Shown: positions 1 through 64,000 of the stretch, one piece after another
Numbering within the stretch: the stretch's first letter is position 1
Layout: every line of letters starts with the position of its first letter
NCBI GenBank assembly: GCA_018816345.1
Contig: JAHIWG010000012.1
Coordinates: 1-64,000, forward strand
DNA length: 64,000 bases
Origin: Spirochaetota bacterium
GTDB lineage: Bacteria > Spirochaetota > Spirochaetia > Treponematales > UBA12059
Direction of reading: 5' to 3'
The notes under the pieces: model-generated
The model's input: the letters and a program-made list of their open reading frames with translations, nothing else
What the model was told of the DNA's origin: nothing
The model's database searches: none
Program-made: the position numbers and the translations under genes

Positions 1-1366
1 GGATGGCGTCGGCCTTGGCGAAGTCCCTGGCCTTCTTCGCCTCTATCCGCTCGGCTATCAAGGCCTCCACCTCGGCCGCCAGGGCGGCGTCGACGGGCGC
101 GGCCTCATCGCGCGCGAGGCCGGCCAGCCCGAGCCCCAGCACGCGGTCCATGTCGAAGGCCGCGCCGAGGGCGTCCGCGGCGGGTACGCCCTGATCCCTG
201 AGCACGCCCCATAGCTCCGCCAGGGCGCGCGGGGTCGAGAGGTCGTCCTCGACGGCGAGCCGGAACGCGTCGAGCCTGGCCCTGGCCGCCGGGCAGAGGG
301 CGTCGGCCGCGGTCGGGCCGGCCCCTCCCGCGGGCACCTTCTCCCGGAGCGCCAGCACCCTGTCGACGAGGGCCTTGCGCGACGCCTTGGCCGAGCCGAG
401 CGCCTCGTACGAGAACTGGAGCTGGGACCGGTAGTGCCCGCCCAGGAGGAAGAACCTATAGTCGAGCGGATCGAAGCCCGCGTCGACGAGGACCTTGAGC
501 GTCAGGAAGCCGCCCTTGGACTTGCTCATCTTGGCCGCGCCCATGACGAGGAATTCGTTATGGATCCAATAGTTGACCCACTTGCTCCCGGTCGCGGCCT
601 CGCTCTGGGCGATCTCGTTGGTATGGTGCACCGGGATATGGTCTATGCCGCCGGCATGGATGTCGAAGCTCTCGCCCAGGTACTTCATACTCATCGCGGA
701 GCACTCGACGTGCCAGCCCGGATAGCCGCGGCCCCAGGGACTGTCCCACTGCAGGGCCTGGTCCTCGAACTTGCTCTTGGTGAACCATAGCACGAAGTCC
801 TGAGGATTGCGCTTATTGCCGTCGACCTCTATACGGGCCCCCGACTGGAGCTCGTCTAGCTTGAGCATGGCGAGCTCGCCGTAGCCGGGGAACTTGGATA
901 CGTCGAAGTAGAGGTTGCCGCCGGCCGAGTAGGTGAAGCCGTTGGCCTCGATGCGCCTTATGAGCTCGATCATGTCGCCGATATGCTCGGTGGCCTTGCA
1001 GACGACGTCGGGGCGGACGATGTTAAGCCTGTCCGTATCGCCGAAGAAGGCGTCGGTATAGTACTGGGCCACCTCGAGGACCGACTTATGCCGTTCCTGG
1101 GCGCTCTTGACCATCTTATCCTCTCCCGAGTCGTCGTCTCCCGAGAGATGGCCCACGTCAGTGATGTTCATCACGTGCTTGACCTCGTAGCCGAGGTAGC
1201 GCAACGACCGGGCGACCACGTCGTCGAAGACGTAGGCGCGAAGATTGCCTATGTGGGCGAAGTTATAGACGGTCGGGCCGCATCCGTAGAAACCTACTTT
1301 TCCCGGCTGTATCGGTTCGAACGCCTGTATGGAACGTCCGAGCGTGTTGTAGAGTCGTAAACCCAT
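1..1366 (-). CDS. cysS: Cysteinyl-tRNA synthetase (3' end outside window)
   Basis: Charges tRNA-Cys with cysteine in the cytoplasm. Reading the minus strand from the ATG at 1366-1364 gives an open frame of about 455 codons that runs off the window edge. It opens [11 protein letters not shown] and contains [14 protein letters not shown] (class I HIGH-type motif, zinc-ligand Cys29), WHVECSAMS and [13 protein letters not shown] (further zinc-site residues), and KMSKS at residues 279-283 (bases 518-532). An AAGGAGG Shine-Dalgarno lies just upstream. The order and spacing of motifs match bacterial CysRS, so the assignment is secure. The C-terminal anticodon-binding region begins in the window but is cut off. 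Confidence 0.96.
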
Positions 1367-1413
1367 GCGGTCCTCCTTTCTAAATATACACTAATGGATA
1401 TCGGGGAGTTCAG

Positions 1414-1543
1414 GCACAGAGACACGGAGAAGACGAGAAGAAAAAGGATAGGATAGTATTAGAGATGGCAGAAGCATGATTGAGCGCACGCTTCGTCTTC
1501 GATTCCATACAATTCCCACCTCATCTTCTCCGTGGCTCGGTGC
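1414..1543. mobile_element. 130-bp inverted-repeat element, copy A (no gene)
   Basis: The ends are imperfect 24-bp inverted repeats: 1414-1437 (gcacagagacacggagaaga...) and 1520-1543 read in reverse complement (gcaccgagccacggagaaga...), with 3 mismatches. The roughly 80 bp between them holds no gene. The same terminal sequence recurs at 6364-6493, 16306-16785 and 18121-18227. I infer a non-autonomous relative of the gene-carrying copy at 16306-16785. It sits between the divergent cysS and murB genes. Confidence 0.6.
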
Positions 1544-1609
1544 GAGCCCTGTATTCCGAGCCATACTCATCTTAACACGTTGCGCATGGTGGGGTACCAT
1601 GCCATCAGC

Positions 1610-2557
1610 ATGACTACACTACGGAAATTCATAGAGAAATGCAATATCGACGCGGATATAGCCTACGACGAGCCGATGGCGCCTCATACGACGTTCCGCA
1701 TAGGCGGCCCCGCCGACGTCTTCGCGAGGCCGAGGACGCCGGAAGCGCTCGCCGCGCTCTTGAAGGCCGCTCGCGACGAGGGCGTCCCCGTAGCCGTCGT
1801 CGGCGGCGGCGCCAACCTCCTCGTCGCCGACGCGGGCGTGCGGGGCGTCGTCGCGTCTACCGAGCTCCTGCGCGGGGCCCGGCCCGACGGCGACGGGAGG
1901 CTGTTCGCGGAGGCCGGCCTGCCCGTGGTCGTCCTCGTCCGCATGGCCATGGAAGCGGGCCTGGCCGGGCTAGAGTTCGCGGCCGGCTTGCCGGGCTCCG
2001 TAGGCGGGGCCGCCTACATGAACGCCCGCTGCTACGAGCGGGAATTCGCCGACGCCCTCGTCCGCGTCGATTACCTCGAGCCGGGTACGTTCCGCCCCGC
2101 GAGCGTCGCCGTCGACCGATCGGCCTGGGCCTACAAGAGGACGCCGTTCATGCCGGACGGCGCCCTCGCCGGCGCGGTCGTCGTCGGGGCGGCCTTCGGG
2201 CTCTCGCCCGGGGACCCGGCCAGCCTCGCCGCCAGGATGGCGGAGCTCGAGGCGGACCGGGCCGCCAAGGGGCACTTCGACTACCCGAGCGCCGGCAGCC
2301 TCTTCAAGAACGACAGGAGCCACGGCAGGCCCGTCGGCCGCATCCTGGACGAGCTCGGGTTCAAGGGGAGGCGCATCGGCGACGCCATGGTCAATCCGAA
2401 GCATGCCAACATCTTCGTGAACGCGGGCGAGGCGAGGGCCTCGGACATGGTCGCCCTTATCGACGAGGCGCGCGCCGCCGCGAGAGCGGCCTTCGGCGTA
2501 GAACTCGAGCCGGAAGTGGCCATGCTAGGATCGTTCCAGCCGCCGGCGCGCGCGTAG
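1610..2557 (+). CDS. murB: UDP-N-acetylenolpyruvoylglucosamine reductase (MurB)
   Basis: An FAD enzyme that reduces UDP-GlcNAc-enolpyruvate to UDP-MurNAc with NADPH, in cytoplasmic peptidoglycan precursor synthesis. The 315-residue frame has the N-terminal APHTTFRIGGPADVF motif, GGGANLLV in the FAD-binding half and GLEFAAGLPGSVGGAAYMNA. The catalytic serine is in SAGSLFKN (Ser230) and the final catalytic Glu in LEPEVAMLG (Glu302). I chose the ATG at 1610, because the product then begins close to the family's normal start. An upstream GTG at 1532 lies inside the repeat element ending at 1543, and ATG 1586 is possible. No good Shine-Dalgarno is visible. Confidence 0.93.
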   Translation: MTTLRKFIEKCNIDADIAYDEPMAPHTTFRIGGPADVFARPRTPEALAALLKAARDEGVPVAVVGGGANLLVADAGVRGVVASTELLRGARPDGDGRLFAEAGLPVVVLVRMAMEAGLAGLEFAAGLPGSVGGAAYMNARCYEREFADALVRVDYLEPGTFRPASVAVDRSAWAYKRTPFMPDGALAGAVVVGAAFGLSPGDPASLAARMAELEADRAAKGHFDYPSAGSLFKNDRSHGRPVGRILDELGFKGRRIGDAMVNPKHANIFVNAGEARASDMVALIDEARAAARAAFGVELEPEVAMLGSFQPPARA

Positions 2558-2610
2558 GCGTATCGGGGCTTGCGCTAAGCTCGTCCTTGGCCTAGCCTTA
2601 TAGCACGGCC

Positions 2611-5019
2611 ATGATAGCGGAACTGGAATACCTGCCGCTCCTCGTACCTTTCCTCGCCTATCTAGTCGCCCGGGGGCTCGCCTCGGCGCTAGAGCGTCGG
2701 CTTCCGTCGTGCTCCGCCGCCGCGCTCGCGGCCTTGGGGGCGGCGAGCGCGGCGCTATGGGCAGGGCTCCGGCCCGGAGCCCTCCTCCTCGGCGGGGCCT
2801 ACCCCGCGCTCGCCGACGCGGCCTCCGTCGCCGGGACCATGGCCCTGGGGCTAGGCGCCAGAAGCGTGTCGACCGGCTCGAGGGCGGGTTCCGTGCCCGT
2901 CTCGCCGCGATGGCGCCGAGCGGCCGCGCTCGCCTCGCCGGGCCTGGCGGCGGCGGCCCTCTCGGCCGCGCTCGCCATGGGGCCTGGTTCGCCTGGAGGC
3001 GCCGGCCTCCTATCCGTCGCGCGGGCGGCCGGCTATTTCGCGGCGGCCCTCTGGCTCTCGGGCGGACCGGGCGGAGCGGGCGGACCGGGCGGACCGGGTA
3101 CGATCGCCGCGATAGCGGCCATGACGCTAGCCTCCACCCCGTGGCGGGCATCGGCCGCGCTAGTCGCCCTAGGCCTGGGCGTCGCCATGGCCGCCGCCTC
3201 CCGGCTCGAGCGCGGCCGGCACGGGCCGGGGCTGCCGTTCCCGCTCCTATCGCCGGCTCTCTCCGTGGCGCTCCTATGGGCCCTGCGGACGGCGGGCCTC
3301 CCATGGCCGGCCGCCGGCCTCGTCGCCGGCTACTCGCTCCTCTTCCAGCGCCGCAGCGCCGACGGGAAAGCCTTCGCTACGCCTGCGCGCGTCTCCGCGG
3401 GATCGATGCGCAGGGCGGCCTCCAAGGAGGCCGGCTACGCCCTCGCCTTCGTGGCGGGGCTCGGGGCGTGGCAGGGCGTCGCCGCGGGCGAATGGCCCTC
3501 GGCGCTCGCGGTCTGCGTCGCCTTTCTCGCGTCGTCGGCCGTAAGAGCGGCGCTATCAGGTTCCGGGAGCTCCTTCCTCCCCGTCGGGGCCGCGGCCTTC
3601 GCGGCGCTGATCGCCGCCGAGCGGGCCGGCCTCGCGAGCGGCGGGGCTACGGCCGGCATGGCCTTGGCGTACCTGGTAGCCGTCCCGCTATCGAGAGGCC
3701 GCGCGATGGCGGCCCTCGTCCCGACCGTGCGCTCGCCGGTCAAGGCGATCGTCGGCGTACCGGCCAGCGGCCCGACGCTCGAGGCGCTGTCGTTCGCCCA
3801 GGCTATCGGCGAGAGGGGCTCCTCGATCAGGGCCGCGTGCGTGTCCCCGACGGACGGCACCTCGCCTAGCCCGGGCGAGGCGGAGGACGCGCTAATACGA
3901 TGCGTGGCGGCGGGCGCCTCGGCGGAGATACCGGTACTACCGTCGGTAGTCGTCTCGTCGAGCGTCCCGGACGGGCTGGCGAGGGCGGCCCTCGAGAGGC
4001 GCGCCGACGCGGTCATACTCGAGATGCAAGCCGGCTTCCGCCCCGTCGTCGCCGGGCAGGGCCCCGTCGCCGCTAATAGGAAGCGGACCCTCGAAGGGCT
4101 GCTCGACGCGTTCTCCGGCTCGGTGATAGCCCTCGGCGGGTCGCGCCCCATCTCGTCGGCCCAGCGGCTCGTAGCCATGACGGTGGCCGGGGCGGAGACC
4201 GTCCCGGGATTCGCCCAGGCGCTCGAGGCGACGAGCCGGGCCTGGGGACGCCCCGGGTCGTCGATGAGGGGCGTGATGATAGGGGCCCCGGCGTCGGCCC
4301 TGGTCGACGCATCGGCCGGCCTCCTGGACGAGCGGGCTACCGTCGCCGTCGACTCGTGGAGGGACGCCGCGGCGATAGTCGACGAGCGCTCGTCCCAGGA
4401 CACCGCCTTCGTGGTTTTCTCCTCGCGGCCGGGCGCGGAGGCGTGGAACCCCGGTCACGAGCGCCTGCCCGTAGTCCTGGAATCCGCCTACCCCGGGTCC
4501 GCCCTCGCCGTGTGGTTCCTGCCCCGGGCGGTCCGTCCCGACGCGCCTGGCGACGACCTGGCCTCGGCGACGGGCCCGGACGAACGACGCTGGCCCCCTA
4601 TAGTCGCCGCGGCCTTCTCGTCGGGCAGGATACAGACCGGCATGCGCGAGGCGGCCCTCGTCGACGCCATCAGGCGCCTGACCGACTCGGTCTTCCCGGG
4701 CGACAGAGGCGCGGCCGGACGGCTGGCCTCGGAGTTCTCCGGCATCGCGCGAACGGAGCCGATAGAGCTGGCCGCGGGCGTGCTCCTGCTCCACGCCAGG
4801 GCTTCCGGACTCGTCGAGCCGACGCTGGCTATAGGCGCCAGGCCCTCGGGCTGGCCGCTCGTCGCCCTGTCGTCCCCCGTGAGGATAGCCGTGGCCCTCG
4901 TGTCGCCGGTGGATTCCGGCCCCGAGGCGCACCTGGAGGCGCTTACCCAGATAGCGACCGCGTTCCGGAACCAGGGCCTGGCCGACAGGCTCCTCTCGCC
5001 GCCCGATTCTTCCCTATAG
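2611..5019 (+). CDS. Polytopic membrane protein with C-terminal USP-like and PTS EIIA-like domains
   Basis: An 802-residue protein. Residues 1-370 are a run of hydrophobic, Ala/Gly-rich segments like a cation/proton antiporter core. From about residue 374 the protein is soluble: VKAIVGVPASGPTLEALSFA and the following region look like a universal-stress-protein fold, followed by a second, weaker domain. Residues 660-802 resemble PTS EIIA(Fru/Ntr), with LLLHARASGLVEP placing His728 where the phospho-accepting His normally sits. I infer an antiporter gated or regulated by its cytoplasmic domains; substrate unknown. Bases 3061-3096 encode a GGPGGAGGPGGP stretch from four 9-nt repeats. No Shine-Dalgarno; TATAGC at 2599-2604 lies 6 nt before the ATG. 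Confidence 0.6.
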   Translation: MIAELEYLPLLVPFLAYLVARGLASALERRLPSCSAAALAALGAASAALWAGLRPGALLLGGAYPALADAASVAGTMALGLGARSVSTGSRAGSVPVSPRWRRAAALASPGLAAAALSAALAMGPGSPGGAGLLSVARAAGYFAAALWLSGGPGGAGGPGGPGTIAAIAAMTLASTPWRASAALVALGLGVAMAAASRLERGRHGPGLPFPLLSPALSVALLWALRTAGLPWPAAGLVAGYSLLFQRRSADGKAFATPARVSAGSMRRAASKEAGYALAFVAGLGAWQGVAAGEWPSALAVCVAFLASSAVRAALSGSGSSFLPVGAAAFAALIAAERAGLASGGATAGMALAYLVAVPLSRGRAMAALVPTVRSPVKAIVGVPASGPTLEALSFAQAIGERGSSIRAACVSPTDGTSPSPGEAEDALIRCVAAGASAEIPVLPSVVVSSSVPDGLARAALERRADAVILEMQAGFRPVVAGQGPVAANRKRTLEGLLDAFSGSVIALGGSRPISSAQRLVAMTVAGAETVPGFAQALEATSRAWGRPGSSMRGVMIGAPASALVDASAGLLDERATVAVDSWRDAAAIVDERSSQDTAFVVFSSRPGAEAWNPGHERLPVVLESAYPGSALAVWFLPRAVRPDAPGDDLASATGPDERRWPPIVAAAFSSGRIQTGMREAALVDAIRRLTDSVFPGDRGAAGRLASEFSGIARTEPIELAAGVLLLHARASGLVEPTLAIGARPSGWPLVALSSPVRIAVALVSPVDSGPEAHLEALTQIATAFRNQGLADRLLSPPDSSL
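3061..3096 (+). repeat. Four 9-nt tandem repeats inside the membrane-protein gene
   Basis: The unit ggcggaccg occurs four times in a row (the second reads ggcggagcg), encoding a Gly-Gly-Pro-rich loop between hydrophobic segments. Similar 9-nt Gly-X-Y-coding repeats occur at 14011-14047 and 21169-21195. Confidence 0.85.
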
Positions 5020-5075
5020 GGAGAAACGACGCGATCGCTTGATAATACGCGGAAGCGGGGGCATACTGCTTCGCT

Positions 5076-6335
5076 ATGAAAGATTACGCCGCCATACTAG
5101 CAAGGCCGCATACGGCCGAGACGATCGACAGGCTCGTGCGTTACGCCAAGATAGAGACCACGAGCGACCGCCATGCAGACGTCATACCGTCGACCCCCTC
5201 CCAATGGAACCTCGCGAGGCTGCTCGAGGCAGAGCTCAAGGGACTGGGCGTCTCGGACGTCTCGATAGACGAGCACTGCTTCGTCGTCGCCCGCGTACCC
5301 GCGACCAAGGGCTGCGAGAAGAGGCCGACGATAGGGCTCATGGCCCACCTCGACACCTCGAGCGAGGTCTCTGGAGCCGACGTCAAGCCGCGCGTGATAC
5401 GTGACTACGACGGCAAGGCCCTCCCCCTGTCCGCGGGCTGGACCCTCGACCCCGCCGAGTTCCTCGAGCTCAAGGAGTACGTGGGCGATACGCTCGTCGT
5501 CACCGACGGCACGACCCTCCTCGGCGCCGACGACAAGAGCGGGATAGCGATCGTGATGACCGCCGTCGCCGCGGCGCTCAAGGACCCGGCCCTGGCCCAC
5601 GGGCCCCTGGTCGTCATCTTCTCGCCCGACGAGGAGACGGGCAAGGGCATGGACGGCTTCCCCGCTGACAAGGTGAGGATGGACGCGTGCTACACCTTCG
5701 ACGGCGGGCGCGGCGGGGAGATAGAGTCCGAGTGCTTCACCGCCTACGAGGCCAAGCTGTCGTTCGCCGGCAAGTCGGCCCACCCCGGCTACGCCCGCGG
5801 CGTCATGGCCAACGCCGTCTCGATGGCCGCCAGCCTCGTCGCGATGCTGCCGCGCAGCGAGAGCCCCGAGGCCACCGACGGCTGGTTCGGCTACTACTAC
5901 GCGCACGAGATACACGGCGGCGTGGAGACGGCCAACGTCGACGTGCTGCTCCGCGACTTCACCGACGAGGGCATGGCCCGCAGGCAGGAGACTATACGGG
6001 CGCTCGCCGCCGCGGTCGAGGCCCAGTTCCCCGGCGGCAAGGTATCCGTCGATATGCGCAAGCAGTATCTCAATATGAAGAAGAAGCTGGACGCCAGCCC
6101 GAAGGTCCTCGAGCTGCTCTACGAGGCGGCCCGCAAGGCCGGGGCGGAGCCGTACTCCAAGCCCATACGCGGCGGCACCGACGGCGCCCGGCTAACGGAG
6201 ATGGGCGTGCCTACCCCCAACATCTTCGCCGGCATGCACAATTTCCACGGCCGCCACGAGTGGGCCAGCGCCGCCGAGATGGTGCTAGCCGTAGACACCA
6301 CCCTGGAGCTCATTAAACTCTGGTCGAAGGCCTGA
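5076..6335 (+). CDS. pepT: Tripeptide aminopeptidase (peptidase T)
   Basis: A cytoplasmic di-zinc M20 aminopeptidase that removes the N-terminal residue of tripeptides. The 419-residue length is normal for PepT. The metal and catalytic motifs are present: MAHLDTS (His91, Asp93), GADDKSGIA (Asp152), SPDEETGKGMDGF (Asp185, Glu186/187), and a C-terminal HNFHGRHEW metal-binding stretch. It would feed amino acids from imported peptides (see oppABCDF) into fermentation, including lysine. No Shine-Dalgarno precedes the ATG; CATACT at 5062-5067 ends 8 nt upstream, consistent with a near-leaderless transcript. Confidence 0.95.
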   Translation: MKDYAAILARPHTAETIDRLVRYAKIETTSDRHADVIPSTPSQWNLARLLEAELKGLGVSDVSIDEHCFVVARVPATKGCEKRPTIGLMAHLDTSSEVSGADVKPRVIRDYDGKALPLSAGWTLDPAEFLELKEYVGDTLVVTDGTTLLGADDKSGIAIVMTAVAAALKDPALAHGPLVVIFSPDEETGKGMDGFPADKVRMDACYTFDGGRGGEIESECFTAYEAKLSFAGKSAHPGYARGVMANAVSMAASLVAMLPRSESPEATDGWFGYYYAHEIHGGVETANVDVLLRDFTDEGMARRQETIRALAAAVEAQFPGGKVSVDMRKQYLNMKKKLDASPKVLELLYEAARKAGAEPYSKPIRGGTDGARLTEMGVPTPNIFAGMHNFHGRHEWASAAEMVLAVDTTLELIKLWSKA

Positions 6336-6363
6336 TACGGGAGTGAACGTATCTTGATTATCG

Positions 6364-6493
6364 GCGCAGAGACGCGGAGATGATGGGAATTAGGAAAGTC
6401 TAATAGCGCCGGAAAGTTAAGGGAGGGGAGCGGATCAGCCATGAACCGCTCCCCTCCCGCGTACTTTACCTCATCGTCTCCGTGTCCCTGCGT
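6364..6493. mobile_element. 130-bp inverted-repeat element, copy B (no gene)
   Basis: The terminal inverted repeats are 6364-6385 (gcgcagagacgcggagatga...) and 6472-6493 in reverse complement (acgcagggacacggagacga...), matching at 18 of 22 positions. The total length equals that of copy A, but the interiors are unrelated. This copy lies between the convergent pepT and thiolase genes and encloses the hairpin at 6421-6458. Confidence 0.55.
6421..6458. terminator. Perfect 13-bp hairpin between convergent genes
   Basis: gggaggggagcgg (6421-6433) pairs perfectly with ccgctcccctccc (6446-6458) around a 12-nt loop. It lies between the 3' ends of pepT and the thiolase gene, so it may stop transcription from both sides, although no clear T-tract follows on either strand. 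It is inside element copy B. Confidence 0.5.
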
Positions 6494-6524
6494 TCGAATT
6501 GCCTGGGGCTAATCTTTTTTCCAA

Positions 6525-7703
6525 TCAACGCTCGACGCACATCGCTACGCCCATGCCGCCGCCTATGCAGAGGGTGGCCAGGCCTTTCTTGGCGCCGCGC
6601 CGCTTCATCTCGTGGAGCAGGGTGACGAGTATGCGGGCGCCCGACGCGCCGATGGGGTGGCCGAGCGCAATGGCTCCTCCGTTGACGTTGACGCGGGCCA
6701 TGTCGAAGCGGAGCTCCTTGGCCACCGACAGCGCCTGGGATGCGAAGGCCTCGTTGGCCTCGATGAGCTCGACCTCCTCCAGGCTCCAGCCCGCCCTCCT
6801 GAGCGCCAGGCGAACGGCCTCCACGGGGCCTATGCCCATGATCGCCGGGTCGCAGCCGTGCCAGCCGTACGAGACGACGCGCGCGAGCGGCGTGTAGCCC
6901 TTCGCCTTGACGGCGTCCTCGCCGGCGACTATGAGCGCCGCGGCGCCGTCGTTGATGCCGGAGGCGTTGCCCGCGGTTACGGTGCCGTCGGGCTTGAAAG
7001 CCGGGCGCAGCTTCCCGAGGGCGTCGGCGGTAACGCCCGCGCGGGGGAACTCGTCGGTATCGACGACGACGGGGTCGCCCTTCTTCTGGGGCAGGACGAC
7101 TGGAACGATCTCGTCGGCGAACCTGCCCGCCTTCATCGCGGCCTCGGCCCTGTTCTGGCTCCCCGCGGCGAACTCGTCCTGCTCGCGACGTGAGAGCGAG
7201 TACTTCGCGGCCAGGTTCTCGGCGGTGATGCCCATGTGGTAGCCGCCGAACGCGTCGGTCAGGCCCTCGTAGACCATGGAATCGATGATCTCCCCGTTGC
7301 CCATCCTATAGCCGTTACGCGCCTGCCTAAGGAGATAGGGAGCCTGGCTCATGTTCTCGGTTCCGCCCGCGAGCACGACCGAGGCGTCGCCGGCCTTGAC
7401 GGCCTGGGCCCCGGCTGCGACGGCGCGGAGCCCTGAGCCGCAGACCATGTTGATGGTCAGGGCCGTACGCTCCAGGGGCAGGCCCGCCTTCACGACGACC
7501 TGCCGCGCTACGTTCTGGCCGAGGCCGGCCTGGAGCACGCAGCCGAGCACGGCCTCGTCGATATCGGCCGGCGCCGCGCCGGCGCGCTCCATGGCGGCAG
7601 TCGCGGCAATCCTTCCTAGCTCGACGGGGCTCACGCCCGCCAGGGCCCCGTTAAAACTACCGATAGCCGTTCGCGCGGCCCCAACGATAAAGACGTCTTT
7701 CAT
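6525..7703 (-). CDS. atoB: Acetyl-CoA C-acetyltransferase (thiolase)
   Basis: Splits acetoacetyl-CoA with CoA into two acetyl-CoA, the last carbon step of lysine fermentation (reversible). The 392-residue thiolase has all catalytic residues: Cys88 in [10 protein letters not shown], His349 in [11 protein letters not shown], and Cys379 in [10 protein letters not shown] chose the ATG at 7703-7701 because AGGGGGGA precedes it and [15 protein letters not shown] is the family's usual N-terminus; a longer frame upstream is unlikely. It lies downstream of atoD and atoA on the same strand and probably shares their transcript, although a 13-bp hairpin at 7754-7782 separates them. Confidence 0.93.
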
Positions 7704-7753
7704 AGAATCCCCCCTAAAAAAATATAGTGAATCACCCCTCATTAATAATACGC

Positions 7754-7782
7754 TGATAGCCGGACTAAAAGTCCGGCTATCA
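7754..7782 (-). terminator. 13-bp hairpin between atoA and thiolase genes
   Basis: tgatagccggact pairs perfectly with agtccggctatca around a 3-nt loop. There is no long T-tract, so it may be a partial terminator or an RNA-processing or stability hairpin within the atoDA-thiolase unit. A weaker 6-bp hairpin (gaggcc/ggcctc) lies at 7848-7862, just after the atoA stop. Confidence 0.5.
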
Positions 7783-7868
7783 AGGCTACATCATAGTCCT
7801 ATGCATATCGACGATCCGTCAATAGTAAAATTAGCCCGGGTGCTATAGAGGCCTAAGGCCTCGGGGCC

Positions 7869-8531
7869 TCACTCGAATATCCCGCAATCGTCCGCTACGG
7901 CTATATCGGCGTCGGTGCTCGCGAGTATCCATTCCGGCGTATACGGGGCGAAGCATTCCTCGAGGCGGAATTTCCCGCCCGATACGGAGAAATAGCCGAC
8001 GTCGGTCACGACTATGTCGACCTCGTGGGCGGCCGTCAGAGGCAGTGTGCATAGCCTCTTGAGCTTCGACGCGCCCGACTTCTCGAGATGGGTGGTAGCG
8101 GCTATCACCTTCTTCGATCCGGCGACGAGGTCCATGGCGCCGCCCATCCCGGGCACCATCTTGCCCGGGATCTTATAGTTGGCCAGGTTGCCTTCCTGGT
8201 CTACCTCCAGGACGCCGAGCACGGTGAAGTCGACGTGGCCGCCGCGGATAATGCCGAAGCTCTCGGCCGAGTCGAAGAAGCAGCCGCCCGGCAGCACCGT
8301 AACGGGCATGCCCCCGGCGTTCGTCAGGTCCTTGTCGCCCTTGCCCTTCTCGGGAGCCGGGCCGAGCCCCATCATGCCGTTCTCCGACTGCAGGATGACC
8401 GTGACCTCGGGCGGCACGAAATTGCCGACCATCGTCGGAAGCCCTATGCCGAGGTTGACCACGTCCCCGGAACGGAAGAAGCGGGCTATCCTGCGGGCTA
8501 TTATTTCCTTGTTCTCGACGTATTCTATCAT
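7869..8531 (-). CDS. atoA: CoA-transferase subunit B (AtoA-type)
   Basis: Beta subunit of an acetate/butyrate:acetoacetate CoA-transferase. In lysine fermentation this enzyme moves CoA from butyryl-CoA to acetoacetate. The 220 residues include the catalytic glutamate in QSENGMMGLG (Glu50), GLPTMVGNFVP near the N-terminus and GGAMDLVAGSKKVI, all typical of the family. GGGAGGGG lies upstream of the ATG. Only 12 bp separate it from atoD. The exact CoA donor cannot be read from the sequence; the butyryl-CoA role is inferred from the neighbouring kam/kce/kdd genes. Confidence 0.92.
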   Translation of the reverse strand: MIEYVENKEIIARRIARFFRSGDVVNLGIGLPTMVGNFVPPEVTVILQSENGMMGLGPAPEKGKGDKDLTNAGGMPVTVLPGGCFFDSAESFGIIRGGHVDFTVLGVLEVDQEGNLANYKIPGKMVPGMGGAMDLVAGSKKVIAATTHLEKSGASKLKRLCTLPLTAAHEVDIVVTDVGYFSVSGGKFRLEECFAPYTPEWILASTDADIAVADDCGIFE

Positions 8532-8543
8532 TGCGCCCCTCCC

Positions 8544-9218
8544 TTACTCGGCCATTACGATGTAGTCGACGAAGATGCTCGGCGTATGCACCTGGTCCGG
8601 GTCGATGGAGCCGATCGCCACGAGTTCCTCGACCTCGGCTATGACCACGGTACAGGCCGAGGCCATCAGCGGGTTGAAGTTACGGGCCGTCTTGGCGTAG
8701 ACGAGGTTGCCGGCCTCGTCGGCCTTCTTAGCCTTGATGAGGGCCACGTTGCCGGGCAGGGCCTCCTCGAGGAGGAAATCCTTCCCGTTTAGGCGTATCT
8801 TCTGCTTACCCTGCTCCACCTCGGTCCCGACGCCCGTAGGCGTAAGGACGCCGCCGAGGCCGTTGCCCGCCGCGCGGACCCGCTCCGCGAGCGTTCCCTG
8901 CGGCACGAGCAGGACCTCGGACTCGCCGGAGTTCATCTGGCGCTGGGTCTCCGGGTTGGTTCCGATATGGGAGACGATCATCGTCTTGAAGGCCTTCTGC
9001 TTGATGAGGGGAGCCGGCCCCGTGGAGCGGCCTTTTTCCTCGTTGAAGATGCCGGTATCGTTGCAGACGAGCGTCAGGCCCTTAGTACCGGCGGCGACGA
9101 GCGCCTTGACGATGGCGTCCGGGCAGCCGCATCCGAGGAACCCGCCCAGGTGGACGACGTCGCCCGGCCGAATCTTGGCGGCCGCCTCGTCCGCCCGTAT
9201 CACTGGCTTCTTGATCAT
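8544..9218 (-). CDS. atoD: CoA-transferase subunit A (AtoD-type)
   Basis: Alpha subunit partner of AtoA. The 224-residue frame has the family's PGDVVHLGGFLGCGCPDAIV CoA-loop region near residues 18-37 and LVPQGTLAERVRAAGNGLGG in the middle. A GGAGGT Shine-Dalgarno precedes the ATG at 9218. It is the first gene of a separate minus-strand unit (atoD-atoA-thiolase), with its own promoter at 9289-9317 and a terminator of the upstream operon just before it. Confidence 0.92.
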   Translation of the reverse strand: MIKKPVIRADEAAAKIRPGDVVHLGGFLGCGCPDAIVKALVAAGTKGLTLVCNDTGIFNEEKGRSTGPAPLIKQKAFKTMIVSHIGTNPETQRQMNSGESEVLLVPQGTLAERVRAAGNGLGGVLTPTGVGTEVEQGKQKIRLNGKDFLLEEALPGNVALIKAKKADEAGNLVYAKTARNFNPLMASACTVVIAEVEELVAIGSIDPDQVHTPSIFVDYIVMAE

Positions 9219-9288
9219 GATGTACCTCCGATTGCGTTCGCCGGCGGCCGCGCCGGCGCGCTCGACCCCGTATATCCTAGACGGAAGG

Positions 9289-9317
9289 ACTATAGCACGG
9301 CCTCCGGCCGGCGTGAA
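9289..9317 (-). promoter_or_regulatory. Predicted sigma-70 promoter for atoDA-thiolase
   Basis: On the minus strand TTCACG (9317-9312), a 17-bp spacer, then TATAGT (9294-9289), about 70 bp before the atoD start and downstream of the operon terminator at 9337-9369. Confidence 0.55.
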
Positions 9318-9336
9318 GCGCGGACCGCCGGGGCAG

Positions 9337-9369
9337 AAAAAGGACGGCCGCGCGTTCGCGCGGCCGTCC
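9337..9369 (-). terminator. Rho-independent terminator of the lysine operon
   Basis: On the minus strand a near-perfect stem (ggacggccgcgcg at 9342-9354 with its complement at 9357-9369) is followed by TTTTT. It lies about 80 bp after the antiporter stop codon and ends the kdd-to-antiporter transcription unit. Confidence 0.88.
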
Positions 9370-9448
9370 GGAATTCCTCGTGCTCGGCGCGGAGCCCTAG
9401 CGGCCGGGGCCGCGCTCGGCGGCTCTCGGACCGCGCGGGGCCCTAGCC

Positions 9449-11095
9449 TTAGTCCTCGAGCTTATAGTGGGCCTCTCCCAGCCACCTGGGCAGGAGCAGC
9501 GTGCCCGCGACGAAGACGACGGCGGTCACGGCGAGGCCTACGATGGCGTTGAAGCCCGCGAGGCTCGCGGCCACGATGCCGATGCCGGCGCACAGGGCCA
9601 CGAAGGCGGCGTACGGCAGCTGCGTGGCGACGTGCTCGAGGTGCGGGCACGCGGCCCCGGTGGACGACAGTATCGTCGTGTCGGAGATCGGGGAGCAATG
9701 GTCGCCGAAGACCGAGCCGCCGAGCACCGCGCCGATGGCGAGGGCCGTGGCGTTGATCACGGCGTTAGGATCCATGCCGGCGTTCTTGGCAAGCGTGATC
9801 ATCACCGGCATCGTTATCGGCACCATGATGCCCATCGTGCCCCAGCTGGTGCCGGCCGCGAAGGATATCAGGCAGGAGATTATGAACACCACGATCGGCA
9901 CGAAGTAGAGCGGGAAGTTGCCGTTCACGACGAAGTCCGATACGTACGCGGCCATGCCCACGCCGCCATCGGCGGGAGCGCTCTTTATGATGCTACCGAT
10001 GCCCCAGGCGAGCGTCAGGATGGTGACGGCGGGCGTCATCGCCTTGAAGCCGTCCAGGAGGGCCTCTCCGCCGGTCGTCATCTTGATGAGGCCGCGGATC
10101 AGGTAATAGACGTACGCGAACGCGAGCGAGATGATCGACGCGTACATGAGGGCCTTGGAGGAGTCGCTGTTATTGAAGGCCTCGGCGAAGGGCGTGGCGG
10201 CGATGGCCGCGCCTAGGGTGGCTACCTGCCCCTCGCCCGAGCCGACCTGCGACATCCAGAACTGGAGAGGGAAGAACGTCAGGGCTATGACGACGAAGGC
10301 CAGTATGGGCACGACGAAGTCGAAGGCCTTGGCCTTGCCGGAATCGTGCGCCTTGGACTCGACCTGGGCGGCGATGATGCCGTACTTCTTGGAGTCGTAG
10401 AGTCCGATGCCCTTCTCGGCGCGGGCAGCGGAGCGGGCCATGGGGCCGAAATCCTTGTAGGTGATGGTAATGAACAGGACCATGAACACCGCGAAGATGG
10501 CGTAGAGGTTGAACGGGATCGACCGCAGGAACAGCTGCATCGGGGTGACGCCCAGCGACTCGAATTCGGCGCCGGAGAACTGGCCCATGACGTAGACGAC
10601 CCAGGTCGATAGCGGCGCCAGGATGGCCACCGGAGCGGCCGTCGAATCCAGTATGTACGCGAGCTTGGCGCGGCTGATCCTCTTGGCGTCGGTCAGCGGG
10701 CGCATGCAGGTGCCGATGGTCAACGAGTTGAAGTAGTCGTCGAAGAAGATTAGGAGCCCGAACACCCAGGTGAAGAGGAGGGCGCCGGTCTTGGTCTTGA
10801 TCTTCTTGGACGCCCAGTCGCCCAACGCGTAGGCCGAGCCGGTCTTGGACAGGAGGCCGACCATCATGCCGAGCAGGATGGTGAACAGCACGATGCGGAT
10901 GCTCCAGCCGTCGGCCAGCGTGTCGGCTATCTTATCGGCGAGCATGAGCATGGCCTGGAAGGGATTGCCCCCGGCCACGATGAGCGTCCCCGAGAAGATC
11001 CCGAGGAACAGCGAGACGATGACGTCCTTCGTGAGGATCGCCAGGATAATCGTCAGCAAGGGCGGGATGATGGATAGAATGCCGAAATGTTCCAT
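9449..11095 (-). CDS. NhaC-family Na+/H+ antiporter-like transporter
   Basis: A 548-residue polytopic membrane protein with many hydrophobic segments, starting MEHFGILSIIPPLLTIILA. Motifs such as FFDDYFNSLTIGTCMRP, GTSWGTMGIMVPI and FGDHCSPISDTTI are typical of the NhaC family. The ATG at 11095 has AAGGAGG at good spacing; a longer upstream start (11155) is rejected. It is the last gene of the lysine-fermentation operon before the terminator. I infer a role in lysine uptake or in sodium/proton balance during fermentation; the substrate cannot be settled from sequence. Confidence 0.85.
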   Translation of the reverse strand: MEHFGILSIIPPLLTIILAILTKDVIVSLFLGIFSGTLIVAGGNPFQAMLMLADKIADTLADGWSIRIVLFTILLGMMVGLLSKTGSAYALGDWASKKIKTKTGALLFTWVFGLLIFFDDYFNSLTIGTCMRPLTDAKRISRAKLAYILDSTAAPVAILAPLSTWVVYVMGQFSGAEFESLGVTPMQLFLRSIPFNLYAIFAVFMVLFITITYKDFGPMARSAARAEKGIGLYDSKKYGIIAAQVESKAHDSGKAKAFDFVVPILAFVVIALTFFPLQFWMSQVGSGEGQVATLGAAIAATPFAEAFNNSDSSKALMYASIISLAFAYVYYLIRGLIKMTTGGEALLDGFKAMTPAVTILTLAWGIGSIIKSAPADGGVGMAAYVSDFVVNGNFPLYFVPIVVFIISCLISFAAGTSWGTMGIMVPITMPVMITLAKNAGMDPNAVINATALAIGAVLGGSVFGDHCSPISDTTILSSTGAACPHLEHVATQLPYAAFVALCAGIGIVAASLAGFNAIVGLAVTAVVFVAGTLLLPRWLGEAHYKLED

Positions 11096-11263
11096 GATCA
11101 GATGCCTCCTTAATGATGGAACGGAACGTATTTTCCTAGCTTGCACCCGAAACAATAATTACGCAATGTTTTTTTCGCGCCGGCCGAAGCCTGCGCAGCG
11201 ACGTGCGATACGTTGGCGCGCGCCGCGGACGCCGCGCAGGACGGCTTCGGCCGCGACGCTACC

Positions 11264-11995
11264 TTAGGTGCGCTCGGCCAGCTTCTTGACTATGAACGTG
11301 GCCACGTCGTTGGCGTAGGCGCCGCGGCCGAAGCCGACGTCGAAGCCTAGTTCCACGGCGAGCTTGTTGCCGATGCGGGGGCCGCCGGCGACGCAGATGA
11401 ACTTGTCGCGCAGGCCCTTAGCCTCGAGCAGCTCTATGAACTCGGTCATGTTGTGGACGTGGGTGTCCTTCTGCGTGACGACCTGGCTGATCAGTATGGC
11501 GTCGGCCTTCACCTTGAGCGCGAACTCGATGAGGCGCTCGTTGGGGACCTGGGCGCCCAGGTTGAACGCCTCCATCTCCGGGTAGCGCTCGAGGCCGTAG
11601 TGGTGGTTATAGCCCTTCATGTTCATGATGGCGTCGATTCCCACGGTATGCGCGTCGAAGCCGGTGCACGCCCCGACTATGACGACCTTGCGCCCGATAT
11701 GCCGCCTTATATACTCGTTGACCGCGTCCATGTCCATGGACGCGTCGGCGGACGCCTCGTCGGCCACGACGGAATCGTAGTCTATGGACGCCTCGGTCTT
11801 GCCGTACGCCACGTACATCGAGTACTCGGCGGACAGCGGGTTGGAATGGACGACCTCGCAATCCTTGAAGCCCCACGAGAGGACGAGCTTGCGCGCCGCC
11901 TCCCGGCCCTTGGCCCCGTCGGGGACGGGGAGCGTGAAGGACAACTGGACCTTGCCGTCGTCCATGGTGTCGCCGTACGGCCTTACTACCCTCAT
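11264..11995 (-). CDS. kamE: Beta-lysine 5,6-aminomutase, beta subunit
   Basis: With KamD it moves the terminal amino group of beta-lysine to carbon 5, using adenosylcobalamin and PLP. The 243-residue protein carries the B12-binding motif DxHxxG in GACTGFDAHTVGIDAI (Asp114, His116). It also has Lys127 in MNMKGYNHHYG; the His-Lys spacing of 11 equals that of the known His133/Lys144 pair of the clostridial enzyme, so Lys127 should hold PLP. AGGAGGAGG precedes the ATG. It follows kamD by 12 bp, so the subunits are made together. Confidence 0.95.
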   Translation of the reverse strand: MRVVRPYGDTMDDGKVQLSFTLPVPDGAKGREAARKLVLSWGFKDCEVVHSNPLSAEYSMYVAYGKTEASIDYDSVVADEASADASMDMDAVNEYIRRHIGRKVVIVGACTGFDAHTVGIDAIMNMKGYNHHYGLERYPEMEAFNLGAQVPNERLIEFALKVKADAILISQVVTQKDTHVHNMTEFIELLEAKGLRDKFICVAGGPRIGNKLAVELGFDVGFGRGAYANDVATFIVKKLAERT

Positions 11996-12007
11996 GTCGT
12001 CCTCCTC

Positions 12008-13579
12008 CTACCTAGCGAGCCCGAGCTCGCGCTTGAGCCCCGACTCGAACGGGTTATAATAAGCGGGGCCCTTCCTGACCAGGCCCTCGAAGCCCTTGCC
12101 GCCGTCCTTCGGCCGCTTGACCTCGGCGAACAGGCCCTGCTCTATCGAATCGAACATGCCTACCTTCTCCACGTGCTCCATGAACTCTATGGTCTCCTTG
12201 AGCACCTGGTGGGCTCGCGAGACGACGATGCCGTCGGCCTTGAATTCGATATCGTCGTAGAACCCGTCCATGCTGTTCATCACGTAGCGGGCGTTGTCCA
12301 CCGCCAGGAAGCGGTCCATCATGAACGGCGTGTGTATCGCCTCGGTCAGCATGCCCAGGAGGTGGATGCCCTGGTCGGTCGCCTTGGACACGAAGTTGAA
12401 CAGGGTGTTCATCGCCACTCCCTTGAAGATGTCGCCCGACATGAACTTTGTCGGGGGCATGTACTTGAGCGGGTGCTCGGGGAATATCTCCCGGGCCATC
12501 TGCGCCTGGGACAGCTCGTACAGGAACCCGTTCTTTATCGTCGGGTCCATCTCGAAGGCGTGGCCGAGCCCCTGGAACCGGGCCTCGAGGCCGGCCTGGA
12601 AGCCGAAGCGCTCGTTCAGGAACTGGCTCGCGAGCACGGTGTACGCCTTCTCGAAGGCGTCGCTCGTCGTCAGGTAGTTGTCCTCGCCGGTATTTATGAT
12701 GACGCCCGCGTAGGCGTTGATCATGCGGCTGAACTTCTGGTCGACGAAGGTGCGGTACATGTTGATGTCGCGGAACAGGATGCCGTACATGGAGTCGTTG
12801 AGCATCATGTCCAGGCGCTCCACGGCGCCCATCGCCGCTATCTCCGGCATGCACAGGCCCGACGCGTAGTTGGTCAGCCTGATATACCGCCGCTGCCTCT
12901 CGCCCACCTCGTCGAGGGCGGCGCGCATGATGCGGAAGTTCTCCTGGGTGGCGTAGGTGCCGCCGAAGCCCTCGGTGGTGGCGCCGAAGGGCACGTAGTC
13001 GAGGAGGCTCTGGGCCGTAGTGCGGATGACGGCTATGACGTCCGCGCCCTGCTCAGCGGCCGCGGCGGCCTGCTTGACGTCCTCGTATATGTTGCCGGTG
13101 GCGACGATGAGGTACAGGAGGGGGCTGTTGTTCCGGCCCTTCCACTGCTCGAGCTTCCGCTCGCGGAAGCCGCGGTTCTCCTTCACGCGGGCGAGGGTCC
13201 CCGCGACGAGCTCCTCGGCCTTGGCCTCGATGGCCGCGCGGTCGCCGAGGGGCAGGCTCATCACGTCGAAGCCCGCGGCTATCCTGTCGTTGAGGGCCCG
13301 TACCGCCCCGCCCGACTTGATGAGCGCGTTGACGTAGCGGACGGTGGCGCCGTCCTCGAGGGCTGCGGGATCGGCCGCCCGGATGCTGTCGACGACGAGG
13401 TTGGGCACCGGCACGCCGTCCGGCGTGGCGCCGTCGGCGCCGGCCAGGCGCAGCGTCGCGCGCTCCACGGTGACCGAGCTATGCCCGTCTATGAAATCCT
13501 GCACGGGCGCGGTGATGCGCTCGGCCAGGGCCCGCGCGTACGCGACGCGATCGGCCGGTAGGTTCAGCTTGCTTCTCAT
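12008..13579 (-). CDS. kamD: Lysine 5,6-aminomutase, alpha subunit
   Basis: Large subunit of the B12/PLP aminomutase, forming the TIM-barrel active site. The 523-residue frame begins MRSKLNLPADRVAYARALAE, and the sequence matches the KamD family along its length (for example AMGAVERLDMMLNDSMYGI and ATDQGIHLLGMLTEAIHTP). Its ATG overlaps the kamC stop as ATGA, which indicates translational coupling. Assignment rests on the family sequence and on kamE directly downstream. Confidence 0.93.
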   Translation of the reverse strand: MRSKLNLPADRVAYARALAERITAPVQDFIDGHSSVTVERATLRLAGADGATPDGVPVPNLVVDSIRAADPAALEDGATVRYVNALIKSGGAVRALNDRIAAGFDVMSLPLGDRAAIEAKAEELVAGTLARVKENRGFRERKLEQWKGRNNSPLLYLIVATGNIYEDVKQAAAAAEQGADVIAVIRTTAQSLLDYVPFGATTEGFGGTYATQENFRIMRAALDEVGERQRRYIRLTNYASGLCMPEIAAMGAVERLDMMLNDSMYGILFRDINMYRTFVDQKFSRMINAYAGVIINTGEDNYLTTSDAFEKAYTVLASQFLNERFGFQAGLEARFQGLGHAFEMDPTIKNGFLYELSQAQMAREIFPEHPLKYMPPTKFMSGDIFKGVAMNTLFNFVSKATDQGIHLLGMLTEAIHTPFMMDRFLAVDNARYVMNSMDGFYDDIEFKADGIVVSRAHQVLKETIEFMEHVEKVGMFDSIEQGLFAEVKRPKDGGKGFEGLVRKGPAYYNPFESGLKRELGLAR

Positions 13580-15348
13580 ACTCCATCCTTCGTTAGATAG
13601 TATCGGGCCCGCTCGACGATTCGCGGATCGAGCCCTAGGAGCGACGCTATGGCGAGCGCGTCGCTCTCGGAGCCCGAGCCGTCGTCGTCGACGACCTCGT
13701 ACCTCATATGCCTATTGATGCCGGCCAGGCGCTCCGATAGCTCCGCGCCCGCGACCGGCCCGGCCCCGCCCGTCCGTTCCAAGGCCGCGGCGGCCGCCGC
13801 CCTGTCCAGTCCCCTCATGCGCCTGTACTCGGCGCCCTCTATCCTGGCGACCCCGCGGAAATGCGTCGCGAAGAAGGCCCGGTCGCCGCCCGCGCCGCCT
13901 GCCACGGCCTCGTAGGCGCGCGCGTAGGACTCTACCACGGCCGAGAGCAGGGCCTCCGCCTCGTGGGAGCCCGTGGTCCTGGCCAGCTCGTCGAACGCGA
14001 CGAGCACCCGCCGGTCTCCCCGGTCTCCCCGGTCTCCCTGGTCTCCCGGCCCGCCGGGGCCCGCTCCCCCGGCCCCGGCAGCCATGAGGCGCCAGACTTC
14101 CAGGCCGAACCCCGACAGGCCCGCGAGCCGCTCGCCGGACAGCTCGCCCACGTACTCCACCCGGTCGTAGACGCTCGTCTCGAAGGTGCGCGCGGGTACG
14201 AAGAGCCCGGCCTGGGCCAGGAGCTGGAAGAAAAGCAGCGTCTTAAGCACGACGGTCTTGCCGCCCATATTCGAGCCGAACAGCACCACGGCTCCCGAAT
14301 CGAACTCGGCGCTCAAAGGCGAGTACTCGAGCCCCATGCCACGGCACTCGTCGGCGCACGGCACGAATCGAGCATCCACGAGCCTCGTAGCGCACGAGGA
14401 AAGCCGAGGCCGGCTCATGCCGAACGCCAAGGCCAGCTCGGCGCCGGCCCGCGCCCTATCGAGGCGCGTGGTCGCCGCCACCGCGGAGGCGAGAGCAGGC
14501 ATGGCCGCCGCCGCGAGCGCGGACAGGCGCGCGACTACCCGCTCCTCGGCGCGGCGCTCGTCGGCAAGGTAGCGCTCGCGCTCCGCCATCGCCTCGACGG
14601 CGCGCGGCGAAGGCAGGAGCCTGACCAGGTAGCGCGCGTCGTCGTAGGGCTCCGCGGCGTAGCGGCCCGCCGCGCCGCCCATGCGCCCGTCGGGGCCCTC
14701 CCCGGACAGCATGGCCCGAGCCGCGTCCTTGGGCGCCACGATGAACTCCCGCCCGTCGAACGATACCCCGAAGGCGAGGCGAGCCTCGGCCTCGGCCCTG
14801 ACGCGCTCCTCCGCGACGATAGCGTCGGCGGCCGCTATCCCGGCCCGCGCATCCGCGAGGCCGGGGTCGTAGCAGTCCGCCACGTAGAACGTCTCCGGGT
14901 CTGACCCGCCCCTATCCAGCTCGGACGCCAGCGAGCTAGCGGCGGAGCCCCGTTCGAGCGGGGACATGCCGAAGGCCGCGGACAGGCCCTCCCCGAGCGC
15001 CGAGACAGCGCCCTTATAATTAGCGATGAATTTCTTTATCTGGAATAGCTCCAGGACCTCGTACAGGGCCCTAGGCTCGAGCGTCAGCCTCGGCATGCGG
15101 CGGAGATGGTACGACACCCTGTCCCTAGCCAGCGAGTCGAGCGACTCGGGCGCGGCCTTATCCTCGCGCATGAGCCCAAGGACGGCCTCTATATCGTCGT
15201 ACCGGCCTTCGAGGAGCTCCGCGTCCGCGTACACGACCCGAGCCTCGCGCTCGTCCTTGCCCCAGGGCGTCAAGGGCGAGTAGCGGTCCCAGAAATCGTC
15301 GAGCTGGGCGAAGGACCAGGCCTCCGCGCACGGGGCGGCCAGCCTCAT
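13576..15348 (-). CDS. kamC: MutS-like ATPase of the lysine operon (KamC)
   Basis: A 590-residue protein with a C-terminal MutS-type ATPase: Walker A GSNMGGKTVVLKTL, Walker B-like LVAFDELARTTGSHE, and FFATHFRGVA. The N-terminal half has no MutS mismatch-recognition domain that I can recognise. MutS-like genes are known companions of aminomutase genes in lysine-fermentation clusters, where a reactivating or assembly role has been suggested, so DNA repair is unlikely here. A Gly-rich GDQGDRGDRGD stretch is encoded by 9-nt repeats at 14011-14047. It overlaps kamB and kamD by ATGA at both ends. Confidence 0.8.
   Translation of the reverse strand: MRLAAPCAEAWSFAQLDDFWDRYSPLTPWGKDEREARVVYADAELLEGRYDDIEAVLGLMREDKAAPESLDSLARDRVSYHLRRMPRLTLEPRALYEVLELFQIKKFIANYKGAVSALGEGLSAAFGMSPLERGSAASSLASELDRGGSDPETFYVADCYDPGLADARAGIAAADAIVAEERVRAEAEARLAFGVSFDGREFIVAPKDAARAMLSGEGPDGRMGGAAGRYAAEPYDDARYLVRLLPSPRAVEAMAERERYLADERRAEERVVARLSALAAAAMPALASAVAATTRLDRARAGAELALAFGMSRPRLSSCATRLVDARFVPCADECRGMGLEYSPLSAEFDSGAVVLFGSNMGGKTVVLKTLLFFQLLAQAGLFVPARTFETSVYDRVEYVGELSGERLAGLSGFGLEVWRLMAAGAGGAGPGGPGDQGDRGDRGDRRVLVAFDELARTTGSHEAEALLSAVVESYARAYEAVAGGAGGDRAFFATHFRGVARIEGAEYRRMRGLDRAAAAAALERTGGAGPVAGAELSERLAGINRHMRYEVVDDDGSGSESDALAIASLLGLDPRIVERARYYLTKDGV
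14011..14047 (-). repeat. 9-nt tandem repeats in kamC
   Basis: On the plus strand the unit ccggtctcc is repeated four times with small changes. On the coding strand it encodes a collagen-like Gly-Asp-Gln/Arg repeat inserted just before the Walker B region of the MutS-like ATPase. Confidence 0.8.
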
Positions 15349-16271
15349 GCCGCCCGCCCTTCCGCGACCTCGTACGGGTTGTACGAGACGAGCGCGGCGA
15401 TGGAGTCGTCGGCGAGCCTCGAGGCGAACTCGGCGTCGCTAACGCCTCGGCACGCGACGACGAAGCCGCCGAACTCGATTCGCCGGGCGACGAGGAGCTC
15501 GCGCCCGCGCATGAAGGCCGACAGCTCCTGGTCGCTTAAGAACACCTTGGTAAAATCCTCGACGATGACCGAGGAGGCCCATCGGGGCAGCCTGGCGGCC
15601 GTCTCGGCGGTCAGCGCCCCCTCGAGCGCGTACTGGCCCGCGTCGCCGCCCAAGCCCGCTCCCGAGCCTCCGGCGCAGTCGAGCGGCGGATCGGCCACGG
15701 GAAGCCTGGCCAGCGTCGCCATGCGCCTCACGCGCGCGACGGCGCGCTCGAGCCCCGCCCCGTCGGCCCTGAGCGCGTAGACGAAGCGGGCGCCGGGGAT
15801 GGAGGCGGCCTGCGTGATCCTATTGATGGCCCCGTCGACCAGCACCGTGCCCGTGAGCCCCTCGTCGACTATGCGCCTGACGGCCCAGGCGACGAGGGAG
15901 TTGCCTTCCGGCCCGACGAGGGCGACCGTAGCCGCCCTACGCGCGCGCGCGACGCAGAGGCGCCCGAGGGCGCACGAGCCCGGCAGGACGTCGAGGATCT
16001 CGGGGGAGCAGGGCCGCGCGAAGCGCTCGGTCGTCACGACTACGTCGCCGGCGGCGACCGGCACAGCCGGCTTCCGCGCCCCGGACAGGAAATCCCTGGC
16101 CTCGCCGTCGTAGCCCACGGTCAGGAGGGCGGGCCCGGCCAGGCCCGCCTCGCGGGCGCCCCGCCGCGCGAGCTGGGCCGCCCGGTTCATGAGGGTAGTC
16201 TTGCCGCAGTGCTTTTCCGGCCCCGTCACGAACGTGACCCTCCCCAGGAAATCCCCCGCATTATCGATCAT
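15345..16271 (-). CDS. kamB: P-loop protein of the lysine operon (KamB)
   Basis: A 308-residue protein with an N-terminal P-loop, VTGPEKHCGKTTLMN (residues about 14-28), and later segments (VALVGPEGNSL, GTVLVDGAINRI) typical of a nucleotide-binding fold. In lysine-fermentation clusters KamB and KamC are small-molecule-metabolism companions of the aminomutases, possibly acting in enzyme maintenance; this role is inferred. Coupled to kamC by an ATGA overlap. Only a weak GGGG precedes its ATG, perhaps because a mobile element (16306-16785) has been inserted directly upstream, separating it from kamA. Confidence 0.72.
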   Translation of the reverse strand: MIDNAGDFLGRVTFVTGPEKHCGKTTLMNRAAQLARRGAREAGLAGPALLTVGYDGEARDFLSGARKPAVPVAAGDVVVTTERFARPCSPEILDVLPGSCALGRLCVARARRAATVALVGPEGNSLVAWAVRRIVDEGLTGTVLVDGAINRITQAASIPGARFVYALRADGAGLERAVARVRRMATLARLPVADPPLDCAGGSGAGLGGDAGQYALEGALTAETAARLPRWASSVIVEDFTKVFLSDQELSAFMRGRELLVARRIEFGGFVVACRGVSDAEFASRLADDSIAALVSYNPYEVAEGRAA

Positions 16272-16305
16272 TGCATAGCCCCGAAAGCTTGGTCGAGTAG
16301 TTCTC

Positions 16306-16785
16306 GCACAGAGACACAGAGAAGAAGAAGAGCGATATTGGCCGTATCATAGCATCATCCTATAGATACCATTCTTTAAGTCTGTAGATTTGAAATTCAA
16401 GAGCAGCCCAGTATTCCAGCCTCCAAGCCGCATATACGATAAAAGCTGAGCCTTATGAATCGAGATGATTGTATCTACGCACTTCAGCTCGAGTGCTATC
16501 GAATTTTCTACAACCATATCCACTCTGAACGAACCCGAAAGTAGAGCGCCTTTATAGACGACAGGCAACTCCGCTTGACGGACGAACGACAAGCCGCTCT
16601 CTGCGAGTTCTAGGGATAGAGCCTCCTCGTAGATCGATTCGAGGAGGCCCGGCCCGAGCTCGCGATGTACGGATATCGCGCATCCGATGATCCTATCGCT
16701 CAGCATATCATGCTCCAACAGCTACTCCATCCTACCCATATTCTTCATATGCAAGGCTCTTCTCATCTTCTCTGTGTCTCTGTGC
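16306..16785. mobile_element. 480-bp inverted-repeat element carrying a GxxExxY gene, copy C
   Basis: Both ends are the same 20-bp sequence, gcacagagacacagagaaga, in inverted orientation (16306-16325 and 16766-16785). Between them is a single gene, the GxxExxY protein at 16347-16718. The element separates kamB from kamA in the lysine operon. The ends match shorter gene-less copies at 1414, 6364 and 18121. I infer a mobile or once-mobile unit with the GxxExxY gene as cargo or agent. No target-site duplication is evident by eye. Confidence 0.7.
16347..16718 (-). CDS. GxxExxY family protein
   Basis: A 123-residue protein containing the family motif GLLESIYEEAL (G-x-x-E-x-x-Y) near residue 23, followed by AELPVVYKG, FRVDMVVEN, ALELKCVDTI and AQLLSYMRL. 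The D...ELK pattern resembles a PD-(D/E)xK nuclease-like core, which is the fold suspected for this family. Function is not established. Its base composition is clearly more AT-rich than the kam genes on either side, and it lies within perfect 20-bp terminal inverted repeats, both signs of horizontal arrival. Confidence 0.85.
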   Translation of the reverse strand: MEHDMLSDRIIGCAISVHRELGPGLLESIYEEALSLELAESGLSFVRQAELPVVYKGALLSGSFRVDMVVENSIALELKCVDTIISIHKAQLLSYMRLGGWNTGLLLNFKSTDLKNGIYRMML

Positions 16786-16801
16786 TTATTTCTTCGAATA
16801 C

Positions 16802-18097
16802 TTACTTCTTCTTCCGGGGGGAGAAGGCGGTAGTGCCCCTCGCGGCGCGGACCAGGTTCTTGGGCTCCAGGGTCTTCTCGTCGCCCGACAGGAGCCTCGC
16901 GACGCCGCAGGTGGCGTTGAGCTGGGGCTCGTCGAAGCAGATGCGGCACTTGCCGCAGTCCTCGTGGTAGCCGTCCGGCTCGTCATACGTGGTTATCACG
17001 CCCTCGTAGTTGCGGAGTATGACGCGCTTGTCGTTGCTCGAGATCATGTAGTCGGGCATCACCGGGGTCTTGCCGCCGCCGCCGGGCGCGTCGATCACGA
17101 AGGTCGGCACCGCCATGCCGGAGGTGTGGCCGCGCAGGTTCTCGATGATCTCTATGCCCTTGCTCACCGTCGTGCGGAAGTGGCTGATGCCGCGGGATAG
17201 GTCGCACTGGTAGATATAGTACGGCTTGACGCGGATGGTCAGGAGCTTCTGCACGAGCTGCTTCATGAGCACCGGGCAGTCGTTGACATCGCGCAGGAGC
17301 ACGCTCTGGTTGCCCAGCTGGATGCCCGCGTCGGCGAGCTTGCGGCAGGCCTCGCGCGATTCCGCGGTGATCTCCTTGGGATGGTTGAAGTGCGTGTTGA
17401 CGTACAGCGGGTGGTACTTCTTGAGCATGCCCACGAGGTTCTCGGTGATGCGCTGGGGCATGACCACCGGCGTGCGGGTGCCGATGCGGATGATCTCCAC
17501 GTGCGGGATGGCGCGTATCTTCTTGATGATGCCCTCGAGCTTCTCGTCGGACAGTATCAGGGGGTCGCCGCCGGAGATGAGCACGTCGCGGATTATGGGC
17601 GTCTTCCTGATGTACTCGATGGCCGCGTCGATGTACTCCTCGTTCATGTTGGCGTCTTCCTCGCCGACGATGCGCCTGCGGGTGCAGTGGCGGCAATTCA
17701 TCGAGCAGATATGCGTGACGAGGAGGAGGACGCGGTCGGGATAGCGGTGCGTCAGGCCCGGGACGGGGCTATCGGAGTCCTCATGGAGGGGGTCGTCCTG
17801 GTCGCTCTCGTCGAAGTGGGTCTCCGGCAGGCGCGGGATGGCCTGGAGGCGGACCGGGCAGCCGGGGTTGGCCGGGTCAATCAGGGAGGCGTAGTACGGC
17901 GTTATGGCCATGCGGAAGACCTTGAGGACCTCGCTCACGTCGGCCTTGTCCTTCTCGGTCAGCGGCACGACCTTGGCCAGGGTCTCGACGTCCTTGATGT
18001 TGTTCTTCATCTGCCAGCGCCAGTCGTTCCACTGCTCCGGCGTCACGTCCTTGTACAGCGGGATGCGCGTGTAATCGTAAGTCGGGTACGTATGCAT
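16802..18097 (-). CDS. kamA: Lysine 2,3-aminomutase
   Basis: A radical SAM/PLP enzyme converting L-lysine to L-beta-lysine, the first step of the pathway. The 431-residue frame has the SAM cluster motif CSMNCRHC (Cys131, 135, 138). Asp299 (DLSRGISH), Asp336 (VIDAPGG) and Lys343 (GGGGKTP) match the clostridial Asp293, Asp330 and PLP-Lys337 with a constant offset of 6. A C-terminal Cys cluster (DCGKCRICF) is the zinc site. The ATG at 18097 has TAGGAGG upstream; the longer frame to 18124 is rejected. Flanked by inverted-repeat elements on both sides. Confidence 0.96.
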   Translation of the reverse strand: MHTYPTYDYTRIPLYKDVTPEQWNDWRWQMKNNIKDVETLAKVVPLTEKDKADVSEVLKVFRMAITPYYASLIDPANPGCPVRLQAIPRLPETHFDESDQDDPLHEDSDSPVPGLTHRYPDRVLLLVTHICSMNCRHCTRRRIVGEEDANMNEEYIDAAIEYIRKTPIIRDVLISGGDPLILSDEKLEGIIKKIRAIPHVEIIRIGTRTPVVMPQRITENLVGMLKKYHPLYVNTHFNHPKEITAESREACRKLADAGIQLGNQSVLLRDVNDCPVLMKQLVQKLLTIRVKPYYIYQCDLSRGISHFRTTVSKGIEIIENLRGHTSGMAVPTFVIDAPGGGGKTPVMPDYMISSNDKRVILRNYEGVITTYDEPDGYHEDCGKCRICFDEPQLNATCGVARLLSGDEKTLEPKNLVRAARGTTAFSPRKKK

Positions 18098-18120
18098 GAT
18101 CTGCCTCCTAAGATTTCCAA

Positions 18121-18227
18121 GCACAGAGAAGATGAGACGCAGAGAGTAGAATCCAAGATAGAGAACCTATGCTCGCTTTCCTTGGCAGCATTCCCTTCCT
18201 CCCTCATCCACTCCGCGTCTCTTTGCG
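18121..18227. mobile_element. Degenerate inverted-repeat element, copy D
   Basis: The left end (18121-18146: gcacagagaagatgagacgc...) and right end (18202-18227, reverse complement gcaaagagacgcgg...) contain the same words as the other elements (cacagaga, agatgag, acgcagag) but in a rearranged order. It lies between kce and kamA. I infer a decayed copy. Confidence 0.4.
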
Positions 18228-18241
18228 AATTACCTTGCCAT

Positions 18242-19069
18242 TCAACCCTTTAGTTTCAGGTACTTGCGGACGTCGTCGGGGCTGGCGGGAGAGAGGCCGG
18301 CCTCGCCGGCTATCCTCGCGGCGCGCTCGACGAGCTGGGCGTTGCTCTTGGCCAGGACGCCCTTAGAGAAGAATACGTTATCCTCGAAGCCGACGCGAAT
18401 CCAGCCTCCGTTGGCTACGGCGCCGTACTGCGCGGGCAGGGACGAGCGCCCTATGCCCATCACGGTGTAGTCGGCCCCCGCCGGCATAGCCTTGATGAAC
18501 GCGGAGAGGTTCTCCACGCTATACGGCACCGCCCCGGGCACGTTGAGCACGAAGCCGTAGTGGAAGGGCGCCTCGATGAGGCCTTCCTTGACGAGGTAGT
18601 GGCTCGCGTAGACGTGCCCGAGGTCGAAGCATTCCAGCGTCGCCCGCACCCCGCGGCGCTTGAACTCGGCGGCGAACTCGCGCATCGTCGGCAGCGTGTT
18701 GACGATATACTCGTCCCCGAAGTTGACCGTGCCGCAGTCCAGCGACGCCATCTCCGGCTCGAGCTCCTTGACCGGGCGGAGGCGCTCCTCGGCCGTATCG
18801 CCCACAGCCCCGCCGGTCGTTATCTCGATGACGATGTCGGTCTTCCTCCGTATCGCGTCGATCGCCTCCTTGAAGCGCGCGACGCTCTGCGTCGCGTTGC
18901 CCTGATCGTCCCTCACGTGCAGGTGGAGGATGGCGGCGCCCGCCGCCCTGCACTCCTGGGCGGTCGCGGCGACCTGGTCCGGGGTGATGGGCAGCGCGGG
19001 ATTCTGAGCTACCGTCGTCTCGGCGCCGGTGCACGCGCAGGTGATTACTATCTTACCGTCAAGAGCCAT
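18242..19069 (-). CDS. kce: 3-keto-5-aminohexanoate cleavage enzyme
   Basis: A zinc-dependent BKACE-family enzyme that condenses 3-keto-5-aminohexanoate with acetyl-CoA to give acetoacetate and 3-aminobutyryl-CoA. The 275-residue length is typical. Zinc ligands His49 and His51 lie in ILHLHVRD, and VITCACTGAETT is the usual N-terminus. Later family motifs include ASLDCGTVNFGD, VLNVPGAVPY and NGGWIRVGFEDN (the last carries the third metal-site Glu). AAGGAGG precedes the ATG. It sits between kdd and kamA, as expected for the pathway. Confidence 0.95.
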   Translation of the reverse strand: MALDGKIVITCACTGAETTVAQNPALPITPDQVAATAQECRAAGAAILHLHVRDDQGNATQSVARFKEAIDAIRRKTDIVIEITTGGAVGDTAEERLRPVKELEPEMASLDCGTVNFGDEYIVNTLPTMREFAAEFKRRGVRATLECFDLGHVYASHYLVKEGLIEAPFHYGFVLNVPGAVPYSVENLSAFIKAMPAGADYTVMGIGRSSLPAQYGAVANGGWIRVGFEDNVFFSKGVLAKSNAQLVERAARIAGEAGLSPASPDDVRKYLKLKG

Positions 19070-19570
19070 ATGCCCTCCTTATTTCGATGGGGCGCGAACC
19101 GGGGATACGGCGGCAGGGCTGGCGACGGCGCGCGCATCGGGACGGCCCGAACGCCGTTATAGTACGTGCATGCGCCCTCGTAAGCCCTGCCGCCCCCTCC
19201 GTAGACGCGTAGACCCGTAGACTAGAAACGAGAACCGAAGGAATTACATAGAATCGGCTCGGATGGTCTCGTCCACCCTCCGGCCCCCGCGGGCCGTCTT
19301 CCGATACGTTCCAGCTCGCTCGAGCTCGTCCGAGGCGTAGCCGCCTAGGCCGCTCTCGCTCGCCGCGCCGGGGACGGGGAGCCCCCGGGGCGAGAGACGG
19401 TTTCCCGCCTTCCCACGTTTTTTTTCGCCGACTCGATCCTTACCAGCCGCGCTCGGCCGCGTACGAACCGGGAGACGGACTGCCCCCGCCGGTCTATCGC
19501 GCGCTCGCGCGGCCCGGCTCGCCGTCCTCCCATCGTCAGGCTGCTCTACGATTTCGCCCTCTCGGACGAT
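19070..19570. other. 500-bp gap between kdd and kce
   Basis: No convincing gene. The short open frames here lack a Shine-Dalgarno and are Arg-rich, as expected for chance frames in GC-rich DNA. A T8 tract lies at 19418-19425 on the plus strand. A TATAAC hexamer on the minus strand, about 85 bp before kce, could give kce its own promoter, but the -35 match is poor. I looked for a cobalamin-riboswitch B12 box because the operon encodes a B12 enzyme and saw none. Confidence 0.5.
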
Positions 19571-20611
19571 CTACTTGACGTACTGATCCTCGAAGTACTT
19601 GCGGAGCTGGGCGTTCTCGCGGAGCTCCCACAGCGTTATCTCGGCGTGGTCCTTGGTATAGCCGTTGCCGATTATCATGAGGACGTCCTTGCCGATGCCC
19701 TCGGCCCCGAGCGCGGCGCGGGTGAAGCTCGTCGCCATGCTGAAGAAGTAGACGATGCCGTTGTCCCGGACCGGCAGGATGCTGGCCATCTCGCAGCCGG
19801 CGATGTTGACGCAGTTGATGACGATGTCCACTTCCTTGCCGCCGTTGGCCTTGAGGACCGCCTCGAGCACCTCGACCGGCTTGGTGGAATCGGCCATCAC
19901 GATCTCGTGGCACAGCTTCATCTCGGTCAGGGGCTTCACGTACTTCTCGTTGCGGATGTTGGCGATCACCCTGCCGGTGGGGCCGACGCGCTTCATGGCC
20001 TCATAGCAGCACATGAGCCCGGACTTGCCGCCGGCTCCGAGCACGAGCACGCTGTCGCCGGGCTTGACGAGCTTGGCGGTCTGCGCGGGGGCCCCGGCCA
20101 CGTCCAGGGCGGCGAGCGCGAGGCCCTCGTCCATGTCGGCGGGAAGCTTGGCGTAGATGCCGGACTCGAAGAGTATGGCCTGGCCGTCTATCAGGACGCG
20201 ATCCACCTCGGGCATGACCTTGATGATCTTGTTGATCTTGAGCGGGGTCAGGGACAGGGACACGAGGCTGGCGATCTTGTCGCCCACCTTGAGGTCGCGG
20301 CCCGCGAGCGCGGAGCCTATCCTGGCCACCTTGCCGATGAGCATGCCGCCCGAGCCCGTCACGGGGTTCTGCTGCTTGCCGCGCTCCGCGACGATGGACA
20401 TGATCTTCTTGCCGATCTTGTCGACGTCGTGCCCGGCCTCTTCCTCGATCTGCGTGAAGCTGGCCGAGTCGACGTTGAGCGCGATCACGTCGATCAGGAT
20501 CTCGTTGTCGTAGACCTTCGACATGTCGTTGTCGATCCTCTGCGCGGTCTGCGGCATGGCGCCTACCGGGTCGATGACGCGGTGGGTGCCGTACTTGCTG
20601 CCTAGAGCCAT
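19571..20611 (-). CDS. kdd: L-erythro-3,5-diaminohexanoate dehydrogenase
   Basis: Oxidatively deaminates 3,5-diaminohexanoate to 3-keto-5-aminohexanoate with NAD(P)+, linking the aminomutases to Kce. The 346-residue protein starts MALGSKYGTHRVIDP and has the dinucleotide fold SVLVLGAGGKSGLMCCYEAM (GxGGxxG) plus VTGSGGMLIGKV and VDIVINCVNIAG segments characteristic of Kdd. AAGGAGG precedes the ATG. It is the promoter-proximal gene of the lysine operon. Confidence 0.94.
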   Translation of the reverse strand: MALGSKYGTHRVIDPVGAMPQTAQRIDNDMSKVYDNEILIDVIALNVDSASFTQIEEEAGHDVDKIGKKIMSIVAERGKQQNPVTGSGGMLIGKVARIGSALAGRDLKVGDKIASLVSLSLTPLKINKIIKVMPEVDRVLIDGQAILFESGIYAKLPADMDEGLALAALDVAGAPAQTAKLVKPGDSVLVLGAGGKSGLMCCYEAMKRVGPTGRVIANIRNEKYVKPLTEMKLCHEIVMADSTKPVEVLEAVLKANGGKEVDIVINCVNIAGCEMASILPVRDNGIVYFFSMATSFTRAALGAEGIGKDVLMIIGNGYTKDHAEITLWELRENAQLRKYFEDQYVK

Positions 20612-20682
20612 GGTACCTCCTTGTGGTTTTTTTCCGGAGAGATGCGATTAGTATGACGCCGGAATAGGATGAGAAGCTACTA

Positions 20683-20712
20683 CTTATAAACCCGGCCTTC
20701 GCGCGCCGTCAA
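20683..20712 (-). promoter_or_regulatory. Predicted promoter of the lysine-fermentation operon
   Basis: On the minus strand TTGACG (20712-20707), an 18-bp spacer and TATAAG (20688-20683), about 70 bp before the kdd start. A second -10-like CATACT lies closer to the gene near 20650. Confidence 0.55.
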
Positions 20713-20856
20713 GCGATGAAAAATTCAGAGAATAAACCGCCCGTTTCGATTTCTAAAGCGCCTTTTCTCGGCGCGTGATAAAATAAGCCCGGGTCGATCG
20801 GCGTCGAACAGGCGAAACAGAGCGGACGGTATCGATTCCAAGAAGGAGGCCAGCCC

Positions 20857-22005
20857 GTGAGGAAGCTCCTCGGAGCCGCCATGGCATCGCTCGTAGGCTC
20901 GTGCCTCCTGTCCGCCTCCTGCGCCGGCCGAGACGCCTCGGGAGTCGAGGCCGCCGTGGCAGCGCGCGCGGCCGCGATCTCGTCCGGCGACAAGGCCCTC
21001 TACATGAGCCTCCTCGTCCCCGACGACCCCGAATTCACCCTGGAACAGTCCCGCTGGTTCGATTATAGGCTATCGGCGACGATAAGCGGCTTCGAGCTGC
21101 GCGTCGAGTCGCTCGAGAAGCTAGGCGAGGACGAGTACGTCGCCGCGATCCGGCAATCCTACCGGATCGGCGAGCCCGGCGAACCAGGCGAGCCCCGCGA
21201 AGTAGCCTACACGGAGCGTTACCGCAGGGTAAACGGAGCATGGCTCGACGCCGACCTCTACCTGAAGGCCAAGGAATCGGACCATTTCGTACTCAAGTAC
21301 CAGGCCTCCGTCGAGGACAAGAGCGCCGCCGCCATCCTCGAGCAGGCGGAGTCGGCCTGGTACTCCGTCCGCCGGGCCTACGGGGACGCGCCCGCCGGGA
21401 AGACCACCCTCAAGGCCTTCTCGGACCGCGAGCTGCTCAGGCAGAACAGCAAGATAACCATAGGCAGGCTGTTCTCCGGCTGGGCCGAGCCGGGCGAGTC
21501 AATAAAGATGTGGGTACGTCCCGACCCCAAGTACGCCTACAAGCCGACCCTCGCCCACGAGCTCGTGCACAAGCTGACGCTATCCGTCGCGCCCAACCAA
21601 TGCTCCTGGCTAGCGGAGGGCCTGGCCAATTACTACGGCAACTTCGCGGCCCAGGACTGGGACTACCTCAGCTCCGGCTACCATAAGCCCTCCGACTACG
21701 ACAGGAGCGTCGCCTGGCTCGCCGGGATCGATTCCCAGCTCATAGCCGACGACGCCGAGTGGGCCCTCTACGGCGGCATGGCCGGCACCGTCGTCCGGTT
21801 CATGGCCGAGCGCTACGGCAAGGAGACGCCCCGGGCCGTCGTCAAGGCCCTCAGCGCCGGAGCCTCGCCCGTCCGCGGCGGCTACGTCTACGCGATCCAC
21901 GACGCCGCGTGGCGCGAAGACCTGGCCGCCGCTATTCTCACGGTCCTCGGCATCGGCATGGACCGCTTCGACGCCGACTGGCGGGCCTGGATCGAGGAGC
22001 TATAG
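20857..22005 (+). CDS. Lipoprotein with HExxH metallopeptidase motif (gluzincin-like)
   Basis: A 382-residue exported protein. A signal sequence ends LLSASCAGRD, a loose spirochaete-type lipobox. The C-terminal half has LAHELVHKL (His234, Glu235, His238) followed by WLAEGLANYYG with Glu254 as the likely third zinc ligand, the pattern of 'peptidase MA-like' gluzincins. The ending (GTVVRFMAERYG ... WRAWIEEL) also fits. The N-terminal half resembles a small NTF2-like domain. GTG start at 20857 with AAGGAGG at good spacing. Three 9-nt repeats at 21169-21195 encode GEPGEPGEP. Substrate unknown. Confidence 0.78.
   Translation: MRKLLGAAMASLVGSCLLSASCAGRDASGVEAAVAARAAAISSGDKALYMSLLVPDDPEFTLEQSRWFDYRLSATISGFELRVESLEKLGEDEYVAAIRQSYRIGEPGEPGEPREVAYTERYRRVNGAWLDADLYLKAKESDHFVLKYQASVEDKSAAAILEQAESAWYSVRRAYGDAPAGKTTLKAFSDRELLRQNSKITIGRLFSGWAEPGESIKMWVRPDPKYAYKPTLAHELVHKLTLSVAPNQCSWLAEGLANYYGNFAAQDWDYLSSGYHKPSDYDRSVAWLAGIDSQLIADDAEWALYGGMAGTVVRFMAERYGKETPRAVVKALSAGASPVRGGYVYAIHDAAWREDLAAAILTVLGIGMDRFDADWRAWIEEL
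21169..21195 (+). repeat. Three 9-nt repeats encoding Gly-Glu-Pro
   Basis: ggcgagccc, ggcgaacca, ggcgagccc in tandem, giving a collagen-like GEPGEPGEP run in the metallopeptidase-like lipoprotein. Confidence 0.75.
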
Positions 22006-22045
22006 CGATCTTGATTATATAGTGTTTTCTATATATTCTAGTGGG

Positions 22046-22531
22046 ATGACTACCAGGACGACGATTCAATCGGCGATCTCGATCGCCTTCGTGCTAGCCG
22101 TAGCCGTCGGGGGCTTCTATTACCCGCTCATAGGCTTCGCCGTGGCGTTGGTCATGGTCGTCGCCCTGGCGATGACGCTAGCAAGGCCTAAATCCTTCTG
22201 CGCCTACGCCTGTCCCAGGGGCAAGGCCCTCGGCCTAGCGCTTCGGCCCTTCAGCCGGGGCAAGCCCCTTCCACGCGGTTTCGCCTCGCCTACTTCTAAA
22301 CGCGCGCTCTGCGGCTTCATGATGTTCTGCGTCATAGGCAATATAGCCCGCCTCGCCGAGGCGCCCCAGGCGCTCGGAACCTTCTTCTGGGGCCTCTGCG
22401 TCATCTCCCTGGCCGCCGGAGTCGTCATCGGCCTCATCTACCGCCCCCGCGCCTGGTGCGCCGTCTGCCCCATGGGGACCCTGCAGGAGACCGTAGGCGC
22501 GGTCGGCCTAGGCAAGCGGAAGGAGGCGTGA
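22046..22531 (+). CDS. Small membrane protein with two CxxxCP/CxxCP iron-sulfur-type motifs
   Basis: A 161-residue protein with about four hydrophobic segments. It has FCAYACPRGKALG near residue 50 and WCAVCPMGTLQET near the C-terminus, the paired motifs of the NapH/NosR/RnfB-associated '4Fe-4S binding membrane protein' group. It is about half the usual size and lacks the ferredoxin domain, so it may be a reduced electron-transfer or maturation protein. A GTG at 22022 in the same frame is an alternative start. There is no Shine-Dalgarno; TATTCT at 22034-22039 with TTGATT 17 bp upstream would give a leaderless mRNA starting at the ATG. Confidence 0.65.
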   Translation: MTTRTTIQSAISIAFVLAVAVGGFYYPLIGFAVALVMVVALAMTLARPKSFCAYACPRGKALGLALRPFSRGKPLPRGFASPTSKRALCGFMMFCVIGNIARLAEAPQALGTFFWGLCVISLAAGVVIGLIYRPRAWCAVCPMGTLQETVGAVGLGKRKEA

Positions 22532-22644
22532 GCGACGGGAGGAAGTCGCGCTCTGCGCCGAGGGGTCGCGCGCGCGAAAGCTTGCGCCGCTGGCGCGAAT
22601 CACTGCGTACTTCGCCTCGCTTGCTCCGGGCTTATCCGCGATAG

Positions 22645-22674
22645 AAAACAGGCTCCCTCCGAGGAAGGAGCCTG
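22645..22674 (-). terminator. Rho-independent terminator of the 337-aa lipoprotein gene
   Basis: On the minus strand the stem caggctcc/ggagcctg (22649-22674) is followed by TTTTCTATC. A second perfect 10-bp hairpin, tagcctcgcc/ggcgaggcta, lies between it and the gene at 22677-22703. Confidence 0.8.
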
Positions 22675-22718
22675 CATAGCCTCGCCGAGAAATGGCGAGG
22701 CTAATCGTTCACGAGCGC

Positions 22719-23732
22719 TTACTCCGTGACAATACCCTTCGCGGTAGGTAACCCGTCTGCTGGGGTCTCGTTGCCGTAGGACTTGATGACGTAGGACGTC
22801 GTCGACGTACCCGCATTGTACGTCACGTCTATCTTGATGATGCCTAGCATCTTCTCGTAGCTATCGAGCGCGATATTGAAGATACCCAAAAGGCCGTCGG
22901 TGGCGGTGGAAGAAGGCTGCATGACCGTGACCGTCGCATAAGTGGAAGGTATCGGGGTTGTGCCGTACGAGTCGCCCGTCAGGGTAGCGCTATCGAACGC
23001 GTTGAGGAAGTAGCGCAACTGACCGTTGCCCGTGGTCCACGGGTTGGACTTAATCCTGATGGTCTCTACGAGCGGAGTCGTAGCGGTATATGCCAAGTTC
23101 GTCGCGCCGTACACGTCGCGATCCTGGGTTATCGCCGATCCCGAGTACCGAGTAGGTACGTCGTAGATTGTAGAGGCCCCATAATTATAGGCCGATGAGA
23201 ATACGGCCGACTGGCCGGTACCCGTAGTATTCGCATCGAGGACGAGGATGCTGTCTACGTCGATGGCGGCGACGCTCTCGGGCCTCTGCCATTCGACGAC
23301 GATGAGGATCTCGGAGGTATTAGCAGGCGTCTCGAAGGCCAGGATGGGCTCGGCCGAGGAGAGCAGGCCGGTTATCTCGATTTCCTTGGGTATGAAGGTC
23401 CAACCGGTCTTTTCTCCGGTGATCCGATACTTGCCCGCGGCGACGTTAGCTGCGGTCCAGCTACCGTCGCTACCGACGACCGCGCTAGAGTTCTTCGTGG
23501 CATCGTAGACGTTCGTAAGAGTAATGGTAGCGTTGGCCAGGGTCAGCGTGGTATCGGTTGACCCCTTCCAATACTCCGTACTAGATACAGGCTGGGCCAC
23601 GTTTACAGCGGTACCGGTAACGCTAAAAAGCCCCGCTCCCAGCGCATCCAAGAACCATTGGCAACCGCTGAACCCGACGACCGTCAACGCGACTAGTAGC
23701 GTCAACGCTACATGGATAGATTTACGCCTCAC
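22719..23732 (-). CDS. Lipoprotein with carboxypeptidase-regulatory-like Ig domain
   Basis: A 337-residue exported lipoprotein. The signal peptide ends VGFSGCQ (Cys24). Residues about 36-120 (FSVTGTAVNVAQP ... SWTAANVAAGKYRITGEKTG ... PKEIEI) look like a carboxypeptidase-regulatory-like beta-sandwich. The rest is Thr/Ser-rich and probably beta-structured. GTG start at 23732 with AAGGAGG 7 nt away. Its GC content is visibly lower than that of the surrounding genes. I do not recognise a specific function; a surface or periplasmic binding role is plausible. Confidence 0.7.
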   Translation of the reverse strand: MRRKSIHVALTLLVALTVVGFSGCQWFLDALGAGLFSVTGTAVNVAQPVSSTEYWKGSTDTTLTLANATITLTNVYDATKNSSAVVGSDGSWTAANVAAGKYRITGEKTGWTFIPKEIEITGLLSSAEPILAFETPANTSEILIVVEWQRPESVAAIDVDSILVLDANTTGTGQSAVFSSAYNYGASTIYDVPTRYSGSAITQDRDVYGATNLAYTATTPLVETIRIKSNPWTTGNGQLRYFLNAFDSATLTGDSYGTTPIPSTYATVTVMQPSSTATDGLLGIFNIALDSYEKMLGIIKIDVTYNAGTSTTSYVIKSYGNETPADGLPTAKGIVTE

Positions 23733-23782
23733 TTGGTATCCTCCTTAAGGATTACGAAAAACATAGGCAACACGACAATATA

Positions 23783-23810
23783 AGTATATAGGCTTTCTAT
23801 CGATTTTCAA
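23783..23810 (-). promoter_or_regulatory. Predicted promoter of the 337-aa lipoprotein gene
   Basis: On the minus strand TTGAAA (23810-23805), a 16-bp spacer, TATACT (23788-23783), about 50 bp before the gene in AT-rich DNA. Confidence 0.55.
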
Positions 23811-23871
23811 GGCAGGCAGGAATCATCACTGAATAATCATACGCTTTCAGCCCCTACCGGTTATTCGAATA

Positions 23872-23899
23872 TTGACTTTGTATCTTTTAACGATAGACT
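23872..23899 (+). promoter_or_regulatory. Predicted promoter of the PEGA-repeat gene
   Basis: TTGACT, 16-bp spacer, TAGACT. A further TATAGT near 23920 is closer to the gene but lacks a good -35. The divergent intergenic region is markedly AT-rich. Confidence 0.4.
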
Positions 23900-23987
23900 T
23901 ACTTATGTTTAAGAATGCCTATAGTATCATGGACGGGCGCTACGCTATAGTCCGCCGGTACTGGGCGGTAGAATACAAGGAGTTGAT

Positions 23988-24929
23988 ATGAAGAAATTTG
24001 CGATCCTCGCCCTAGCGGCGTTCCTCATCCTCCCCGGGGCCGTTTTCGCGCAGCGGACGGCTACCCAGCCCGCGGCCCCCACGAGCTTCCAGCTCACGAT
24101 AGCGGTAAACCCGGGCAACGCGGCCATATTCGTCGACGGGACGCAGATCAAGGGCAACGTGGCAACCGTAACGGCGGGCAACCACACGGTCATGACCCAG
24201 GCCAAGGGCTACCTGGACTTCTCGACGACGGTCAGCGTGGCTGGGAACATGACGCTGCCTATCACGATGCAGCCGGCGACCTTCCAGCTCTCGGTCAACG
24301 CGGCCAACGTCAAGGGCGCCCAGGTGATGCTTAACGGCGCCATGGCGGGCGCGACGCCGTTCGCCGGTCAGATCGCCCCGGGCAGCTACACCGTCACGGT
24401 GCAGGCGCCGGGATTCCTGTCGTACAGCGAGAGCTTCACCCTCGCCGGGCCCAAGGCGATTAACGTGACCCTCCAGCCGGCCACGTTCCAGCTTTCGGTA
24501 AACGCGACTAACGTCAAGGGCGCCCAGGTGCTCCTCAACGGCGGCGCGGCCGGGACGGCCCCGTTCAACACGCAGCTATCGCCGGGTACGTACACCGTCA
24601 CGGTCCAGGCGCCCGGCTTCGTGTCGTACAGCGAGAGCTTCATGCTGACCGGTCCCAAGAGCATCAGCGTGACGCTCCAGCCCGCGATGGGCACGGTCTC
24701 CATCAACCTTCCCGCGGCCAGCATCAATACCGACCTCAAGGGCGGCCACTGGAGCCAGATCCTGATCTTCGTCGACGGGGCGCCGCAGAAGGGCCAGACG
24801 GTCCAGGTGACGCCGGGTAGGCACCTGATCAAGATAACCTCGGGCGGCCTCCAGATAGAAGGCTTCTACGACATCCAGGCGGGCCAGACTATCACCTTCG
24901 AGCCCTACCTCGGCATCAACGTCAAGTAA
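23988..24929 (+). CDS. Secreted PEGA-domain repeat protein
   Basis: A 313-residue protein with a signal peptide cleaved near AVFAQ (residue 21). It contains PEGA-like beta-sandwich units: a divergent one at about 35-93, then two close copies of about 68 residues (about 94-161 and 162-229) sharing QPATFQLSVNA, NVKGAQV, YTVTVQAPGF and SYSESF. The C-terminal part (FVDGAPQKGQTVQVTPGRH) is another PEGA-like unit. PEGA domains are beta-sandwich modules common in surface and cell-wall proteins. AAGGAG precedes the ATG. The recent duplication makes copy number a likely variable between strains. Confidence 0.8.
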   Translation: MKKFAILALAAFLILPGAVFAQRTATQPAAPTSFQLTIAVNPGNAAIFVDGTQIKGNVATVTAGNHTVMTQAKGYLDFSTTVSVAGNMTLPITMQPATFQLSVNAANVKGAQVMLNGAMAGATPFAGQIAPGSYTVTVQAPGFLSYSESFTLAGPKAINVTLQPATFQLSVNATNVKGAQVLLNGGAAGTAPFNTQLSPGTYTVTVQAPGFVSYSESFMLTGPKSISVTLQPAMGTVSINLPAASINTDLKGGHWSQILIFVDGAPQKGQTVQVTPGRHLIKITSGGLQIEGFYDIQAGQTITFEPYLGINVK

Positions 24930-24930
24930 G

Positions 24931-24972
24931 GCTACGATTTCGCCTCGCCTACCGTAGCGAGGCTGTCGTAGC
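24931..24972. repeat. Nested inverted repeat after the PEGA gene
   Basis: gctacga ... tcgtagc encloses a second pair, gcctcgc/gcgaggc, giving a long bulged hairpin directly after the stop codon and just upstream of the terminator. Confidence 0.55.
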
Positions 24973-24988
24973 TATCGATCCGTACGAC

Positions 24989-25018
24989 CGCCCGGGACCG
25001 AACCCGGGCGTTTTTTTT
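24989..25018 (+). terminator. Rho-independent terminator of the PEGA gene
   Basis: cgcccggg / cccgggcg stem with a 6-nt loop followed by eight T. Confidence 0.92.
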
Positions 25019-25129
25019 GAGCCGGCGTAGCGTCCTAAGCGGCTCGGGCGGCCGCCCCGCTTGCCCAGCCTTACGGCCGGGTATAGTATGGCCGTCCGCG
25101 GAGCGCGCACGCGCGCGGGGAGGTACGCG

Positions 25130-25570
25130 ATGAGCAGGATAGAAAAGGCGCTGGCGATTTCTATCGCCGTCGTCGCGGTGATAATCGTCGCGGGGACCGC
25201 CTACGCCGGGGTAACGGACTCGAGGGCGCGGAAGCTCGCCAGGGCCGCCGTCCCCGCCTCTATCGCCGAGGCCGGAGTCTACGACGGGCTAGGCAGGATC
25301 AGGGCCAAGACGAGCGACCGGGCGGTAGCCATCGTGGACATAGCCTTCCCGTACGACGCCTCGGACAGGCAATTCCGGGAGGAGCTGGCCAGGAGGCGGA
25401 CCGACTTACGCGTAGCCGCCGGCTCGTTCCTGTCATCGAGGCGAGCCGACGAGCTCGGCCCGGCTAACGAAGCGAGCGTCAAGGCCGCGCTCCGCGATAC
25501 CCTCAACGCGCTCCTGGCCATCGGCAAGATCGAGGAGCTGTATTTCTCGGAATTCCGCGTAATAGAATAA
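25130..25570 (+). CDS. FliL-like flagellar basal-body-associated protein
   Basis: A 146-residue protein with one N-terminal membrane segment (residues about 7-28, ISIAVVAVIIVAGTAYAG). The periplasmic domain ends LNALLAIGKIEELYFSEFRV, the characteristic C-terminus of FliL proteins (helix, then GKI-x-x-VYFT-x-F-type strand). FliL sits around the flagellar stator and tunes motor function. No other flagellar genes are nearby, so this may be a second, stand-alone FliL paralogue. ATG at 25130 chosen because GGGGAGGT precedes it. Confidence 0.65.
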   Translation: MSRIEKALAISIAVVAVIIVAGTAYAGVTDSRARKLARAAVPASIAEAGVYDGLGRIRAKTSDRAVAIVDIAFPYDASDRQFREELARRRTDLRVAAGSFLSSRRADELGPANEASVKAALRDTLNALLAIGKIEELYFSEFRVIE

Positions 25571-25581
25571 GCGTCGCGGGC

Positions 25582-26244
25582 CTACGCCTCGCCCCTCACC
25601 TCGAGCTCCATATCGGCCAGGAAAAGCCTCATACGCTCATGGCGCCCCGCCGCGAGAGCGCGGCCGCTTTCCGTGTACAGGGCGTCCTTGAGCCCCGACA
25701 GCTTTATCTGCCATTCCCGCTGGATAGAATCGTTCTCGGTCGCGTTATTAGCCGGGTCGACGCCGGCCCACGACTCGGCCGTATAGTGCACTGACCGGCC
25801 GTGCTCTCCTAGCCAGAGGTAGGCCCGCGCCACGCCGACGGCGCCGAGCGAGTCCAGCTTATCGGCGTCGTAGAGGCACTTGGCCTCGATGCTAGAAGGC
25901 GTTCGGCCCCTGCGGTGCCTATGGTTGAGGATGGCGTCGAGCACCGCGTCGATAACGGATCGCGGGAGCCCGCGGGCCTCGAGGAAAGGACCCGCGATCT
26001 CTACGGACAGCTCCTCGTGCCTGTCCGGCAGGGGGCCGAGCCTCGGCTCCAGTCCCCTGCCTATATCGTGGAGCAGGGCGGCGAGACTGACGACGAACGG
26101 GTCCGCGCCTTCTTCCAGGGCGAGCCGCTCGGCCGTCGCCAACACACGCTCGACATGGGAGAAATCGTGGCACGGTGCGGTATCGGCATGGCGCGCCATC
26201 GAGAATTCCCGCGTAGCGCGGAGAATCGCGGCGGTATCGATCAT
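25582..26244 (-). CDS. HD-domain phosphohydrolase
   Basis: A 220-residue metal-dependent hydrolase of the HD superfamily. Visible metal residues are His26 in CHDFSHVERV and His59-Asp60 in AALLHDIGRG. The later KCLYDADKLDSLGAVGVARAY segment is typical of the YedJ-like subgroup. The natural substrate of this group is uncertain, probably a nucleotide or phosphate ester. ATG at 26244 is preceded not by a Shine-Dalgarno but by TATCGT 6 nt away. Divergent to the DUF6941 gene with an inverted repeat in between. Confidence 0.8.
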   Translation of the reverse strand: MIDTAAILRATREFSMARHADTAPCHDFSHVERVLATAERLALEEGADPFVVSLAALLHDIGRGLEPRLGPLPDRHEELSVEIAGPFLEARGLPRSVIDAVLDAILNHRHRRGRTPSSIEAKCLYDADKLDSLGAVGVARAYLWLGEHGRSVHYTAESWAGVDPANNATENDSIQREWQIKLSGLKDALYTESGRALAAGRHERMRLFLADMELEVRGEA

Positions 26245-26253
26245 GATGCGACG

Positions 26254-26287
26254 ATACCCGCTTGCGGCGCGCGCGGCAAGCGGGTAT
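26254..26287. promoter_or_regulatory. 12-bp inverted repeat between divergent genes (possible operator)
   Basis: atacccgcttgc (26254-26265) and gcaagcgggtat (26276-26287) are perfect inverted copies with a 10-bp spacer. The outer ends contribute the -10-like hexamers of both divergent genes (TATCGT for HD, TATACC for DUF6941). A shared operator or bidirectional promoter is inferred. Confidence 0.5.
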
Positions 26288-26297
26288 ACCATCCTTT

Positions 26298-26699
26298 ATG
26301 CAGGTAGAGATTCTAGCGCTATGCGATTTCGCCCAGGACGCGATGGGGAAGCTTAACGTCGTAGGAGCCTTCGACGCTATCACGGTCAGGGAATTCCCCT
26401 CGGTACACCCGCTCATGTGCGTGGCCGCCCGTATCAGGTTCCCCGTATATGAGCTTGGCGCCCATTCCGTCAGGCTAGAGATCGTCGACGCGGAAGGAGA
26501 GAGGCTCGCGCCCCCGCTGGACGGCTCCATGAGCGTGGACGGCATAGGCGGGGACTCGGCGTGCGCGAATCTCGCGCTCACTATGCATAATCTTAGGGTC
26601 GAGCGCGAGGCCTCATGGAGACTCGCGCTTTCCATCGACGGCCAAGAACGCGCCTCGGTACCGCTGTATATCAGGAAAGCCGCCTCTCATCGCTCCTAA
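26298..26699 (+). CDS. DUF6941-type conserved protein
   Basis: A 133-residue protein of unknown function. It begins MQVEILALCDFAQDAMGKLN followed by VVGAFDAI, the hallmark N-terminus of the DUF6941 family, and continues as alternating beta strands (VAARIRFPVYELG, VRLEIVDAEGERL, SWRLALSIDGQE). It is probably a small beta-sandwich. ATG at 26298 is chosen because the family motif begins there. No Shine-Dalgarno is present; TATACC ends 7 nt upstream. Divergent from the HD hydrolase gene. Confidence 0.75.
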   Translation: MQVEILALCDFAQDAMGKLNVVGAFDAITVREFPSVHPLMCVAARIRFPVYELGAHSVRLEIVDAEGERLAPPLDGSMSVDGIGGDSACANLALTMHNLRVEREASWRLALSIDGQERASVPLYIRKAASHRS

Positions 26700-26953
26700 G
26701 GAACAGCAAGCAGGCTCGATGCCATTAAATCGTTTCTTTTTGATACACCATGATGTTTACTAATTACCCGGTATGTATTTCCATGTAACACCGCGACAAT
26801 AACAATCAGTAAGCGCACCTATCTACATTTCTACTAGGGTAACTTCATCGTGAGCGCAAAACAAGAAACTACTCATCACATTTCATTATTATATATATAC
26901 ATATTTCTACTCGTGCCTAGGAATGCCATATTCATTGAAATTCGCCCCGCTAT

Positions 26954-26969
26954 TGGCACGCTCCCTGCA
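26954..26969 (+). promoter_or_regulatory. Sigma-54-type promoter of hsp20
   Basis: tggcacg-N4-ctgca matches the sigma-54 consensus TGGCACG-N4-TTGCW except for one base. The invariant GG (26955-26956) and GC (26967-26968) have the required 10-bp gap. Transcription would begin near 26980, about 75 nt before the hsp20 ATG. Confidence 0.65.
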
Positions 26970-26983
26970 TATATATAAGTGGA

Positions 26984-27050
26984 CGCGGCGAACGGCCGTA
27001 GGCCATAAGGCGCCGCGCCGAAAAGTTATACCACACCTTTATGGAGGTTT
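26984..27050 (+). promoter_or_regulatory. Structured hsp20 leader, possible RNA thermometer
   Basis: A first hairpin is formed by gcggcg and cgccgc around inner ggcc/ggcc pairs. The second, at 27035-27048, pairs acctt with the Shine-Dalgarno ggaggt (5 bp including one G-U, 4-nt loop). A weak hairpin hiding the ribosome-binding site upstream of a small heat-shock gene is the layout of ROSE/fourU-type thermometers. Inference from visual folding only. Confidence 0.4.
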
Positions 27051-27053
27051 ATC

Positions 27054-27497
27054 ATGAAGAGCGTAATCACCTACAATCCCAGTTCCGTACTGTCCGCCCT
27101 CAACGACTGGGACAAGCTGGTCGGAAGCGTCTTCGACCGCGACTATCCCAGCAGCGCGGCCACGATGGGTTACCCCGTCGTGGACATCCGCGAGGAGAAG
27201 GAGCGCTACGTCCTCGAGGCCGAGCTGCCCGGCTTCGCCGAGAAGGACGTCGACATCAAAGTCAACGACAGGATACTGACCGTCTCGTCATCCAAGGACG
27301 AGGCCAAGAACGTCGGCGGCGAAGGCGTCTGGCTCATCAGGGAGCGCGGCGTCAGGACCTTCCGCCGCTCGTTCAGCATGCCTAGGGACGTAGACCTCGA
27401 CGGCATCAAGGCGTCGTTCAAGGACGGCCTCCTAAGCGTCGTCCTTCCCAAGCGCCCCGAGGCCAGGGAGAAGACTGTCGCCATAACCCGCGGTTGA
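27054..27497 (+). CDS. hsp20: Small heat-shock protein Hsp20
   Basis: A 147-residue alpha-crystallin-domain chaperone that holds unfolding proteins in the cytoplasm. The domain spans about residues 40-138, with PVVDIREEKERYVLEAELPG at its start and the hallmark GLLSVVLPK near its end. A short VAI in the C-terminal tail could serve as the I-x-I assembly motif. GGAGGT lies 6 nt before the ATG. The last codons merge into an 11-nt tandem repeat. Confidence 0.95.
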   Translation: MKSVITYNPSSVLSALNDWDKLVGSVFDRDYPSSAATMGYPVVDIREEKERYVLEAELPGFAEKDVDIKVNDRILTVSSSKDEAKNVGGEGVWLIRERGVRTFRRSFSMPRDVDLDGIKASFKDGLLSVVLPKRPEAREKTVAITRG

Positions 27498-27553
27498 TCC
27501 GCGGCTGGACCGCGGCGAATCCGCGGCGAATCCGCGGCTGAACCGCGCCGCCG
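27488..27553 (+). repeat. Six 11-nt tandem repeats around the hsp20 stop codon
   Basis: Consecutive units ccgcggttgat, ccgcggctgga, ccgcggcgaat, ccgcggcgaat, ccgcggctgaa, ccgcgccgccg. Each of the first five begins with the palindrome CCGCGG. The hsp20 TGA stop is in the first unit. Confidence 0.85.
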
Positions 27554-27590
27554 AGGGGCGAGAGGACTACGAGAAGCGTCTAACGGACGG

Positions 27591-27628
27591 AACCAGGCGT
27601 ATCGCCGAGCGAGGCGATACTCCTGGTT
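27591..27628 (+). terminator. Hairpin after hsp20
   Basis: aaccagg and tatcgcc on the left pair with ggcgata and cctggtt on the right, giving a long bulged stem followed by a short T/A-rich stretch (tattaataat). Probable terminator of hsp20. Confidence 0.6.
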
Positions 27629-27695
27629 TATTAATAATGCCGAACGGCTAGAGGTACTTATATATCAACAAACCACATTATGTAAAAATCAAAGC

Positions 27696-27724
27696 TTGCT
27701 TTCTTGCTTCACGGGGAATACAAT
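27696..27724 (+). promoter_or_regulatory. Predicted oppA promoter
   Basis: TTGCTT, 17-bp spacer, TACAAT, about 30 bp before the oppA start in locally AT-rich DNA. The -10 is strong and the -35 weak. Confidence 0.5.
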
Positions 27725-27754
27725 GGCGGGACAAAGTTCCATTAAGGAGGAACC

Positions 27755-29338
27755 ATGAAACGTGTTCTCTCAGGCTTACTGCTGATCGTCCTGGCGGCGA
27801 CCCTCGTCGTCTCCTGCGGCGGCAAGGCCGGTACCGCCAAGGGCGTCGAGTTCGTAATGGGCAACGGCGCCGAACCCCAGACGCTCGATCCCTCCAAGAT
27901 CCAGGGCGTCCCCGAGCACCATATCTACATGGCGCTGTTCGAGGGCCTCGTCGGCTACGATCCCAAGACCTCTCTCGCCACGCCCGGCCTAGCCTCGAGC
28001 TGGACCATTTCCCCCGCTGGCGACCAGATCACCTTCAAGCTCCGCAAGGCCACCTGGTCCGACGGCACCAAGATCACCGCCCAGACCGTGGTAGACAGCT
28101 GGCTCCGCTCGCTCGATCCCGCCACCGCCTCCGAGTACGCCTATATGATGGGCATGGTCGTTAAGGGCGCCGCGGACTACAACGGCGGCAATGGCGCCAA
28201 GGAAGCCGTAGCCATCCGCGCCCTCGACGAGACGACCTTCCAGGCCGACCTCCTGGGCCCGATGCCCTACGCGGTCGACATGATGGCCCACTACGCCTTC
28301 GCCGTGCTCCCGATGCACGTCATCAACGCGAAGGGCGACGCCTGGATCAAGGCCGAGAACTTCGTCTGCAACGGCCCGTACAAGCTCCTCGAGTGGAAGC
28401 CCCAAGAGTCGCTCTCCGTCGTCAAGAACGACAAGTACTGGGACGCCAAGAACGTATTCCTGTCCAAGATCACCTTCCTCCCGATCGACGACAACCTCAC
28501 CGCCTATAATAAATTCAAGGCCGGCGAGATGGACTGGAGCTACGGCATCCCGCTCGACCTGATCGACGAGGTCAAGCTCCGCCCCGACTACCAGGTATCC
28601 CCGCAGGTAGCGACCTACTACTACATCTTCAACATGACCCGCAAGCCGTTCACCGACATCCGCGTCCGCAGGGCGCTGACGATGGCGCTCGACAAGCAGG
28701 AGCTCGTCGACAAGGTAACCAAGGGCGGCCAGCTCGCCACCACGTCGATGGTACCGGTCATGGCCGGCTACACTCCCGCCAAGGGACCGGATTTCAACGT
28801 CGAAGAGGCCCGCAAGCTCCTCGCCGAGGCCGGTTTCCCCGACGGCAAGGGCTTCCCCAAGACCCCGATCATCTATAACACCAGCTCCGGCCACAAGAAG
28901 ATCGCCGAGTGGGTACAGGAGTCCTGGAAGAAGAACCTCGGCATCGACGTGACGCTCGTCAACCAGGAGTGGACGACCTTCCTCGACACCCGTTCCAACG
29001 CGCACGACTTCGACATCGCCCGCGCCGGCTGGGTAGGCGACTACCTCGACCCGAACACCTTCCTCGACATGTTCATCATCGGTTCCGGCAACAACGACGG
29101 ACTGTACGCCAATCCTGAGTACGACGCCCTCGTGAAGAAGGCCGCCACGATGAAGGCCGGCCCCGAGCGCATGGCCGTGCTGCAGCAGGCCGAGTCGTTC
29201 CTGATCACCAAGGATCAGGCTGTCATTCCGTTCTATCACTACGTGTCCCAGGACATGATCGATACCACGAAGTGGGACGGCTGGTATCCCAACCCGCTCG
29301 GCTCGCACGAGTGGAAGTACATTACCCTGAAGAAGTAA
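27755..29338 (+). CDS. oppA: Oligopeptide ABC transporter, substrate-binding lipoprotein
   Basis: Binds peptides outside the inner membrane and delivers them to OppBCDF. The 527-residue protein has a lipobox at VVSCGG (Cys21). The SBP_bac_5 family fold is visible in EPQTLDPSKIQGVPE, MALFEGLVGYDPKT, WTISPAGDQITFKLRKATWS, and near the C-terminus HDFDIARAGWVGDYLDP. TTAAGGAGG precedes the ATG. A terminator between oppA and oppB suggests oppA is made in excess over the permease genes, as is usual for binding proteins. Confidence 0.94.
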   Translation: MKRVLSGLLLIVLAATLVVSCGGKAGTAKGVEFVMGNGAEPQTLDPSKIQGVPEHHIYMALFEGLVGYDPKTSLATPGLASSWTISPAGDQITFKLRKATWSDGTKITAQTVVDSWLRSLDPATASEYAYMMGMVVKGAADYNGGNGAKEAVAIRALDETTFQADLLGPMPYAVDMMAHYAFAVLPMHVINAKGDAWIKAENFVCNGPYKLLEWKPQESLSVVKNDKYWDAKNVFLSKITFLPIDDNLTAYNKFKAGEMDWSYGIPLDLIDEVKLRPDYQVSPQVATYYYIFNMTRKPFTDIRVRRALTMALDKQELVDKVTKGGQLATTSMVPVMAGYTPAKGPDFNVEEARKLLAEAGFPDGKGFPKTPIIYNTSSGHKKIAEWVQESWKKNLGIDVTLVNQEWTTFLDTRSNAHDFDIARAGWVGDYLDPNTFLDMFIIGSGNNDGLYANPEYDALVKKAATMKAGPERMAVLQQAESFLITKDQAVIPFYHYVSQDMIDTTKWDGWYPNPLGSHEWKYITLKK

Positions 29339-29353
29339 GTCGATAGGCTTATG

Positions 29354-29381
29354 GCCCGGCGCTTGAGCGCCGGGCTTTTTT
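29354..29381 (+). terminator. Terminator between oppA and oppB
   Basis: gcccggcgct / agcgccgggc stem with a very short loop, then TTTTTT. Partial read-through would set the oppA to oppBCDF ratio. A TTTATAC...CATAAT segment near 29475-29490 may provide an additional promoter for oppB. Confidence 0.88.
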
Positions 29382-29575
29382 CGTATAAACGCACATTTAA
29401 TTTCAGATAACAAAACGACATTTCAGATATTGGCGCTTTTTTGTAGTTTCCTCTGGCGCTATACCAAAAACCGGGTTTATACTACATAATCGCGCCGCGT
29501 TCTTCCAATCGGGTTAACGCGGCTCATAGGATCGCCGCTATAGGACGATCCGTACCCCTTATAAGCGAGGAAACG

Positions 29576-30505
29576 ATGTCTAGATTCATCGTCCGCAGAT
29601 TATTGAGCGTCATACCTACGTTCTTCATAATCGTGACGCTCAGTTTCTTCTTGATCAGGCTAGCCCCGGGCGGGCCGTTCTCGAGGGAGAAGAAGATCCC
29701 CCCGGAGATCATGGCTAACATCATGGCCAAGTACCACATGGACGAGCCCCTCCTGAACCAGTACTTCCGCTATATCGGCGACGTTCTGAAATTCGACCTC
29801 GGGCCCTCCTATCGTTACAAGGACCACTCGGTCAACGACCTCCTCGGAGCCGCCTTCCCGGTATCCATCATGCTGGGAACCATGGCCCTAGGGGTCGCCC
29901 TGCTGCTAGGCACCCTGGTCGGCGTGACTTCGGCGCTCAACCAGAATAAATGGCAAGATTACGCGGCGATGTCCGTGGCGGTACTGGGCATCTCGGTCCC
30001 GCTATTCGTGATCGGGCCGGTGCTGATGCTGGTATTCGCGCTGCAGCTAAAGTGGCTGCCGACCTCAGGCTGGATAAACAGCCGGGCCGGCTGGAAAACG
30101 GTCATCATGCCTATCGCCACGCTGATGATGCCCTACTTCGCCTATATCGCCCGACTCTCCCGCGGCTCCATCATCGAGGTTCTCCGTTCCGATTACGTCA
30201 GGACGGCCAGGGCCAAGGGCCTCAAGGAACGGGTCGTGATCGCCAAGCACGTGCTCAAGGGAGGCATGCTCCCCATAGTCACCTATCTGGGGCCGGCGTT
30301 CTCCGGCATAATCATCGGATCGCTCGCCGTCGAGCAGATCTTCGTCATCCCCGGAATCGGAAAGATCTTCGTGCAATCGGCCCTGAATCGGGATTATACG
30401 GTCATCATGGGCGAGGTCATCGTATATTCCCTCATACTCATAGCAGCCAACTTCGTCGTGGACATACTATATGGCCTCCTCGACCCCCGTATCTCGTACA
30501 AATAA
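29576..30505 (+). CDS. oppB: Oligopeptide ABC transporter permease (OppB)
   Basis: A 309-residue inner-membrane permease with an N-terminal membrane segment (residues about 9-30), then the conserved periplasmic LAPGGPFSREK and MDEPLLNQYFRY. The membrane core carries the EAA-type loop VRTARAKGLKERVVIAKHVLK. GAGG precedes the ATG. First gene of oppBCDF. Confidence 0.94.
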   Translation: MSRFIVRRLLSVIPTFFIIVTLSFFLIRLAPGGPFSREKKIPPEIMANIMAKYHMDEPLLNQYFRYIGDVLKFDLGPSYRYKDHSVNDLLGAAFPVSIMLGTMALGVALLLGTLVGVTSALNQNKWQDYAAMSVAVLGISVPLFVIGPVLMLVFALQLKWLPTSGWINSRAGWKTVIMPIATLMMPYFAYIARLSRGSIIEVLRSDYVRTARAKGLKERVVIAKHVLKGGMLPIVTYLGPAFSGIIIGSLAVEQIFVIPGIGKIFVQSALNRDYTVIMGEVIVYSLILIAANFVVDILYGLLDPRISYK

Positions 30506-30518
30506 GGAGCCGAAGGAT

Positions 30519-31604
30519 ATGCCGTTACTCGATAAGAAGACCGACAAGGCAGTCAACGAGTTCAATCAGTACGTGAAGCCGGTATCCCTCTGGGCGGACG
30601 CCTGGAAGCGGCTGAGGCGCAATAAGATGGCCGTGCTGGGCATGTGGATCGTAGGCGCATACCTGGTAGTCACCTTCGGCGCGAGCGTATTGCCGTTCCA
30701 TAGCTATACCGAGCAGCAGATGCTCCACGTCAACCTCCCGCCCTCGCTCAAGCCGGCGGGCGTAGTCGCGCTGGGCGAGCACGAGAAGAGGCGGGTCGAC
30801 CTCAAGGAAGCGATCGAGAGGAGCGGGCGCAGCGATCTCAAGACCGACCTCGAGCGCGTAGACGCTGAGATCATCCAGCTCAAGGGCGACATGGACGTCA
30901 ACCCCGTTCATAAGCGGGTCTACATCCTTGGCACGGACTACCTGGGCCGGGATATGCTGGCGCGGACCATCTACGGCGGGCAGATATCGATCATGATAGG
31001 CCTCATAGGCACGCTGACGGCGGCCTTCATCGGCATCGTGCTCGGCTCGCTCGGCGGCTACCTGGGCGGCTGGGTCGATAACCTCATAGGCCGCTTCGTC
31101 GACCTGATGTACAGCCTCCCGTACATGCTCATCGTCATCATCATCATGTCGATGCTACCGACCGGCTCCAACAGCATCTTCGTCCTCTATCTAGCGATAG
31201 CGATGATATCGTGGCTGACCATCTCTCGAGTCGTACGGGGACAGATCATCAGCCTCAAGAATTCAGAGTTCGTCGAGGCCGCCAAGTCCATGGGCGCTAG
31301 CTCTAACCGCATCATCTTCAGGCACCTGCTGCCCAACTCGCTAGGCATCATCATCATCTACTCCACCCTGCAGTTCCCCAGCTTCATCATGAACGAGAGC
31401 TTCCTCTCGTTCCTGGGCCTCGGCGTCTCGGCGCCGCAGGCCTCGTGGGGAACGCTGGTGAGCGAGGGCGTGCAAGGCATGCAGCTATACCCGTGGCGCC
31501 TGCTCGTGCCGGCCGTCGCCATGACGGTGTTCCTCTTCGCCATGAACTTCCTCGGGGACGGATTACGCGACGCTCTGGATCCTCAGAGCAAGAATAGAAG
31601 CTAA
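30519..31604 (+). CDS. oppC: Oligopeptide ABC transporter permease (OppC), with a charged loop insertion
   Basis: A 361-residue permease. The N-terminal segment WKRLRRNKMAVLGMWIVGAY, the LGTDYLGRDMLARTIYGG motif and the EAA loop VEAAKSMGASSNRIIFRHLLP are typical of the DppC/OppC family. Between LPPS and LGTD the first periplasmic loop carries about 55 extra, highly charged, probably helical residues (GEHEKRRVDLKEAIERSG and following). I chose ATG 30519 with GAAGGAT upstream, since an earlier in-frame start at 30471 overlaps oppB. Confidence 0.92.
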   Translation: MPLLDKKTDKAVNEFNQYVKPVSLWADAWKRLRRNKMAVLGMWIVGAYLVVTFGASVLPFHSYTEQQMLHVNLPPSLKPAGVVALGEHEKRRVDLKEAIERSGRSDLKTDLERVDAEIIQLKGDMDVNPVHKRVYILGTDYLGRDMLARTIYGGQISIMIGLIGTLTAAFIGIVLGSLGGYLGGWVDNLIGRFVDLMYSLPYMLIVIIIMSMLPTGSNSIFVLYLAIAMISWLTISRVVRGQIISLKNSEFVEAAKSMGASSNRIIFRHLLPNSLGIIIIYSTLQFPSFIMNESFLSFLGLGVSAPQASWGTLVSEGVQGMQLYPWRLLVPAVAMTVFLFAMNFLGDGLRDALDPQSKNRS

Positions 31605-31616
31605 GGAGACCATCGA

Positions 31617-32600
31617 ATGACCGATGACGTCATACTCCAGGTCAAGGACCTGAAGGCATACTTCAAGCTCGACGAGGGGCTCCTTAAAGCCGTCGACGGC
31701 GTGAGCTTCGACCTGCGCAAGGGCGAGACCCTCGGCATCGTGGGCGAATCCGGCTCCGGCAAGAGCGTGACCAACCTGGCGATCATGAAGCTGATACCTA
31801 CCCCCCCGGGACGTATAGCCGGCGGCGAGGTGCTGTTCATAGGCAAGGACATCTTCAAGATGTCCGACGAGGAGGTCAGGAAGATACGCGGCAACAAGAT
31901 ATCGATGATCTTCCAGGATCCGATGACCTGCCTCAACCCCTTCCTGCGCATCAGCACGCAGATGATCGAGACGATCGTCCTGCACCAGGGCCTCGACAAG
32001 AAGGCCGCCAAGGCCAAGGCCATCGAGATGCTCAAGCTCGCAGGCATACCGGCCCCCGAGAAGCGCATAGACCAGTACCCTCACCAGTTCTCGGGCGGGA
32101 TGCGCCAGCGCGTCATGATAGCCATGGCGCTCTCCTGCGAGCCGGAGATACTCATCGCCGACGAGCCGACGACGGCCCTCGACGTGACGATCCAGGCCCA
32201 GATACTCGAGCTCATCAAGGAGCTGTCCGCGCGCCTCGGCACCGCAGTTATCCTCATCACCCACTCGCTGGGCGTCGTGGCCGGCATGTGCGACGCGATA
32301 TGCGTAATGTACGCAGGCCGCATCGTCGAGCGCGGCACGGCCGACGAGATCTTCGCCGATCCCAAGCATCCGTACACCCAGGGCCTGATCAAGAGCGTGC
32401 CGCGACTGGACAAGGTAAGCAGCCAGAGGCTCTACTCCATCCCCGGCCAGCCGCCCAACGTCATCAACCTTCCCGATTGCTGCCCGTTCTTCCCGCGCTG
32501 CGAGCGCGCCATGGACGTATGCAAGACTAAGTATCCTAAGATCGCCGAGATTGGCGCCAAGCGCAGCGTCGCCTGCTGGCTCTACGGGGAGGGAAAGTAA
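31617..32600 (+). CDS. oppD: Oligopeptide ABC transporter ATP-binding protein (OppD)
   Basis: A 327-residue ATPase that powers peptide import with OppF. Walker A GESGSGKS, signature FSGGMRQRVMIAMAL, Walker B ILIADEPTTALD, and the C-terminal cysteine-rich oligopeptide-transporter tail (CCPFFPRCERAMDVC ... VACW). An AAGGAG Shine-Dalgarno lies upstream. Its stop codon (TAA) directly abuts the oppF ATG. Confidence 0.95.
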   Translation: MTDDVILQVKDLKAYFKLDEGLLKAVDGVSFDLRKGETLGIVGESGSGKSVTNLAIMKLIPTPPGRIAGGEVLFIGKDIFKMSDEEVRKIRGNKISMIFQDPMTCLNPFLRISTQMIETIVLHQGLDKKAAKAKAIEMLKLAGIPAPEKRIDQYPHQFSGGMRQRVMIAMALSCEPEILIADEPTTALDVTIQAQILELIKELSARLGTAVILITHSLGVVAGMCDAICVMYAGRIVERGTADEIFADPKHPYTQGLIKSVPRLDKVSSQRLYSIPGQPPNVINLPDCCPFFPRCERAMDVCKTKYPKIAEIGAKRSVACWLYGEGK

Positions 32601-33614
<1,014 letters not shown>

Positions 33615-33635
33615 ACGCCGGGATACCGGGAATAA

Positions 33636-33666
33636 AGCCCGCCCCGCGTTACGGGGCGGGCTTTTT
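33636..33666 (+). terminator. Terminator of oppBCDF
   Basis: agcccgccccg / cggggcgggct, 11-bp stem with a 5-nt loop, followed by TTTTT. Confidence 0.92.
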
Positions 33667-33718
33667 ATACTATACGGCCGGGCGGCTCGGGCCGCCCGAT
33701 GACGCGGAGGCCTAGACC

Positions 33719-35344
33719 ATGGACGCGCGGCGTGACGACCTGTCTATCGAGTCGCTCGGGACCCTCTCGGAGGAGATGAGGGGGCTATACCGCGACTTGT
33801 CCGATCATCTCTGGTCGCTGACCCTGGAGTCTGGCCTGACCGCCGACTTCTTCCAGGAGACCCTTAACGCGAATTCCGTTAACCGCGAGGCGACGCGATC
33901 GGTAGACGGCGAGCTCGACTCGCTAAAGGCGGGCGCCGCGTCGGTCCTCGCCTCCGCCGCCAACGCGAGCGAGAAGCTGTCCGCCGCCGCCGACTCCTCG
34001 CGAGCCTCCCTGGCGGCGATAGAGGCCGGCGGCGCCGCGCTCGGTATGATGGACCGGCGCCTGGACGATTTCATGGCCATCTTCAGGCGCGTGGCCGAGG
34101 CCATGGAGCGTATAGACGGCACACTCCGCTCCATAGACGAGATATCGGAGCTGACCAACCTGCTATCGCTCAACGCCGCCATCGAGGCGGCTAGGGCGGG
34201 AGCCCACGGCAAGGGTTTCAAGGTCGTGGCCAACGAGGTCAAGGCGCTCGCGGGCAAGAGCAAGGACCTGACCGAGTCGGCGTCGCGCATCCTGGGGACG
34301 CTACGCTCGGATATGGGCGACGCGGCGGCGGGCCTCAAGGCCATAGAGCAGGGCAAGCTAGAGCTTGCCCTGCGCATGGAAGCCTCGCGCGCGGAACAGG
34401 ACAGGAGCGCCGGATCGATGTCGGGCGCCGCCGACGACATGAAGGACATACGCGCCTCGCTCCAAGGCCAGACGGCCAACTCCGAGCGCATAGCCTCGTC
34501 GATGGCCAGGCTCGCCGAGGCCGTCGACCTGCTCTCGGACAGCTCCGGGCTTATACAAGGCAACCTGCAGAGGCAGAGGGCCTCGTCGGACGAGGTCCTG
34601 CGCTCCGCCGGCCGGCTCAAGTCGTCGCTCAGCGAGCTGAGCCGGCGGGTCGACGCGACGAAGTCGGAGGGCGAGTGCCGGGAGGCCGTCGCCATAGGGC
34701 ACGACGTAACGTATCCGCCATGGGTCCATATTAGGGACGGCCATTCGGCCGGCATATCGATAGAGCTGGCGCAGCGCTTCGTCGAGGGACGCGGGATGAC
34801 GCCGGAATTCAGGCCCGGCCAGTTCGCGGCCGCGCTGGACAAGCTATACTCGGGCGCTATACGCATCGTAGCCAACGTCGGCTGGCCGAACGCCTATTTC
34901 ACCGGCAAGCCGGTCATTCCCACGACGCCGTTCGCCTCGTTCCGGCCGGCGATCTTCGCGTTCGACTCGAACCGGGGCTCGTTCAGGGGCATGCCGGACC
35001 TCGCCGGGAAGCGGGTGGCCGCCCAGAAAGGCTCGTACGTCCTGGACTGCCTGGCCGGAGCGGGCTGCGAGCCCGTCGTCGCCGACAACGACGTGGAGGC
35101 CTTCGCGGCGGTCATCTGGCGCAGGGCCGACTGCGCCATCACCGAGCGGCTCGTAGGCTCGTTCCTCTCCAGGAACTACTTCTCCGGGAAACTGGCGCAG
35201 TGCTTCGAGACCGGGCACGAGACGAGCGTGGTTTTCCTGCTACGCGAGGACGACGTCGCGCTCAGGGACGCCATGGACGAGTGGATCCGGAGCCCCGAGA
35301 CCGCCGAATTCACGCGGCGGCTCGTGGCCCGGACCCGGGAATAG
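33719..35344 (+). CDS. Soluble chemoreceptor fused to a C-terminal solute-binding domain
   Basis: A 541-residue protein with no signal peptide and no membrane segment. Residues about 60-320 are a methyl-accepting chemotaxis signalling hairpin, with the conserved tip around residues 138-183 ([31 protein letters not shown]). Residues 322-541 are an SBP_bac_3-type amino-acid-binding domain ([47 protein letters not shown]). The binding domain is thus cytoplasmic and after the signalling domain, the reverse of ordinary receptors. The gene follows oppF, so sensing of imported peptides or amino acids is inferred. GGAGG precedes the ATG; TATACT lies just after the opp terminator. Confidence 0.82.
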
Positions 35345-35351
35345 CCGGGCC

Positions 35352-36689
35352 CTACCTGACTATCTTCCTAGCCTCGACGTAGAAGCGCTTCTCCGGCGCC
35401 TCGCCCATCGAGAACGTCTTGCGCGGCATCGCGCCGTCGCGGATAACGGTGCCGAAGAAGCTCGCCTTGTCGATGGGCGGCAGGTACAGCCCGAAGTTGC
35501 CCGGCTTCCTCGCGAGCGCCTCGAGGCTCTCGGTGCCGTGGATGTAGTCGATCGAGGTCCCGGGATGCGCCTTGAGGTGCGCGTCGAGGGGCTCCTGGAT
35601 AGTGCCCGCGGCCAGGTTGGCCTTCGGCCTTACGAAGCGCGCTAGGCCCGATCCGGAGGCCGAAACGTACGCGAAGCGATGCTCCCCTGGCGCGGCCTCG
35701 TCGGTCCTCCGCACCGCCTGTTTCCAGTCCATCTTCTCGAAGGCCGCCCCGGCCGCGGAGAGGTCGGAGAGCAGGGCCTTCTCGTCGGCCTTGAATAGGA
35801 CGCGGTGTATAGGATGGAAGGGCAAGCCCTCGTCGTAGATATTGACCAGCTCGACGAGCGCGTAGCGGGCGGGGTGGTCCATGAGGCCCGGGAGCCCCGA
35901 GTTGGCCTTCTTCGTCTCTTCCCATATCGCCTTGGCGGTCGCCAGGGAGTGGTTGCCGTCGCCGACCGCGAACAGGAGCACGTCGGGCGAGCCGTACTTG
36001 GCCTCGTAGGCCTTCCGGTCGGCTATGGCCTCGAGGGCCGAGGCTACGGCGGCGAGGTCCGCCTCGCTCGCCACGTGGGCGCCGCGTACCCTTCCGGAAT
36101 CCTTCATGAGGCTAAAATCGTACAGCCTGGGCAACGCGTCGATCTTGGCGTACAGGGGCTCTATGACGCTACGCGCCGGGTCGTCGATCAGGAGCATGAT
36201 ATGGGGCAGCTCGAGGGGCGCGCCGCGGCGTATGTCCATCCGGGGAGGCAGCCGCTCGACGATGGTGCCCTCCGTGGGCCGGATCTTGCTGGTGACGCCC
36301 TTGCCGTACTGGTAGGCCTCGAGGTCGACCGACATCATCAAGCCCTTGCGGGGCTGCTTCTCGAAGGGGGTCGTCCGCTCGACGAGGACGAAGCCGGGAG
36401 CGCGCTTGGATACGACGCCCGCCTCCAGGTACGAGCTCATGGCGGCCCGGATGCGCTCGACGCGCAGGGCCTTGTCGTCGTCCTCGAGGTAGCACTCGGG
36501 GAAGACCAGGTTGAGGGTGCTCGGCTCGGCGCCGACGATCCTGGACACGTCCTCCCAGTACTCGCGCTCGCTGGAATACTGGTCGCATGCGACTACCGCC
36601 CACTTCTGATAGTCGGCGCCCTCCGCGGGAAGGTACACCTCGGGCACGGCGACGCCTAGCGCCGCGAGCCTGCTCGTTACATCGCTCAT
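35352..36689 (-). CDS. DUF1015 family protein
   Basis: A 445-residue cytoplasmic protein of the DUF1015 family, widespread in spirochaetes and clostridia but without a proven function. Family landmarks: YQKWAVVACDQYSSEREYWE near the N-terminus, RKGLMMSVDLEAYQYGKG, LLFAVGDGNHSLATAKAIWE and IDYIHGTESLEALARKPG. The GDGNHSLATAK motif suggests a nucleotide- or phosphate-binding active site (inference). ATG at 36689 chosen because AAGGAG precedes it and the family start is there. Confidence 0.88.
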   Translation of the reverse strand: MSDVTSRLAALGVAVPEVYLPAEGADYQKWAVVACDQYSSEREYWEDVSRIVGAEPSTLNLVFPECYLEDDDKALRVERIRAAMSSYLEAGVVSKRAPGFVLVERTTPFEKQPRKGLMMSVDLEAYQYGKGVTSKIRPTEGTIVERLPPRMDIRRGAPLELPHIMLLIDDPARSVIEPLYAKIDALPRLYDFSLMKDSGRVRGAHVASEADLAAVASALEAIADRKAYEAKYGSPDVLLFAVGDGNHSLATAKAIWEETKKANSGLPGLMDHPARYALVELVNIYDEGLPFHPIHRVLFKADEKALLSDLSAAGAAFEKMDWKQAVRRTDEAAPGEHRFAYVSASGSGLARFVRPKANLAAGTIQEPLDAHLKAHPGTSIDYIHGTESLEALARKPGNFGLYLPPIDKASFFGTVIRDGAMPRKTFSMGEAPEKRFYVEARKIVR

Positions 36690-36870
36690 CTTCGACTCCT
36701 TTTGAACCGCTAACGGACCGCCCCGACCGGGCGGGACCTTCACGGAAGGCCGATAGTATGCGACGATTACTTGAAATGGTCAAATCTCCCAGGCGGCCCG
36801 GCGTCCCAGGCGGCCCGGACGCTTGCGCTAGCCGCGGCCGCCGAGCTAGTATCCGAGCGCGAGGTACGGG

Positions 36871-37836
36871 ATGAAAATCGCTGCGAAGAATACGTTGAGG
36901 AAGGCCGCGATAATCGTGATAGGCCTGTCCATGATCTCGGCCATAGTGATCCTTACGTCCGCGCCCGTGCAGAGCCGGTTCGTCGAGGCCAGGCACGGCG
37001 GCGCGTTGGTGTTCATGGACAAGTACGTGCCGCGCCCCCTCCGCGCCGAATTCTCCCGTGACCTCGGCGAGGCTACCGAGGGCTTCCTCCTCGAGGCCGG
37101 CCTGCTGGAGGCGATCCCGCCCGAGGGCCCCGTAGCGTTCTTCGCGGGCGATAGGCATTACGGCGTCATAAGCGCCGACGATCCCCTGATACGGAAGCGC
37201 CTCGCGGGGCGGCCGTCGTCGGACTTCGTGCTCTTCCGCTCCATAGGCATGAATTTCTACGCCAACGAGCTAGTTACCCGCTCGGTAGCCGCCCAGGACG
37301 GCTCGTACGTCTTCGTGAACGTCGACGAGGATTGGCGGGCCTCTGCATTGCACGCCTACGCGCACGCTATCGCGGCGGCGAACGCCCCGGCCGCCGTCAA
37401 GGCGTCCTTCAAGCCGGACCAGGGCTTCGATCCGGACCTTCGCTTCGCCTTCAGGTTCGCGGACGAGACCCTTGCCCTGCTCGCGAGCGATCTCTTCGAG
37501 CTATCGCTGGGGCTCGGCGGCGCAGACGGGGCCTGGGACGCCTTTCCGGAGGCTTCCGCTCGGCGCTACGCCGGGGCCGATTCCGACGTCATGGAGAGGC
37601 AGGCGGAGATCATCATGGCGACCTACGACCTGCCGCAGAAGTCGGCCGTATTCTACGCCGCGTGCAACTCGTTCGCCTCGTGGATACTGCGCGAGCGCGG
37701 CGCCGACTCCCTGCGCGCCGTAGCTCGGTCATTCTTCTCAGGAGCGTACTCTACCCTGGACGAGGCATTCTCTCCCATCGGGGGCTTCTACGCGTCCGTG
37801 GAGGCCTGGAAAGGAGACGCGTCCATCCCCCTGTAG
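36871..37836 (+). CDS. Membrane-anchored, probably inactive metallopeptidase-like protein
   Basis: A 321-residue protein with an N-terminal anchor or signal (IIVIGLSMISAIVILT). The centre has LHAYAHAIAA (His161, His165): an HxxxH arrangement like a gluzincin HExxH, but with Ala162 in place of the catalytic Glu. The C-terminal layout (SFASWILRERGADSLRAVA ... GFYASVEAW) parallels that of the active-looking lipoprotein at 20857-22005. I infer a degenerate relative; no function is known. GAGGT precedes the ATG. Confidence 0.6.
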   Translation: MKIAAKNTLRKAAIIVIGLSMISAIVILTSAPVQSRFVEARHGGALVFMDKYVPRPLRAEFSRDLGEATEGFLLEAGLLEAIPPEGPVAFFAGDRHYGVISADDPLIRKRLAGRPSSDFVLFRSIGMNFYANELVTRSVAAQDGSYVFVNVDEDWRASALHAYAHAIAAANAPAAVKASFKPDQGFDPDLRFAFRFADETLALLASDLFELSLGLGGADGAWDAFPEASARRYAGADSDVMERQAEIIMATYDLPQKSAVFYAACNSFASWILRERGADSLRAVARSFFSGAYSTLDEAFSPIGGFYASVEAWKGDASIPL

Positions 37837-37854
37837 GATGGCGCGGAACGTCGT

Positions 37855-38778
37855 ATGGCTATTACCAAGCGCCTGGCTATAGGATTGGCGACGGCGACCG
37901 CCGTCATATGGGGGCTATCGTTCCTGAGCATCAAGACGGCCGTCGCGGCCATACCGCCCGTCAGCCTCGGGCTGGCGCGGTTCATAGTCGCGAGCGCCGT
38001 GCTCCTCGCGGTATTCGCCGTCATGCGAAGGCGCCCGACCCTGGCGCTCAAGGACCTGCCGCGGATGGCCGGGGCCGGGCTGGTCGGGGTCACGCTCTAT
38101 TTCCTCGGGGAGAATAACGGCGTCCTGCTATTATCCGCGTCTGAGGCCTCCATCATCGTGGGCACCATACCGGTCCTGACGATGATCGCGGATCGAGTCC
38201 TCGTAAGGACGAGGCTGACGGCGGCTCAATACGCCGGGGCGGGCCTATCGGCCGTCGGCGTCTCGCTCATAGTGGTCGAGTCGCTGAGGCTGAGCCCGGC
38301 GCCCCTGGGATACCTGTACATGGGGCTCGCGGCCGTCGCGTGGGTCGCCTACGCCTTCATGACCAGGCCGTTGCTCGCCAAGTACGATAGCCTGGAGGTA
38401 ACCCTATGGCAGAGCCTCTTCGGGGCCGTAGGGTTCGTGCCTTTCGCTCTCTTCGAGCGCGTGGAATGGGCCCTCGTGACGCCGGTAGTCGTCGTCAACG
38501 TGCTATACCTGGGCGTATTCTGCTCGGCTATCGGCTACCTCTTCTATATCGCCAGCCTGAACGCTCTCGGCGCGGGCGTTTCGAGCGTCTTCATTAACCT
38601 GATCCCGGTCGTCTCGGTGGCCGCGTCCTTCGTTATACTCGGGGAGAGGCTCAGCCCCGTCCAGCTCGCGGGCGGCGCGGTCGCCGTCGGGGGCGTGTAC
38701 ATGGCGAGCTTCGCCGGGGGCGAGGGCCGGGGAGGCGCGGGGAGGCGGAACGGGAAGCGCCCAGCGGACGGCGCCTAG
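37855..38778 (+). CDS. EamA/DMT-family transporter
   Basis: A 307-residue inner-membrane protein with ten predicted hydrophobic segments in two EamA halves (about 8-140 and 150-290). Motifs include AVIWGLSFLSIKTAV at the start and FINLIPVVSVAASFVILGERLS in the second half. This superfamily exports amino acids, nucleosides or other metabolites; the substrate cannot be told. Convergent with the next gene: both stop codons share the CTAG at 38775-38778. Confidence 0.88.
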   Translation: MAITKRLAIGLATATAVIWGLSFLSIKTAVAAIPPVSLGLARFIVASAVLLAVFAVMRRRPTLALKDLPRMAGAGLVGVTLYFLGENNGVLLLSASEASIIVGTIPVLTMIADRVLVRTRLTAAQYAGAGLSAVGVSLIVVESLRLSPAPLGYLYMGLAAVAWVAYAFMTRPLLAKYDSLEVTLWQSLFGAVGFVPFALFERVEWALVTPVVVVNVLYLGVFCSAIGYLFYIASLNALGAGVSSVFINLIPVVSVAASFVILGERLSPVQLAGGAVAVGGVYMASFAGGEGRGGAGRRNGKRPADGA

Positions 38779-40442
38779 TAGCCGTCGGACAGGGTCTTAT
38801 TGATGTCCCTCTGGTACAGCTCCTGGTAGACGAAGCTCCTATCGCGGAGCTTCTCCTTGATGGGCTGGGAGAACGGCATGAGACGCCAGAAGATGCCCCG
38901 GATATCCTTATCCAGCTTCTGTATGCCTTCGCTCTCCTTCGTAAGCCAGGTGATGTAGTCCTGGATGAAGAATTCCTTGACGTCGCCCTTGAGCTTCTGC
39001 TTGACGAACCACTGGTAGTACTGCCCGGTCAGGCCCTCCTCCATCCAGTAGTACGAGGCCTTCTCCTTGGCGGCCTGCCAGCGCATATCGGCGACGGCGA
39101 CGGCCACGGCGACCTTTAGGTTCTTCGGGTACATGGGCACCGCTATCCTCGACCGGCTCGTATGCCTGTTATACCGATCGAAGGGCTCCCAGCAGACTCC
39201 CTGGTCGCCGTAGCTCGGGAGCAGTATGACGAACGGCTCGATACGGTTGAGGGAGCTCTTATACGGCCGGCAATAGGCCTGGCAATCTATGCTCTCCAAC
39301 CAGGTCAGCGCGTCGATGACGTTCTCCCGCGTGCCCATCTCCCGTAGGTTCAGGTGGAAGTATTCCTTCGTGACGAGGGGGAAATGGTTGCCTTGCCTGC
39401 CGACGCACATCTTGAGCATCTGCCTGGCGGTCTCGAATTCCTGGTTCAGGGCCTGGAGATTCGCCTTGGTATCCTCCCCAAGCGACCCGACCTTCTCCTT
39501 GATCGTCTGGACGTCCTTAGTCGCGTCCTCGAACGAGTCGACGCTGGAGACGAGCTCCTTGTCGGCCGCCAGGAGGCGGCGCATTATATCGGACAGCTCG
39601 GCGATGGTCTTCTTCTGCCCTTCGGTATAGGGCGCGGGGATCTGGAAGAAGCCGGGCAGGCCGCCGTGCTCGCAGACGATGTCGATCCTATCCCGGAGCA
39701 TGCTCTCCAGGGACTTGCGCTCCTCGGCCTTGGCCTTGAGGAAGGCTTCAGCGGTATCGCGCTTGCCCATGGCCTTTTGGAGCAGGTTATTGAAACGGGC
39801 GCGCTCGTCCCCGCGCGCCGCGTTAACCTCGTCGGTGCTGCTCGGGTTGATCTGCCCTAGCGCGGCGGCGCGAAGCCACTCGTCGAGGTAATACACGGGC
39901 TCGGAGCTGACCTTCTTGTAGATGACCTTAGCGAACAGGGCCCTCTGTTCCGGCGTTATCATCGTGGGGAGCGAAAGCCCGAACCGGACCATGAGCTGCT
40001 TTGGGAGGATCGGAGCGGTAGCGACGACACGGGGGGCCATGTGCGCGACCATGTTCCAATACGCCGTGATCACCTGCTGCCTATACATGCCCCTATCCTT
40101 GGGGTCGGTTGCCTGCAGGTACTTCTTGAGGAGCTCGTGGAAACGCTGGGACGACTCGCCCTCGCCGGCCAGGGCCTTCTGGTAGTACTGGGGATCGTCG
40201 AAGAAGGTATTCGGGGGATCCGACTCGAAGCTCGCGACGGGATCGTAGGCCTTCTTCGCGAGGTCCACGTCGAACTCGCCCTTCGTCTCGAGTTCACCCG
40301 AGACGCTCATGCCCCCGAAGAGGGCCTCGAAGCTCGGTCCGCCCGACGGCGCGGCGGACTTCGAACGGCCAGGCTGCATCGAATACTCTTCGACGCTTCC
40401 GCCAAGGAGCGCGGCGATCTCGGGATCGATCTCTTCGGGCAT
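38775..40442 (-). CDS. Conserved protein of unknown function (555 aa)
   Basis: A soluble, charged protein with no signal peptide or membrane segment. The first about 60 residues are low-complexity and probably disordered (MPEEIDPEIAALLGG, SKSAAPSGGP). Residues about 290-345 are coiled-coil-like (ELVSSVDSFEDATKDVQTIK). The C-terminal third is aromatic-rich and folded (SYYWMEEGLTGQYYQWFV). I do not recognise a domain with confidence; it looks like a lineage-specific conserved protein, possibly spirochaetal. Only a weak Shine-Dalgarno precedes the ATG. Confidence 0.8.
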   Translation of the reverse strand: MPEEIDPEIAALLGGSVEEYSMQPGRSKSAAPSGGPSFEALFGGMSVSGELETKGEFDVDLAKKAYDPVASFESDPPNTFFDDPQYYQKALAGEGESSQRFHELLKKYLQATDPKDRGMYRQQVITAYWNMVAHMAPRVVATAPILPKQLMVRFGLSLPTMITPEQRALFAKVIYKKVSSEPVYYLDEWLRAAALGQINPSSTDEVNAARGDERARFNNLLQKAMGKRDTAEAFLKAKAEERKSLESMLRDRIDIVCEHGGLPGFFQIPAPYTEGQKKTIAELSDIMRRLLAADKELVSSVDSFEDATKDVQTIKEKVGSLGEDTKANLQALNQEFETARQMLKMCVGRQGNHFPLVTKEYFHLNLREMGTRENVIDALTWLESIDCQAYCRPYKSSLNRIEPFVILLPSYGDQGVCWEPFDRYNRHTSRSRIAVPMYPKNLKVAVAVAVADMRWQAAKEKASYYWMEEGLTGQYYQWFVKQKLKGDVKEFFIQDYITWLTKESEGIQKLDKDIRGIFWRLMPFSQPIKEKLRDRSFVYQELYQRDINKTLSDGY

Positions 40443-40596
40443 TCGGCACCGTCCTACGTTTTAATCTTGCGACCGGGTCCGCTCGGGCTCGGGGCCACGC
40501 GGGTCGGCCGGAACCGATCCGGGTCTCGTATCCAGTGTACCTTATAGCGGACCGCGAGACAAGTTTCCCCGAGGGCGATTCTTTCGGGGGCGGTTC

Positions 40597-41586
40597 CTAA
40601 GGCGCGATCCCGGCGGGCCTGTTCAGCCGGCTGAACAGCTCCGTCTGCCCTATAGTCGCCGCAATATACGGGCATATCCCGTTGAGGGCGTACTCGTCCT
40701 CCTTGGTGATGGCCGAGGCCGGGTCGTAGCTCTGGATGACGACGACGCCGATGATGCGGTCGCGGCAAAAGAGAGGCGCCCCGAGCCAATGGCTGGGCAT
40801 CTGCCCGATGGGGATGAAGCCGGGCGGCAGAGACGTGCGTCCTTCCTCGAAGATGTACGACGACCGGGCCGAGTTGTAGATGTGGCCGCTCAAGCCCACG
40901 CTCAGGGGCCAGGGCATCGAGTCGTAGTCGTCCTTCTGATCGCGCCAGTAGACGGGCCGGAAGACGCCCGCCTTCTCGTCCACGCGGGCTATGATGATGT
41001 TGTCGCGCGCCGCGGGGATAACGAGGCTCATGATCTCGTGCAGCTTGGGGTACAGCTCGTCCATATCGATGGTCTCGTCGACGAGCGCGGCGATGCGCTG
41101 GATGGCTATCTCCCGATCGAGGAGCGCCAGCTGGATGGCCAGGGAGAGGGCCGAGGCTACAAACCTGACGAACGCGTAATCGTCCGCCGAATACAGGGTC
41201 CCCGCCTCGTACGTCTGCACCACGAGCGCCCCGAGCACTACCCCGTCCCGGTTCGTGAAGGGAATGCCTATCCAATCCTCGGGGATGGTCCCGATAGCCT
41301 TGACGCCCTCCCCCGGGGAGCCATCGGCGCTGAGCCAATGGCTATCCCGTTTATCGAGGATAAACGCGGTCCATCCTCGCCTCGGCTCGATGGTCAGGGT
41401 GCTCTGCGGATTCTGCTCGTCGACGTAATAGGGGAATCGCAATCCAGCCTGCTCGACGACGCATACGAACATGTTGCGGGCGGGCATCCTGGACGCGAGC
41501 ATCTCGTGGCAGGCCGCGTACACCAGCGGCAGCGATAGCCTGGAATCGAGGAGGCTTAATACTCGCTGATAGTCGTCCTCCGCCAA
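40597..41586 (-). CDS. Tandem GAF-domain protein
   Basis: A 329-residue soluble protein with two GAF-type sensor domains: about residues 20-150 (WLSADGSPGEGVKAIGTIP, WIGIPFTNRDGVVLGALVVQ) and about 165-310 (NSARSSYIFEEG, HWLGAPLFCRDRIIGVVVIQ). No output domain is attached, so it probably acts as a stand-alone ligand sensor or partner of another regulator. The start is a TTG at 41586, supported by GGAGGT 6 nt upstream; there is no better ATG. Confidence 0.82.
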   Translation of the reverse strand: MAEDDYQRVLSLLDSRLSLPLVYAACHEMLASRMPARNMFVCVVEQAGLRFPYYVDEQNPQSTLTIEPRRGWTAFILDKRDSHWLSADGSPGEGVKAIGTIPEDWIGIPFTNRDGVVLGALVVQTYEAGTLYSADDYAFVRFVASALSLAIQLALLDREIAIQRIAALVDETIDMDELYPKLHEIMSLVIPAARDNIIIARVDEKAGVFRPVYWRDQKDDYDSMPWPLSVGLSGHIYNSARSSYIFEEGRTSLPPGFIPIGQMPSHWLGAPLFCRDRIIGVVVIQSYDPASAITKEDEYALNGICPYIAATIGQTELFSRLNRPAGIAP

Positions 41587-41640
41587 TCTAAACCTCCGCG
41601 CGCTTCCCCTAGCATAACGTACCGGGCGGATTATTCAAAT

Positions 41641-41668
41641 AAAAAAGGGTCGCCATGAGGCGACCCTT
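41641..41668 (-). terminator. Terminator downstream of the partial tRNA-Ala copy
   Basis: aagggtcgcc / ggcgaccctt (4-nt loop). On the minus strand it is followed by TTTTTT. It stands in the same position relative to the tRNA 3' end as the terminator at 41831-41860. Confidence 0.8.
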
Positions 41669-41674
41669 CTGTTC

Positions 41675-41698
41675 GCTAAGTGGAGGTGAGGGGAATTG
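41675..41698 (-). repeat. 24-bp duplicate of the tRNA-Ala 3' end
   Basis: 41675-41698 is identical to 41864-41887, covering the tRNA acceptor 3' strand, part of the T arm and 6 bp beyond. The rest of the tRNA is missing. Like the real tRNA it is followed on the minus strand by a terminator, so it looks like the remnant of a tandemly duplicated tRNA gene or an attachment-site-like repeat. Confidence 0.75.
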
Positions 41699-41821
41699 CC
41701 CTCCGATCGAAAACCTCCTATTTTCGATCGGAGGGCCGCGGCCGATAGCTGGCGGCGCCCTCCATGGCGCCTCTTCCTCGCTACCGCTCGGCGCTCTCGG
41801 CCGTTCAATTCCCCTCGCCTC
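41682..41821. repeat. 140-bp composite palindrome built from tRNA-Ala sequence
   Basis: 41803-41821 is an inverted copy (18/19) of tRNA bases 41872-41890. Just inside, cggccgatagc (41739-41749) is inverted at 41793-41803 with one mismatch. A perfect 16-bp hairpin (41698-41713 with 41721-41736) interrupts the left arm. The segment separates the partial tRNA copy from the second terminator. No gene is visible. Confidence 0.7.
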
Positions 41822-41830
41822 GGCGGGAAT

Positions 41831-41860
41831 AAAAAAAGGTTACCAGTAGGTAACCTTTTT
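41831..41860 (-). terminator. Terminator of tRNA-Ala
   Basis: aggttacc / ggtaacct stem flanked by A7 and T5-6, so it can work in both directions. On the minus strand it lies directly after the tRNA. Confidence 0.88.
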
Positions 41861-41869
41861 AATGCTAAG

Positions 41870-41942
<73 letters not shown>

Positions 41943-42045
41943 GAAGCGAGTGGCATTCTAACGAGCGCGAGCGGGCGTGTCAATATCGCCTCGGGAAAAA
42001 ATTCCGCGCTTGCGCTTAGAGGCACGAAAGACGCATACTAGGCCT

Positions 42046-43206
42046 ATGGAAACGACCATGAGAATCTCGGCGTCATGCGCCGTAGGCATAGAGAAGGTAC
42101 TCGCCGGAGAGCTGGAAAGGCTCGGCATCGCGCCGGGAACGCGTTCGGCGGGCCGCGTGAGCTTCGAGACCGATAAAGCGGGGCTCGCGAGGGCCCTCGT
42201 CGGCCTGCGTACCGCCGACAGGCTCTTCCTCGTCGCCGGGACCTTCCCGGCCAAGGACTTCGACCAGCTATTCGACGGCTTTAACGCCATCCCCTGGGAA
42301 CGCTGGGTAGGGCCCCGGGACAGGCTCGTCATCGAGAAGGCGAAGTCTATCCGATCCGCGCTATCGGCGCAGAATTCAATCCAATCGGTGGGGCAGAAGG
42401 CCGCGTACGACAGGCTCTGCGCCGAGTACGGCGTCAATCGAATGCCCGAGACGGGGGAGACGGTGATGACCCGCGTCCGCGTCGAGGGCGATATAGCCGC
42501 CGTCGAGCTGGACCTCTGCGGGGAAGCGCTCTCGAGACGCGGCTACCGCAAGCGCCCGACCGAGGCGCCGCTCAAGGAGAGCGTGGCGGCGGCGGTACTG
42601 TTCCTCTCGGGCTGGCGCCGCTCCTTCGCCCTCTACGACCCGTTCTGCGGCTCGGGCACGATACCCATCGAAGCGGCCCTCTACGCGTTCGATATAGCCC
42701 CGGGACTGGGACGGGGCTTCTCGTGGGAGCGGATGCCGGACGGAGGCGCCAAGGAGGTGGCCGCGGCCAAGGAGCGCGCCCGCGCCGCCGTGGACCCGAC
42801 CCGCGACGTCATGATAGCCGGATCCGACGCCGACCAGGCCGCCCTCGACGCGGCCCTGGCCAACGCCGGGCTGGCGGGCGTCGGCGACAGGATACGGTTC
42901 TTCAGGGCGAGGGCCGAGGAGGCGGCTCCGTTCGAGGAGCGCGGCTTCATAGTCACGGACCCGCCGTACGGGAAGCGCCTAGGGACTCCCGCCGAGGCCG
43001 ACGCGCTGTACGCATCGCTCGGCGCGTTCTCCGGGCGCTTCGCCAGGTGGGAGCTATGCTTCGTCGTGGACAGGGAGGAATTCGGCGGTTTCGCCGGGGA
43101 GCGCGCCGTGCCGAAGGCGGCGGGAGCGTGGAAGCGGACCAAGATAGTCGACGGGGCGGAGACGCGCTGGCTACACCGCTCTATCGCCGGCGGCGCCTCG
43201 AGATGA
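42046..43206 (+). CDS. THUMP-domain RNA methyltransferase (RlmL/COG0116 type)
   Basis: A 386-residue SAM-dependent methyltransferase acting on RNA, probably 23S rRNA guanine N2 as in RlmL/YpsC. A THUMP RNA-binding domain occupies about residues 25-165. The methyltransferase domain has motif I LYDPFCGSGTIPIEAAL and the catalytic IVTDPPYGKRLG. Start at ATG 42046 (or 42058): no Shine-Dalgarno, but CATACT ends 6 nt upstream. Its 3' end overlaps the convergent VTT gene by 26 bp. Confidence 0.9.
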   Translation: METTMRISASCAVGIEKVLAGELERLGIAPGTRSAGRVSFETDKAGLARALVGLRTADRLFLVAGTFPAKDFDQLFDGFNAIPWERWVGPRDRLVIEKAKSIRSALSAQNSIQSVGQKAAYDRLCAEYGVNRMPETGETVMTRVRVEGDIAAVELDLCGEALSRRGYRKRPTEAPLKESVAAAVLFLSGWRRSFALYDPFCGSGTIPIEAALYAFDIAPGLGRGFSWERMPDGGAKEVAAAKERARAAVDPTRDVMIAGSDADQAALDAALANAGLAGVGDRIRFFRARAEEAAPFEERGFIVTDPPYGKRLGTPAEADALYASLGAFSGRFARWELCFVVDREEFGGFAGERAVPKAAGAWKRTKIVDGAETRWLHRSIAGGASR

Positions 43207-43888
43207 CGCGCTCGACGAAGCCGTGGAGCCGCTCGCGGAAGACGAGCCCGAGGAATAGCAGCACCGCGGATATCGATACGACGACAATCGCCGCCGCGTA
43301 ATCCTGCTCGAACACCGCGGAGCCCATGTACGAGGTGCCGACGATGCCTGGCAGGCGGCCGATGGTCGAGACGGCTATAAAGGCGCCGAACGACAGCCGG
43401 CTCGCGCCCGCCGCATAGGTGAGCGCGTCCTTAGGTATGCCCGGTATGGCGAAAAGCAGCAGGAAACCGGCGGCGGCCCGGCCTCCCTTCGTCGACGCGT
43501 CGATGCGCTCTATCGTATCGGCTCCTAGGACCGCCACCGCGAAGGGGCGCCCTAGCGCCCGCCCCACCCCGAAGTTGAAGAGCGAGCCTAGCAATATCCC
43601 GACGACGGACCAGAGCGTCCCCCCGAGCAGGCCGAAGGCGAAGCCGCCCGCGACCTGGACGACCTCCCCGGGAATGACGAAGACGATTACCTGCAGGGCC
43701 TGTAGGCCGACGAAGGCCGCCGGGCCGAGCGCCCCCCGCTCCGCGACCCAGCCGCGGATAGACTCGGCCGACCTGAACAGGCCGAACAGCTCCGCGCGGA
43801 AGGAGAAGGCGAGGCCGCCCAGCAAGGCTAAGGAGAGCGGGAACCCTATCAGGGACAGCATCCGCTTATGACGATCGCTTAGTCGCAT
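43181..43888 (-). CDS. VTT-domain (TVP38/TMEM64/DedA-like) membrane protein
   Basis: A 235-residue inner-membrane protein with about six hydrophobic segments. Characteristic VTT motifs: IPGEVVQVAGGFAFGLLGGT and GSLFNFGVGRALGRPF, plus FAIPGIPKDALTYAAG, the second re-entrant region. The family is linked to lipid scrambling or membrane homeostasis; the exact role here is unknown. ATG at 43888 has TATAGT 6 nt upstream and no Shine-Dalgarno, suggesting a leaderless mRNA. Confidence 0.85.
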   Translation of the reverse strand: MRLSDRHKRMLSLIGFPLSLALLGGLAFSFRAELFGLFRSAESIRGWVAERGALGPAAFVGLQALQVIVFVIPGEVVQVAGGFAFGLLGGTLWSVVGILLGSLFNFGVGRALGRPFAVAVLGADTIERIDASTKGGRAAAGFLLLFAIPGIPKDALTYAAGASRLSFGAFIAVSTIGRLPGIVGTSYMGSAVFEQDYAAAIVVVSISAVLLFLGLVFRERLHGFVERVISRRRRR

Positions 43889-43997
43889 ACGCAGACTATA
43901 CGGCGGAATCGACGGGGCCACAAGCCGCAGGCCGCCCGCCGCCCGCCGCGGGGTACCACTTGCCCTCGCCCCCGGCAGGTTCTATGCTTACGTCACT

Positions 43998-44636
43998 ATG
44001 GCCAATGAAAACGTTATCCAATTCGAGTCGGGCGACACGGTATTCAAGGAAGGCGAGCTAGGGGACCGCATGTACATCCTGCTAGCGGGCGCCGTCGAGC
44101 TGAAGAAGAAGGTAGACAGGGGAGAGACGGTGCTCAAGACCGTCGACGCCCCCAACGAGTTCTTCGGGGAGATGGCGCTTATAGACGATAGGCCCAGGTC
44201 GGCGAGCGCCGTGGCCGTCAAGAGGACGAACGTGCTGGCCGTGGACGGTCCTACCTTCGAGACGATGATACTGACCAACGGGAAATTCGCCCTCAAGATA
44301 ATCAAGGTGCTCTCGGAGCGGATCAGGCGATCGAACGACCAGGTCTCGGATCTCATCGAGACGATGCCGCGCGAGCGCGTCGCGCGCAGCATGGTGGATT
44401 TCGCCGTGCGCAACGGGGAGAGGATTCACGACGGCAGCGTCAAGGTCAACCTCGAGGCGATGAAGGCCTGGATCAACGGGCACATAGGCACGCCGGCGGA
44501 CGAGATAGAGTCGACGGTATACAGGTTCCTTAAGATGGAGAGCATCGCGTGGGCGGCGACGAGCGCCAAGACGAAGGAATGCGTCGTCCTGCCCCCGGCC
44601 TTCATAGAAGCGAATGACAGACGGACCAAGCCCTAG
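43998..44636 (+). CDS. Cyclic-nucleotide-binding regulator (Crp/Fnr-like)
   Basis: A 212-residue protein with an N-terminal cNMP-binding beta-barrel (about residues 8-110). It contains FKEGELGDRMYILLAGAVEL and the phosphate-binding cassette FGEMALIDDRPRSASA, which has the Arg expected for cyclic nucleotide binding. A long helix and a compact winged-helix-like C-terminus follow (about 145-200), so DNA binding is possible but less clear than in Crp. No Shine-Dalgarno; TATGCT at 43983-43988. Overlaps the TetR gene by 23 bp. Confidence 0.82.
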   Translation: MANENVIQFESGDTVFKEGELGDRMYILLAGAVELKKKVDRGETVLKTVDAPNEFFGEMALIDDRPRSASAVAVKRTNVLAVDGPTFETMILTNGKFALKIIKVLSERIRRSNDQVSDLIETMPRERVARSMVDFAVRNGERIHDGSVKVNLEAMKAWINGHIGTPADEIESTVYRFLKMESIAWAATSAKTKECVVLPPAFIEANDRRTKP

Positions 44637-45258
44637 CCGGGCGCGGCCGACGGGCCGGGACGAGGTCGTCAAGGCGCTCGTCGAGGCAGCCGCGGACCTC
44701 TTCTCGGAGGCCGGCGTCGACGGGGTCTCGGTCAGGCAGATAGCGGATCGCGCAGGAGTCAACCACGGTCTCGTGCACCGGCATTTCGGGTCCAAGGACG
44801 AGCTCGCGAGGCGCGTCGGCGAGTTCCTGGACGCCGAGATTCGGGACGCCGTCGGGGAGCCGGCCGATTTCATGGAGGCGATCGACCGGGCCTCGGTCGC
44901 GGCAAGGCGGGATCCGCGGCTTTGGCGCTTCATCGCCCGCCTCCTCGTCGACGGCAAGGGGGGCGTCATGCCCGAGGGCCACGGCAGCTACCTGCGAGCC
45001 CTAGCGTCGCTCGCGGAGCGAGACCAGGCGCGGGGGAAGATATCGGGCTCCGCCGACCCGCGCGAGGTAGTGTTCGCTATCGCTGCGCTCGGGCTAGGCA
45101 TCGAGATGTTCGGAGACTACCTCTCCGGCGCCATCGGCATGGGCGTTCCCGACAAGGCGGCCCTCGAGGACCGCTTCCGAGACATCGCGCTACGGGCCCT
45201 CGGCCCGGGTCCGGCGAGCCGGCCGCAGGGCGAGCCGCGCTCGGATGGCGATGAATAA
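44614..45258 (+). CDS. TetR-family transcriptional regulator
   Basis: A 214-residue repressor-type protein. The N-terminal helix-turn-helix (residues about 16-62) has the family signature AAADLFSEAGVDGVSVRQIA and VNHGLVHRHFGSKDEL. The helical ligand-binding domain follows. The gene ends two bases before a consensus promoter whose spacer is a palindrome (45268-45289), so it most likely controls the SDR genes downstream. Start at ATG 44614 overlaps the cNMP gene, suggesting coupled translation. Confidence 0.9.
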   Translation: MTDGPSPSRARPTGRDEVVKALVEAAADLFSEAGVDGVSVRQIADRAGVNHGLVHRHFGSKDELARRVGEFLDAEIRDAVGEPADFMEAIDRASVAARRDPRLWRFIARLLVDGKGGVMPEGHGSYLRALASLAERDQARGKISGSADPREVVFAIAALGLGIEMFGDYLSGAIGMGVPDKAALEDRFRDIALRALGPGPASRPQGEPRSDGDE

Positions 45259-45260
45259 AA

Positions 45261-45289
45261 TTGACAAAGCGTAGTCGCTCGACTACACT
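45261..45289 (+). promoter_or_regulatory. Consensus promoter with embedded palindromic operator
   Basis: TTGACA (45261-45266), 17-bp spacer, TACACT (45284-45289). The spacer holds gtagtcg-ct-cgactac (45271-45286), extendable to 10-bp arms with one mismatch (45268-45289). This is the size and symmetry of a TetR-family operator, and binding there would block RNA polymerase. Confidence 0.75.
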
Positions 45290-45338
45290 ACCTCCAAGCC
45301 TCCCTCCGATGCGGTCGGAGGCCGGCACGGAGGCGCGC

Positions 45339-46343
45339 ATGAACGTATTCATGGTCGGGGGCACCGGGTTCCTCGGGTACTACACGGTTAGGGAGCTCAT
45401 CGCGCGGGGGCACGCGGTATCGACGATAGCCTTGCCCCCCATGCCCGCCGAGGGTCTACTGCCCCCTCAGGTGCGCTGCAGGCTGGGGAACGTCTTCGAG
45501 CTATCCGACGACGAGATCCTCGCGATGCTCGCGGGACAGGACGGCTTCATGTACGCCGCCGGCCTGGACGACAGGGTCATCGTCGACAGGCCCGCCTACC
45601 CGAAATTCCGGGAAGCCAACGTAGATCAGTGCATGCGCCTCGTGGGCCTGGCCAGGCGCGCCGGCGTCAAGAAGGTCGTCGTCTACGGCTCGTACTTCAC
45701 CTACTGCGACAGGATGTGGCCCGAGCTGGACCTGACGGGACGGCATTGCTATATACGTAGCCGCGACGAGCAGCGAACGGCCGCGCTCGCCGCCTCGGGC
45801 GACGGCATGGAGGTCGTCGTCCTCGAGCTACCGTACATATTCGGCACCATGCCAGGCAGGAAGCCCCTCTGGACCTTCCTGGTCGATATTCTCCGAGGCA
45901 TGGGCGGGACGGTTTACTACCCGCAGAAATCCGGAGGCACCGCGATGGTCACCGTCTCCCAGGTGGCCAAGGCGGCCGCGGGAGCGCTCGAGCGCGGCGA
46001 GGGAGGGAAGTCCTACCCGATAGGCGGCGTCAACATGCCGTGGTCGGAGTTCATACCGCTCCTCCTCGAGGGCATAGGGGAAGGAGCCGGGGTCGTCCAC
46101 CTGCCGAAGCTCCTCTACAAGCTAGGCAACCTCAAGATGGTCCTTGACCATAAGAAGCACGGCAAGGAGGGGGGCCTCGATCTCATAGCGCTCGCCGAGA
46201 TCATGTACCGGGAGGCGTACATAGATCCCGAGCCGTCCATGCTGGCCCTCGGCTACGGGCACGACGACGTGAAGGCCGCGATCCGGGAGACCGTGGCCGA
46301 ATGCCTCGCGGACGGGCCGGCGGCGAGCGACGAACGGGAATAG
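45339..46343 (+). CDS. NAD(P)-dependent epimerase/dehydratase-like SDR
   Basis: A 334-residue extended SDR. The Rossmann motif VGGTGFLGYYTVRELI is at the N-terminus. VVVYGSYFTYCDR and the later QRTAALAASGDGMEVVVLEL segment take the place of the usual YxxxK region, so the catalytic Tyr/Lys pair is not obvious. Cytoplasmic; substrate unknown. CGGAGG precedes the ATG at 45339; the longer frame from 45261 would begin inside the promoter and is rejected. First gene behind the TetR-type operator, followed 34 bp later by a second SDR gene. Confidence 0.82.
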   Translation: MNVFMVGGTGFLGYYTVRELIARGHAVSTIALPPMPAEGLLPPQVRCRLGNVFELSDDEILAMLAGQDGFMYAAGLDDRVIVDRPAYPKFREANVDQCMRLVGLARRAGVKKVVVYGSYFTYCDRMWPELDLTGRHCYIRSRDEQRTAALAASGDGMEVVVLELPYIFGTMPGRKPLWTFLVDILRGMGGTVYYPQKSGGTAMVTVSQVAKAAAGALERGEGGKSYPIGGVNMPWSEFIPLLLEGIGEGAGVVHLPKLLYKLGNLKMVLDHKKHGKEGGLDLIALAEIMYREAYIDPEPSMLALGYGHDDVKAAIRETVAECLADGPAASDERE

Positions 46344-46377
46344 AGGCGAGGCCTGATGATCCGCAAAAGGAGACATG

Positions 46378-47961
46378 ATGGCGAAAGCCGGTAAGATACG
46401 CGTAGCGTTGTTTGGCGGCTCGGGAACCATGGGCTTCGAGGCGTTCAAGGCCCTATGGGCCCGCCGCGACGAGTTCGATATAGTCCTCCTCCTTCGCCCG
46501 TCGGAGAAGAATAGGCGGCTCATGGCTCCATTCGCCAGGGAGGCGAGGCTCCCCGCGCTATCGGGTCCCGGGCGGGCCGACGGCGAGGGGCTTTCCATCC
46601 AATGGGGGGACGCGGGAGCCTTCGGCGACGTCAAGGCGACGATACGCGGCGTCGACGCGGTGCTCGACGCGATGGCCTTCATATCGCCTCAGGCCGATTA
46701 CCACCCGGAGCAGGCCCGCGTAGTCAACACCGAGGGCGTCCGCAATATCGTGAGGGCCATCGAGGAGGAGCCGGAAGGGCGCGAGCGTATACGCTTCGCC
46801 TACACGGGCACGGTGGCGGAGACGGGCGACCGCATGCCCCCGATCCACTGGGGCCGAGTCGGGGACCCCTTGAAGCCGTCGATCTACGACTTCTACGCCG
46901 CTACCAAGATAGCCGGCGAGCGCGCGGTGCTCGAGTCGGGCATACGGCACTGGGTGAGCCTGCGCATGACCTATATCATGCCGGTCGACTACGCCGACTA
47001 CATGAGCCTCATGGACCCTATAATGTTCCATATGCCGCTCGCGTCGTGCATGGAGAACGTATCGAGCCGCGACGCGGGCTTCGGGCTCGTCAACTGCCTC
47101 GACGTGCCGCCTGAATCCGATTTCTGGCGCCGGGCCTACAATATGGGCGGAGGGCCGGGCATGCGCATCACGGCCTACGACTACCAGAACAAGGCGCTCG
47201 CCTGCAACGGCATTTCGGGCATCAAGGCGGTAGCCGAGCGCAAGTGGTTCGCGCTCGGCAATTTCCACATGCAGTACTTCGAGGATTCGCCGGAGCTGGA
47301 GCGGTACCTGCATTTCTGGCGCGACGACTACGACAGCTGGGAGCGCGCGCTCTTCAAGGATACGCCCCTGGCCATGCGCGCCGTAGCGTTCCTGGCCAAG
47401 CGGCTCCCAGGCTTCCGAGCCAGGGTCGAGGCCGAGACGCGCAAGCGGCTCGGGGCTATGGCCGAGCGGCATAAGAACGGCACCGCGTACTGGGCCGCCC
47501 ACGGCAACGAGAAACGCATAGAGGCGTTCTACGGGAGCCGGGCTGCGTACGATGCAATCCCGGGCTGGGACGCTCCCCTCCCCGAGATGAAATCGGGCGA
47601 CGGCCCCGTGGAGAAGAGGCTCTCTCACGGCTACGACGAGTCTAAAGCTAGGCTCGACATAAGCGACCTACGCGGCGCGGCGGCGTTCCGAGGCGGGTCG
47701 TGCCTATCAGGATCATGGACGGGCGACCTGTACGAGGCGGTCGAATGGGAGTGCGCCTTCGGCCACAGGTTCTCGATGAAGCCGTATACCGCGCTCAAGG
47801 CGGGGCATTGGTGCCCCGAGTGCGAGGGGCCTCCGTGGCGCTACCACGAGATCGCCGCTCGGAACCCTTTTTTCGCTCAGGTGTGGACGCCCCTGCACGC
47901 GGCGACCGAGGACCGCGTCTACGAGGAGGCGGACATAGCCGACATAGCCGGCGCCGACTAG
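46378..47961 (+). CDS. SDR-family protein with a C-terminal zinc ribbon
   Basis: A 527-residue protein. Residues 1-300 are an extended SDR with FGGSGTMGFEAFKAL as NAD(P)-binding loop and FYAATKIAGERAV as the YxxxK catalytic motif. Residues about 300-440 are a helical linker (RARVEAETRKRLGAMAERHK). Residues 455-485 form a zinc-ribbon-like element: ECAFGHRF (Cys459, His463) and WCPEC (Cys479, Cys482), resembling the GH/CPxC ribbons of DUF4379-type domains. An SDR joined to such a ribbon is unusual. AAAGGAG fits ATG 46378 better than 46375. Confidence 0.8.
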   Translation: MAKAGKIRVALFGGSGTMGFEAFKALWARRDEFDIVLLLRPSEKNRRLMAPFAREARLPALSGPGRADGEGLSIQWGDAGAFGDVKATIRGVDAVLDAMAFISPQADYHPEQARVVNTEGVRNIVRAIEEEPEGRERIRFAYTGTVAETGDRMPPIHWGRVGDPLKPSIYDFYAATKIAGERAVLESGIRHWVSLRMTYIMPVDYADYMSLMDPIMFHMPLASCMENVSSRDAGFGLVNCLDVPPESDFWRRAYNMGGGPGMRITAYDYQNKALACNGISGIKAVAERKWFALGNFHMQYFEDSPELERYLHFWRDDYDSWERALFKDTPLAMRAVAFLAKRLPGFRARVEAETRKRLGAMAERHKNGTAYWAAHGNEKRIEAFYGSRAAYDAIPGWDAPLPEMKSGDGPVEKRLSHGYDESKARLDISDLRGAAAFRGGSCLSGSWTGDLYEAVEWECAFGHRFSMKPYTALKAGHWCPECEGPPWRYHEIAARNPFFAQVWTPLHAATEDRVYEEADIADIAGAD

Positions 47962-48019
47962 GCCGGGGGCGAGGCCCGGTGGCCCGGGCCCGTCCTTTTC
48001 AGCCGGCGCCTATCTGCTA

Positions 48020-48025
48020 TATACT
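48020..48025 (+). promoter_or_regulatory. -10 element giving a near-leaderless ubiD transcript
   Basis: TATACT ends 9 nt before the ubiD ATG and no Shine-Dalgarno is present. Transcription would begin within a few bases of the start codon. Confidence 0.45.
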
Positions 48026-48034
48026 CTTTTCGAT

Positions 48035-49495
48035 ATGGCGTACAAGGACTTGCAGGACTTCATGGCCGCCCTCGAGAAGAAGGGCGAACTAAGGCGGATA
48101 TCGGTCGAGGTCGATCCCGAGCTCGAGATCACGGAGATAGCCGATCGCGTCATGCGCTCGCCCGGCGGCGGCCCCGCCCTCCTGTTCGAGAAGGTGAAGG
48201 GCTCTGCCTACCCGCTGCTCATCAACGCGATGGGTAGCGAGGCGCGCATGGCGCTGGCCTTCGGGGCGGCCAGCCTCGACGAGAAGGCGGCGGAGATCGA
48301 GGGCCTCATAGCCTGGGCGTGGAAGCAGCTCCGCGGCTTCAACCTGCTCACGGCCGTCCCCGAGGCGCTGCCCAAGCTACCCGTCGCGCTCAGCCTCTTC
48401 CCGAGGCGGATAGCCCGGCCCAAGTGCCAGGAGGTCAAGGACGACTCGGCCGGCTTCGACAGCCTGCCGGTACTCAAGTGCTGGCCCCTGGACGGCGGAC
48501 GGTTCCTAACCCTGCCGCTCGTATGCACGCGCGACCCCGAGACCGGCGCGCAGAACGTAGGCATGTACCGCATGCAGGTCTACGACGACAGGACCGCGGG
48601 CATGCACTGGCACCTCCACAAGGACGGCGCGCATTTCTTCCAGAAGTATAAGGAGCTCGGGCGGCGCATGCCCGTCGCGGTCGCCCTCGGCTGCGACCCG
48701 GCGGTTACCTACGCGTCGACCGCTCCCCTGCCCGAGGGCGTCTGGGAGATGCTGTTCGCCGGCTTCCTGCGAGGCAAGCCCGCGGACATAGCCAAGGCCA
48801 CCATGAGCGACCTGGACGTGCCGGCCGACGCGGAATTCGTGCTCGAGGGCTACGTCGACCCGACGGAGACCAGGACCGAGGGGCCCTTCGGCGACCATAC
48901 GGGCTTCTACTCGCTCGAGGACGAGTATCCCGTCTTCCACCTGGAACGCATAACCAGGCGCAGGAAGCCCGTCTACCCGGCCACGATAGTCGGCATCCCT
49001 CCCAAGGAAGACTGCTGGATGGCCAAGGCTACCGAGCGGCTGTTCCTGCCGCTCCTCAAGCAGATGTGCCCCGAGATCGTGGACCTATCCATGCCGCTCG
49101 AGGGCGTATTCCACAACTGCGTCATCGTGTCTATAAAGAAGCGCTTCCCCGGGCAGGCCCGCAAGGTGATGAACTTCATGTGGGGCATGGGCCAGATGAT
49201 GTACACGAAGCTGATCGTCGTGGTCGACGACGACGTGAGGCCGTCCGACGTCTCGACGGTAGCGTGGCGGGCCTTCAACAACATCGACGCCAAGCGCGAC
49301 CTCGTCTTCTCGGACGGCCCGCTTGACGCCCTCGACCACTCTTCTCCCCTGCCGCGCTACGGCACGAGGCTCGGCATCGACGCGACGCGCAAGGGCCCCG
49401 AGGAAGGGCATACGAGGCCGTGGCCCGCCCCGCTCGCGATGGACGAGCGCGTCAAGAGCCTAGTCGACGGGCGATGGGACCAGTATGGCCTCTGA
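48035..49495 (+). CDS. ubiD: UbiD-family decarboxylase
   Basis: A prenylated-FMN-dependent decarboxylase of aromatic or alpha,beta-unsaturated acids. The 486-residue length is typical. Landmarks: NVGMYRMQVYDDRTAGMHWH (prFMN/Mn region), VALGCDPAVTYASTAPLP, and the catalytic EGPFGDHTGFY (Glu282), followed by NFMWGMGQMMYTKLIVVVDD. With the UbiA-like and UbiX genes downstream it most resembles the decarboxylase set of quinone (menaquinone/futalosine or ubiquinone-like) synthesis. The precise substrate is inferred only. Overlaps the UbiA gene by 11 bp. Confidence 0.92.
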   Translation: MAYKDLQDFMAALEKKGELRRISVEVDPELEITEIADRVMRSPGGGPALLFEKVKGSAYPLLINAMGSEARMALAFGAASLDEKAAEIEGLIAWAWKQLRGFNLLTAVPEALPKLPVALSLFPRRIARPKCQEVKDDSAGFDSLPVLKCWPLDGGRFLTLPLVCTRDPETGAQNVGMYRMQVYDDRTAGMHWHLHKDGAHFFQKYKELGRRMPVAVALGCDPAVTYASTAPLPEGVWEMLFAGFLRGKPADIAKATMSDLDVPADAEFVLEGYVDPTETRTEGPFGDHTGFYSLEDEYPVFHLERITRRRKPVYPATIVGIPPKEDCWMAKATERLFLPLLKQMCPEIVDLSMPLEGVFHNCVIVSIKKRFPGQARKVMNFMWGMGQMMYTKLIVVVDDDVRPSDVSTVAWRAFNNIDAKRDLVFSDGPLDALDHSSPLPRYGTRLGIDATRKGPEEGHTRPWPAPLAMDERVKSLVDGRWDQYGL

Positions 49496-50444
49496 GGCCG
49501 GCGCTCCCGGGGCCGGCGCCACTCGGGCCGGCGATTCGAAGCCCGGAGCGAAGCCGAGCGCGCGGTTAGGCCAGGGGGTGAGCCGGAGGCTCGGCCGGCG
49601 GCTCGGCATGATAGGCGACGCGGTGATAGTCAGGCATACGCTGTTCTCCCTGCCGTTCGCGCTGGTCGCCATACTGCTGGAGACCGGGGGGCGCCTCCAG
49701 CCGCGGCCGCTGCTCCTCATCGTGCTCGCGGCGGCCTCGGCCCGCAACGCCGCCAACGCGCTCAACCGCGTCGTCGACGCCGAGATAGACGCCAGGAACC
49801 CGAGGACCGCAGGGAGGCACCTGCCTACCGGCAGGCTGTCCAAGCGCGAGCTATTGGCATTCGCGGGCGTCATGATAGCCCTGCTGGTCGCGTCCGCGTT
49901 CATGCTCAACTGGCTATGCGTGGCCCTCCTGCCGGTCGCCGCGGTCCTGGTCGGCGGCTACTCGTATACGAAGCACTTCACGTGGCTCTGCCACTACTGG
50001 CTCGGCGTCGCCTGCGCCGCCGCCCCGATGGGCGCCTTCGTCGCGCTCGCCGGCCGCTTCGAATTCAGGTATTTCGTCCTGGCGGGCGCCGTCGCGCTAT
50101 GGGTCGCGGGCTTCGATATACTCTACGCGCTCCAGGATATAGACTTCGACAGGCGGGAAGGCGTCAGGTCGATCCCGGCGCGGTTCGGGGCCCCCGGAGC
50201 GCGGGCCGTATCGGCGCTATCCCACGCGGGCACCGTGGCGGGCCTGGCCGCCCTGCCGCTGTTCTGGGACCTATCATGGGCCTACGGGGCCGGCGTCGCT
50301 ATAGCGGCCGCGCTACTGATCGCCGAGCACGTCGTCGTACGGGGCGGCACCGAGCGCCACGTACGCATCGCCAGCTATTCTATCAACGAGGTGCTGCCGC
50401 TCGTCATGCTCGCGGCGACGGCCCTCGACGTCTATCTTCTGTAA
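49485..50444 (+). CDS. UbiA-like polyprenyltransferase
   Basis: A 319-residue inner-membrane prenyltransferase that attaches a polyprenyl chain to an aromatic acceptor. Both Asp-rich motifs are present: [20 protein letters not shown] and [18 protein letters not shown], among about eight hydrophobic segments. [13 protein letters not shown] is common in the menaquinone (MqnP-like) branch. The first about 40 residues are a non-conserved extension rich in Gly/Ala/Arg. Start overlaps ubiD. Confidence 0.9.
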
Positions 50445-50454
50445 AGGAGACGGC

Positions 50455-51030
50455 ATGGGACGGTACCTAGTATGCGTCACGGGCGCGAGCGGCTCCGCCT
50501 ACGGCAGGCGGACGCTCGAGGCGCTCATCGACGCCGGCCACGAGGTCCACGCCGTCTTCTCGGCCTGGGGCGAGCGGGTCTTCGAGACGGAGACCGGGCT
50601 CGCGGCGGACGCGTGGCTCTCGGGCCTCGGCCTTACGCCGGAACGGCGCTATGCCTCGGGCGACATGGCGGCGCCGCCCTCGTCGGGCTCGTGGCGCCTC
50701 GACGGCACCGTCATCGTCCCCTGCTCGATGAGTACCGTCGGAGCCGTAGCCTCCGGAGCGACGACCAACCTGATCCACCGCGCCGCGGCGGTCGCGCTCA
50801 AGGAAGGCCGGCGCCTCGTCGTCGTGCCCCGCGAGACGCCGTGGTCGCTCGTCGACCTGCGCAACATGACGAGCCTCGCGGAGGCCGGGGCCGCCATCCT
50901 TCCCGCGTGCCCGGGCTTCTACCACGCGCCTACGAGCATCGAGGAGCTCGTCGACTTCGTCGCCGGGAAGATACTCGACAGGCTCGGGGTAGAGCACGAG
51001 CTGTACGCCAGGTGGGCGGGCGGCAGTTAG
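50455..51030 (+). CDS. ubiX: UbiX-type flavin prenyltransferase
   Basis: Makes prenylated FMN, the cofactor of UbiD, from FMN and dimethylallyl phosphate. The 191-residue protein has the FMN-binding [10 protein letters not shown], the [15 protein letters not shown] segment, the catalytic [13 protein letters not shown] and [26 protein letters not shown] precedes the ATG 10 bp after the UbiA gene stop. Its presence next to ubiD supports a functional prFMN-dependent decarboxylase. Confidence 0.95.
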
Positions 51031-51255
51031 CGCGGAAGGCGCCTCGGTATCGTTTCTATAAGAGGCAATCTATAAATTATACACTGCTATTTTAGTATGG
51101 TATTATACATTAGCGCGTAGTATAATCTGAATATCGGGAAGCGGGCTTCGCCCGGGCCGTCTCGAAAAAAATGAATCAATATTACTCGCTCGATTAAAAA
51201 CCTATTCGATGAGGCTTCTATTTCCCGTCTCGGCGGCAAACGGAGGAGGTACGTC
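51031..51255. other. AT-rich promoter region of the surface-protein operon
   Basis: No gene. The segment is locally AT-rich and contains a perfect TATAAT at 51121-51126, about 130 bp before the next start codon, plus other TA-rich words (tataaattatac, tattatac). A small hairpin (cgggc/gcccg near 51147) follows. Confidence 0.45.
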
Positions 51256-53352
51256 ATGCGCAGGTTGATCGCGCTATCCATCGCCGCGCTCGCGCTCTCC
51301 CAAGCGAGCTTCGGCCAGAACGCGGAGAACTTCTCCATCCACGTACGACCCGGCGCTGAAATACCCCTAGGACCGAAGAGCGCCCTCTTCGACGAGACCG
51401 CCATCTATACCGTGGGCGGATCGGCGAGCGTCGTCGGGCAATATATCTTCCCCGAGCTGCCGTTCCTCTACGCGGAAGGCCTCGTCGACGCCGGCCTGCA
51501 CCCTACCCAGGCCCAGGACTCCCTGGCCATAGCCTCCGCGGGCATGGGCATCGGAGTGGACCTCCGGGTCGCCGATAGGATGAGCCTCCAACTCGGGGCG
51601 GTAGGCGGCGCGAGCCTCGGCTTCTTCGGCGCCGCCGAGCCGGCCGGGAACCCTTACCTCGGAGGCAGCGTCTCGGCCAACTGGGACCTGAGCCCGGGCT
51701 TCGCCCTTTCGGCGGGAGGCACGTACCGGTACCACGTGGGCTGGGACGAGTCGGCGAGCGCCTTCGCCGACCTGTACCAGGGGATGAGCGTCTGGGCCGG
51801 CGCGATACTCCGTTTCAAGCCCGACTCGGGCAGGCAGAAGCTGAGGATCACCGACGTGAAGACCCAGCCGCTCTTCCCGGTATTCTTCGGATACTACGAG
51901 CATAACCCGTTCGGGAGCCTGGTCCTCCACAACCTCGAGAACAGCGCGATAACCAACGTCGACGTATCGTTCTACGTAGGCGAGTACATGGAACAGCCGA
52001 TGCTGACCGCCAGCTACCCCTCCCTGGCCAGGAAGCAGAGCGTCGAGGTACCCATCAAGGCCCTATTCACGAGCAGGCTGATGAACCTGACGGAGAGCGC
52101 CAAGGTAGCGACGGAGATAAGGATCGCCTACACCTACCTTGGCGAGCGCTTCTCTTATACCCACCCTCTGACGGTCACGGTGCTGGATAGGAACAGCATG
52201 ACCTGGGACGACGACCGCAAGGCCGCGTCCTTCGTGACTCCGCGAGACCCGACGGTGCTGATATTCTCCAAGAATACCGCGGGCCTGGTCCGGGACCAGG
52301 GGAACAATCCCCTCAACCTTAACTTCCGCATAGCGATGGGCATCTTCGAGGCGCTCAGGCTATACGGCATGAACTACGTGATCGATCCACAGTCCTCCTT
52401 CATAGAGGCCTCGCAGGACGAGCTTTTCCTCGACTATCTCCAGTTCCCCTCGCAGACCCTCATCTATCGGGCCGGCGATTGCGACGACCTCTCCATACTC
52501 TTCTCCGCCCTCCTCGAGTCCGTGGGCATCGAGACCGCGTTCATCACGGTCCCCGGCCATATATTCATGGCCTTCTCCCTGGGCATCACCGAGGCGGAAG
52601 CCAGGAAATCGTTCACCAGCGCGAGCGACTTCATATACAAGGACGACAAGGCCTGGATCCCGATAGAGGTGACGATAGTCCAGGAAGGCTTCCTGAAGGC
52701 GTACAAGACCGCGACGAAGCAATGGAAGGAGGCCGTAAGCAAGGACGTAGCCGGCTTCTTCCCCATACATAGCGCGTGGCAGACCTACCAGCCCGTAGGG
52801 TTCTCCGGGGGGAGCCTCTCCCTGCTCTTCCCGTCCGCGGACTCGGTCATACAGAGCTACAAGACCAACCTGGACGCCTTCGTGGCCCAGGAGATACAGA
52901 CGAAGGTGGAGAGCTTCGAGTCGACGATAAGGCGAGGGGGCGACAGGGCCTCAATCAGGAACAGCTTCGGGATACTCTACGCCAAGTACGGGCTCTTCAA
53001 GGAAGCCGAGGCCCAGTTCAAGTCGGCCCTCAAGCTGGATAAGAAGGCGTACAACGCGATGATCAACCTCGCCAACCTCTTCTTCCTGCAGGAGCGGATG
53101 GATGACGCTCTGGAGTGGTACCGCGCCGCCTACGAGATTGTGCCGAATAACGAGCTCGTCCTCGCAGGCCTCGCCAGGGCGGAATTCGAGAACGAGGACT
53201 ATAAGGCCTCCCAGGACCATTACGCCAAGCTGAGCGCGCTCAATCCCAGGATCGCCAAGGAATACGCGTACCTGGGCTCGACGTCGACCTCGATCGTCCG
53301 GGCCTCGGTCGCCAGGGATAAGGGCGAGACGTTCTGGGACGAGGAGGAATAG
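51256..53352 (+). CDS. Exported transglutaminase-like protein with barrel-like N-terminus and TPR C-terminus
   Basis: A 698-residue protein with a signal peptide (ends near ASFGQ, residue 21). Residues about 25-195 look like amphipathic beta strands of an outer-membrane barrel. Residues about 215-320 resemble an Ig-like domain. Residues about 360-480 are a transglutaminase-like cysteine-protease fold with Cys409 (RAGDCDDLS), His435 (VPGHIFMAF) and Glu471 (WIPIEV) where Asp is usual. About 566-668 form three TPRs. GGAGGT precedes the ATG. Only 4 bp separate it from the giant lipoprotein gene, which may be its partner or substrate. Confidence 0.75.
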   Translation: MRRLIALSIAALALSQASFGQNAENFSIHVRPGAEIPLGPKSALFDETAIYTVGGSASVVGQYIFPELPFLYAEGLVDAGLHPTQAQDSLAIASAGMGIGVDLRVADRMSLQLGAVGGASLGFFGAAEPAGNPYLGGSVSANWDLSPGFALSAGGTYRYHVGWDESASAFADLYQGMSVWAGAILRFKPDSGRQKLRITDVKTQPLFPVFFGYYEHNPFGSLVLHNLENSAITNVDVSFYVGEYMEQPMLTASYPSLARKQSVEVPIKALFTSRLMNLTESAKVATEIRIAYTYLGERFSYTHPLTVTVLDRNSMTWDDDRKAASFVTPRDPTVLIFSKNTAGLVRDQGNNPLNLNFRIAMGIFEALRLYGMNYVIDPQSSFIEASQDELFLDYLQFPSQTLIYRAGDCDDLSILFSALLESVGIETAFITVPGHIFMAFSLGITEAEARKSFTSASDFIYKDDKAWIPIEVTIVQEGFLKAYKTATKQWKEAVSKDVAGFFPIHSAWQTYQPVGFSGGSLSLLFPSADSVIQSYKTNLDAFVAQEIQTKVESFESTIRRGGDRASIRNSFGILYAKYGLFKEAEAQFKSALKLDKKAYNAMINLANLFFLQERMDDALEWYRAAYEIVPNNELVLAGLARAEFENEDYKASQDHYAKLSALNPRIAKEYAYLGSTSTSIVRASVARDKGETFWDEEE

Positions 53353-53356
53353 CATC

Positions 53357-56300
53357 ATGGAAGCGACCGTCGCCGCCCGCGCCACGCGGCTCACCCGTTT
53401 CTCCGTCGTCGCGCTGCTCTCGGCGCTCTCGGCGTTCGGATGCAAGAGCCCGCTCCTGAGCTTAGTGATCGAGGAAGTGGCGACCGCGGTGACGCATCCG
53501 GTCATATCGGCGACATACCCTACAGCGTCGGCCTCCGAGATACCGGTGAACGCGGAAATTTCGATAACGTTCTCGAAGAACATCGATCCCGCCACCGTGA
53601 ATAGCGGGACGCTGACGATAGTGGACTCTCAAGGAGCGGCCGTCGCGGGCAGGTACTCGGTCCAGGACGCCACGGTCACCTTCACGGCCACCGGGGGATT
53701 CGCGTACGGGCGGACGTATACCGCTACCGTGACCTCCATGATTCTGGATACCGACGGAAAATCGATCTCGGAGGAGTACTCCTGGACCTTCACGACGAGC
53801 CTGACCGCCGACGTCACGGCGCCTACCTTGACTTCGCTAACGTTCTCGGCGGCTGGCGTCATCCTCGTCGACGGCGCCAAATGGACCGGGTCGCTAACGG
53901 TATCGGTCGCTATCGACGGCGGAGACGACAGGTCCTTGGCCCAGGTGGCGCTATCGGAGAGCGCCTCGATGGCGGGAGCCGCGTGGGAGACCTATAACGC
54001 CTCCGACCCGACGTATGAATTCACGTTCGCAGGCTCAGGCGGCTTAAAGCGCCTGTACGGGCAGGTCAAGGACGGGGCCGGCAACGTCAGCGGCGTAAAG
54101 CAATCCGAGGATATATACGTCGATATCGCCGCGCCCAGGGTCACGAACTTCTTGATCAACGCCGGAGCCAGCGCCACTAAATCCGATTCCGTATCCTTGG
54201 ACGTGTTCGCCACGGACGACGCCCCCTCTGGGGGACTATCGAATTTCCGGTACCGACTGGAGGGCGGCGAGTGGGGGGCGTGGGAGCCCCTGACGATCGA
54301 GAGCGACGTCCACAAGGGCAGCGCCGCGAACGTGCCCCTGGGCGTCGCCTTGAACGAGACGGCCGTCATCGAGGTCCAGGCGATGGACGCGGTCGGCCAC
54401 GTATCGGCGGTCGGCGCCGGCTCCATCCTGTACGAGCGGGATCCGCCCGTGATCCTGGACGTCAACTGGGACGACGCCCCGCTCTACCCGTATAACGGCA
54501 GCGTCCTCAGGATAGCGTTCAACGAGGAGATGAGCCCGGCCAGCTTCTCTACCGCCAGGTTCACCCTGACGAACGTGGCGACCTCGGCCCCGATCAGCGG
54601 CATGGTAAGCCTTACCTCGGTAGGCTCGGGCCATAACAACGCCGCCGAGCTTTGGGGCCTGCAATTGGCGCCCCTTACCCTCTATCGGGTTACCCTAGCC
54701 GACTCGGTCCAGGACGTCGCCGGCAACGCCATAGGCATCGCCACGACCTGGACGCTCAGGACGGGAGACGCGCTCGATACCAGCGCGCCGTCGGGAGCCG
54801 TAACGCTCACGGACCGCGGGGGAGCCGCCACGGTGGTCACCCTCCCCTCCGAGATAATAGCGACCAATAGCGCGACGATCGAGCTCGACCTGAGCGCCGT
54901 CTCGGACGACTACAATAGCCCGGCGTACTATAAGATTTGGGGCGACAACGACGGGGCCCACACAACTACCGAGGTATCGTTCGTGGAAAGCGCCGCGTGG
55001 GTGCCGTGGAGCGACCTCGTCACCTGGCACCTACCGAACGTTTCCGGCACCAAATACGTGTTATGCAAATTCATGGACTCGGCCAGGAACGAGTCCTCGA
55101 CCCCGTATCAGCTGAAGATAATCCTCGACGCGGGCGTGGCCCCGACAGTAACGAGCGTCGCCGTCAACGGAGGCGCCGCCTACACTAACGCCACCAGCAT
55201 GGTCGTCCGCGTGGCCGTTTCGGCGGAGGACCTCCATAGCGGCGTCGAGGATATCAATATCTCGCAGACGGGCTCCTTCGACGACGAGGCGTGGCGGGCC
55301 TGGACGCCTAACGATATGGAATGGACGTTACCCGACTCCGACGGCCCGCATACGTTCTACGTAAAGGCGCGGGATTACCTCGGGAACGAGTCGGCTGTGA
55401 ATTCCAGCGCTTCCATAATCCTCGATAGGCTCAGCCCGGCTATAGGCCTCGCCGCGGGAACGAGCGCCATCGAATTCAAGACCGGGTCCCAGATACTAGA
55501 AGGCCCGGCCCCGTCCGATCGGTACCGCGTCGTCGAGGACTTCGGCATAGCCTCTTACGCCTGGGAGACCGTATCCGGCCCCGGGACGGTTTCCTTCAAC
55601 GCCTCCGACCCGTACAGCGCCAGCGAACCGCTGGCAGCGGCTACGAGCGAGGGCGAGTACATCATCAAGGTCACGGCCGTGGACTCCGCGGGCAATAGCG
55701 GCTCGGCTACTATACCCTTCATATGGGATACGACCCCCCCGGCGGACACGCTTAGCGTGACGACTAGCCAGTATAACGCCAACGGGCAGCCGGAATGGTC
55801 GTGGCCCCCGGTAGCGGGCGCGGATTTCTATAGGTATACCTTCGCCGCCGATCCCGACTGGGACGACCTCGGCAGCTTCGCGTACTATGAAAGCGAGCTA
55901 ACCTCCTTCGCTCCCTCGACCGCCCTCGCCGACGGCCAGCACACGCTCCGGGTGACGTCTTGGGACGACGCGGGCAACAGGGCCGCATCGGCCTCGGCCT
56001 CCACGACGACCGTGGACACGGTGAAGCCGTCGATCGCGGGCGGAGGACAGGTATTCCTCACCAATACCGCGACCGCCTTCGCGATTCCCGGTTCCGTCTC
56101 GGTAACCGAGACGGGGAGCGGCCTGAACGCCGCGGCCACGCTCTGGACACAAATTTCCGGCTCCGGGACGCTGACGTTCAGCGATACGAAGGCTATAAAC
56201 CCGAGCATCACGTCCACCGTAGCGGCCGGTTCCGGCTCGGTCTTCGTCATACGCCTCTCGGTGACGGATAACGCGGGCAACGCCAACTCCGCGGATTTCA

Positions 56301-58915
56301 CCATTAACTGGGACAGGGAGCCGCCTCGAGAGCCCGTCGTCACCGGCGTAGGCACGCTAGAGCCATCGGGGAACTACCACACGCCGGACTTGACTCCGAC
56401 CTGGTTCTGGCAGAGCGGAGGCAACGGGGCGGGCGTCTTCAAGTACAAGTACGATTCCTCGGCCTGGTCGTCCGAGACGGCGGCGACCAGCTACACCCCT
56501 CCGACAGTAACCGTCTACGGAAGCAACGAATCCTTGCACACCCACTATTTACAGGTCCAGGAGCGCGACCTGGCGGGCAACTGGTCATCGATAACCACGA
56601 AGGGCATCTGGGTCGACAACCTGTTCGTCTCGGCTCCGAGCGTCGCAGCCAACCGCCCCGCGACGACGACGGCGACCTCCATAACCTGGACTTGGAGCTC
56701 GGGAGCGGGCGTCACGGGCAATCTGTACCGCTACAAGGTTAATGGAGTCTACAAGAATCCCTCGGGGAGCGCGGGCGACCTGGGCGAGACGTATACCTTC
56801 AACTCGGGCCAGGCGGCGGGGACCGCCACTACCTATACCTTCAGCGTCGAGGAATACAACGGGGCGTGGCTTAACAAATTCGGGGTCAGCTCGATTACGG
56901 TAGACCTCCAGGGGCCTACGCCCCCGACGGTAAGCGTCGCGCCCATCACGAACGACACCACCCCGACATGGGGCTGGGCCACCAACGGCGCTAGCGACGG
57001 GACGGGCATCTTCCGCTACCAGCTCGACGGCACGGCCGGGGCTTGGAGCGCCAATACCACCCAGACAGCGTATACCCCGGCCTCGGCCCTCAGCGAAGCG
57101 TCCCATACGCTCTACGTATGCGAGCAGGATCCCCTGGGCAACTGGTCTAATCCGCAGGGCGCGGCCACGACCATAGACGTCACCCCGCCGGTCCTCAACT
57201 CCGTCCTCATCAACAGCGACGCCAAGTACACCAACACCCGGGCCGGGCTCGTCCTGACCATCAGCGCCGTCGGCGAGAGCGGGCTCCAGATGAGCATCCT
57301 GGATTACGATCCTATCGCCGCGTGGGAGGCCTTCGAGGCCTTCAGCTCCAGCAAGACGGTAACGGTCCCCGCGGGGGACGGCCCTAAGAACGTATACGTC
57401 AGGCTCAAGGACTCGGCCGGCAACATATCGTCGTACAAGTACGATACCATCATACTCGACACGGCCGCGCCGACGGCCGGGGCCATATCGATCAACGGCG
57501 GGGAGACCTACACTCCGTCGTTCGACGGTTACTTCGACGCGAGCGCCGCCGACTCGTACGCCTCGGCCTCGGAGATATACGTGCAGCACGCCTACCACGA
57601 CGGCTCTACCTGGTTCACCTCGAGCTGGGACCCGATAGGCACGGCGATACCGTTCGACTCGATGTACACGAACGGCACGGGCTACAAGTACGTCTACGCG
57701 CGGTTCAAGGACCTCGCGGGCAACCTTACCTCCGCCGCCGCCGACCCGAGCGGGGGAGGCTGGATCTACGATTCGATATACATGCAGGTCCCGACCATGG
57801 GCTACGTCGACAAGGGCGTCTCGGGCGCGGGTACGTTGAACGTGTACTATTACGAGGTCACCGACCCTGCCGGAGACTACGTCAACAGGTACTATATCTA
57901 CAGCACCGCCGACCCTGACTTCGTGCCGACCACGAGCACGACCGGCATGACCTATCACGGCTACGCGGACCAGACGGCCTCGTCGTTCAAGAACGTATAC
58001 GTCACGCCCGGCGAGCTGCGGTATTTCTGGGTACGCGCGTATAACGCCGACTCAGGCGGATACGGATACTTCTCGCCGGGGGGGACGAGCGACGAGGACC
58101 TGATCAAGCGCGTCGGCTTCTCGTCCAACGTGACGGTAGTGTACGACGACGCGGAACCGAAGGACGTCCTGATCGCCGGGTACATAAAGGCGCTCCTCGA
58201 GGACAGCTACTGGAGCGGCGGCATACTCTCCCAGGCGAACATGGCGGGCACGATGCCCAGCTACTCGGTGACGCTCCTGCCCGAGAGGCTCGTGAGCAAC
58301 GCCAGCTACGGCTCCTTCTACAAGATCTACGGCGACCCTATAATCGTCACGCCCGGGGCCACGTTCTCGAGGACGCTCTCGACCTACGACGTACGGGCCA
58401 GGAACATCGCCTCCGGAGGCAACGGCCTCATCGCGATGGGCGCCAACGGCATCACCATCCTGGACAGGATCGAGGATAACTGGTCGGCCTGGGGCCTGAC
58501 GGGCACCGCGCCGACGCAGATCGGCGGCGGCGAGAGCGCCGGGCTGGCGGCCAGCATGTCCGCGAAGACCCGCGCGGCATCGGTATCGGAAAGCATCTGG
58601 CACTCCCCGATGCAGAACACCTACCTGACCGCTAACTTCTACTCGAGCTCGATCAACCTGAGCAACATCTTCAACTCCACCACCGGGAACGTATCGAGGA
58701 ACGGCGTCTACCTGGGCGCGAACCCCGTCGTGAGCGACGGCGTGGTATACGCGGCGGAGGAAAGCAACGGCAACTACTACCCCGTCGTCAGGCAAGGGCG
58801 ATTCCTCCAGTTCGGCTACGAGGACGTGCCCGGCAGGGGGTTCGCCTCGGCCACCACGTATCAGTACGGCCAGGTCTTCTTCATAAACCTGGTAGCTAGG
58901 ATGGACGACTTCTAG
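53357..58915 (+). CDS. Giant Ig-repeat surface lipoprotein (1852 aa)
   Basis: A very large exported lipoprotein with signal peptide and lipobox LSAFGCKS (Cys29). Two SbsA/Big_5-type Ig-like domains are visible: about residues 45-150 (FSKNIDPATVNSGTLTIVD) and 360-470 (AFNEEMSPASFSTARFTLTN). Between and after them run many Ig-like modules with recurring words such as VDTVKP, SVTDNAGN, KDSAGNISSYKYD and ILDTAAPT, up to about residue 1450. The last about 400 residues are a distinct non-repetitive domain. Adhesin or matrix function is inferred. GAGGAGGAA precedes the ATG; same unit as the transglutaminase-like gene. Confidence 0.85.
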   Translation: MEATVAARATRLTRFSVVALLSALSAFGCKSPLLSLVIEEVATAVTHPVISATYPTASASEIPVNAEISITFSKNIDPATVNSGTLTIVDSQGAAVAGRYSVQDATVTFTATGGFAYGRTYTATVTSMILDTDGKSISEEYSWTFTTSLTADVTAPTLTSLTFSAAGVILVDGAKWTGSLTVSVAIDGGDDRSLAQVALSESASMAGAAWETYNASDPTYEFTFAGSGGLKRLYGQVKDGAGNVSGVKQSEDIYVDIAAPRVTNFLINAGASATKSDSVSLDVFATDDAPSGGLSNFRYRLEGGEWGAWEPLTIESDVHKGSAANVPLGVALNETAVIEVQAMDAVGHVSAVGAGSILYERDPPVILDVNWDDAPLYPYNGSVLRIAFNEEMSPASFSTARFTLTNVATSAPISGMVSLTSVGSGHNNAAELWGLQLAPLTLYRVTLADSVQDVAGNAIGIATTWTLRTGDALDTSAPSGAVTLTDRGGAATVVTLPSEIIATNSATIELDLSAVSDDYNSPAYYKIWGDNDGAHTTTEVSFVESAAWVPWSDLVTWHLPNVSGTKYVLCKFMDSARNESSTPYQLKIILDAGVAPTVTSVAVNGGAAYTNATSMVVRVAVSAEDLHSGVEDINISQTGSFDDEAWRAWTPNDMEWTLPDSDGPHTFYVKARDYLGNESAVNSSASIILDRLSPAIGLAAGTSAIEFKTGSQILEGPAPSDRYRVVEDFGIASYAWETVSGPGTVSFNASDPYSASEPLAAATSEGEYIIKVTAVDSAGNSGSATIPFIWDTTPPADTLSVTTSQYNANGQPEWSWPPVAGADFYRYTFAADPDWDDLGSFAYYESELTSFAPSTALADGQHTLRVTSWDDAGNRAASASASTTTVDTVKPSIAGGGQVFLTNTATAFAIPGSVSVTETGSGLNAAATLWTQISGSGTLTFSDTKAINPSITSTVAAGSGSVFVIRLSVTDNAGNANSADFTINWDREPPREPVVTGVGTLEPSGNYHTPDLTPTWFWQSGGNGAGVFKYKYDSSAWSSETAATSYTPPTVTVYGSNESLHTHYLQVQERDLAGNWSSITTKGIWVDNLFVSAPSVAANRPATTTATSITWTWSSGAGVTGNLYRYKVNGVYKNPSGSAGDLGETYTFNSGQAAGTATTYTFSVEEYNGAWLNKFGVSSITVDLQGPTPPTVSVAPITNDTTPTWGWATNGASDGTGIFRYQLDGTAGAWSANTTQTAYTPASALSEASHTLYVCEQDPLGNWSNPQGAATTIDVTPPVLNSVLINSDAKYTNTRAGLVLTISAVGESGLQMSILDYDPIAAWEAFEAFSSSKTVTVPAGDGPKNVYVRLKDSAGNISSYKYDTIILDTAAPTAGAISINGGETYTPSFDGYFDASAADSYASASEIYVQHAYHDGSTWFTSSWDPIGTAIPFDSMYTNGTGYKYVYARFKDLAGNLTSAAADPSGGGWIYDSIYMQVPTMGYVDKGVSGAGTLNVYYYEVTDPAGDYVNRYYIYSTADPDFVPTTSTTGMTYHGYADQTASSFKNVYVTPGELRYFWVRAYNADSGGYGYFSPGGTSDEDLIKRVGFSSNVTVVYDDAEPKDVLIAGYIKALLEDSYWSGGILSQANMAGTMPSYSVTLLPERLVSNASYGSFYKIYGDPIIVTPGATFSRTLSTYDVRARNIASGGNGLIAMGANGITILDRIEDNWSAWGLTGTAPTQIGGGESAGLAASMSAKTRAASVSESIWHSPMQNTYLTANFYSSSINLSNIFNSTTGNVSRNGVYLGANPVVSDGVVYAAEESNGNYYPVVRQGRFLQFGYEDVPGRGFASATTYQYGQVFFINLVARMDDF

Positions 58916-59047
58916 CCTCTTCTGGCAAGGCGGGCGGGTGCCCCCGGCCCCGCTCGCCTTGTCAGATTCCCTTCGCGTCGTTAAGATCACCCGTATCGGC
59001 AACTCGCGATAATCGGTACGCGAGGACTTCATCCCCAGGAGTAATCA

Positions 59048-60022
59048 ATGCATTCCGCTAATAAGACAGGCAGGTCGAACCTCAGGATCCCCGTAGTCGC
59101 GACCGCGCTCGCGGCGGCCCTCGCGCTCGCCGCTACGGGCCCGCTGGCGGCCGCGCCGGCGAAGCGAGCCGAGCCGATCAGGCTGGGCATCATGCCGGAC
59201 GCCGACTCCCTACCGTTCATGGTGGCCGAGGCGGAAGGGCTCTTCGCGGCGAACGGCGTGTCCGTCGAGCTGGTCACCTTCGCTAACGCGCAGGAACGCG
59301 ACGCGGCGATCCAGGCCGGCAGGCTGGACGGCGCCATATCCGACCTGCTCGCGGCCGCCTTCCTCGCGGCCGGCGGGTTCGACATGCGCGTGACGAGCGC
59401 CACGGACGGACGCTACGGCATCGCCGCGGCCCCCGGCTCCGGCATCGCCGACGCGGCGGGGCTGGCCGGCAAGAGGATCGGCCTTTCCACCAACACGATC
59501 ATCCAGTACTCGGTGGACGCCATAACCGGCGCGGCCGGGCTCCCGGCCTCAGGCTACTCCTCGGTCGCCATCCCCAAGATGCCAGTCAGGATGGAGATGC
59601 TGCTGGCCGGCCAGGTAGACGCCGCCGGGCTCCCGGAGCCCTTCCTGACTACCGCCGTCCAGCGCGGCGCGACCCTCGTGGGCACGACCGAGCAGTTCCA
59701 TATCGACGCCGCTGTCATCGTGTTCTCCAAGGCCGTCCTCGATTCCAGGCTCGACGAGGTCAAGCGGCTTTACGCGGCCTACGCCACGGCCGCCAAGAGA
59801 ATCAACACGTCGCCCGACTCGTACCGCGGCTTCCTCGTCGAGAAGGCCCGGTTCCCGGCCGAGGTCAAGGACGCGTACCGCTTCGTTACGTACCGCGCGC
59901 CCACCCTGCCCGCCGTCGCGCACGTGCAGGCCGCGATATCGTGGCTCAAGGCCCGCGGTCTACTGAGCAAGGATCTGGTCCCCGCCGACCTCCTCGATGG
60001 AAGGGCCGTCGCCGCGTGGTAG
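59048..60022 (+). CDS. NMT1/SsuA-type ABC transporter substrate-binding protein
   Basis: A 324-residue periplasmic binding protein with a signal peptide (cleavage near LAAAPAK). The fold is the NMT1/THI5-SsuA type: IRLGIMPDADSLPFMVAEAEGLF, then ERDAAIQAGRLDGAISDLLAA, LAGKRIGLSTNTIIQYSVD and GQVDAAGLPEPF. This family binds sulfonates, nitrate, bicarbonate, thiamine precursors or similar small molecules; the substrate is not evident. AGGAG precedes the ATG. First gene of a three-gene importer. Confidence 0.88.
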   Translation: MHSANKTGRSNLRIPVVATALAAALALAATGPLAAAPAKRAEPIRLGIMPDADSLPFMVAEAEGLFAANGVSVELVTFANAQERDAAIQAGRLDGAISDLLAAAFLAAGGFDMRVTSATDGRYGIAAAPGSGIADAAGLAGKRIGLSTNTIIQYSVDAITGAAGLPASGYSSVAIPKMPVRMEMLLAGQVDAAGLPEPFLTTAVQRGATLVGTTEQFHIDAAVIVFSKAVLDSRLDEVKRLYAAYATAAKRINTSPDSYRGFLVEKARFPAEVKDAYRFVTYRAPTLPAVAHVQAAISWLKARGLLSKDLVPADLLDGRAVAAW

Positions 60023-60858
60023 AGCTCCGGGAGCTCGCGATCGACTACCCCGCGGGCTCCGCGAACGCGCGGGGCCGCGTCCCGGCCGTCGCCGGCGCCA
60101 GCGCCTTATTCCCGGCGGGAGGCGTCTCGGCCATAGTCGGCCCGTCCGGCTGCGGCAAGACGAGCGTCGCGCACGCCATAGCGGGGCTCCTCGCGCCTAG
60201 TTCCGGGCAGGTGCTCGTAGACGGCGAGCCGGTCCGCGGGGTCCGCGGCAGGACCGCGGTCATCTTCCAGGATTTCGGGCTCCTCCCATGGCGCACGGTC
60301 GAGGGCAACGCGGCGCTTCCGCTCGAGGTCGCCGGCGTCGGGCGCTCCGCGAGGCGCGAGAGGGTACGCCCAGTGCTCGAGGAGCTAGGGCTCTCGGGCT
60401 TCGGACGCTTCTACCCGAGCAGCCTCTCGGGCGGCATGAAGCAGCGCGTAGCCATAGCGCGGGCCCTCGTCTCCGAGCCCGACATCCTCGTGATGGACGA
60501 GCCGTTCTCCAGCCTCGACGCGCTCACGCGCGAGGCCGCCCAGGAGTTCCTCCTGGAAGTCAGGCGCAAGAGGCCCCTCTCGATCATCGTCATTACCCAT
60601 TCTATAGAAGAGGCCGTATACCTGGCCCAATCCGTCTTCGTCATGTCGGGCAAGAACCCGGGGACGATAAGCGGACGCTTCGACATCCCCGAGAACGAGG
60701 CCGCCTCTCGCTTCGCGGCGCGCCCGGATCCCGATGAGCGGGCGGACTCAGAAGGGCGGGCGGACTTCCGCTCCGCCCCCCGCTACCTCGAGCTGTGCGC
60801 CGCGATCCGGACGGCGCTCCGCGGCTCGGGCCGGACCGACGACGGGGCCGTGGCGTGA
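60016..60858 (+). CDS. ABC transporter ATP-binding protein (SsuB/TauB-like)
   Basis: A 280-residue ATPase. Walker A GPSGCGKTS, Q-loop FQDFGLLPWRTV, signature LSGGMKQRVAIARAL, Walker B ILVMDEPFSSLD and the H-loop VITHSIEEAVYLAQS are typical of the nitrate/sulfonate/taurine group. GTG start at 60016 overlaps the stop of the binding-protein gene; the longer frame from 59941 lies inside that gene and is rejected. The last about 50 residues (RPDPDERADSEGRAD) are an unconserved extension. Confidence 0.9.
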   Translation: MVELRELAIDYPAGSANARGRVPAVAGASALFPAGGVSAIVGPSGCGKTSVAHAIAGLLAPSSGQVLVDGEPVRGVRGRTAVIFQDFGLLPWRTVEGNAALPLEVAGVGRSARRERVRPVLEELGLSGFGRFYPSSLSGGMKQRVAIARALVSEPDILVMDEPFSSLDALTREAAQEFLLEVRRKRPLSIIVITHSIEEAVYLAQSVFVMSGKNPGTISGRFDIPENEAASRFAARPDPDERADSEGRADFRSAPRYLELCAAIRTALRGSGRTDDGAVA

Positions 60859-61625
60859 CCCCCTCCAGGCGGCCGGGAAGGTCCTCGGCGGCAGGCATAG
60901 CGATAGCCGCTACCTTCCTATTCGGGGCATGGGCGGTCGCCGCCGCCGCCGTCGGCAAGCCCTTCCTCCCGAGCCCGGCGAAGGCCGCGGCTGCGTTCGC
61001 CAGGCTCGCGGCCGACGGCGCGCTCGGCGTGCACGCCGGGGCCAGCCTCTCCAGGGTGGCCTGGGCGCTCGTAGCCAGCTTCGTCCCGGCGGCCGCGCTC
61101 GGCCTCGCGGCCGGGCGCTCCGCTCGCGTCGACGCCGTCGTCTCCCCCCTCGTCTATATCCTGCACCCGCTACCCAAGGCGGCTTTCCTGCCTATAATAC
61201 TCCTGGCCTTCGGGCTCGGCGAGGCGTCGAAGATATTCCTCGTCGGCGTCATAATATTCAGCCAGGTACTCGTCTCGGCGAGGGACTCCGCGAGGCGGAT
61301 CCCGAGGCAGCTCATCGACTCGGTCCGCTCGCTCGGGGCCTCCCGCCTCTCCCTGGCCGTCCTCGTCGTAGTCCCGGCGTCCCTGCCCGACCTCCTTACG
61401 TCGCTCCGCGTCAGCCTCGGCACCGCGGTCGCCGTGCTGTTCCTCGCCGAGACGTTCGCGACGGAGACGGGCTTAGGCTACCTCATAGTCGATTCCTGGG
61501 CGCGCGTAGCCTATCCGGAGATGTACGCCGCCATCATCGCGATGAGCCTCCTGGGGCTCGGCCTCTTCGCGGCCGTCGACGCGGCCGAGCGGCTCCTATG
61601 CCCGTGGCGCTCGTACAGGACGTAG
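60855..61625 (+). CDS. ABC transporter permease (SsuC/TauC-like)
   Basis: A 256-residue inner-membrane permease with about six hydrophobic segments. The EAA-type loop is SVRSLGASRLSLAVLVVVPAS, and the end ETFATETGLGYLIVDSWARV is typical of the family. GTG start at 60855 overlaps the ATPase stop as GTGA. Completes the importer with 59048-60858. The extended frame from 60795 is Arg-rich and rejected. Confidence 0.88.
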   Translation: MTPSRRPGRSSAAGIAIAATFLFGAWAVAAAAVGKPFLPSPAKAAAAFARLAADGALGVHAGASLSRVAWALVASFVPAAALGLAAGRSARVDAVVSPLVYILHPLPKAAFLPIILLAFGLGEASKIFLVGVIIFSQVLVSARDSARRIPRQLIDSVRSLGASRLSLAVLVVVPASLPDLLTSLRVSLGTAVAVLFLAETFATETGLGYLIVDSWARVAYPEMYAAIIAMSLLGLGLFAAVDAAERLLCPWRSYRT

Positions 61626-61679
61626 GGCGAAGTCTCCGCCACTATGGAACCATGATAGGGCGGACCCGCTACGCGGGTA

Positions 61680-63617
61680 TCAGGCCAGGGGGAAGCGCGC
61701 CTCGACGAGCGTTCCGGGGGCCGCGGCCGATAGGTCGATCGTGCCGTTCAACTGCAGGACGAGGGCCCTGACAATCGTCAGGCCCAGCTTCCCCTCGACG
61801 CCCCCGGGCAGCCCGGCGCCGTAGTCCCTGACTCGTAGCGCGGCCTGGCTCCCGTCGCGGACGAAGGAGACGTCTATCCTGCCGCCTTTATCCTCGCCGT
61901 ACCCGTGCTGCATGGCGTTCGTCACGATCTCGCGATAGAGGAGCCCGAGCGACACCGCCGAGTCGAGCGATAGGGGTATGTCCTCGCACTCGATCACGAT
62001 GTCGAAGCGGGCGCCGACGCTCGCGGCCTCGGTCGACTGCGACGAGAGCACGTTCAGGTACTCCCTGACGTCGACCCTGAGCGACTCGGGCCGCTCGGCG
62101 GTTATCAAGTACGCCGCCGCAAGGGCGGACGTCCTCGACTGTATCTTCGCGAGGGCCAGCCGGACCTCCTCGGTAGCCTCGCCCTTCTGAAGCTCTATGA
62201 GGCTCTCCAGGAACTGGAAGTTATTCTTGACGCGGTGGTGCAGCTCGCGGAGGAGTATCTCCCTGTCGTCGAGGGCGTCGTGGAGCCTCTTGTCGTTGCG
62301 CTTACGCTCGCTTATATCGCGGATGAAGGCCTGGTACAGGACGCGCTCCCCGAGCCGTATCGGGGATACGCTTATCTCGGCGTCGAACGAGGAGCCGTCG
62401 CCCCGGGAATGCGTCCACTCGAATATCATCGAGCGGCCCGAGGAGACTTCCTTTAGGATACTCAATACCGCGTCAGCGCTCGCGCGGCCGTCCGGCTGGG
62501 AAACCGGGGAGAAATCTATGGGGCTACTCCCCAGGATCTCGGCGGCGGACCTTCCGTATAGCCGCTCCGCGCCCCGGTTGCACTCCACGACCTTGAACGA
62601 TCGGTCGACGATCAGGATGCCGTCGTTGGCGGCGTCGAACAGCTTACGGAACCTAAGCTCGGACTCCTCCAGCTCGCGCTCCCGGACGGCGACGCGCTCC
62701 GACAGGCGCTTCTCCTCCTCCGCGAGGACCAGCCGCTTGCCCCGCTCCAGGTACACGCGGCTAGCGGCGAACAGCGCCGCCGCGAGGAGCAGCACGCCCG
62801 CGGAGAAGACGAGCGTCCTCGGCGTCTCGACCGCATTGAGGTCGGCCATGAGCGAGGAGCGCGACTCGTCAGCGATTATGGTGAACTCGCCGCTGCCTAG
62901 CCTGAACGAGCGAGAGGTCATCAGGCTCCCCTCGTCGAGAGCGAAGAGCGTCGGCTTACGGTCGTCGGAGGCCCAGAGAATCCTACCGGCGCCGAACATC
63001 AGGAACGAGCGGCGGCCCTCGCCCGTGGCTAGCGGCGACAGGTACTTATCTATCGCCTTTCCTAGGCCGACCGCGGTACCCAGGACTCCCTTGAGGGCCC
63101 CCTCGACGTATACGGGGTAGAAGAACATGAAGTAAGGCTCGGGATCGGCCGAAGGCCCGTGCAGCACTACCGGGGCCTCGCCCGAGCCGAAGCCCTGCCA
63201 AAGCTCGGAGGAGGCCTGGGTCAGCGCGGCGACGACGCTCCCGGTACCTTGTCGCGCCTCGACGAATCGAGGCATCCCGGGACCGCGGAAATAAGCGTAG
63301 GCTATTGACTCCCTGTAGGACTCGCTCTCGAACTCGAGGAGCGAGACCATGGACGCGTCGTCGCGGATGCCGCGCTCGTACTCGTTGAAGGAATATGACG
63401 ATAGGATGCGGTTCTCCTCGAGCAGGCGGGAGAAGCTCTCCTCCATAGCGTTGCGAGCCAGATCGACCTGTAGCGCCCTATTGCGCTCCGCGAGGGCCAG
63501 GTGCGTCCTAGTGGACGCCCGATCGGCCACGTACCACGAGGCGGCGACCGCGGACGTCACGATGACGGCGGCGAATAAATACGCTAGCCTTAGCCACCGC
63601 TCGCGCTCGAATTTCAT
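61680..63617 (-). CDS. PAS-containing sensor histidine kinase (HisKA_2 type)
   Basis: A 645-residue membrane sensor. A first membrane segment at about 10-30, an extracytoplasmic dCache-like domain at about 35-265, a second membrane segment at about 268-290, a coiled coil, and a PAS domain at about 315-440 (FDAANDGILIVDRSFKVVEC). The HisKA_2 motif REILLRELHHRVKNNFQFLE carries the phospho-accepting His, followed by an ATPase domain (EIVTNAMQHGYGEDKGG, GLPGGVEGKLGLTIVRALV). No response regulator gene is adjacent in the window. No Shine-Dalgarno; TATTAT/TATAAT lie right before the ATG. Confidence 0.92.
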   Translation of the reverse strand: MKFERERWLRLAYLFAAVIVTSAVAASWYVADRASTRTHLALAERNRALQVDLARNAMEESFSRLLEENRILSSYSFNEYERGIRDDASMVSLLEFESESYRESIAYAYFRGPGMPRFVEARQGTGSVVAALTQASSELWQGFGSGEAPVVLHGPSADPEPYFMFFYPVYVEGALKGVLGTAVGLGKAIDKYLSPLATGEGRRSFLMFGAGRILWASDDRKPTLFALDEGSLMTSRSFRLGSGEFTIIADESRSSLMADLNAVETPRTLVFSAGVLLLAAALFAASRVYLERGKRLVLAEEEKRLSERVAVRERELEESELRFRKLFDAANDGILIVDRSFKVVECNRGAERLYGRSAAEILGSSPIDFSPVSQPDGRASADAVLSILKEVSSGRSMIFEWTHSRGDGSSFDAEISVSPIRLGERVLYQAFIRDISERKRNDKRLHDALDDREILLRELHHRVKNNFQFLESLIELQKGEATEEVRLALAKIQSRTSALAAAYLITAERPESLRVDVREYLNVLSSQSTEAASVGARFDIVIECEDIPLSLDSAVSLGLLYREIVTNAMQHGYGEDKGGRIDVSFVRDGSQAALRVRDYGAGLPGGVEGKLGLTIVRALVLQLNGTIDLSAAAPGTLVEARFPLA

Positions 63618-63680
63618 ACTATTATAATAGGCTACTGAGTATTGAGGTTCAAGACTGACACGTCGAAAACAGAATTCATC

Positions 63681-63709
63681 TTGACGATCGCTCCAAAATC
63701 TCTAATAAT
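63681..63709 (+). promoter_or_regulatory. Predicted promoter of the last, partial gene
   Basis: TTGACG, 17-bp spacer, AATAAT ending 3 nt before the first of two consecutive ATG codons. Transcription would start at or beside the second ATG (63716), so the mRNA is probably leaderless. Confidence 0.45.
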
Positions 63710-63712
63710 CTA

Positions 63713-64000
63713 ATGATGACGACTCAACTAATCGATTCCCTCTGGGAACGCCTCGCGGGGGTTTCTATAGAGGCCCTCAGGATGAGCGACGCCGAGGCGG
63801 CGCGCTTCCGCTCCAACCGCGTGGCCAAGCTCGTGGGGCTCCTACCCTTCCTGGCAGGCTGCGACGACGCCGAGCGCACGGCCCTGGCCCACCTGGCCGT
63901 CTTCGCTATAGCAGGCCGAGGCGAGGCCCGCCGCGTATTCGACCATTCGCCGGCCGACGACGCCGAGCCCCTCGCCAGGCTACGTACTATAGCCGACTTC
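63713..64000 (+). CDS. Unknown protein, N-terminal part (runs off window)
   Basis: An open frame of 96 codons without a stop, beginning with two consecutive ATGs at 63713 and 63716. It reads MMTTQLIDSLWERLAGVS, then FRSNRVAKLVGLLPFLAGC and ERTALAHLAVFAIAGRGEA. It is Ala/Leu/Arg-rich and probably all-helical, with no signal peptide or membrane segment. I do not recognise the family. It is divergent from the histidine kinase gene with 95 bp between the starts. Third-position GC is high, as in neighbouring genes, which supports a real CDS. Confidence 0.7.
   Translation, partial: MMTTQLIDSLWERLAGVSIEALRMSDAEAARFRSNRVAKLVGLLPFLAGCDDAERTALAHLAVFAIAGRGEARRVFDHSPADDAEPLARLRTIADF

Follow-up and report, generated by a model that had tools for sequence, protein, structure and literature searches.

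A P-loop protein and a MutS-core ATPase encoded beside lysine 5,6-aminomutase as its probable reactivase

Why should an ATPase related to DNA mismatch-repair proteins be encoded within an operon for lysine fermentation? The question is raised by a 64,000-nucleotide stretch of DNA, the whole of which we analysed and refer to as the window; it is contig C100 in a genome assembly of 3.8 Mb from the Spirochaetota. On the minus strand of the window lies a lysine-fermentation operon, ordered kdd-kce-kamA-kamB-kamC-kamD-kamE-transporter-CoA transferase, in which the genes for a P-loop protein (KamB) and a MutS-core ATPase (KamC) precede those for the two subunits of lysine 5,6-aminomutase (KamDE). 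Its features, with the profile matches that identify them, are as follows.

19571..20611, minus strand: kdd, 3,5-diaminohexanoate dehydrogenase (NF052381, 264 bits, over cut-off)
18242..19069, minus strand: kce (NF052387, 364 bits, slightly below the cut-off of 382)
16802..18124, minus strand: kamA, radical SAM lysine 2,3-aminomutase (TIGR03820, 617 bits, over cut-off)
16347..16718, minus strand: GxxExxY gene (PD-(D/E)XK-like), flanked by kamA and kamB (TIGR04256, 138 bits; PF13366)
15345..16271, minus strand: kamB, P-loop NTPase of 308 amino acids, putative reactivase subunit, divergent relative of NF052386 (open reading frame; NF052386)
15345..15348, minus strand: ATGA overlap of the kamB stop and kamC start
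13576..15348, minus strand: kamC, MutS-core ATPase of 590 amino acids, putative reactivase ATPase, divergent relative of NF052383 (NF052383; MutS_V; Foldseek)
13576..13579, minus strand: ATGA overlap of the kamC stop and kamD start
12008..13579, minus strand: kamD, lysine 5,6-aminomutase alpha subunit (NF052384, 793 bits, over the cut-off of 600)
11264..11995, minus strand: kamE, lysine 5,6-aminomutase beta subunit (NF052385, 367 bits, over the cut-off of 280; PF02310)
9449..11155, minus strand: transporter of the NhaC-like antiporter family, following the aminomutase genes (NF000013, 177 bits, below cut-off; TIGR00931)
8544-9218, minus strand: CoA-transferase subunit A (TIGR02429/TIGR02428 pair for A and B, over cut-off)
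7869-8531, minus strand: CoA-transferase subunit B (same pair, over cut-off)
6525-7742, minus strand: thiolase, at the end of the operon listing

The GxxExxY gene is outside the reactivase, and a gene for an NhaC-like transporter was found repeatedly in related operons as well. Within the window, we found neither kal nor kat, and no cobalamin or lysine riboswitch at the gathering threshold. The preliminary description had reported ATGA overlaps at the kamB/kamC and kamC/kamD junctions, and both are present in the sequence. As kamD and kamE are separated by a gap of 12 nt, with no overlap, such coupling extends only from kamB through kamC to kamD.

The best NCBIfam match of KamC is NF052383, 'lysine 5,6-aminomutase reactivase ATPase KamC'. 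The match is near full length (residues 15-584 on profile positions 2-507 of 508) and scores 254.3 bits (E 2.4e-75), short of the cut-off of 300. This cut-off splits the clade to which the window KamC belongs, since the proteins from two genomes of the same family score 301.4 (G063) and 292.4 bits (G169). KamC also matches MutS domain V (PF00488, MutS_V), the only Pfam match above its cut-off; no Smr domain was found with Pfam. When compared with MSH3, positions 18-451 of the KamC profile align to residues 568-1019, that is, only from the start of the core onward, so that KamC is without domains I (mismatch-binding) and II (connector). The initial reading of KamC as a MutS ATPase core devoid of mismatch-binding domains is thus borne out.

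The nucleotide-binding motifs that we located in the two proteins are:

14254..14277, minus strand: KamC Walker A, GSNMGGKT, residues 358-365
13987..13992, minus strand: KamC Walker B Asp453-Glu454, invariant in 34 of 34 sequences
16197..16223, minus strand: KamB P-loop, G-x5-GKT, residues 17-25

Together with a signature loop (GLSGFGxE), a Walker B motif reading FDE and a switch histidine, the Walker A motif completes the set of KamC ATPase motifs. Across the 34 KamC sequences, Walker A, the Walker B DE pair and the switch histidine are invariant and the GLS-F signature is nearly so; conservation of Walker A is partly built in, because one of the two patterns with which our genome scan found loci contained GSNMGGK. 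The remaining motifs are unaffected by this bias, and Clostridia KamC members found by profile also keep G-x-N-M-G-G-K.

An AlphaFold2 model of KamC (pLDDT 89.0, pTM 0.87) has as its nearest Foldseek matches MutS/MSH2 and MutS2, with E values from 7e-19 to 1e-15. Its two long helices (residues 162-193 and 248-309) bear a small tip of approximately 50 residues at the position of the clamp. In the KamC of one genome (G099) the tip between these helices is wholly missing, indicating that it is not essential. To place the family, we built an unrooted tree of 65 MutS-type cores with SH-aLRT support. A branch with a support of 86 separates all 39 KamC sequences from MutS and MutS2. The window KamC falls within a strongly supported branch of 19 sequences from Spirochaetes, Bacteroidetes, Acidobacteria, Lentisphaerae and Elusimicrobia, a deep second branch that is separate from the Clostridia-type KamC.

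KamB has fewer recognizable relatives. The only NCBIfam model to match it is NF052386, 'lysine 5,6-aminomutase reactivase subunit KamB', with 109.6 bits (E 1.5e-31) and a cut-off of 210 that is not reached. Among 40 KamB sequences, P-loop residues G17, G23, K24 and T25 are invariant, as are G53, G56, D146-G147, R151 and F244. No Pfam family fits KamB; the cobW model appears in one of the 40 members at E 0.08. Although the AlphaFold2 model is confident (pLDDT 90.5), no solved structure in the PDB matches KamB below E 0.001 by single sequence or by fold. Its weak Foldseek neighbours include HypB (E 0.011), MobB and, lower down, MeaB (E 0.40). The KamB profile matches only RecA chains, through a 36-residue stretch around the P-loop that does not pass alone, and conservation along the KamB alignment is nowhere high enough to define a scanning pattern.

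To determine how the pair is arranged elsewhere, we scanned 84,980 species genomes with the KamC alignment. Of the 80 loci obtained, 78 were analysed as KamC. The remaining two were excluded. The tree places one of them (L166) among MutS2, and the other (L167) was treated likewise; both are without kam genes alongside, and no KamD was found in either genome. At 68 of the 78 loci kamB lies immediately upstream of kamC, and at 62 of 78 kamD lies immediately downstream, while many loci without one or the other neighbour are interrupted by contig ends. A 4-nt ATGA-type overlap occurs at 30 of the 68 kamB-kamC junctions and 24 of the 62 kamC-kamD junctions. The conserved feature is therefore adjacency and co-occurrence rather than the overlap itself.

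Some loci depart from this arrangement. In G063, a large open reading frame that, by reading, resembles an M16-type peptidase separates kamC from kamD, and a kamC-kamD gap of the same size is present at L131. At four loci (L122, L124, L127 and L148), kamBC accompanies kdd-kce or kdd-kce-kamA and kamDE is located elsewhere in the genome. We also considered whether fused KamB-KamC proteins would demonstrate contact between the two. No single open reading frame contains both P-loops, and the long open reading frames at L115, L132, L138 and L160 seem to have arisen from overlapping frames or frameshifts.

Co-occurrence with KamD is near-strict. Among 247 Spirochaetota genomes, 11 contain KamD and nine a clear KamB, and all nine KamB genomes are KamD-positive. 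Among 245 Clostridia genomes, KamD is present in 18 and a strong KamB in 16, again all KamD-positive (a KamB match in G461, at 18.6 bits, is at the noise level and lies outside this count). Thus, all 25 genomes with a clear KamB carry KamD. The corresponding hypergeometric odds, 7e-15 for Spirochaetota and 3e-23 for Clostridia, are overstated because the genomes are related. For this reason, the stronger evidence comes from genomes in which co-occurrence persists without linkage: G005, G018, G030, G041 (in which KamB was not found) and those of the four loci with distant kamDE described above.

Genomes that encode other aminomutases allow the client to be narrowed. The preliminary description had left undecided whether KamBC serves KamDE or KamA. 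We detected no KamB in the three genomes that have KamA over its cut-off and are KamD-negative (G023, G064 and G150), nor in control genomes that match the KamA family (B. subtilis and M. acetivorans among them), and we rejected KamA as the client. Ten genomes that have only ornithine aminomutase (OraE) also contain no KamB, which led us to reject a general role for KamBC as helper of PLP/B12 aminomutases, OraE included. The window genome has a full ornithine set, in which oraS-oraE is followed by a gene for a GlmL-related protein, so within a single cell the two B12 aminomutases, although related, appear to have different helpers. Judged from gene content, the co-occurrence and the separate OraE helper point to KamDE as the putative client.

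The association has exceptions. One genome, G131 (96% complete), carries kdd-kamA-kamD-kamE-kal-kce, and neither KamB nor KamC was detected. In two Clostridia genomes, G322 and G375, the gene order is kamA-kamB-kamD-kamE; their KamB is over cut-off, and their KamC matches are MutS2-like only. Some lineages therefore do without KamC, and at least one does without both proteins, so KamBC is not strictly required. Three further genomes (G275, G433 and G041), whose assemblies are fragmentary or of lower completeness, were set aside.

What might such a pair do for KamDE? The idea of a reactivase is already named, as NCBIfam includes equivalog models under that name for both KamB and KamC; the statement in the preliminary description that the mechanism was undescribed is not supported. 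In searches of the open literature, we found no paper that tested KamB or KamC experimentally. According to a paper from 2025, suicide inactivation is still incompletely understood and stands in the way of using the enzyme as a biocatalyst; KamB and KamC go unmentioned in it (PMC12429584). Older observations are summarized in a review, which states that recombinant KamDE (E1 only), given its cofactors, is active and then suicide-inactivates through cob(III)alamin; that native lysine 5,6-aminomutase is activated by ATP when the auxiliary protein E2 is present; and that recombinant E1 does not respond to ATP (PMC3958899).

We consider it probable that KamB and KamC form an ATP-powered reactivase of KamDE that replaces oxidised cobalamin. 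KamDE generates a 5'-deoxyadenosyl radical from adenosylcobalamin. In the course of turnover, cob(II)alamin loses an electron to the radical of the substrate, and inactive cob(III)alamin stays behind in the active site. In the cycle that we propose, KamDE inactivated in this way would be bound by KamBC. The MutS-type ATPase of KamC, probably as a dimer, would spend ATP on prising open the cobalamin domain, and KamB may couple its nucleotide state to release of the damaged cobalamin or recognise the client. Finally, the site would be refilled with fresh adenosylcobalamin, presumably from the PduO-type adenosyltransferase that is encoded in the window genome. Our comparisons establish the components and their association; the KamBC-KamDE complex, its use of ATP, the release of cobalamin and the direction in which ATP drives the step are what we infer from them.

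More tentatively, and at a little under an even chance, KamC may be a MutS-lineage ATPase whose target has shifted from nucleic acid to protein: a MutS-type clamp that would open an inactivated B12 enzyme and expel its damaged cofactor, KamB being the client-specific partner, able to act alone in some Clostridia. If so, repair of B12 enzymes would have a third mechanism in addition to ASKHA reactivases and G-protein chaperones, and the E2 of Stadtman would be identified. KamBC is a candidate for this activator. The identity is not plainly fitted by KamB plus KamC, since E2 is described as approximately 80 kDa in size and, when isolated, as having adenosylcobalamin synthetase activity (PMC3958899).

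One alternative, unlikely although not fanciful, is that KamBC is a MeaB-like maturation chaperone that loads adenosylcobalamin into newly made KamDE and gates its fidelity, with rescue secondary or absent. There is a precedent in MeaB/MMAA, a P-loop chaperone that carries out both delivery and removal for methylmalonyl-CoA mutase (PMC10481361, PMC10356863); the metallochaperones HypB and MeaB are among the weak structural neighbours of KamB, and co-translational assembly would fit the coupling within the operon. Against this, recombinant KamDE made without KamBC is reported to be active once supplied with cofactors (PMC3958899), and G131 retains KamDE in the absence of KamBC. Because KamDE works initially without KamBC, obligatory assembly is less likely than repair. 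Thus, where assembly or reactivation of the aminomutase had both been suggested at the outset, we prefer reactivation.

It is improbable that KamBC is instead an ATP-dependent allosteric activator of KamDE that accounts for the historical E2 effect with no exchange of cobalamin. The requirement of E2 for activation of the native enzyme by ATP, and the failure of recombinant E1 to respond, would be explained; however, OraS reportedly restores ATP regulation to KamDE (PMC3958899), in which case KamBC may be unneeded, and the conservation of two NTPase active sites suggests mechanical work over simple binding.

That KamBC serves KamA or another enzyme of the operon is very hard to credit: kamB comes straight after kamA in most loci and kamBC stays with kdd-kce-kamA in four genomes that have kamDE elsewhere, but KamA is a radical SAM enzyme that contains no cobalamin, and KamB is missing from the KamD-negative genomes and controls that possess KamA. 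Chance presence in the operon of a DNA-repair or ribosome-rescue MutS/MutS2 paralogue has next to no likelihood despite the clear homology of KamC to the MutS/MutS2 core, since the window genome encodes its own MutS and MutS2 separately (for which reason we rejected KamC as either), KamC keeps to its side of the tree, domains I, II and Smr are missing and its presence follows KamD. These same observations, and the tracking of KamD even where the genes are unlinked, favour the dedicated aminomutase role, rather than DNA repair, that was first suggested for the pair.

The usefulness of lysine 5,6-aminomutase as a biocatalyst is limited by its suicide inactivation, a limit that a cognate repair machine would address. 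If our proposal of a reactivase is correct, it would supply genes for an activator described early on and an instance of a MutS-fold ATPase that remodels a metabolic enzyme. The present analysis shows how strong and how specific the link to KamDE is, a link that holds without gene linkage; it also defines a divergent KamBC clade that current curated cut-offs miss, and it provides natural KamB-only and KamBC-free cases, which are relevant to the division of labour between the two proteins.

How does the pair compare with known systems? Like the proteins described by NF052383 and NF052386, which are its best matches, the window pair has kamA, kamD and kamE as neighbours, carries the ATPase motifs and is confined to KamD-positive genomes. 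Unlike the curated KamC and KamB, it scores below the cut-offs (254 of 300 and 110 of 210 bits, respectively), its KamC occupies a deep separate branch, and its Walker A reads GSNMGGKT, whereas Clostridia KamC mostly has GANMGGKT. With MutS and MutS2, KamC shares a core of lever helices and an ATPase domain with Walker A, signature, Walker B and switch histidine; it differs in having neither mismatch domain I, connector II nor Smr, in its tip of approximately 50 residues and in its separate branch. KamB resembles MeaB/MMAA as a P-loop NTPase associated with a B12 mutase, and MeaB performs both delivery and repair. In contrast to MeaB/MMAA, the structural similarity of KamB is weak (E 0.40), there is no MeaB-type Pfam match, a second ATPase is present, and searches of KamB with Pfam and Foldseek gave no significant sequence or structural match to a G3E GTPase domain. 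The reactivases of diol dehydratase and ethanolamine ammonia-lyase (DdrAB and EutA) and those of the GlmL type are Hsp70/actin-like (ASKHA) ATPases. Like DdrAB, EutA and the GlmL-related helper, KamBC is encoded beside an adenosylcobalamin enzyme that suicide-inactivates and is predicted to be nucleotide-dependent; unlike the ASKHA fold of DdrA, EutA and GlmL, KamC is built on a MutS core and KamB is a P-loop protein.

Aminomutase operons differ in the presumed reactivase genes that they carry. Two Clostridia, G322 (locus L204) and G375 (locus L205), have the order kamA-kamB-kamD-kamE, and when we looked for KamC across both genomes, we found none. Therefore, KamB can occur without KamC, its MutS-like partner. 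Neither protein was detected in the spirochaete G131 despite the presence of kamD and kamE, which lie in an operon (locus L082) of the order kdd-kamA-kamD-kamE-kal-kce. A search of the window, where the operon spans 6525-20611, revealed no homologue of kat or of kal (3-aminobutyryl-CoA ammonia lyase); this step of the pathway is therefore carried out by another enzyme or encoded elsewhere.

Other genes also interrupt or accompany the aminomutase genes. In the window's lysine operon, these are:

16347-16718, minus strand: GxxExxY (PD-(D/E)XK-like) gene, inserted in the operon
9449-11155, minus strand: NhaC/Tet(35)-like transporter gene

In several other spirochaetes (loci L098, L127, L131, L135, L137, L141, and L153), the GxxExxY gene is again found within the lysine operon, either 5′ of kce or in the kamA/kamB interval. 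The transporter, a candidate for a role in ion balance or substrate uptake, is likewise encoded in the lysine operons of related spirochaetes. One genome, G063, has an ORF between kamC and kamD:

5796-8846 of locus L068: ORF of ~1000 residues that reads as M16-like, a putative M16-type metalloprotease

At locus L131, kamC and kamD are separated by a gap (9624-12976) equal in size to the one that holds this ORF.

Elsewhere, the window's own genome encodes ornithine aminomutase:

7351-11345 of locus L083 (contig C162): oraS-oraE, with a gene for a GlmL-related protein

The GlmL-related protein matches model NF040744 at 515 bits, below the cut-off of 600. One cell contains two related B12 aminomutases, each with a different presumed helper.
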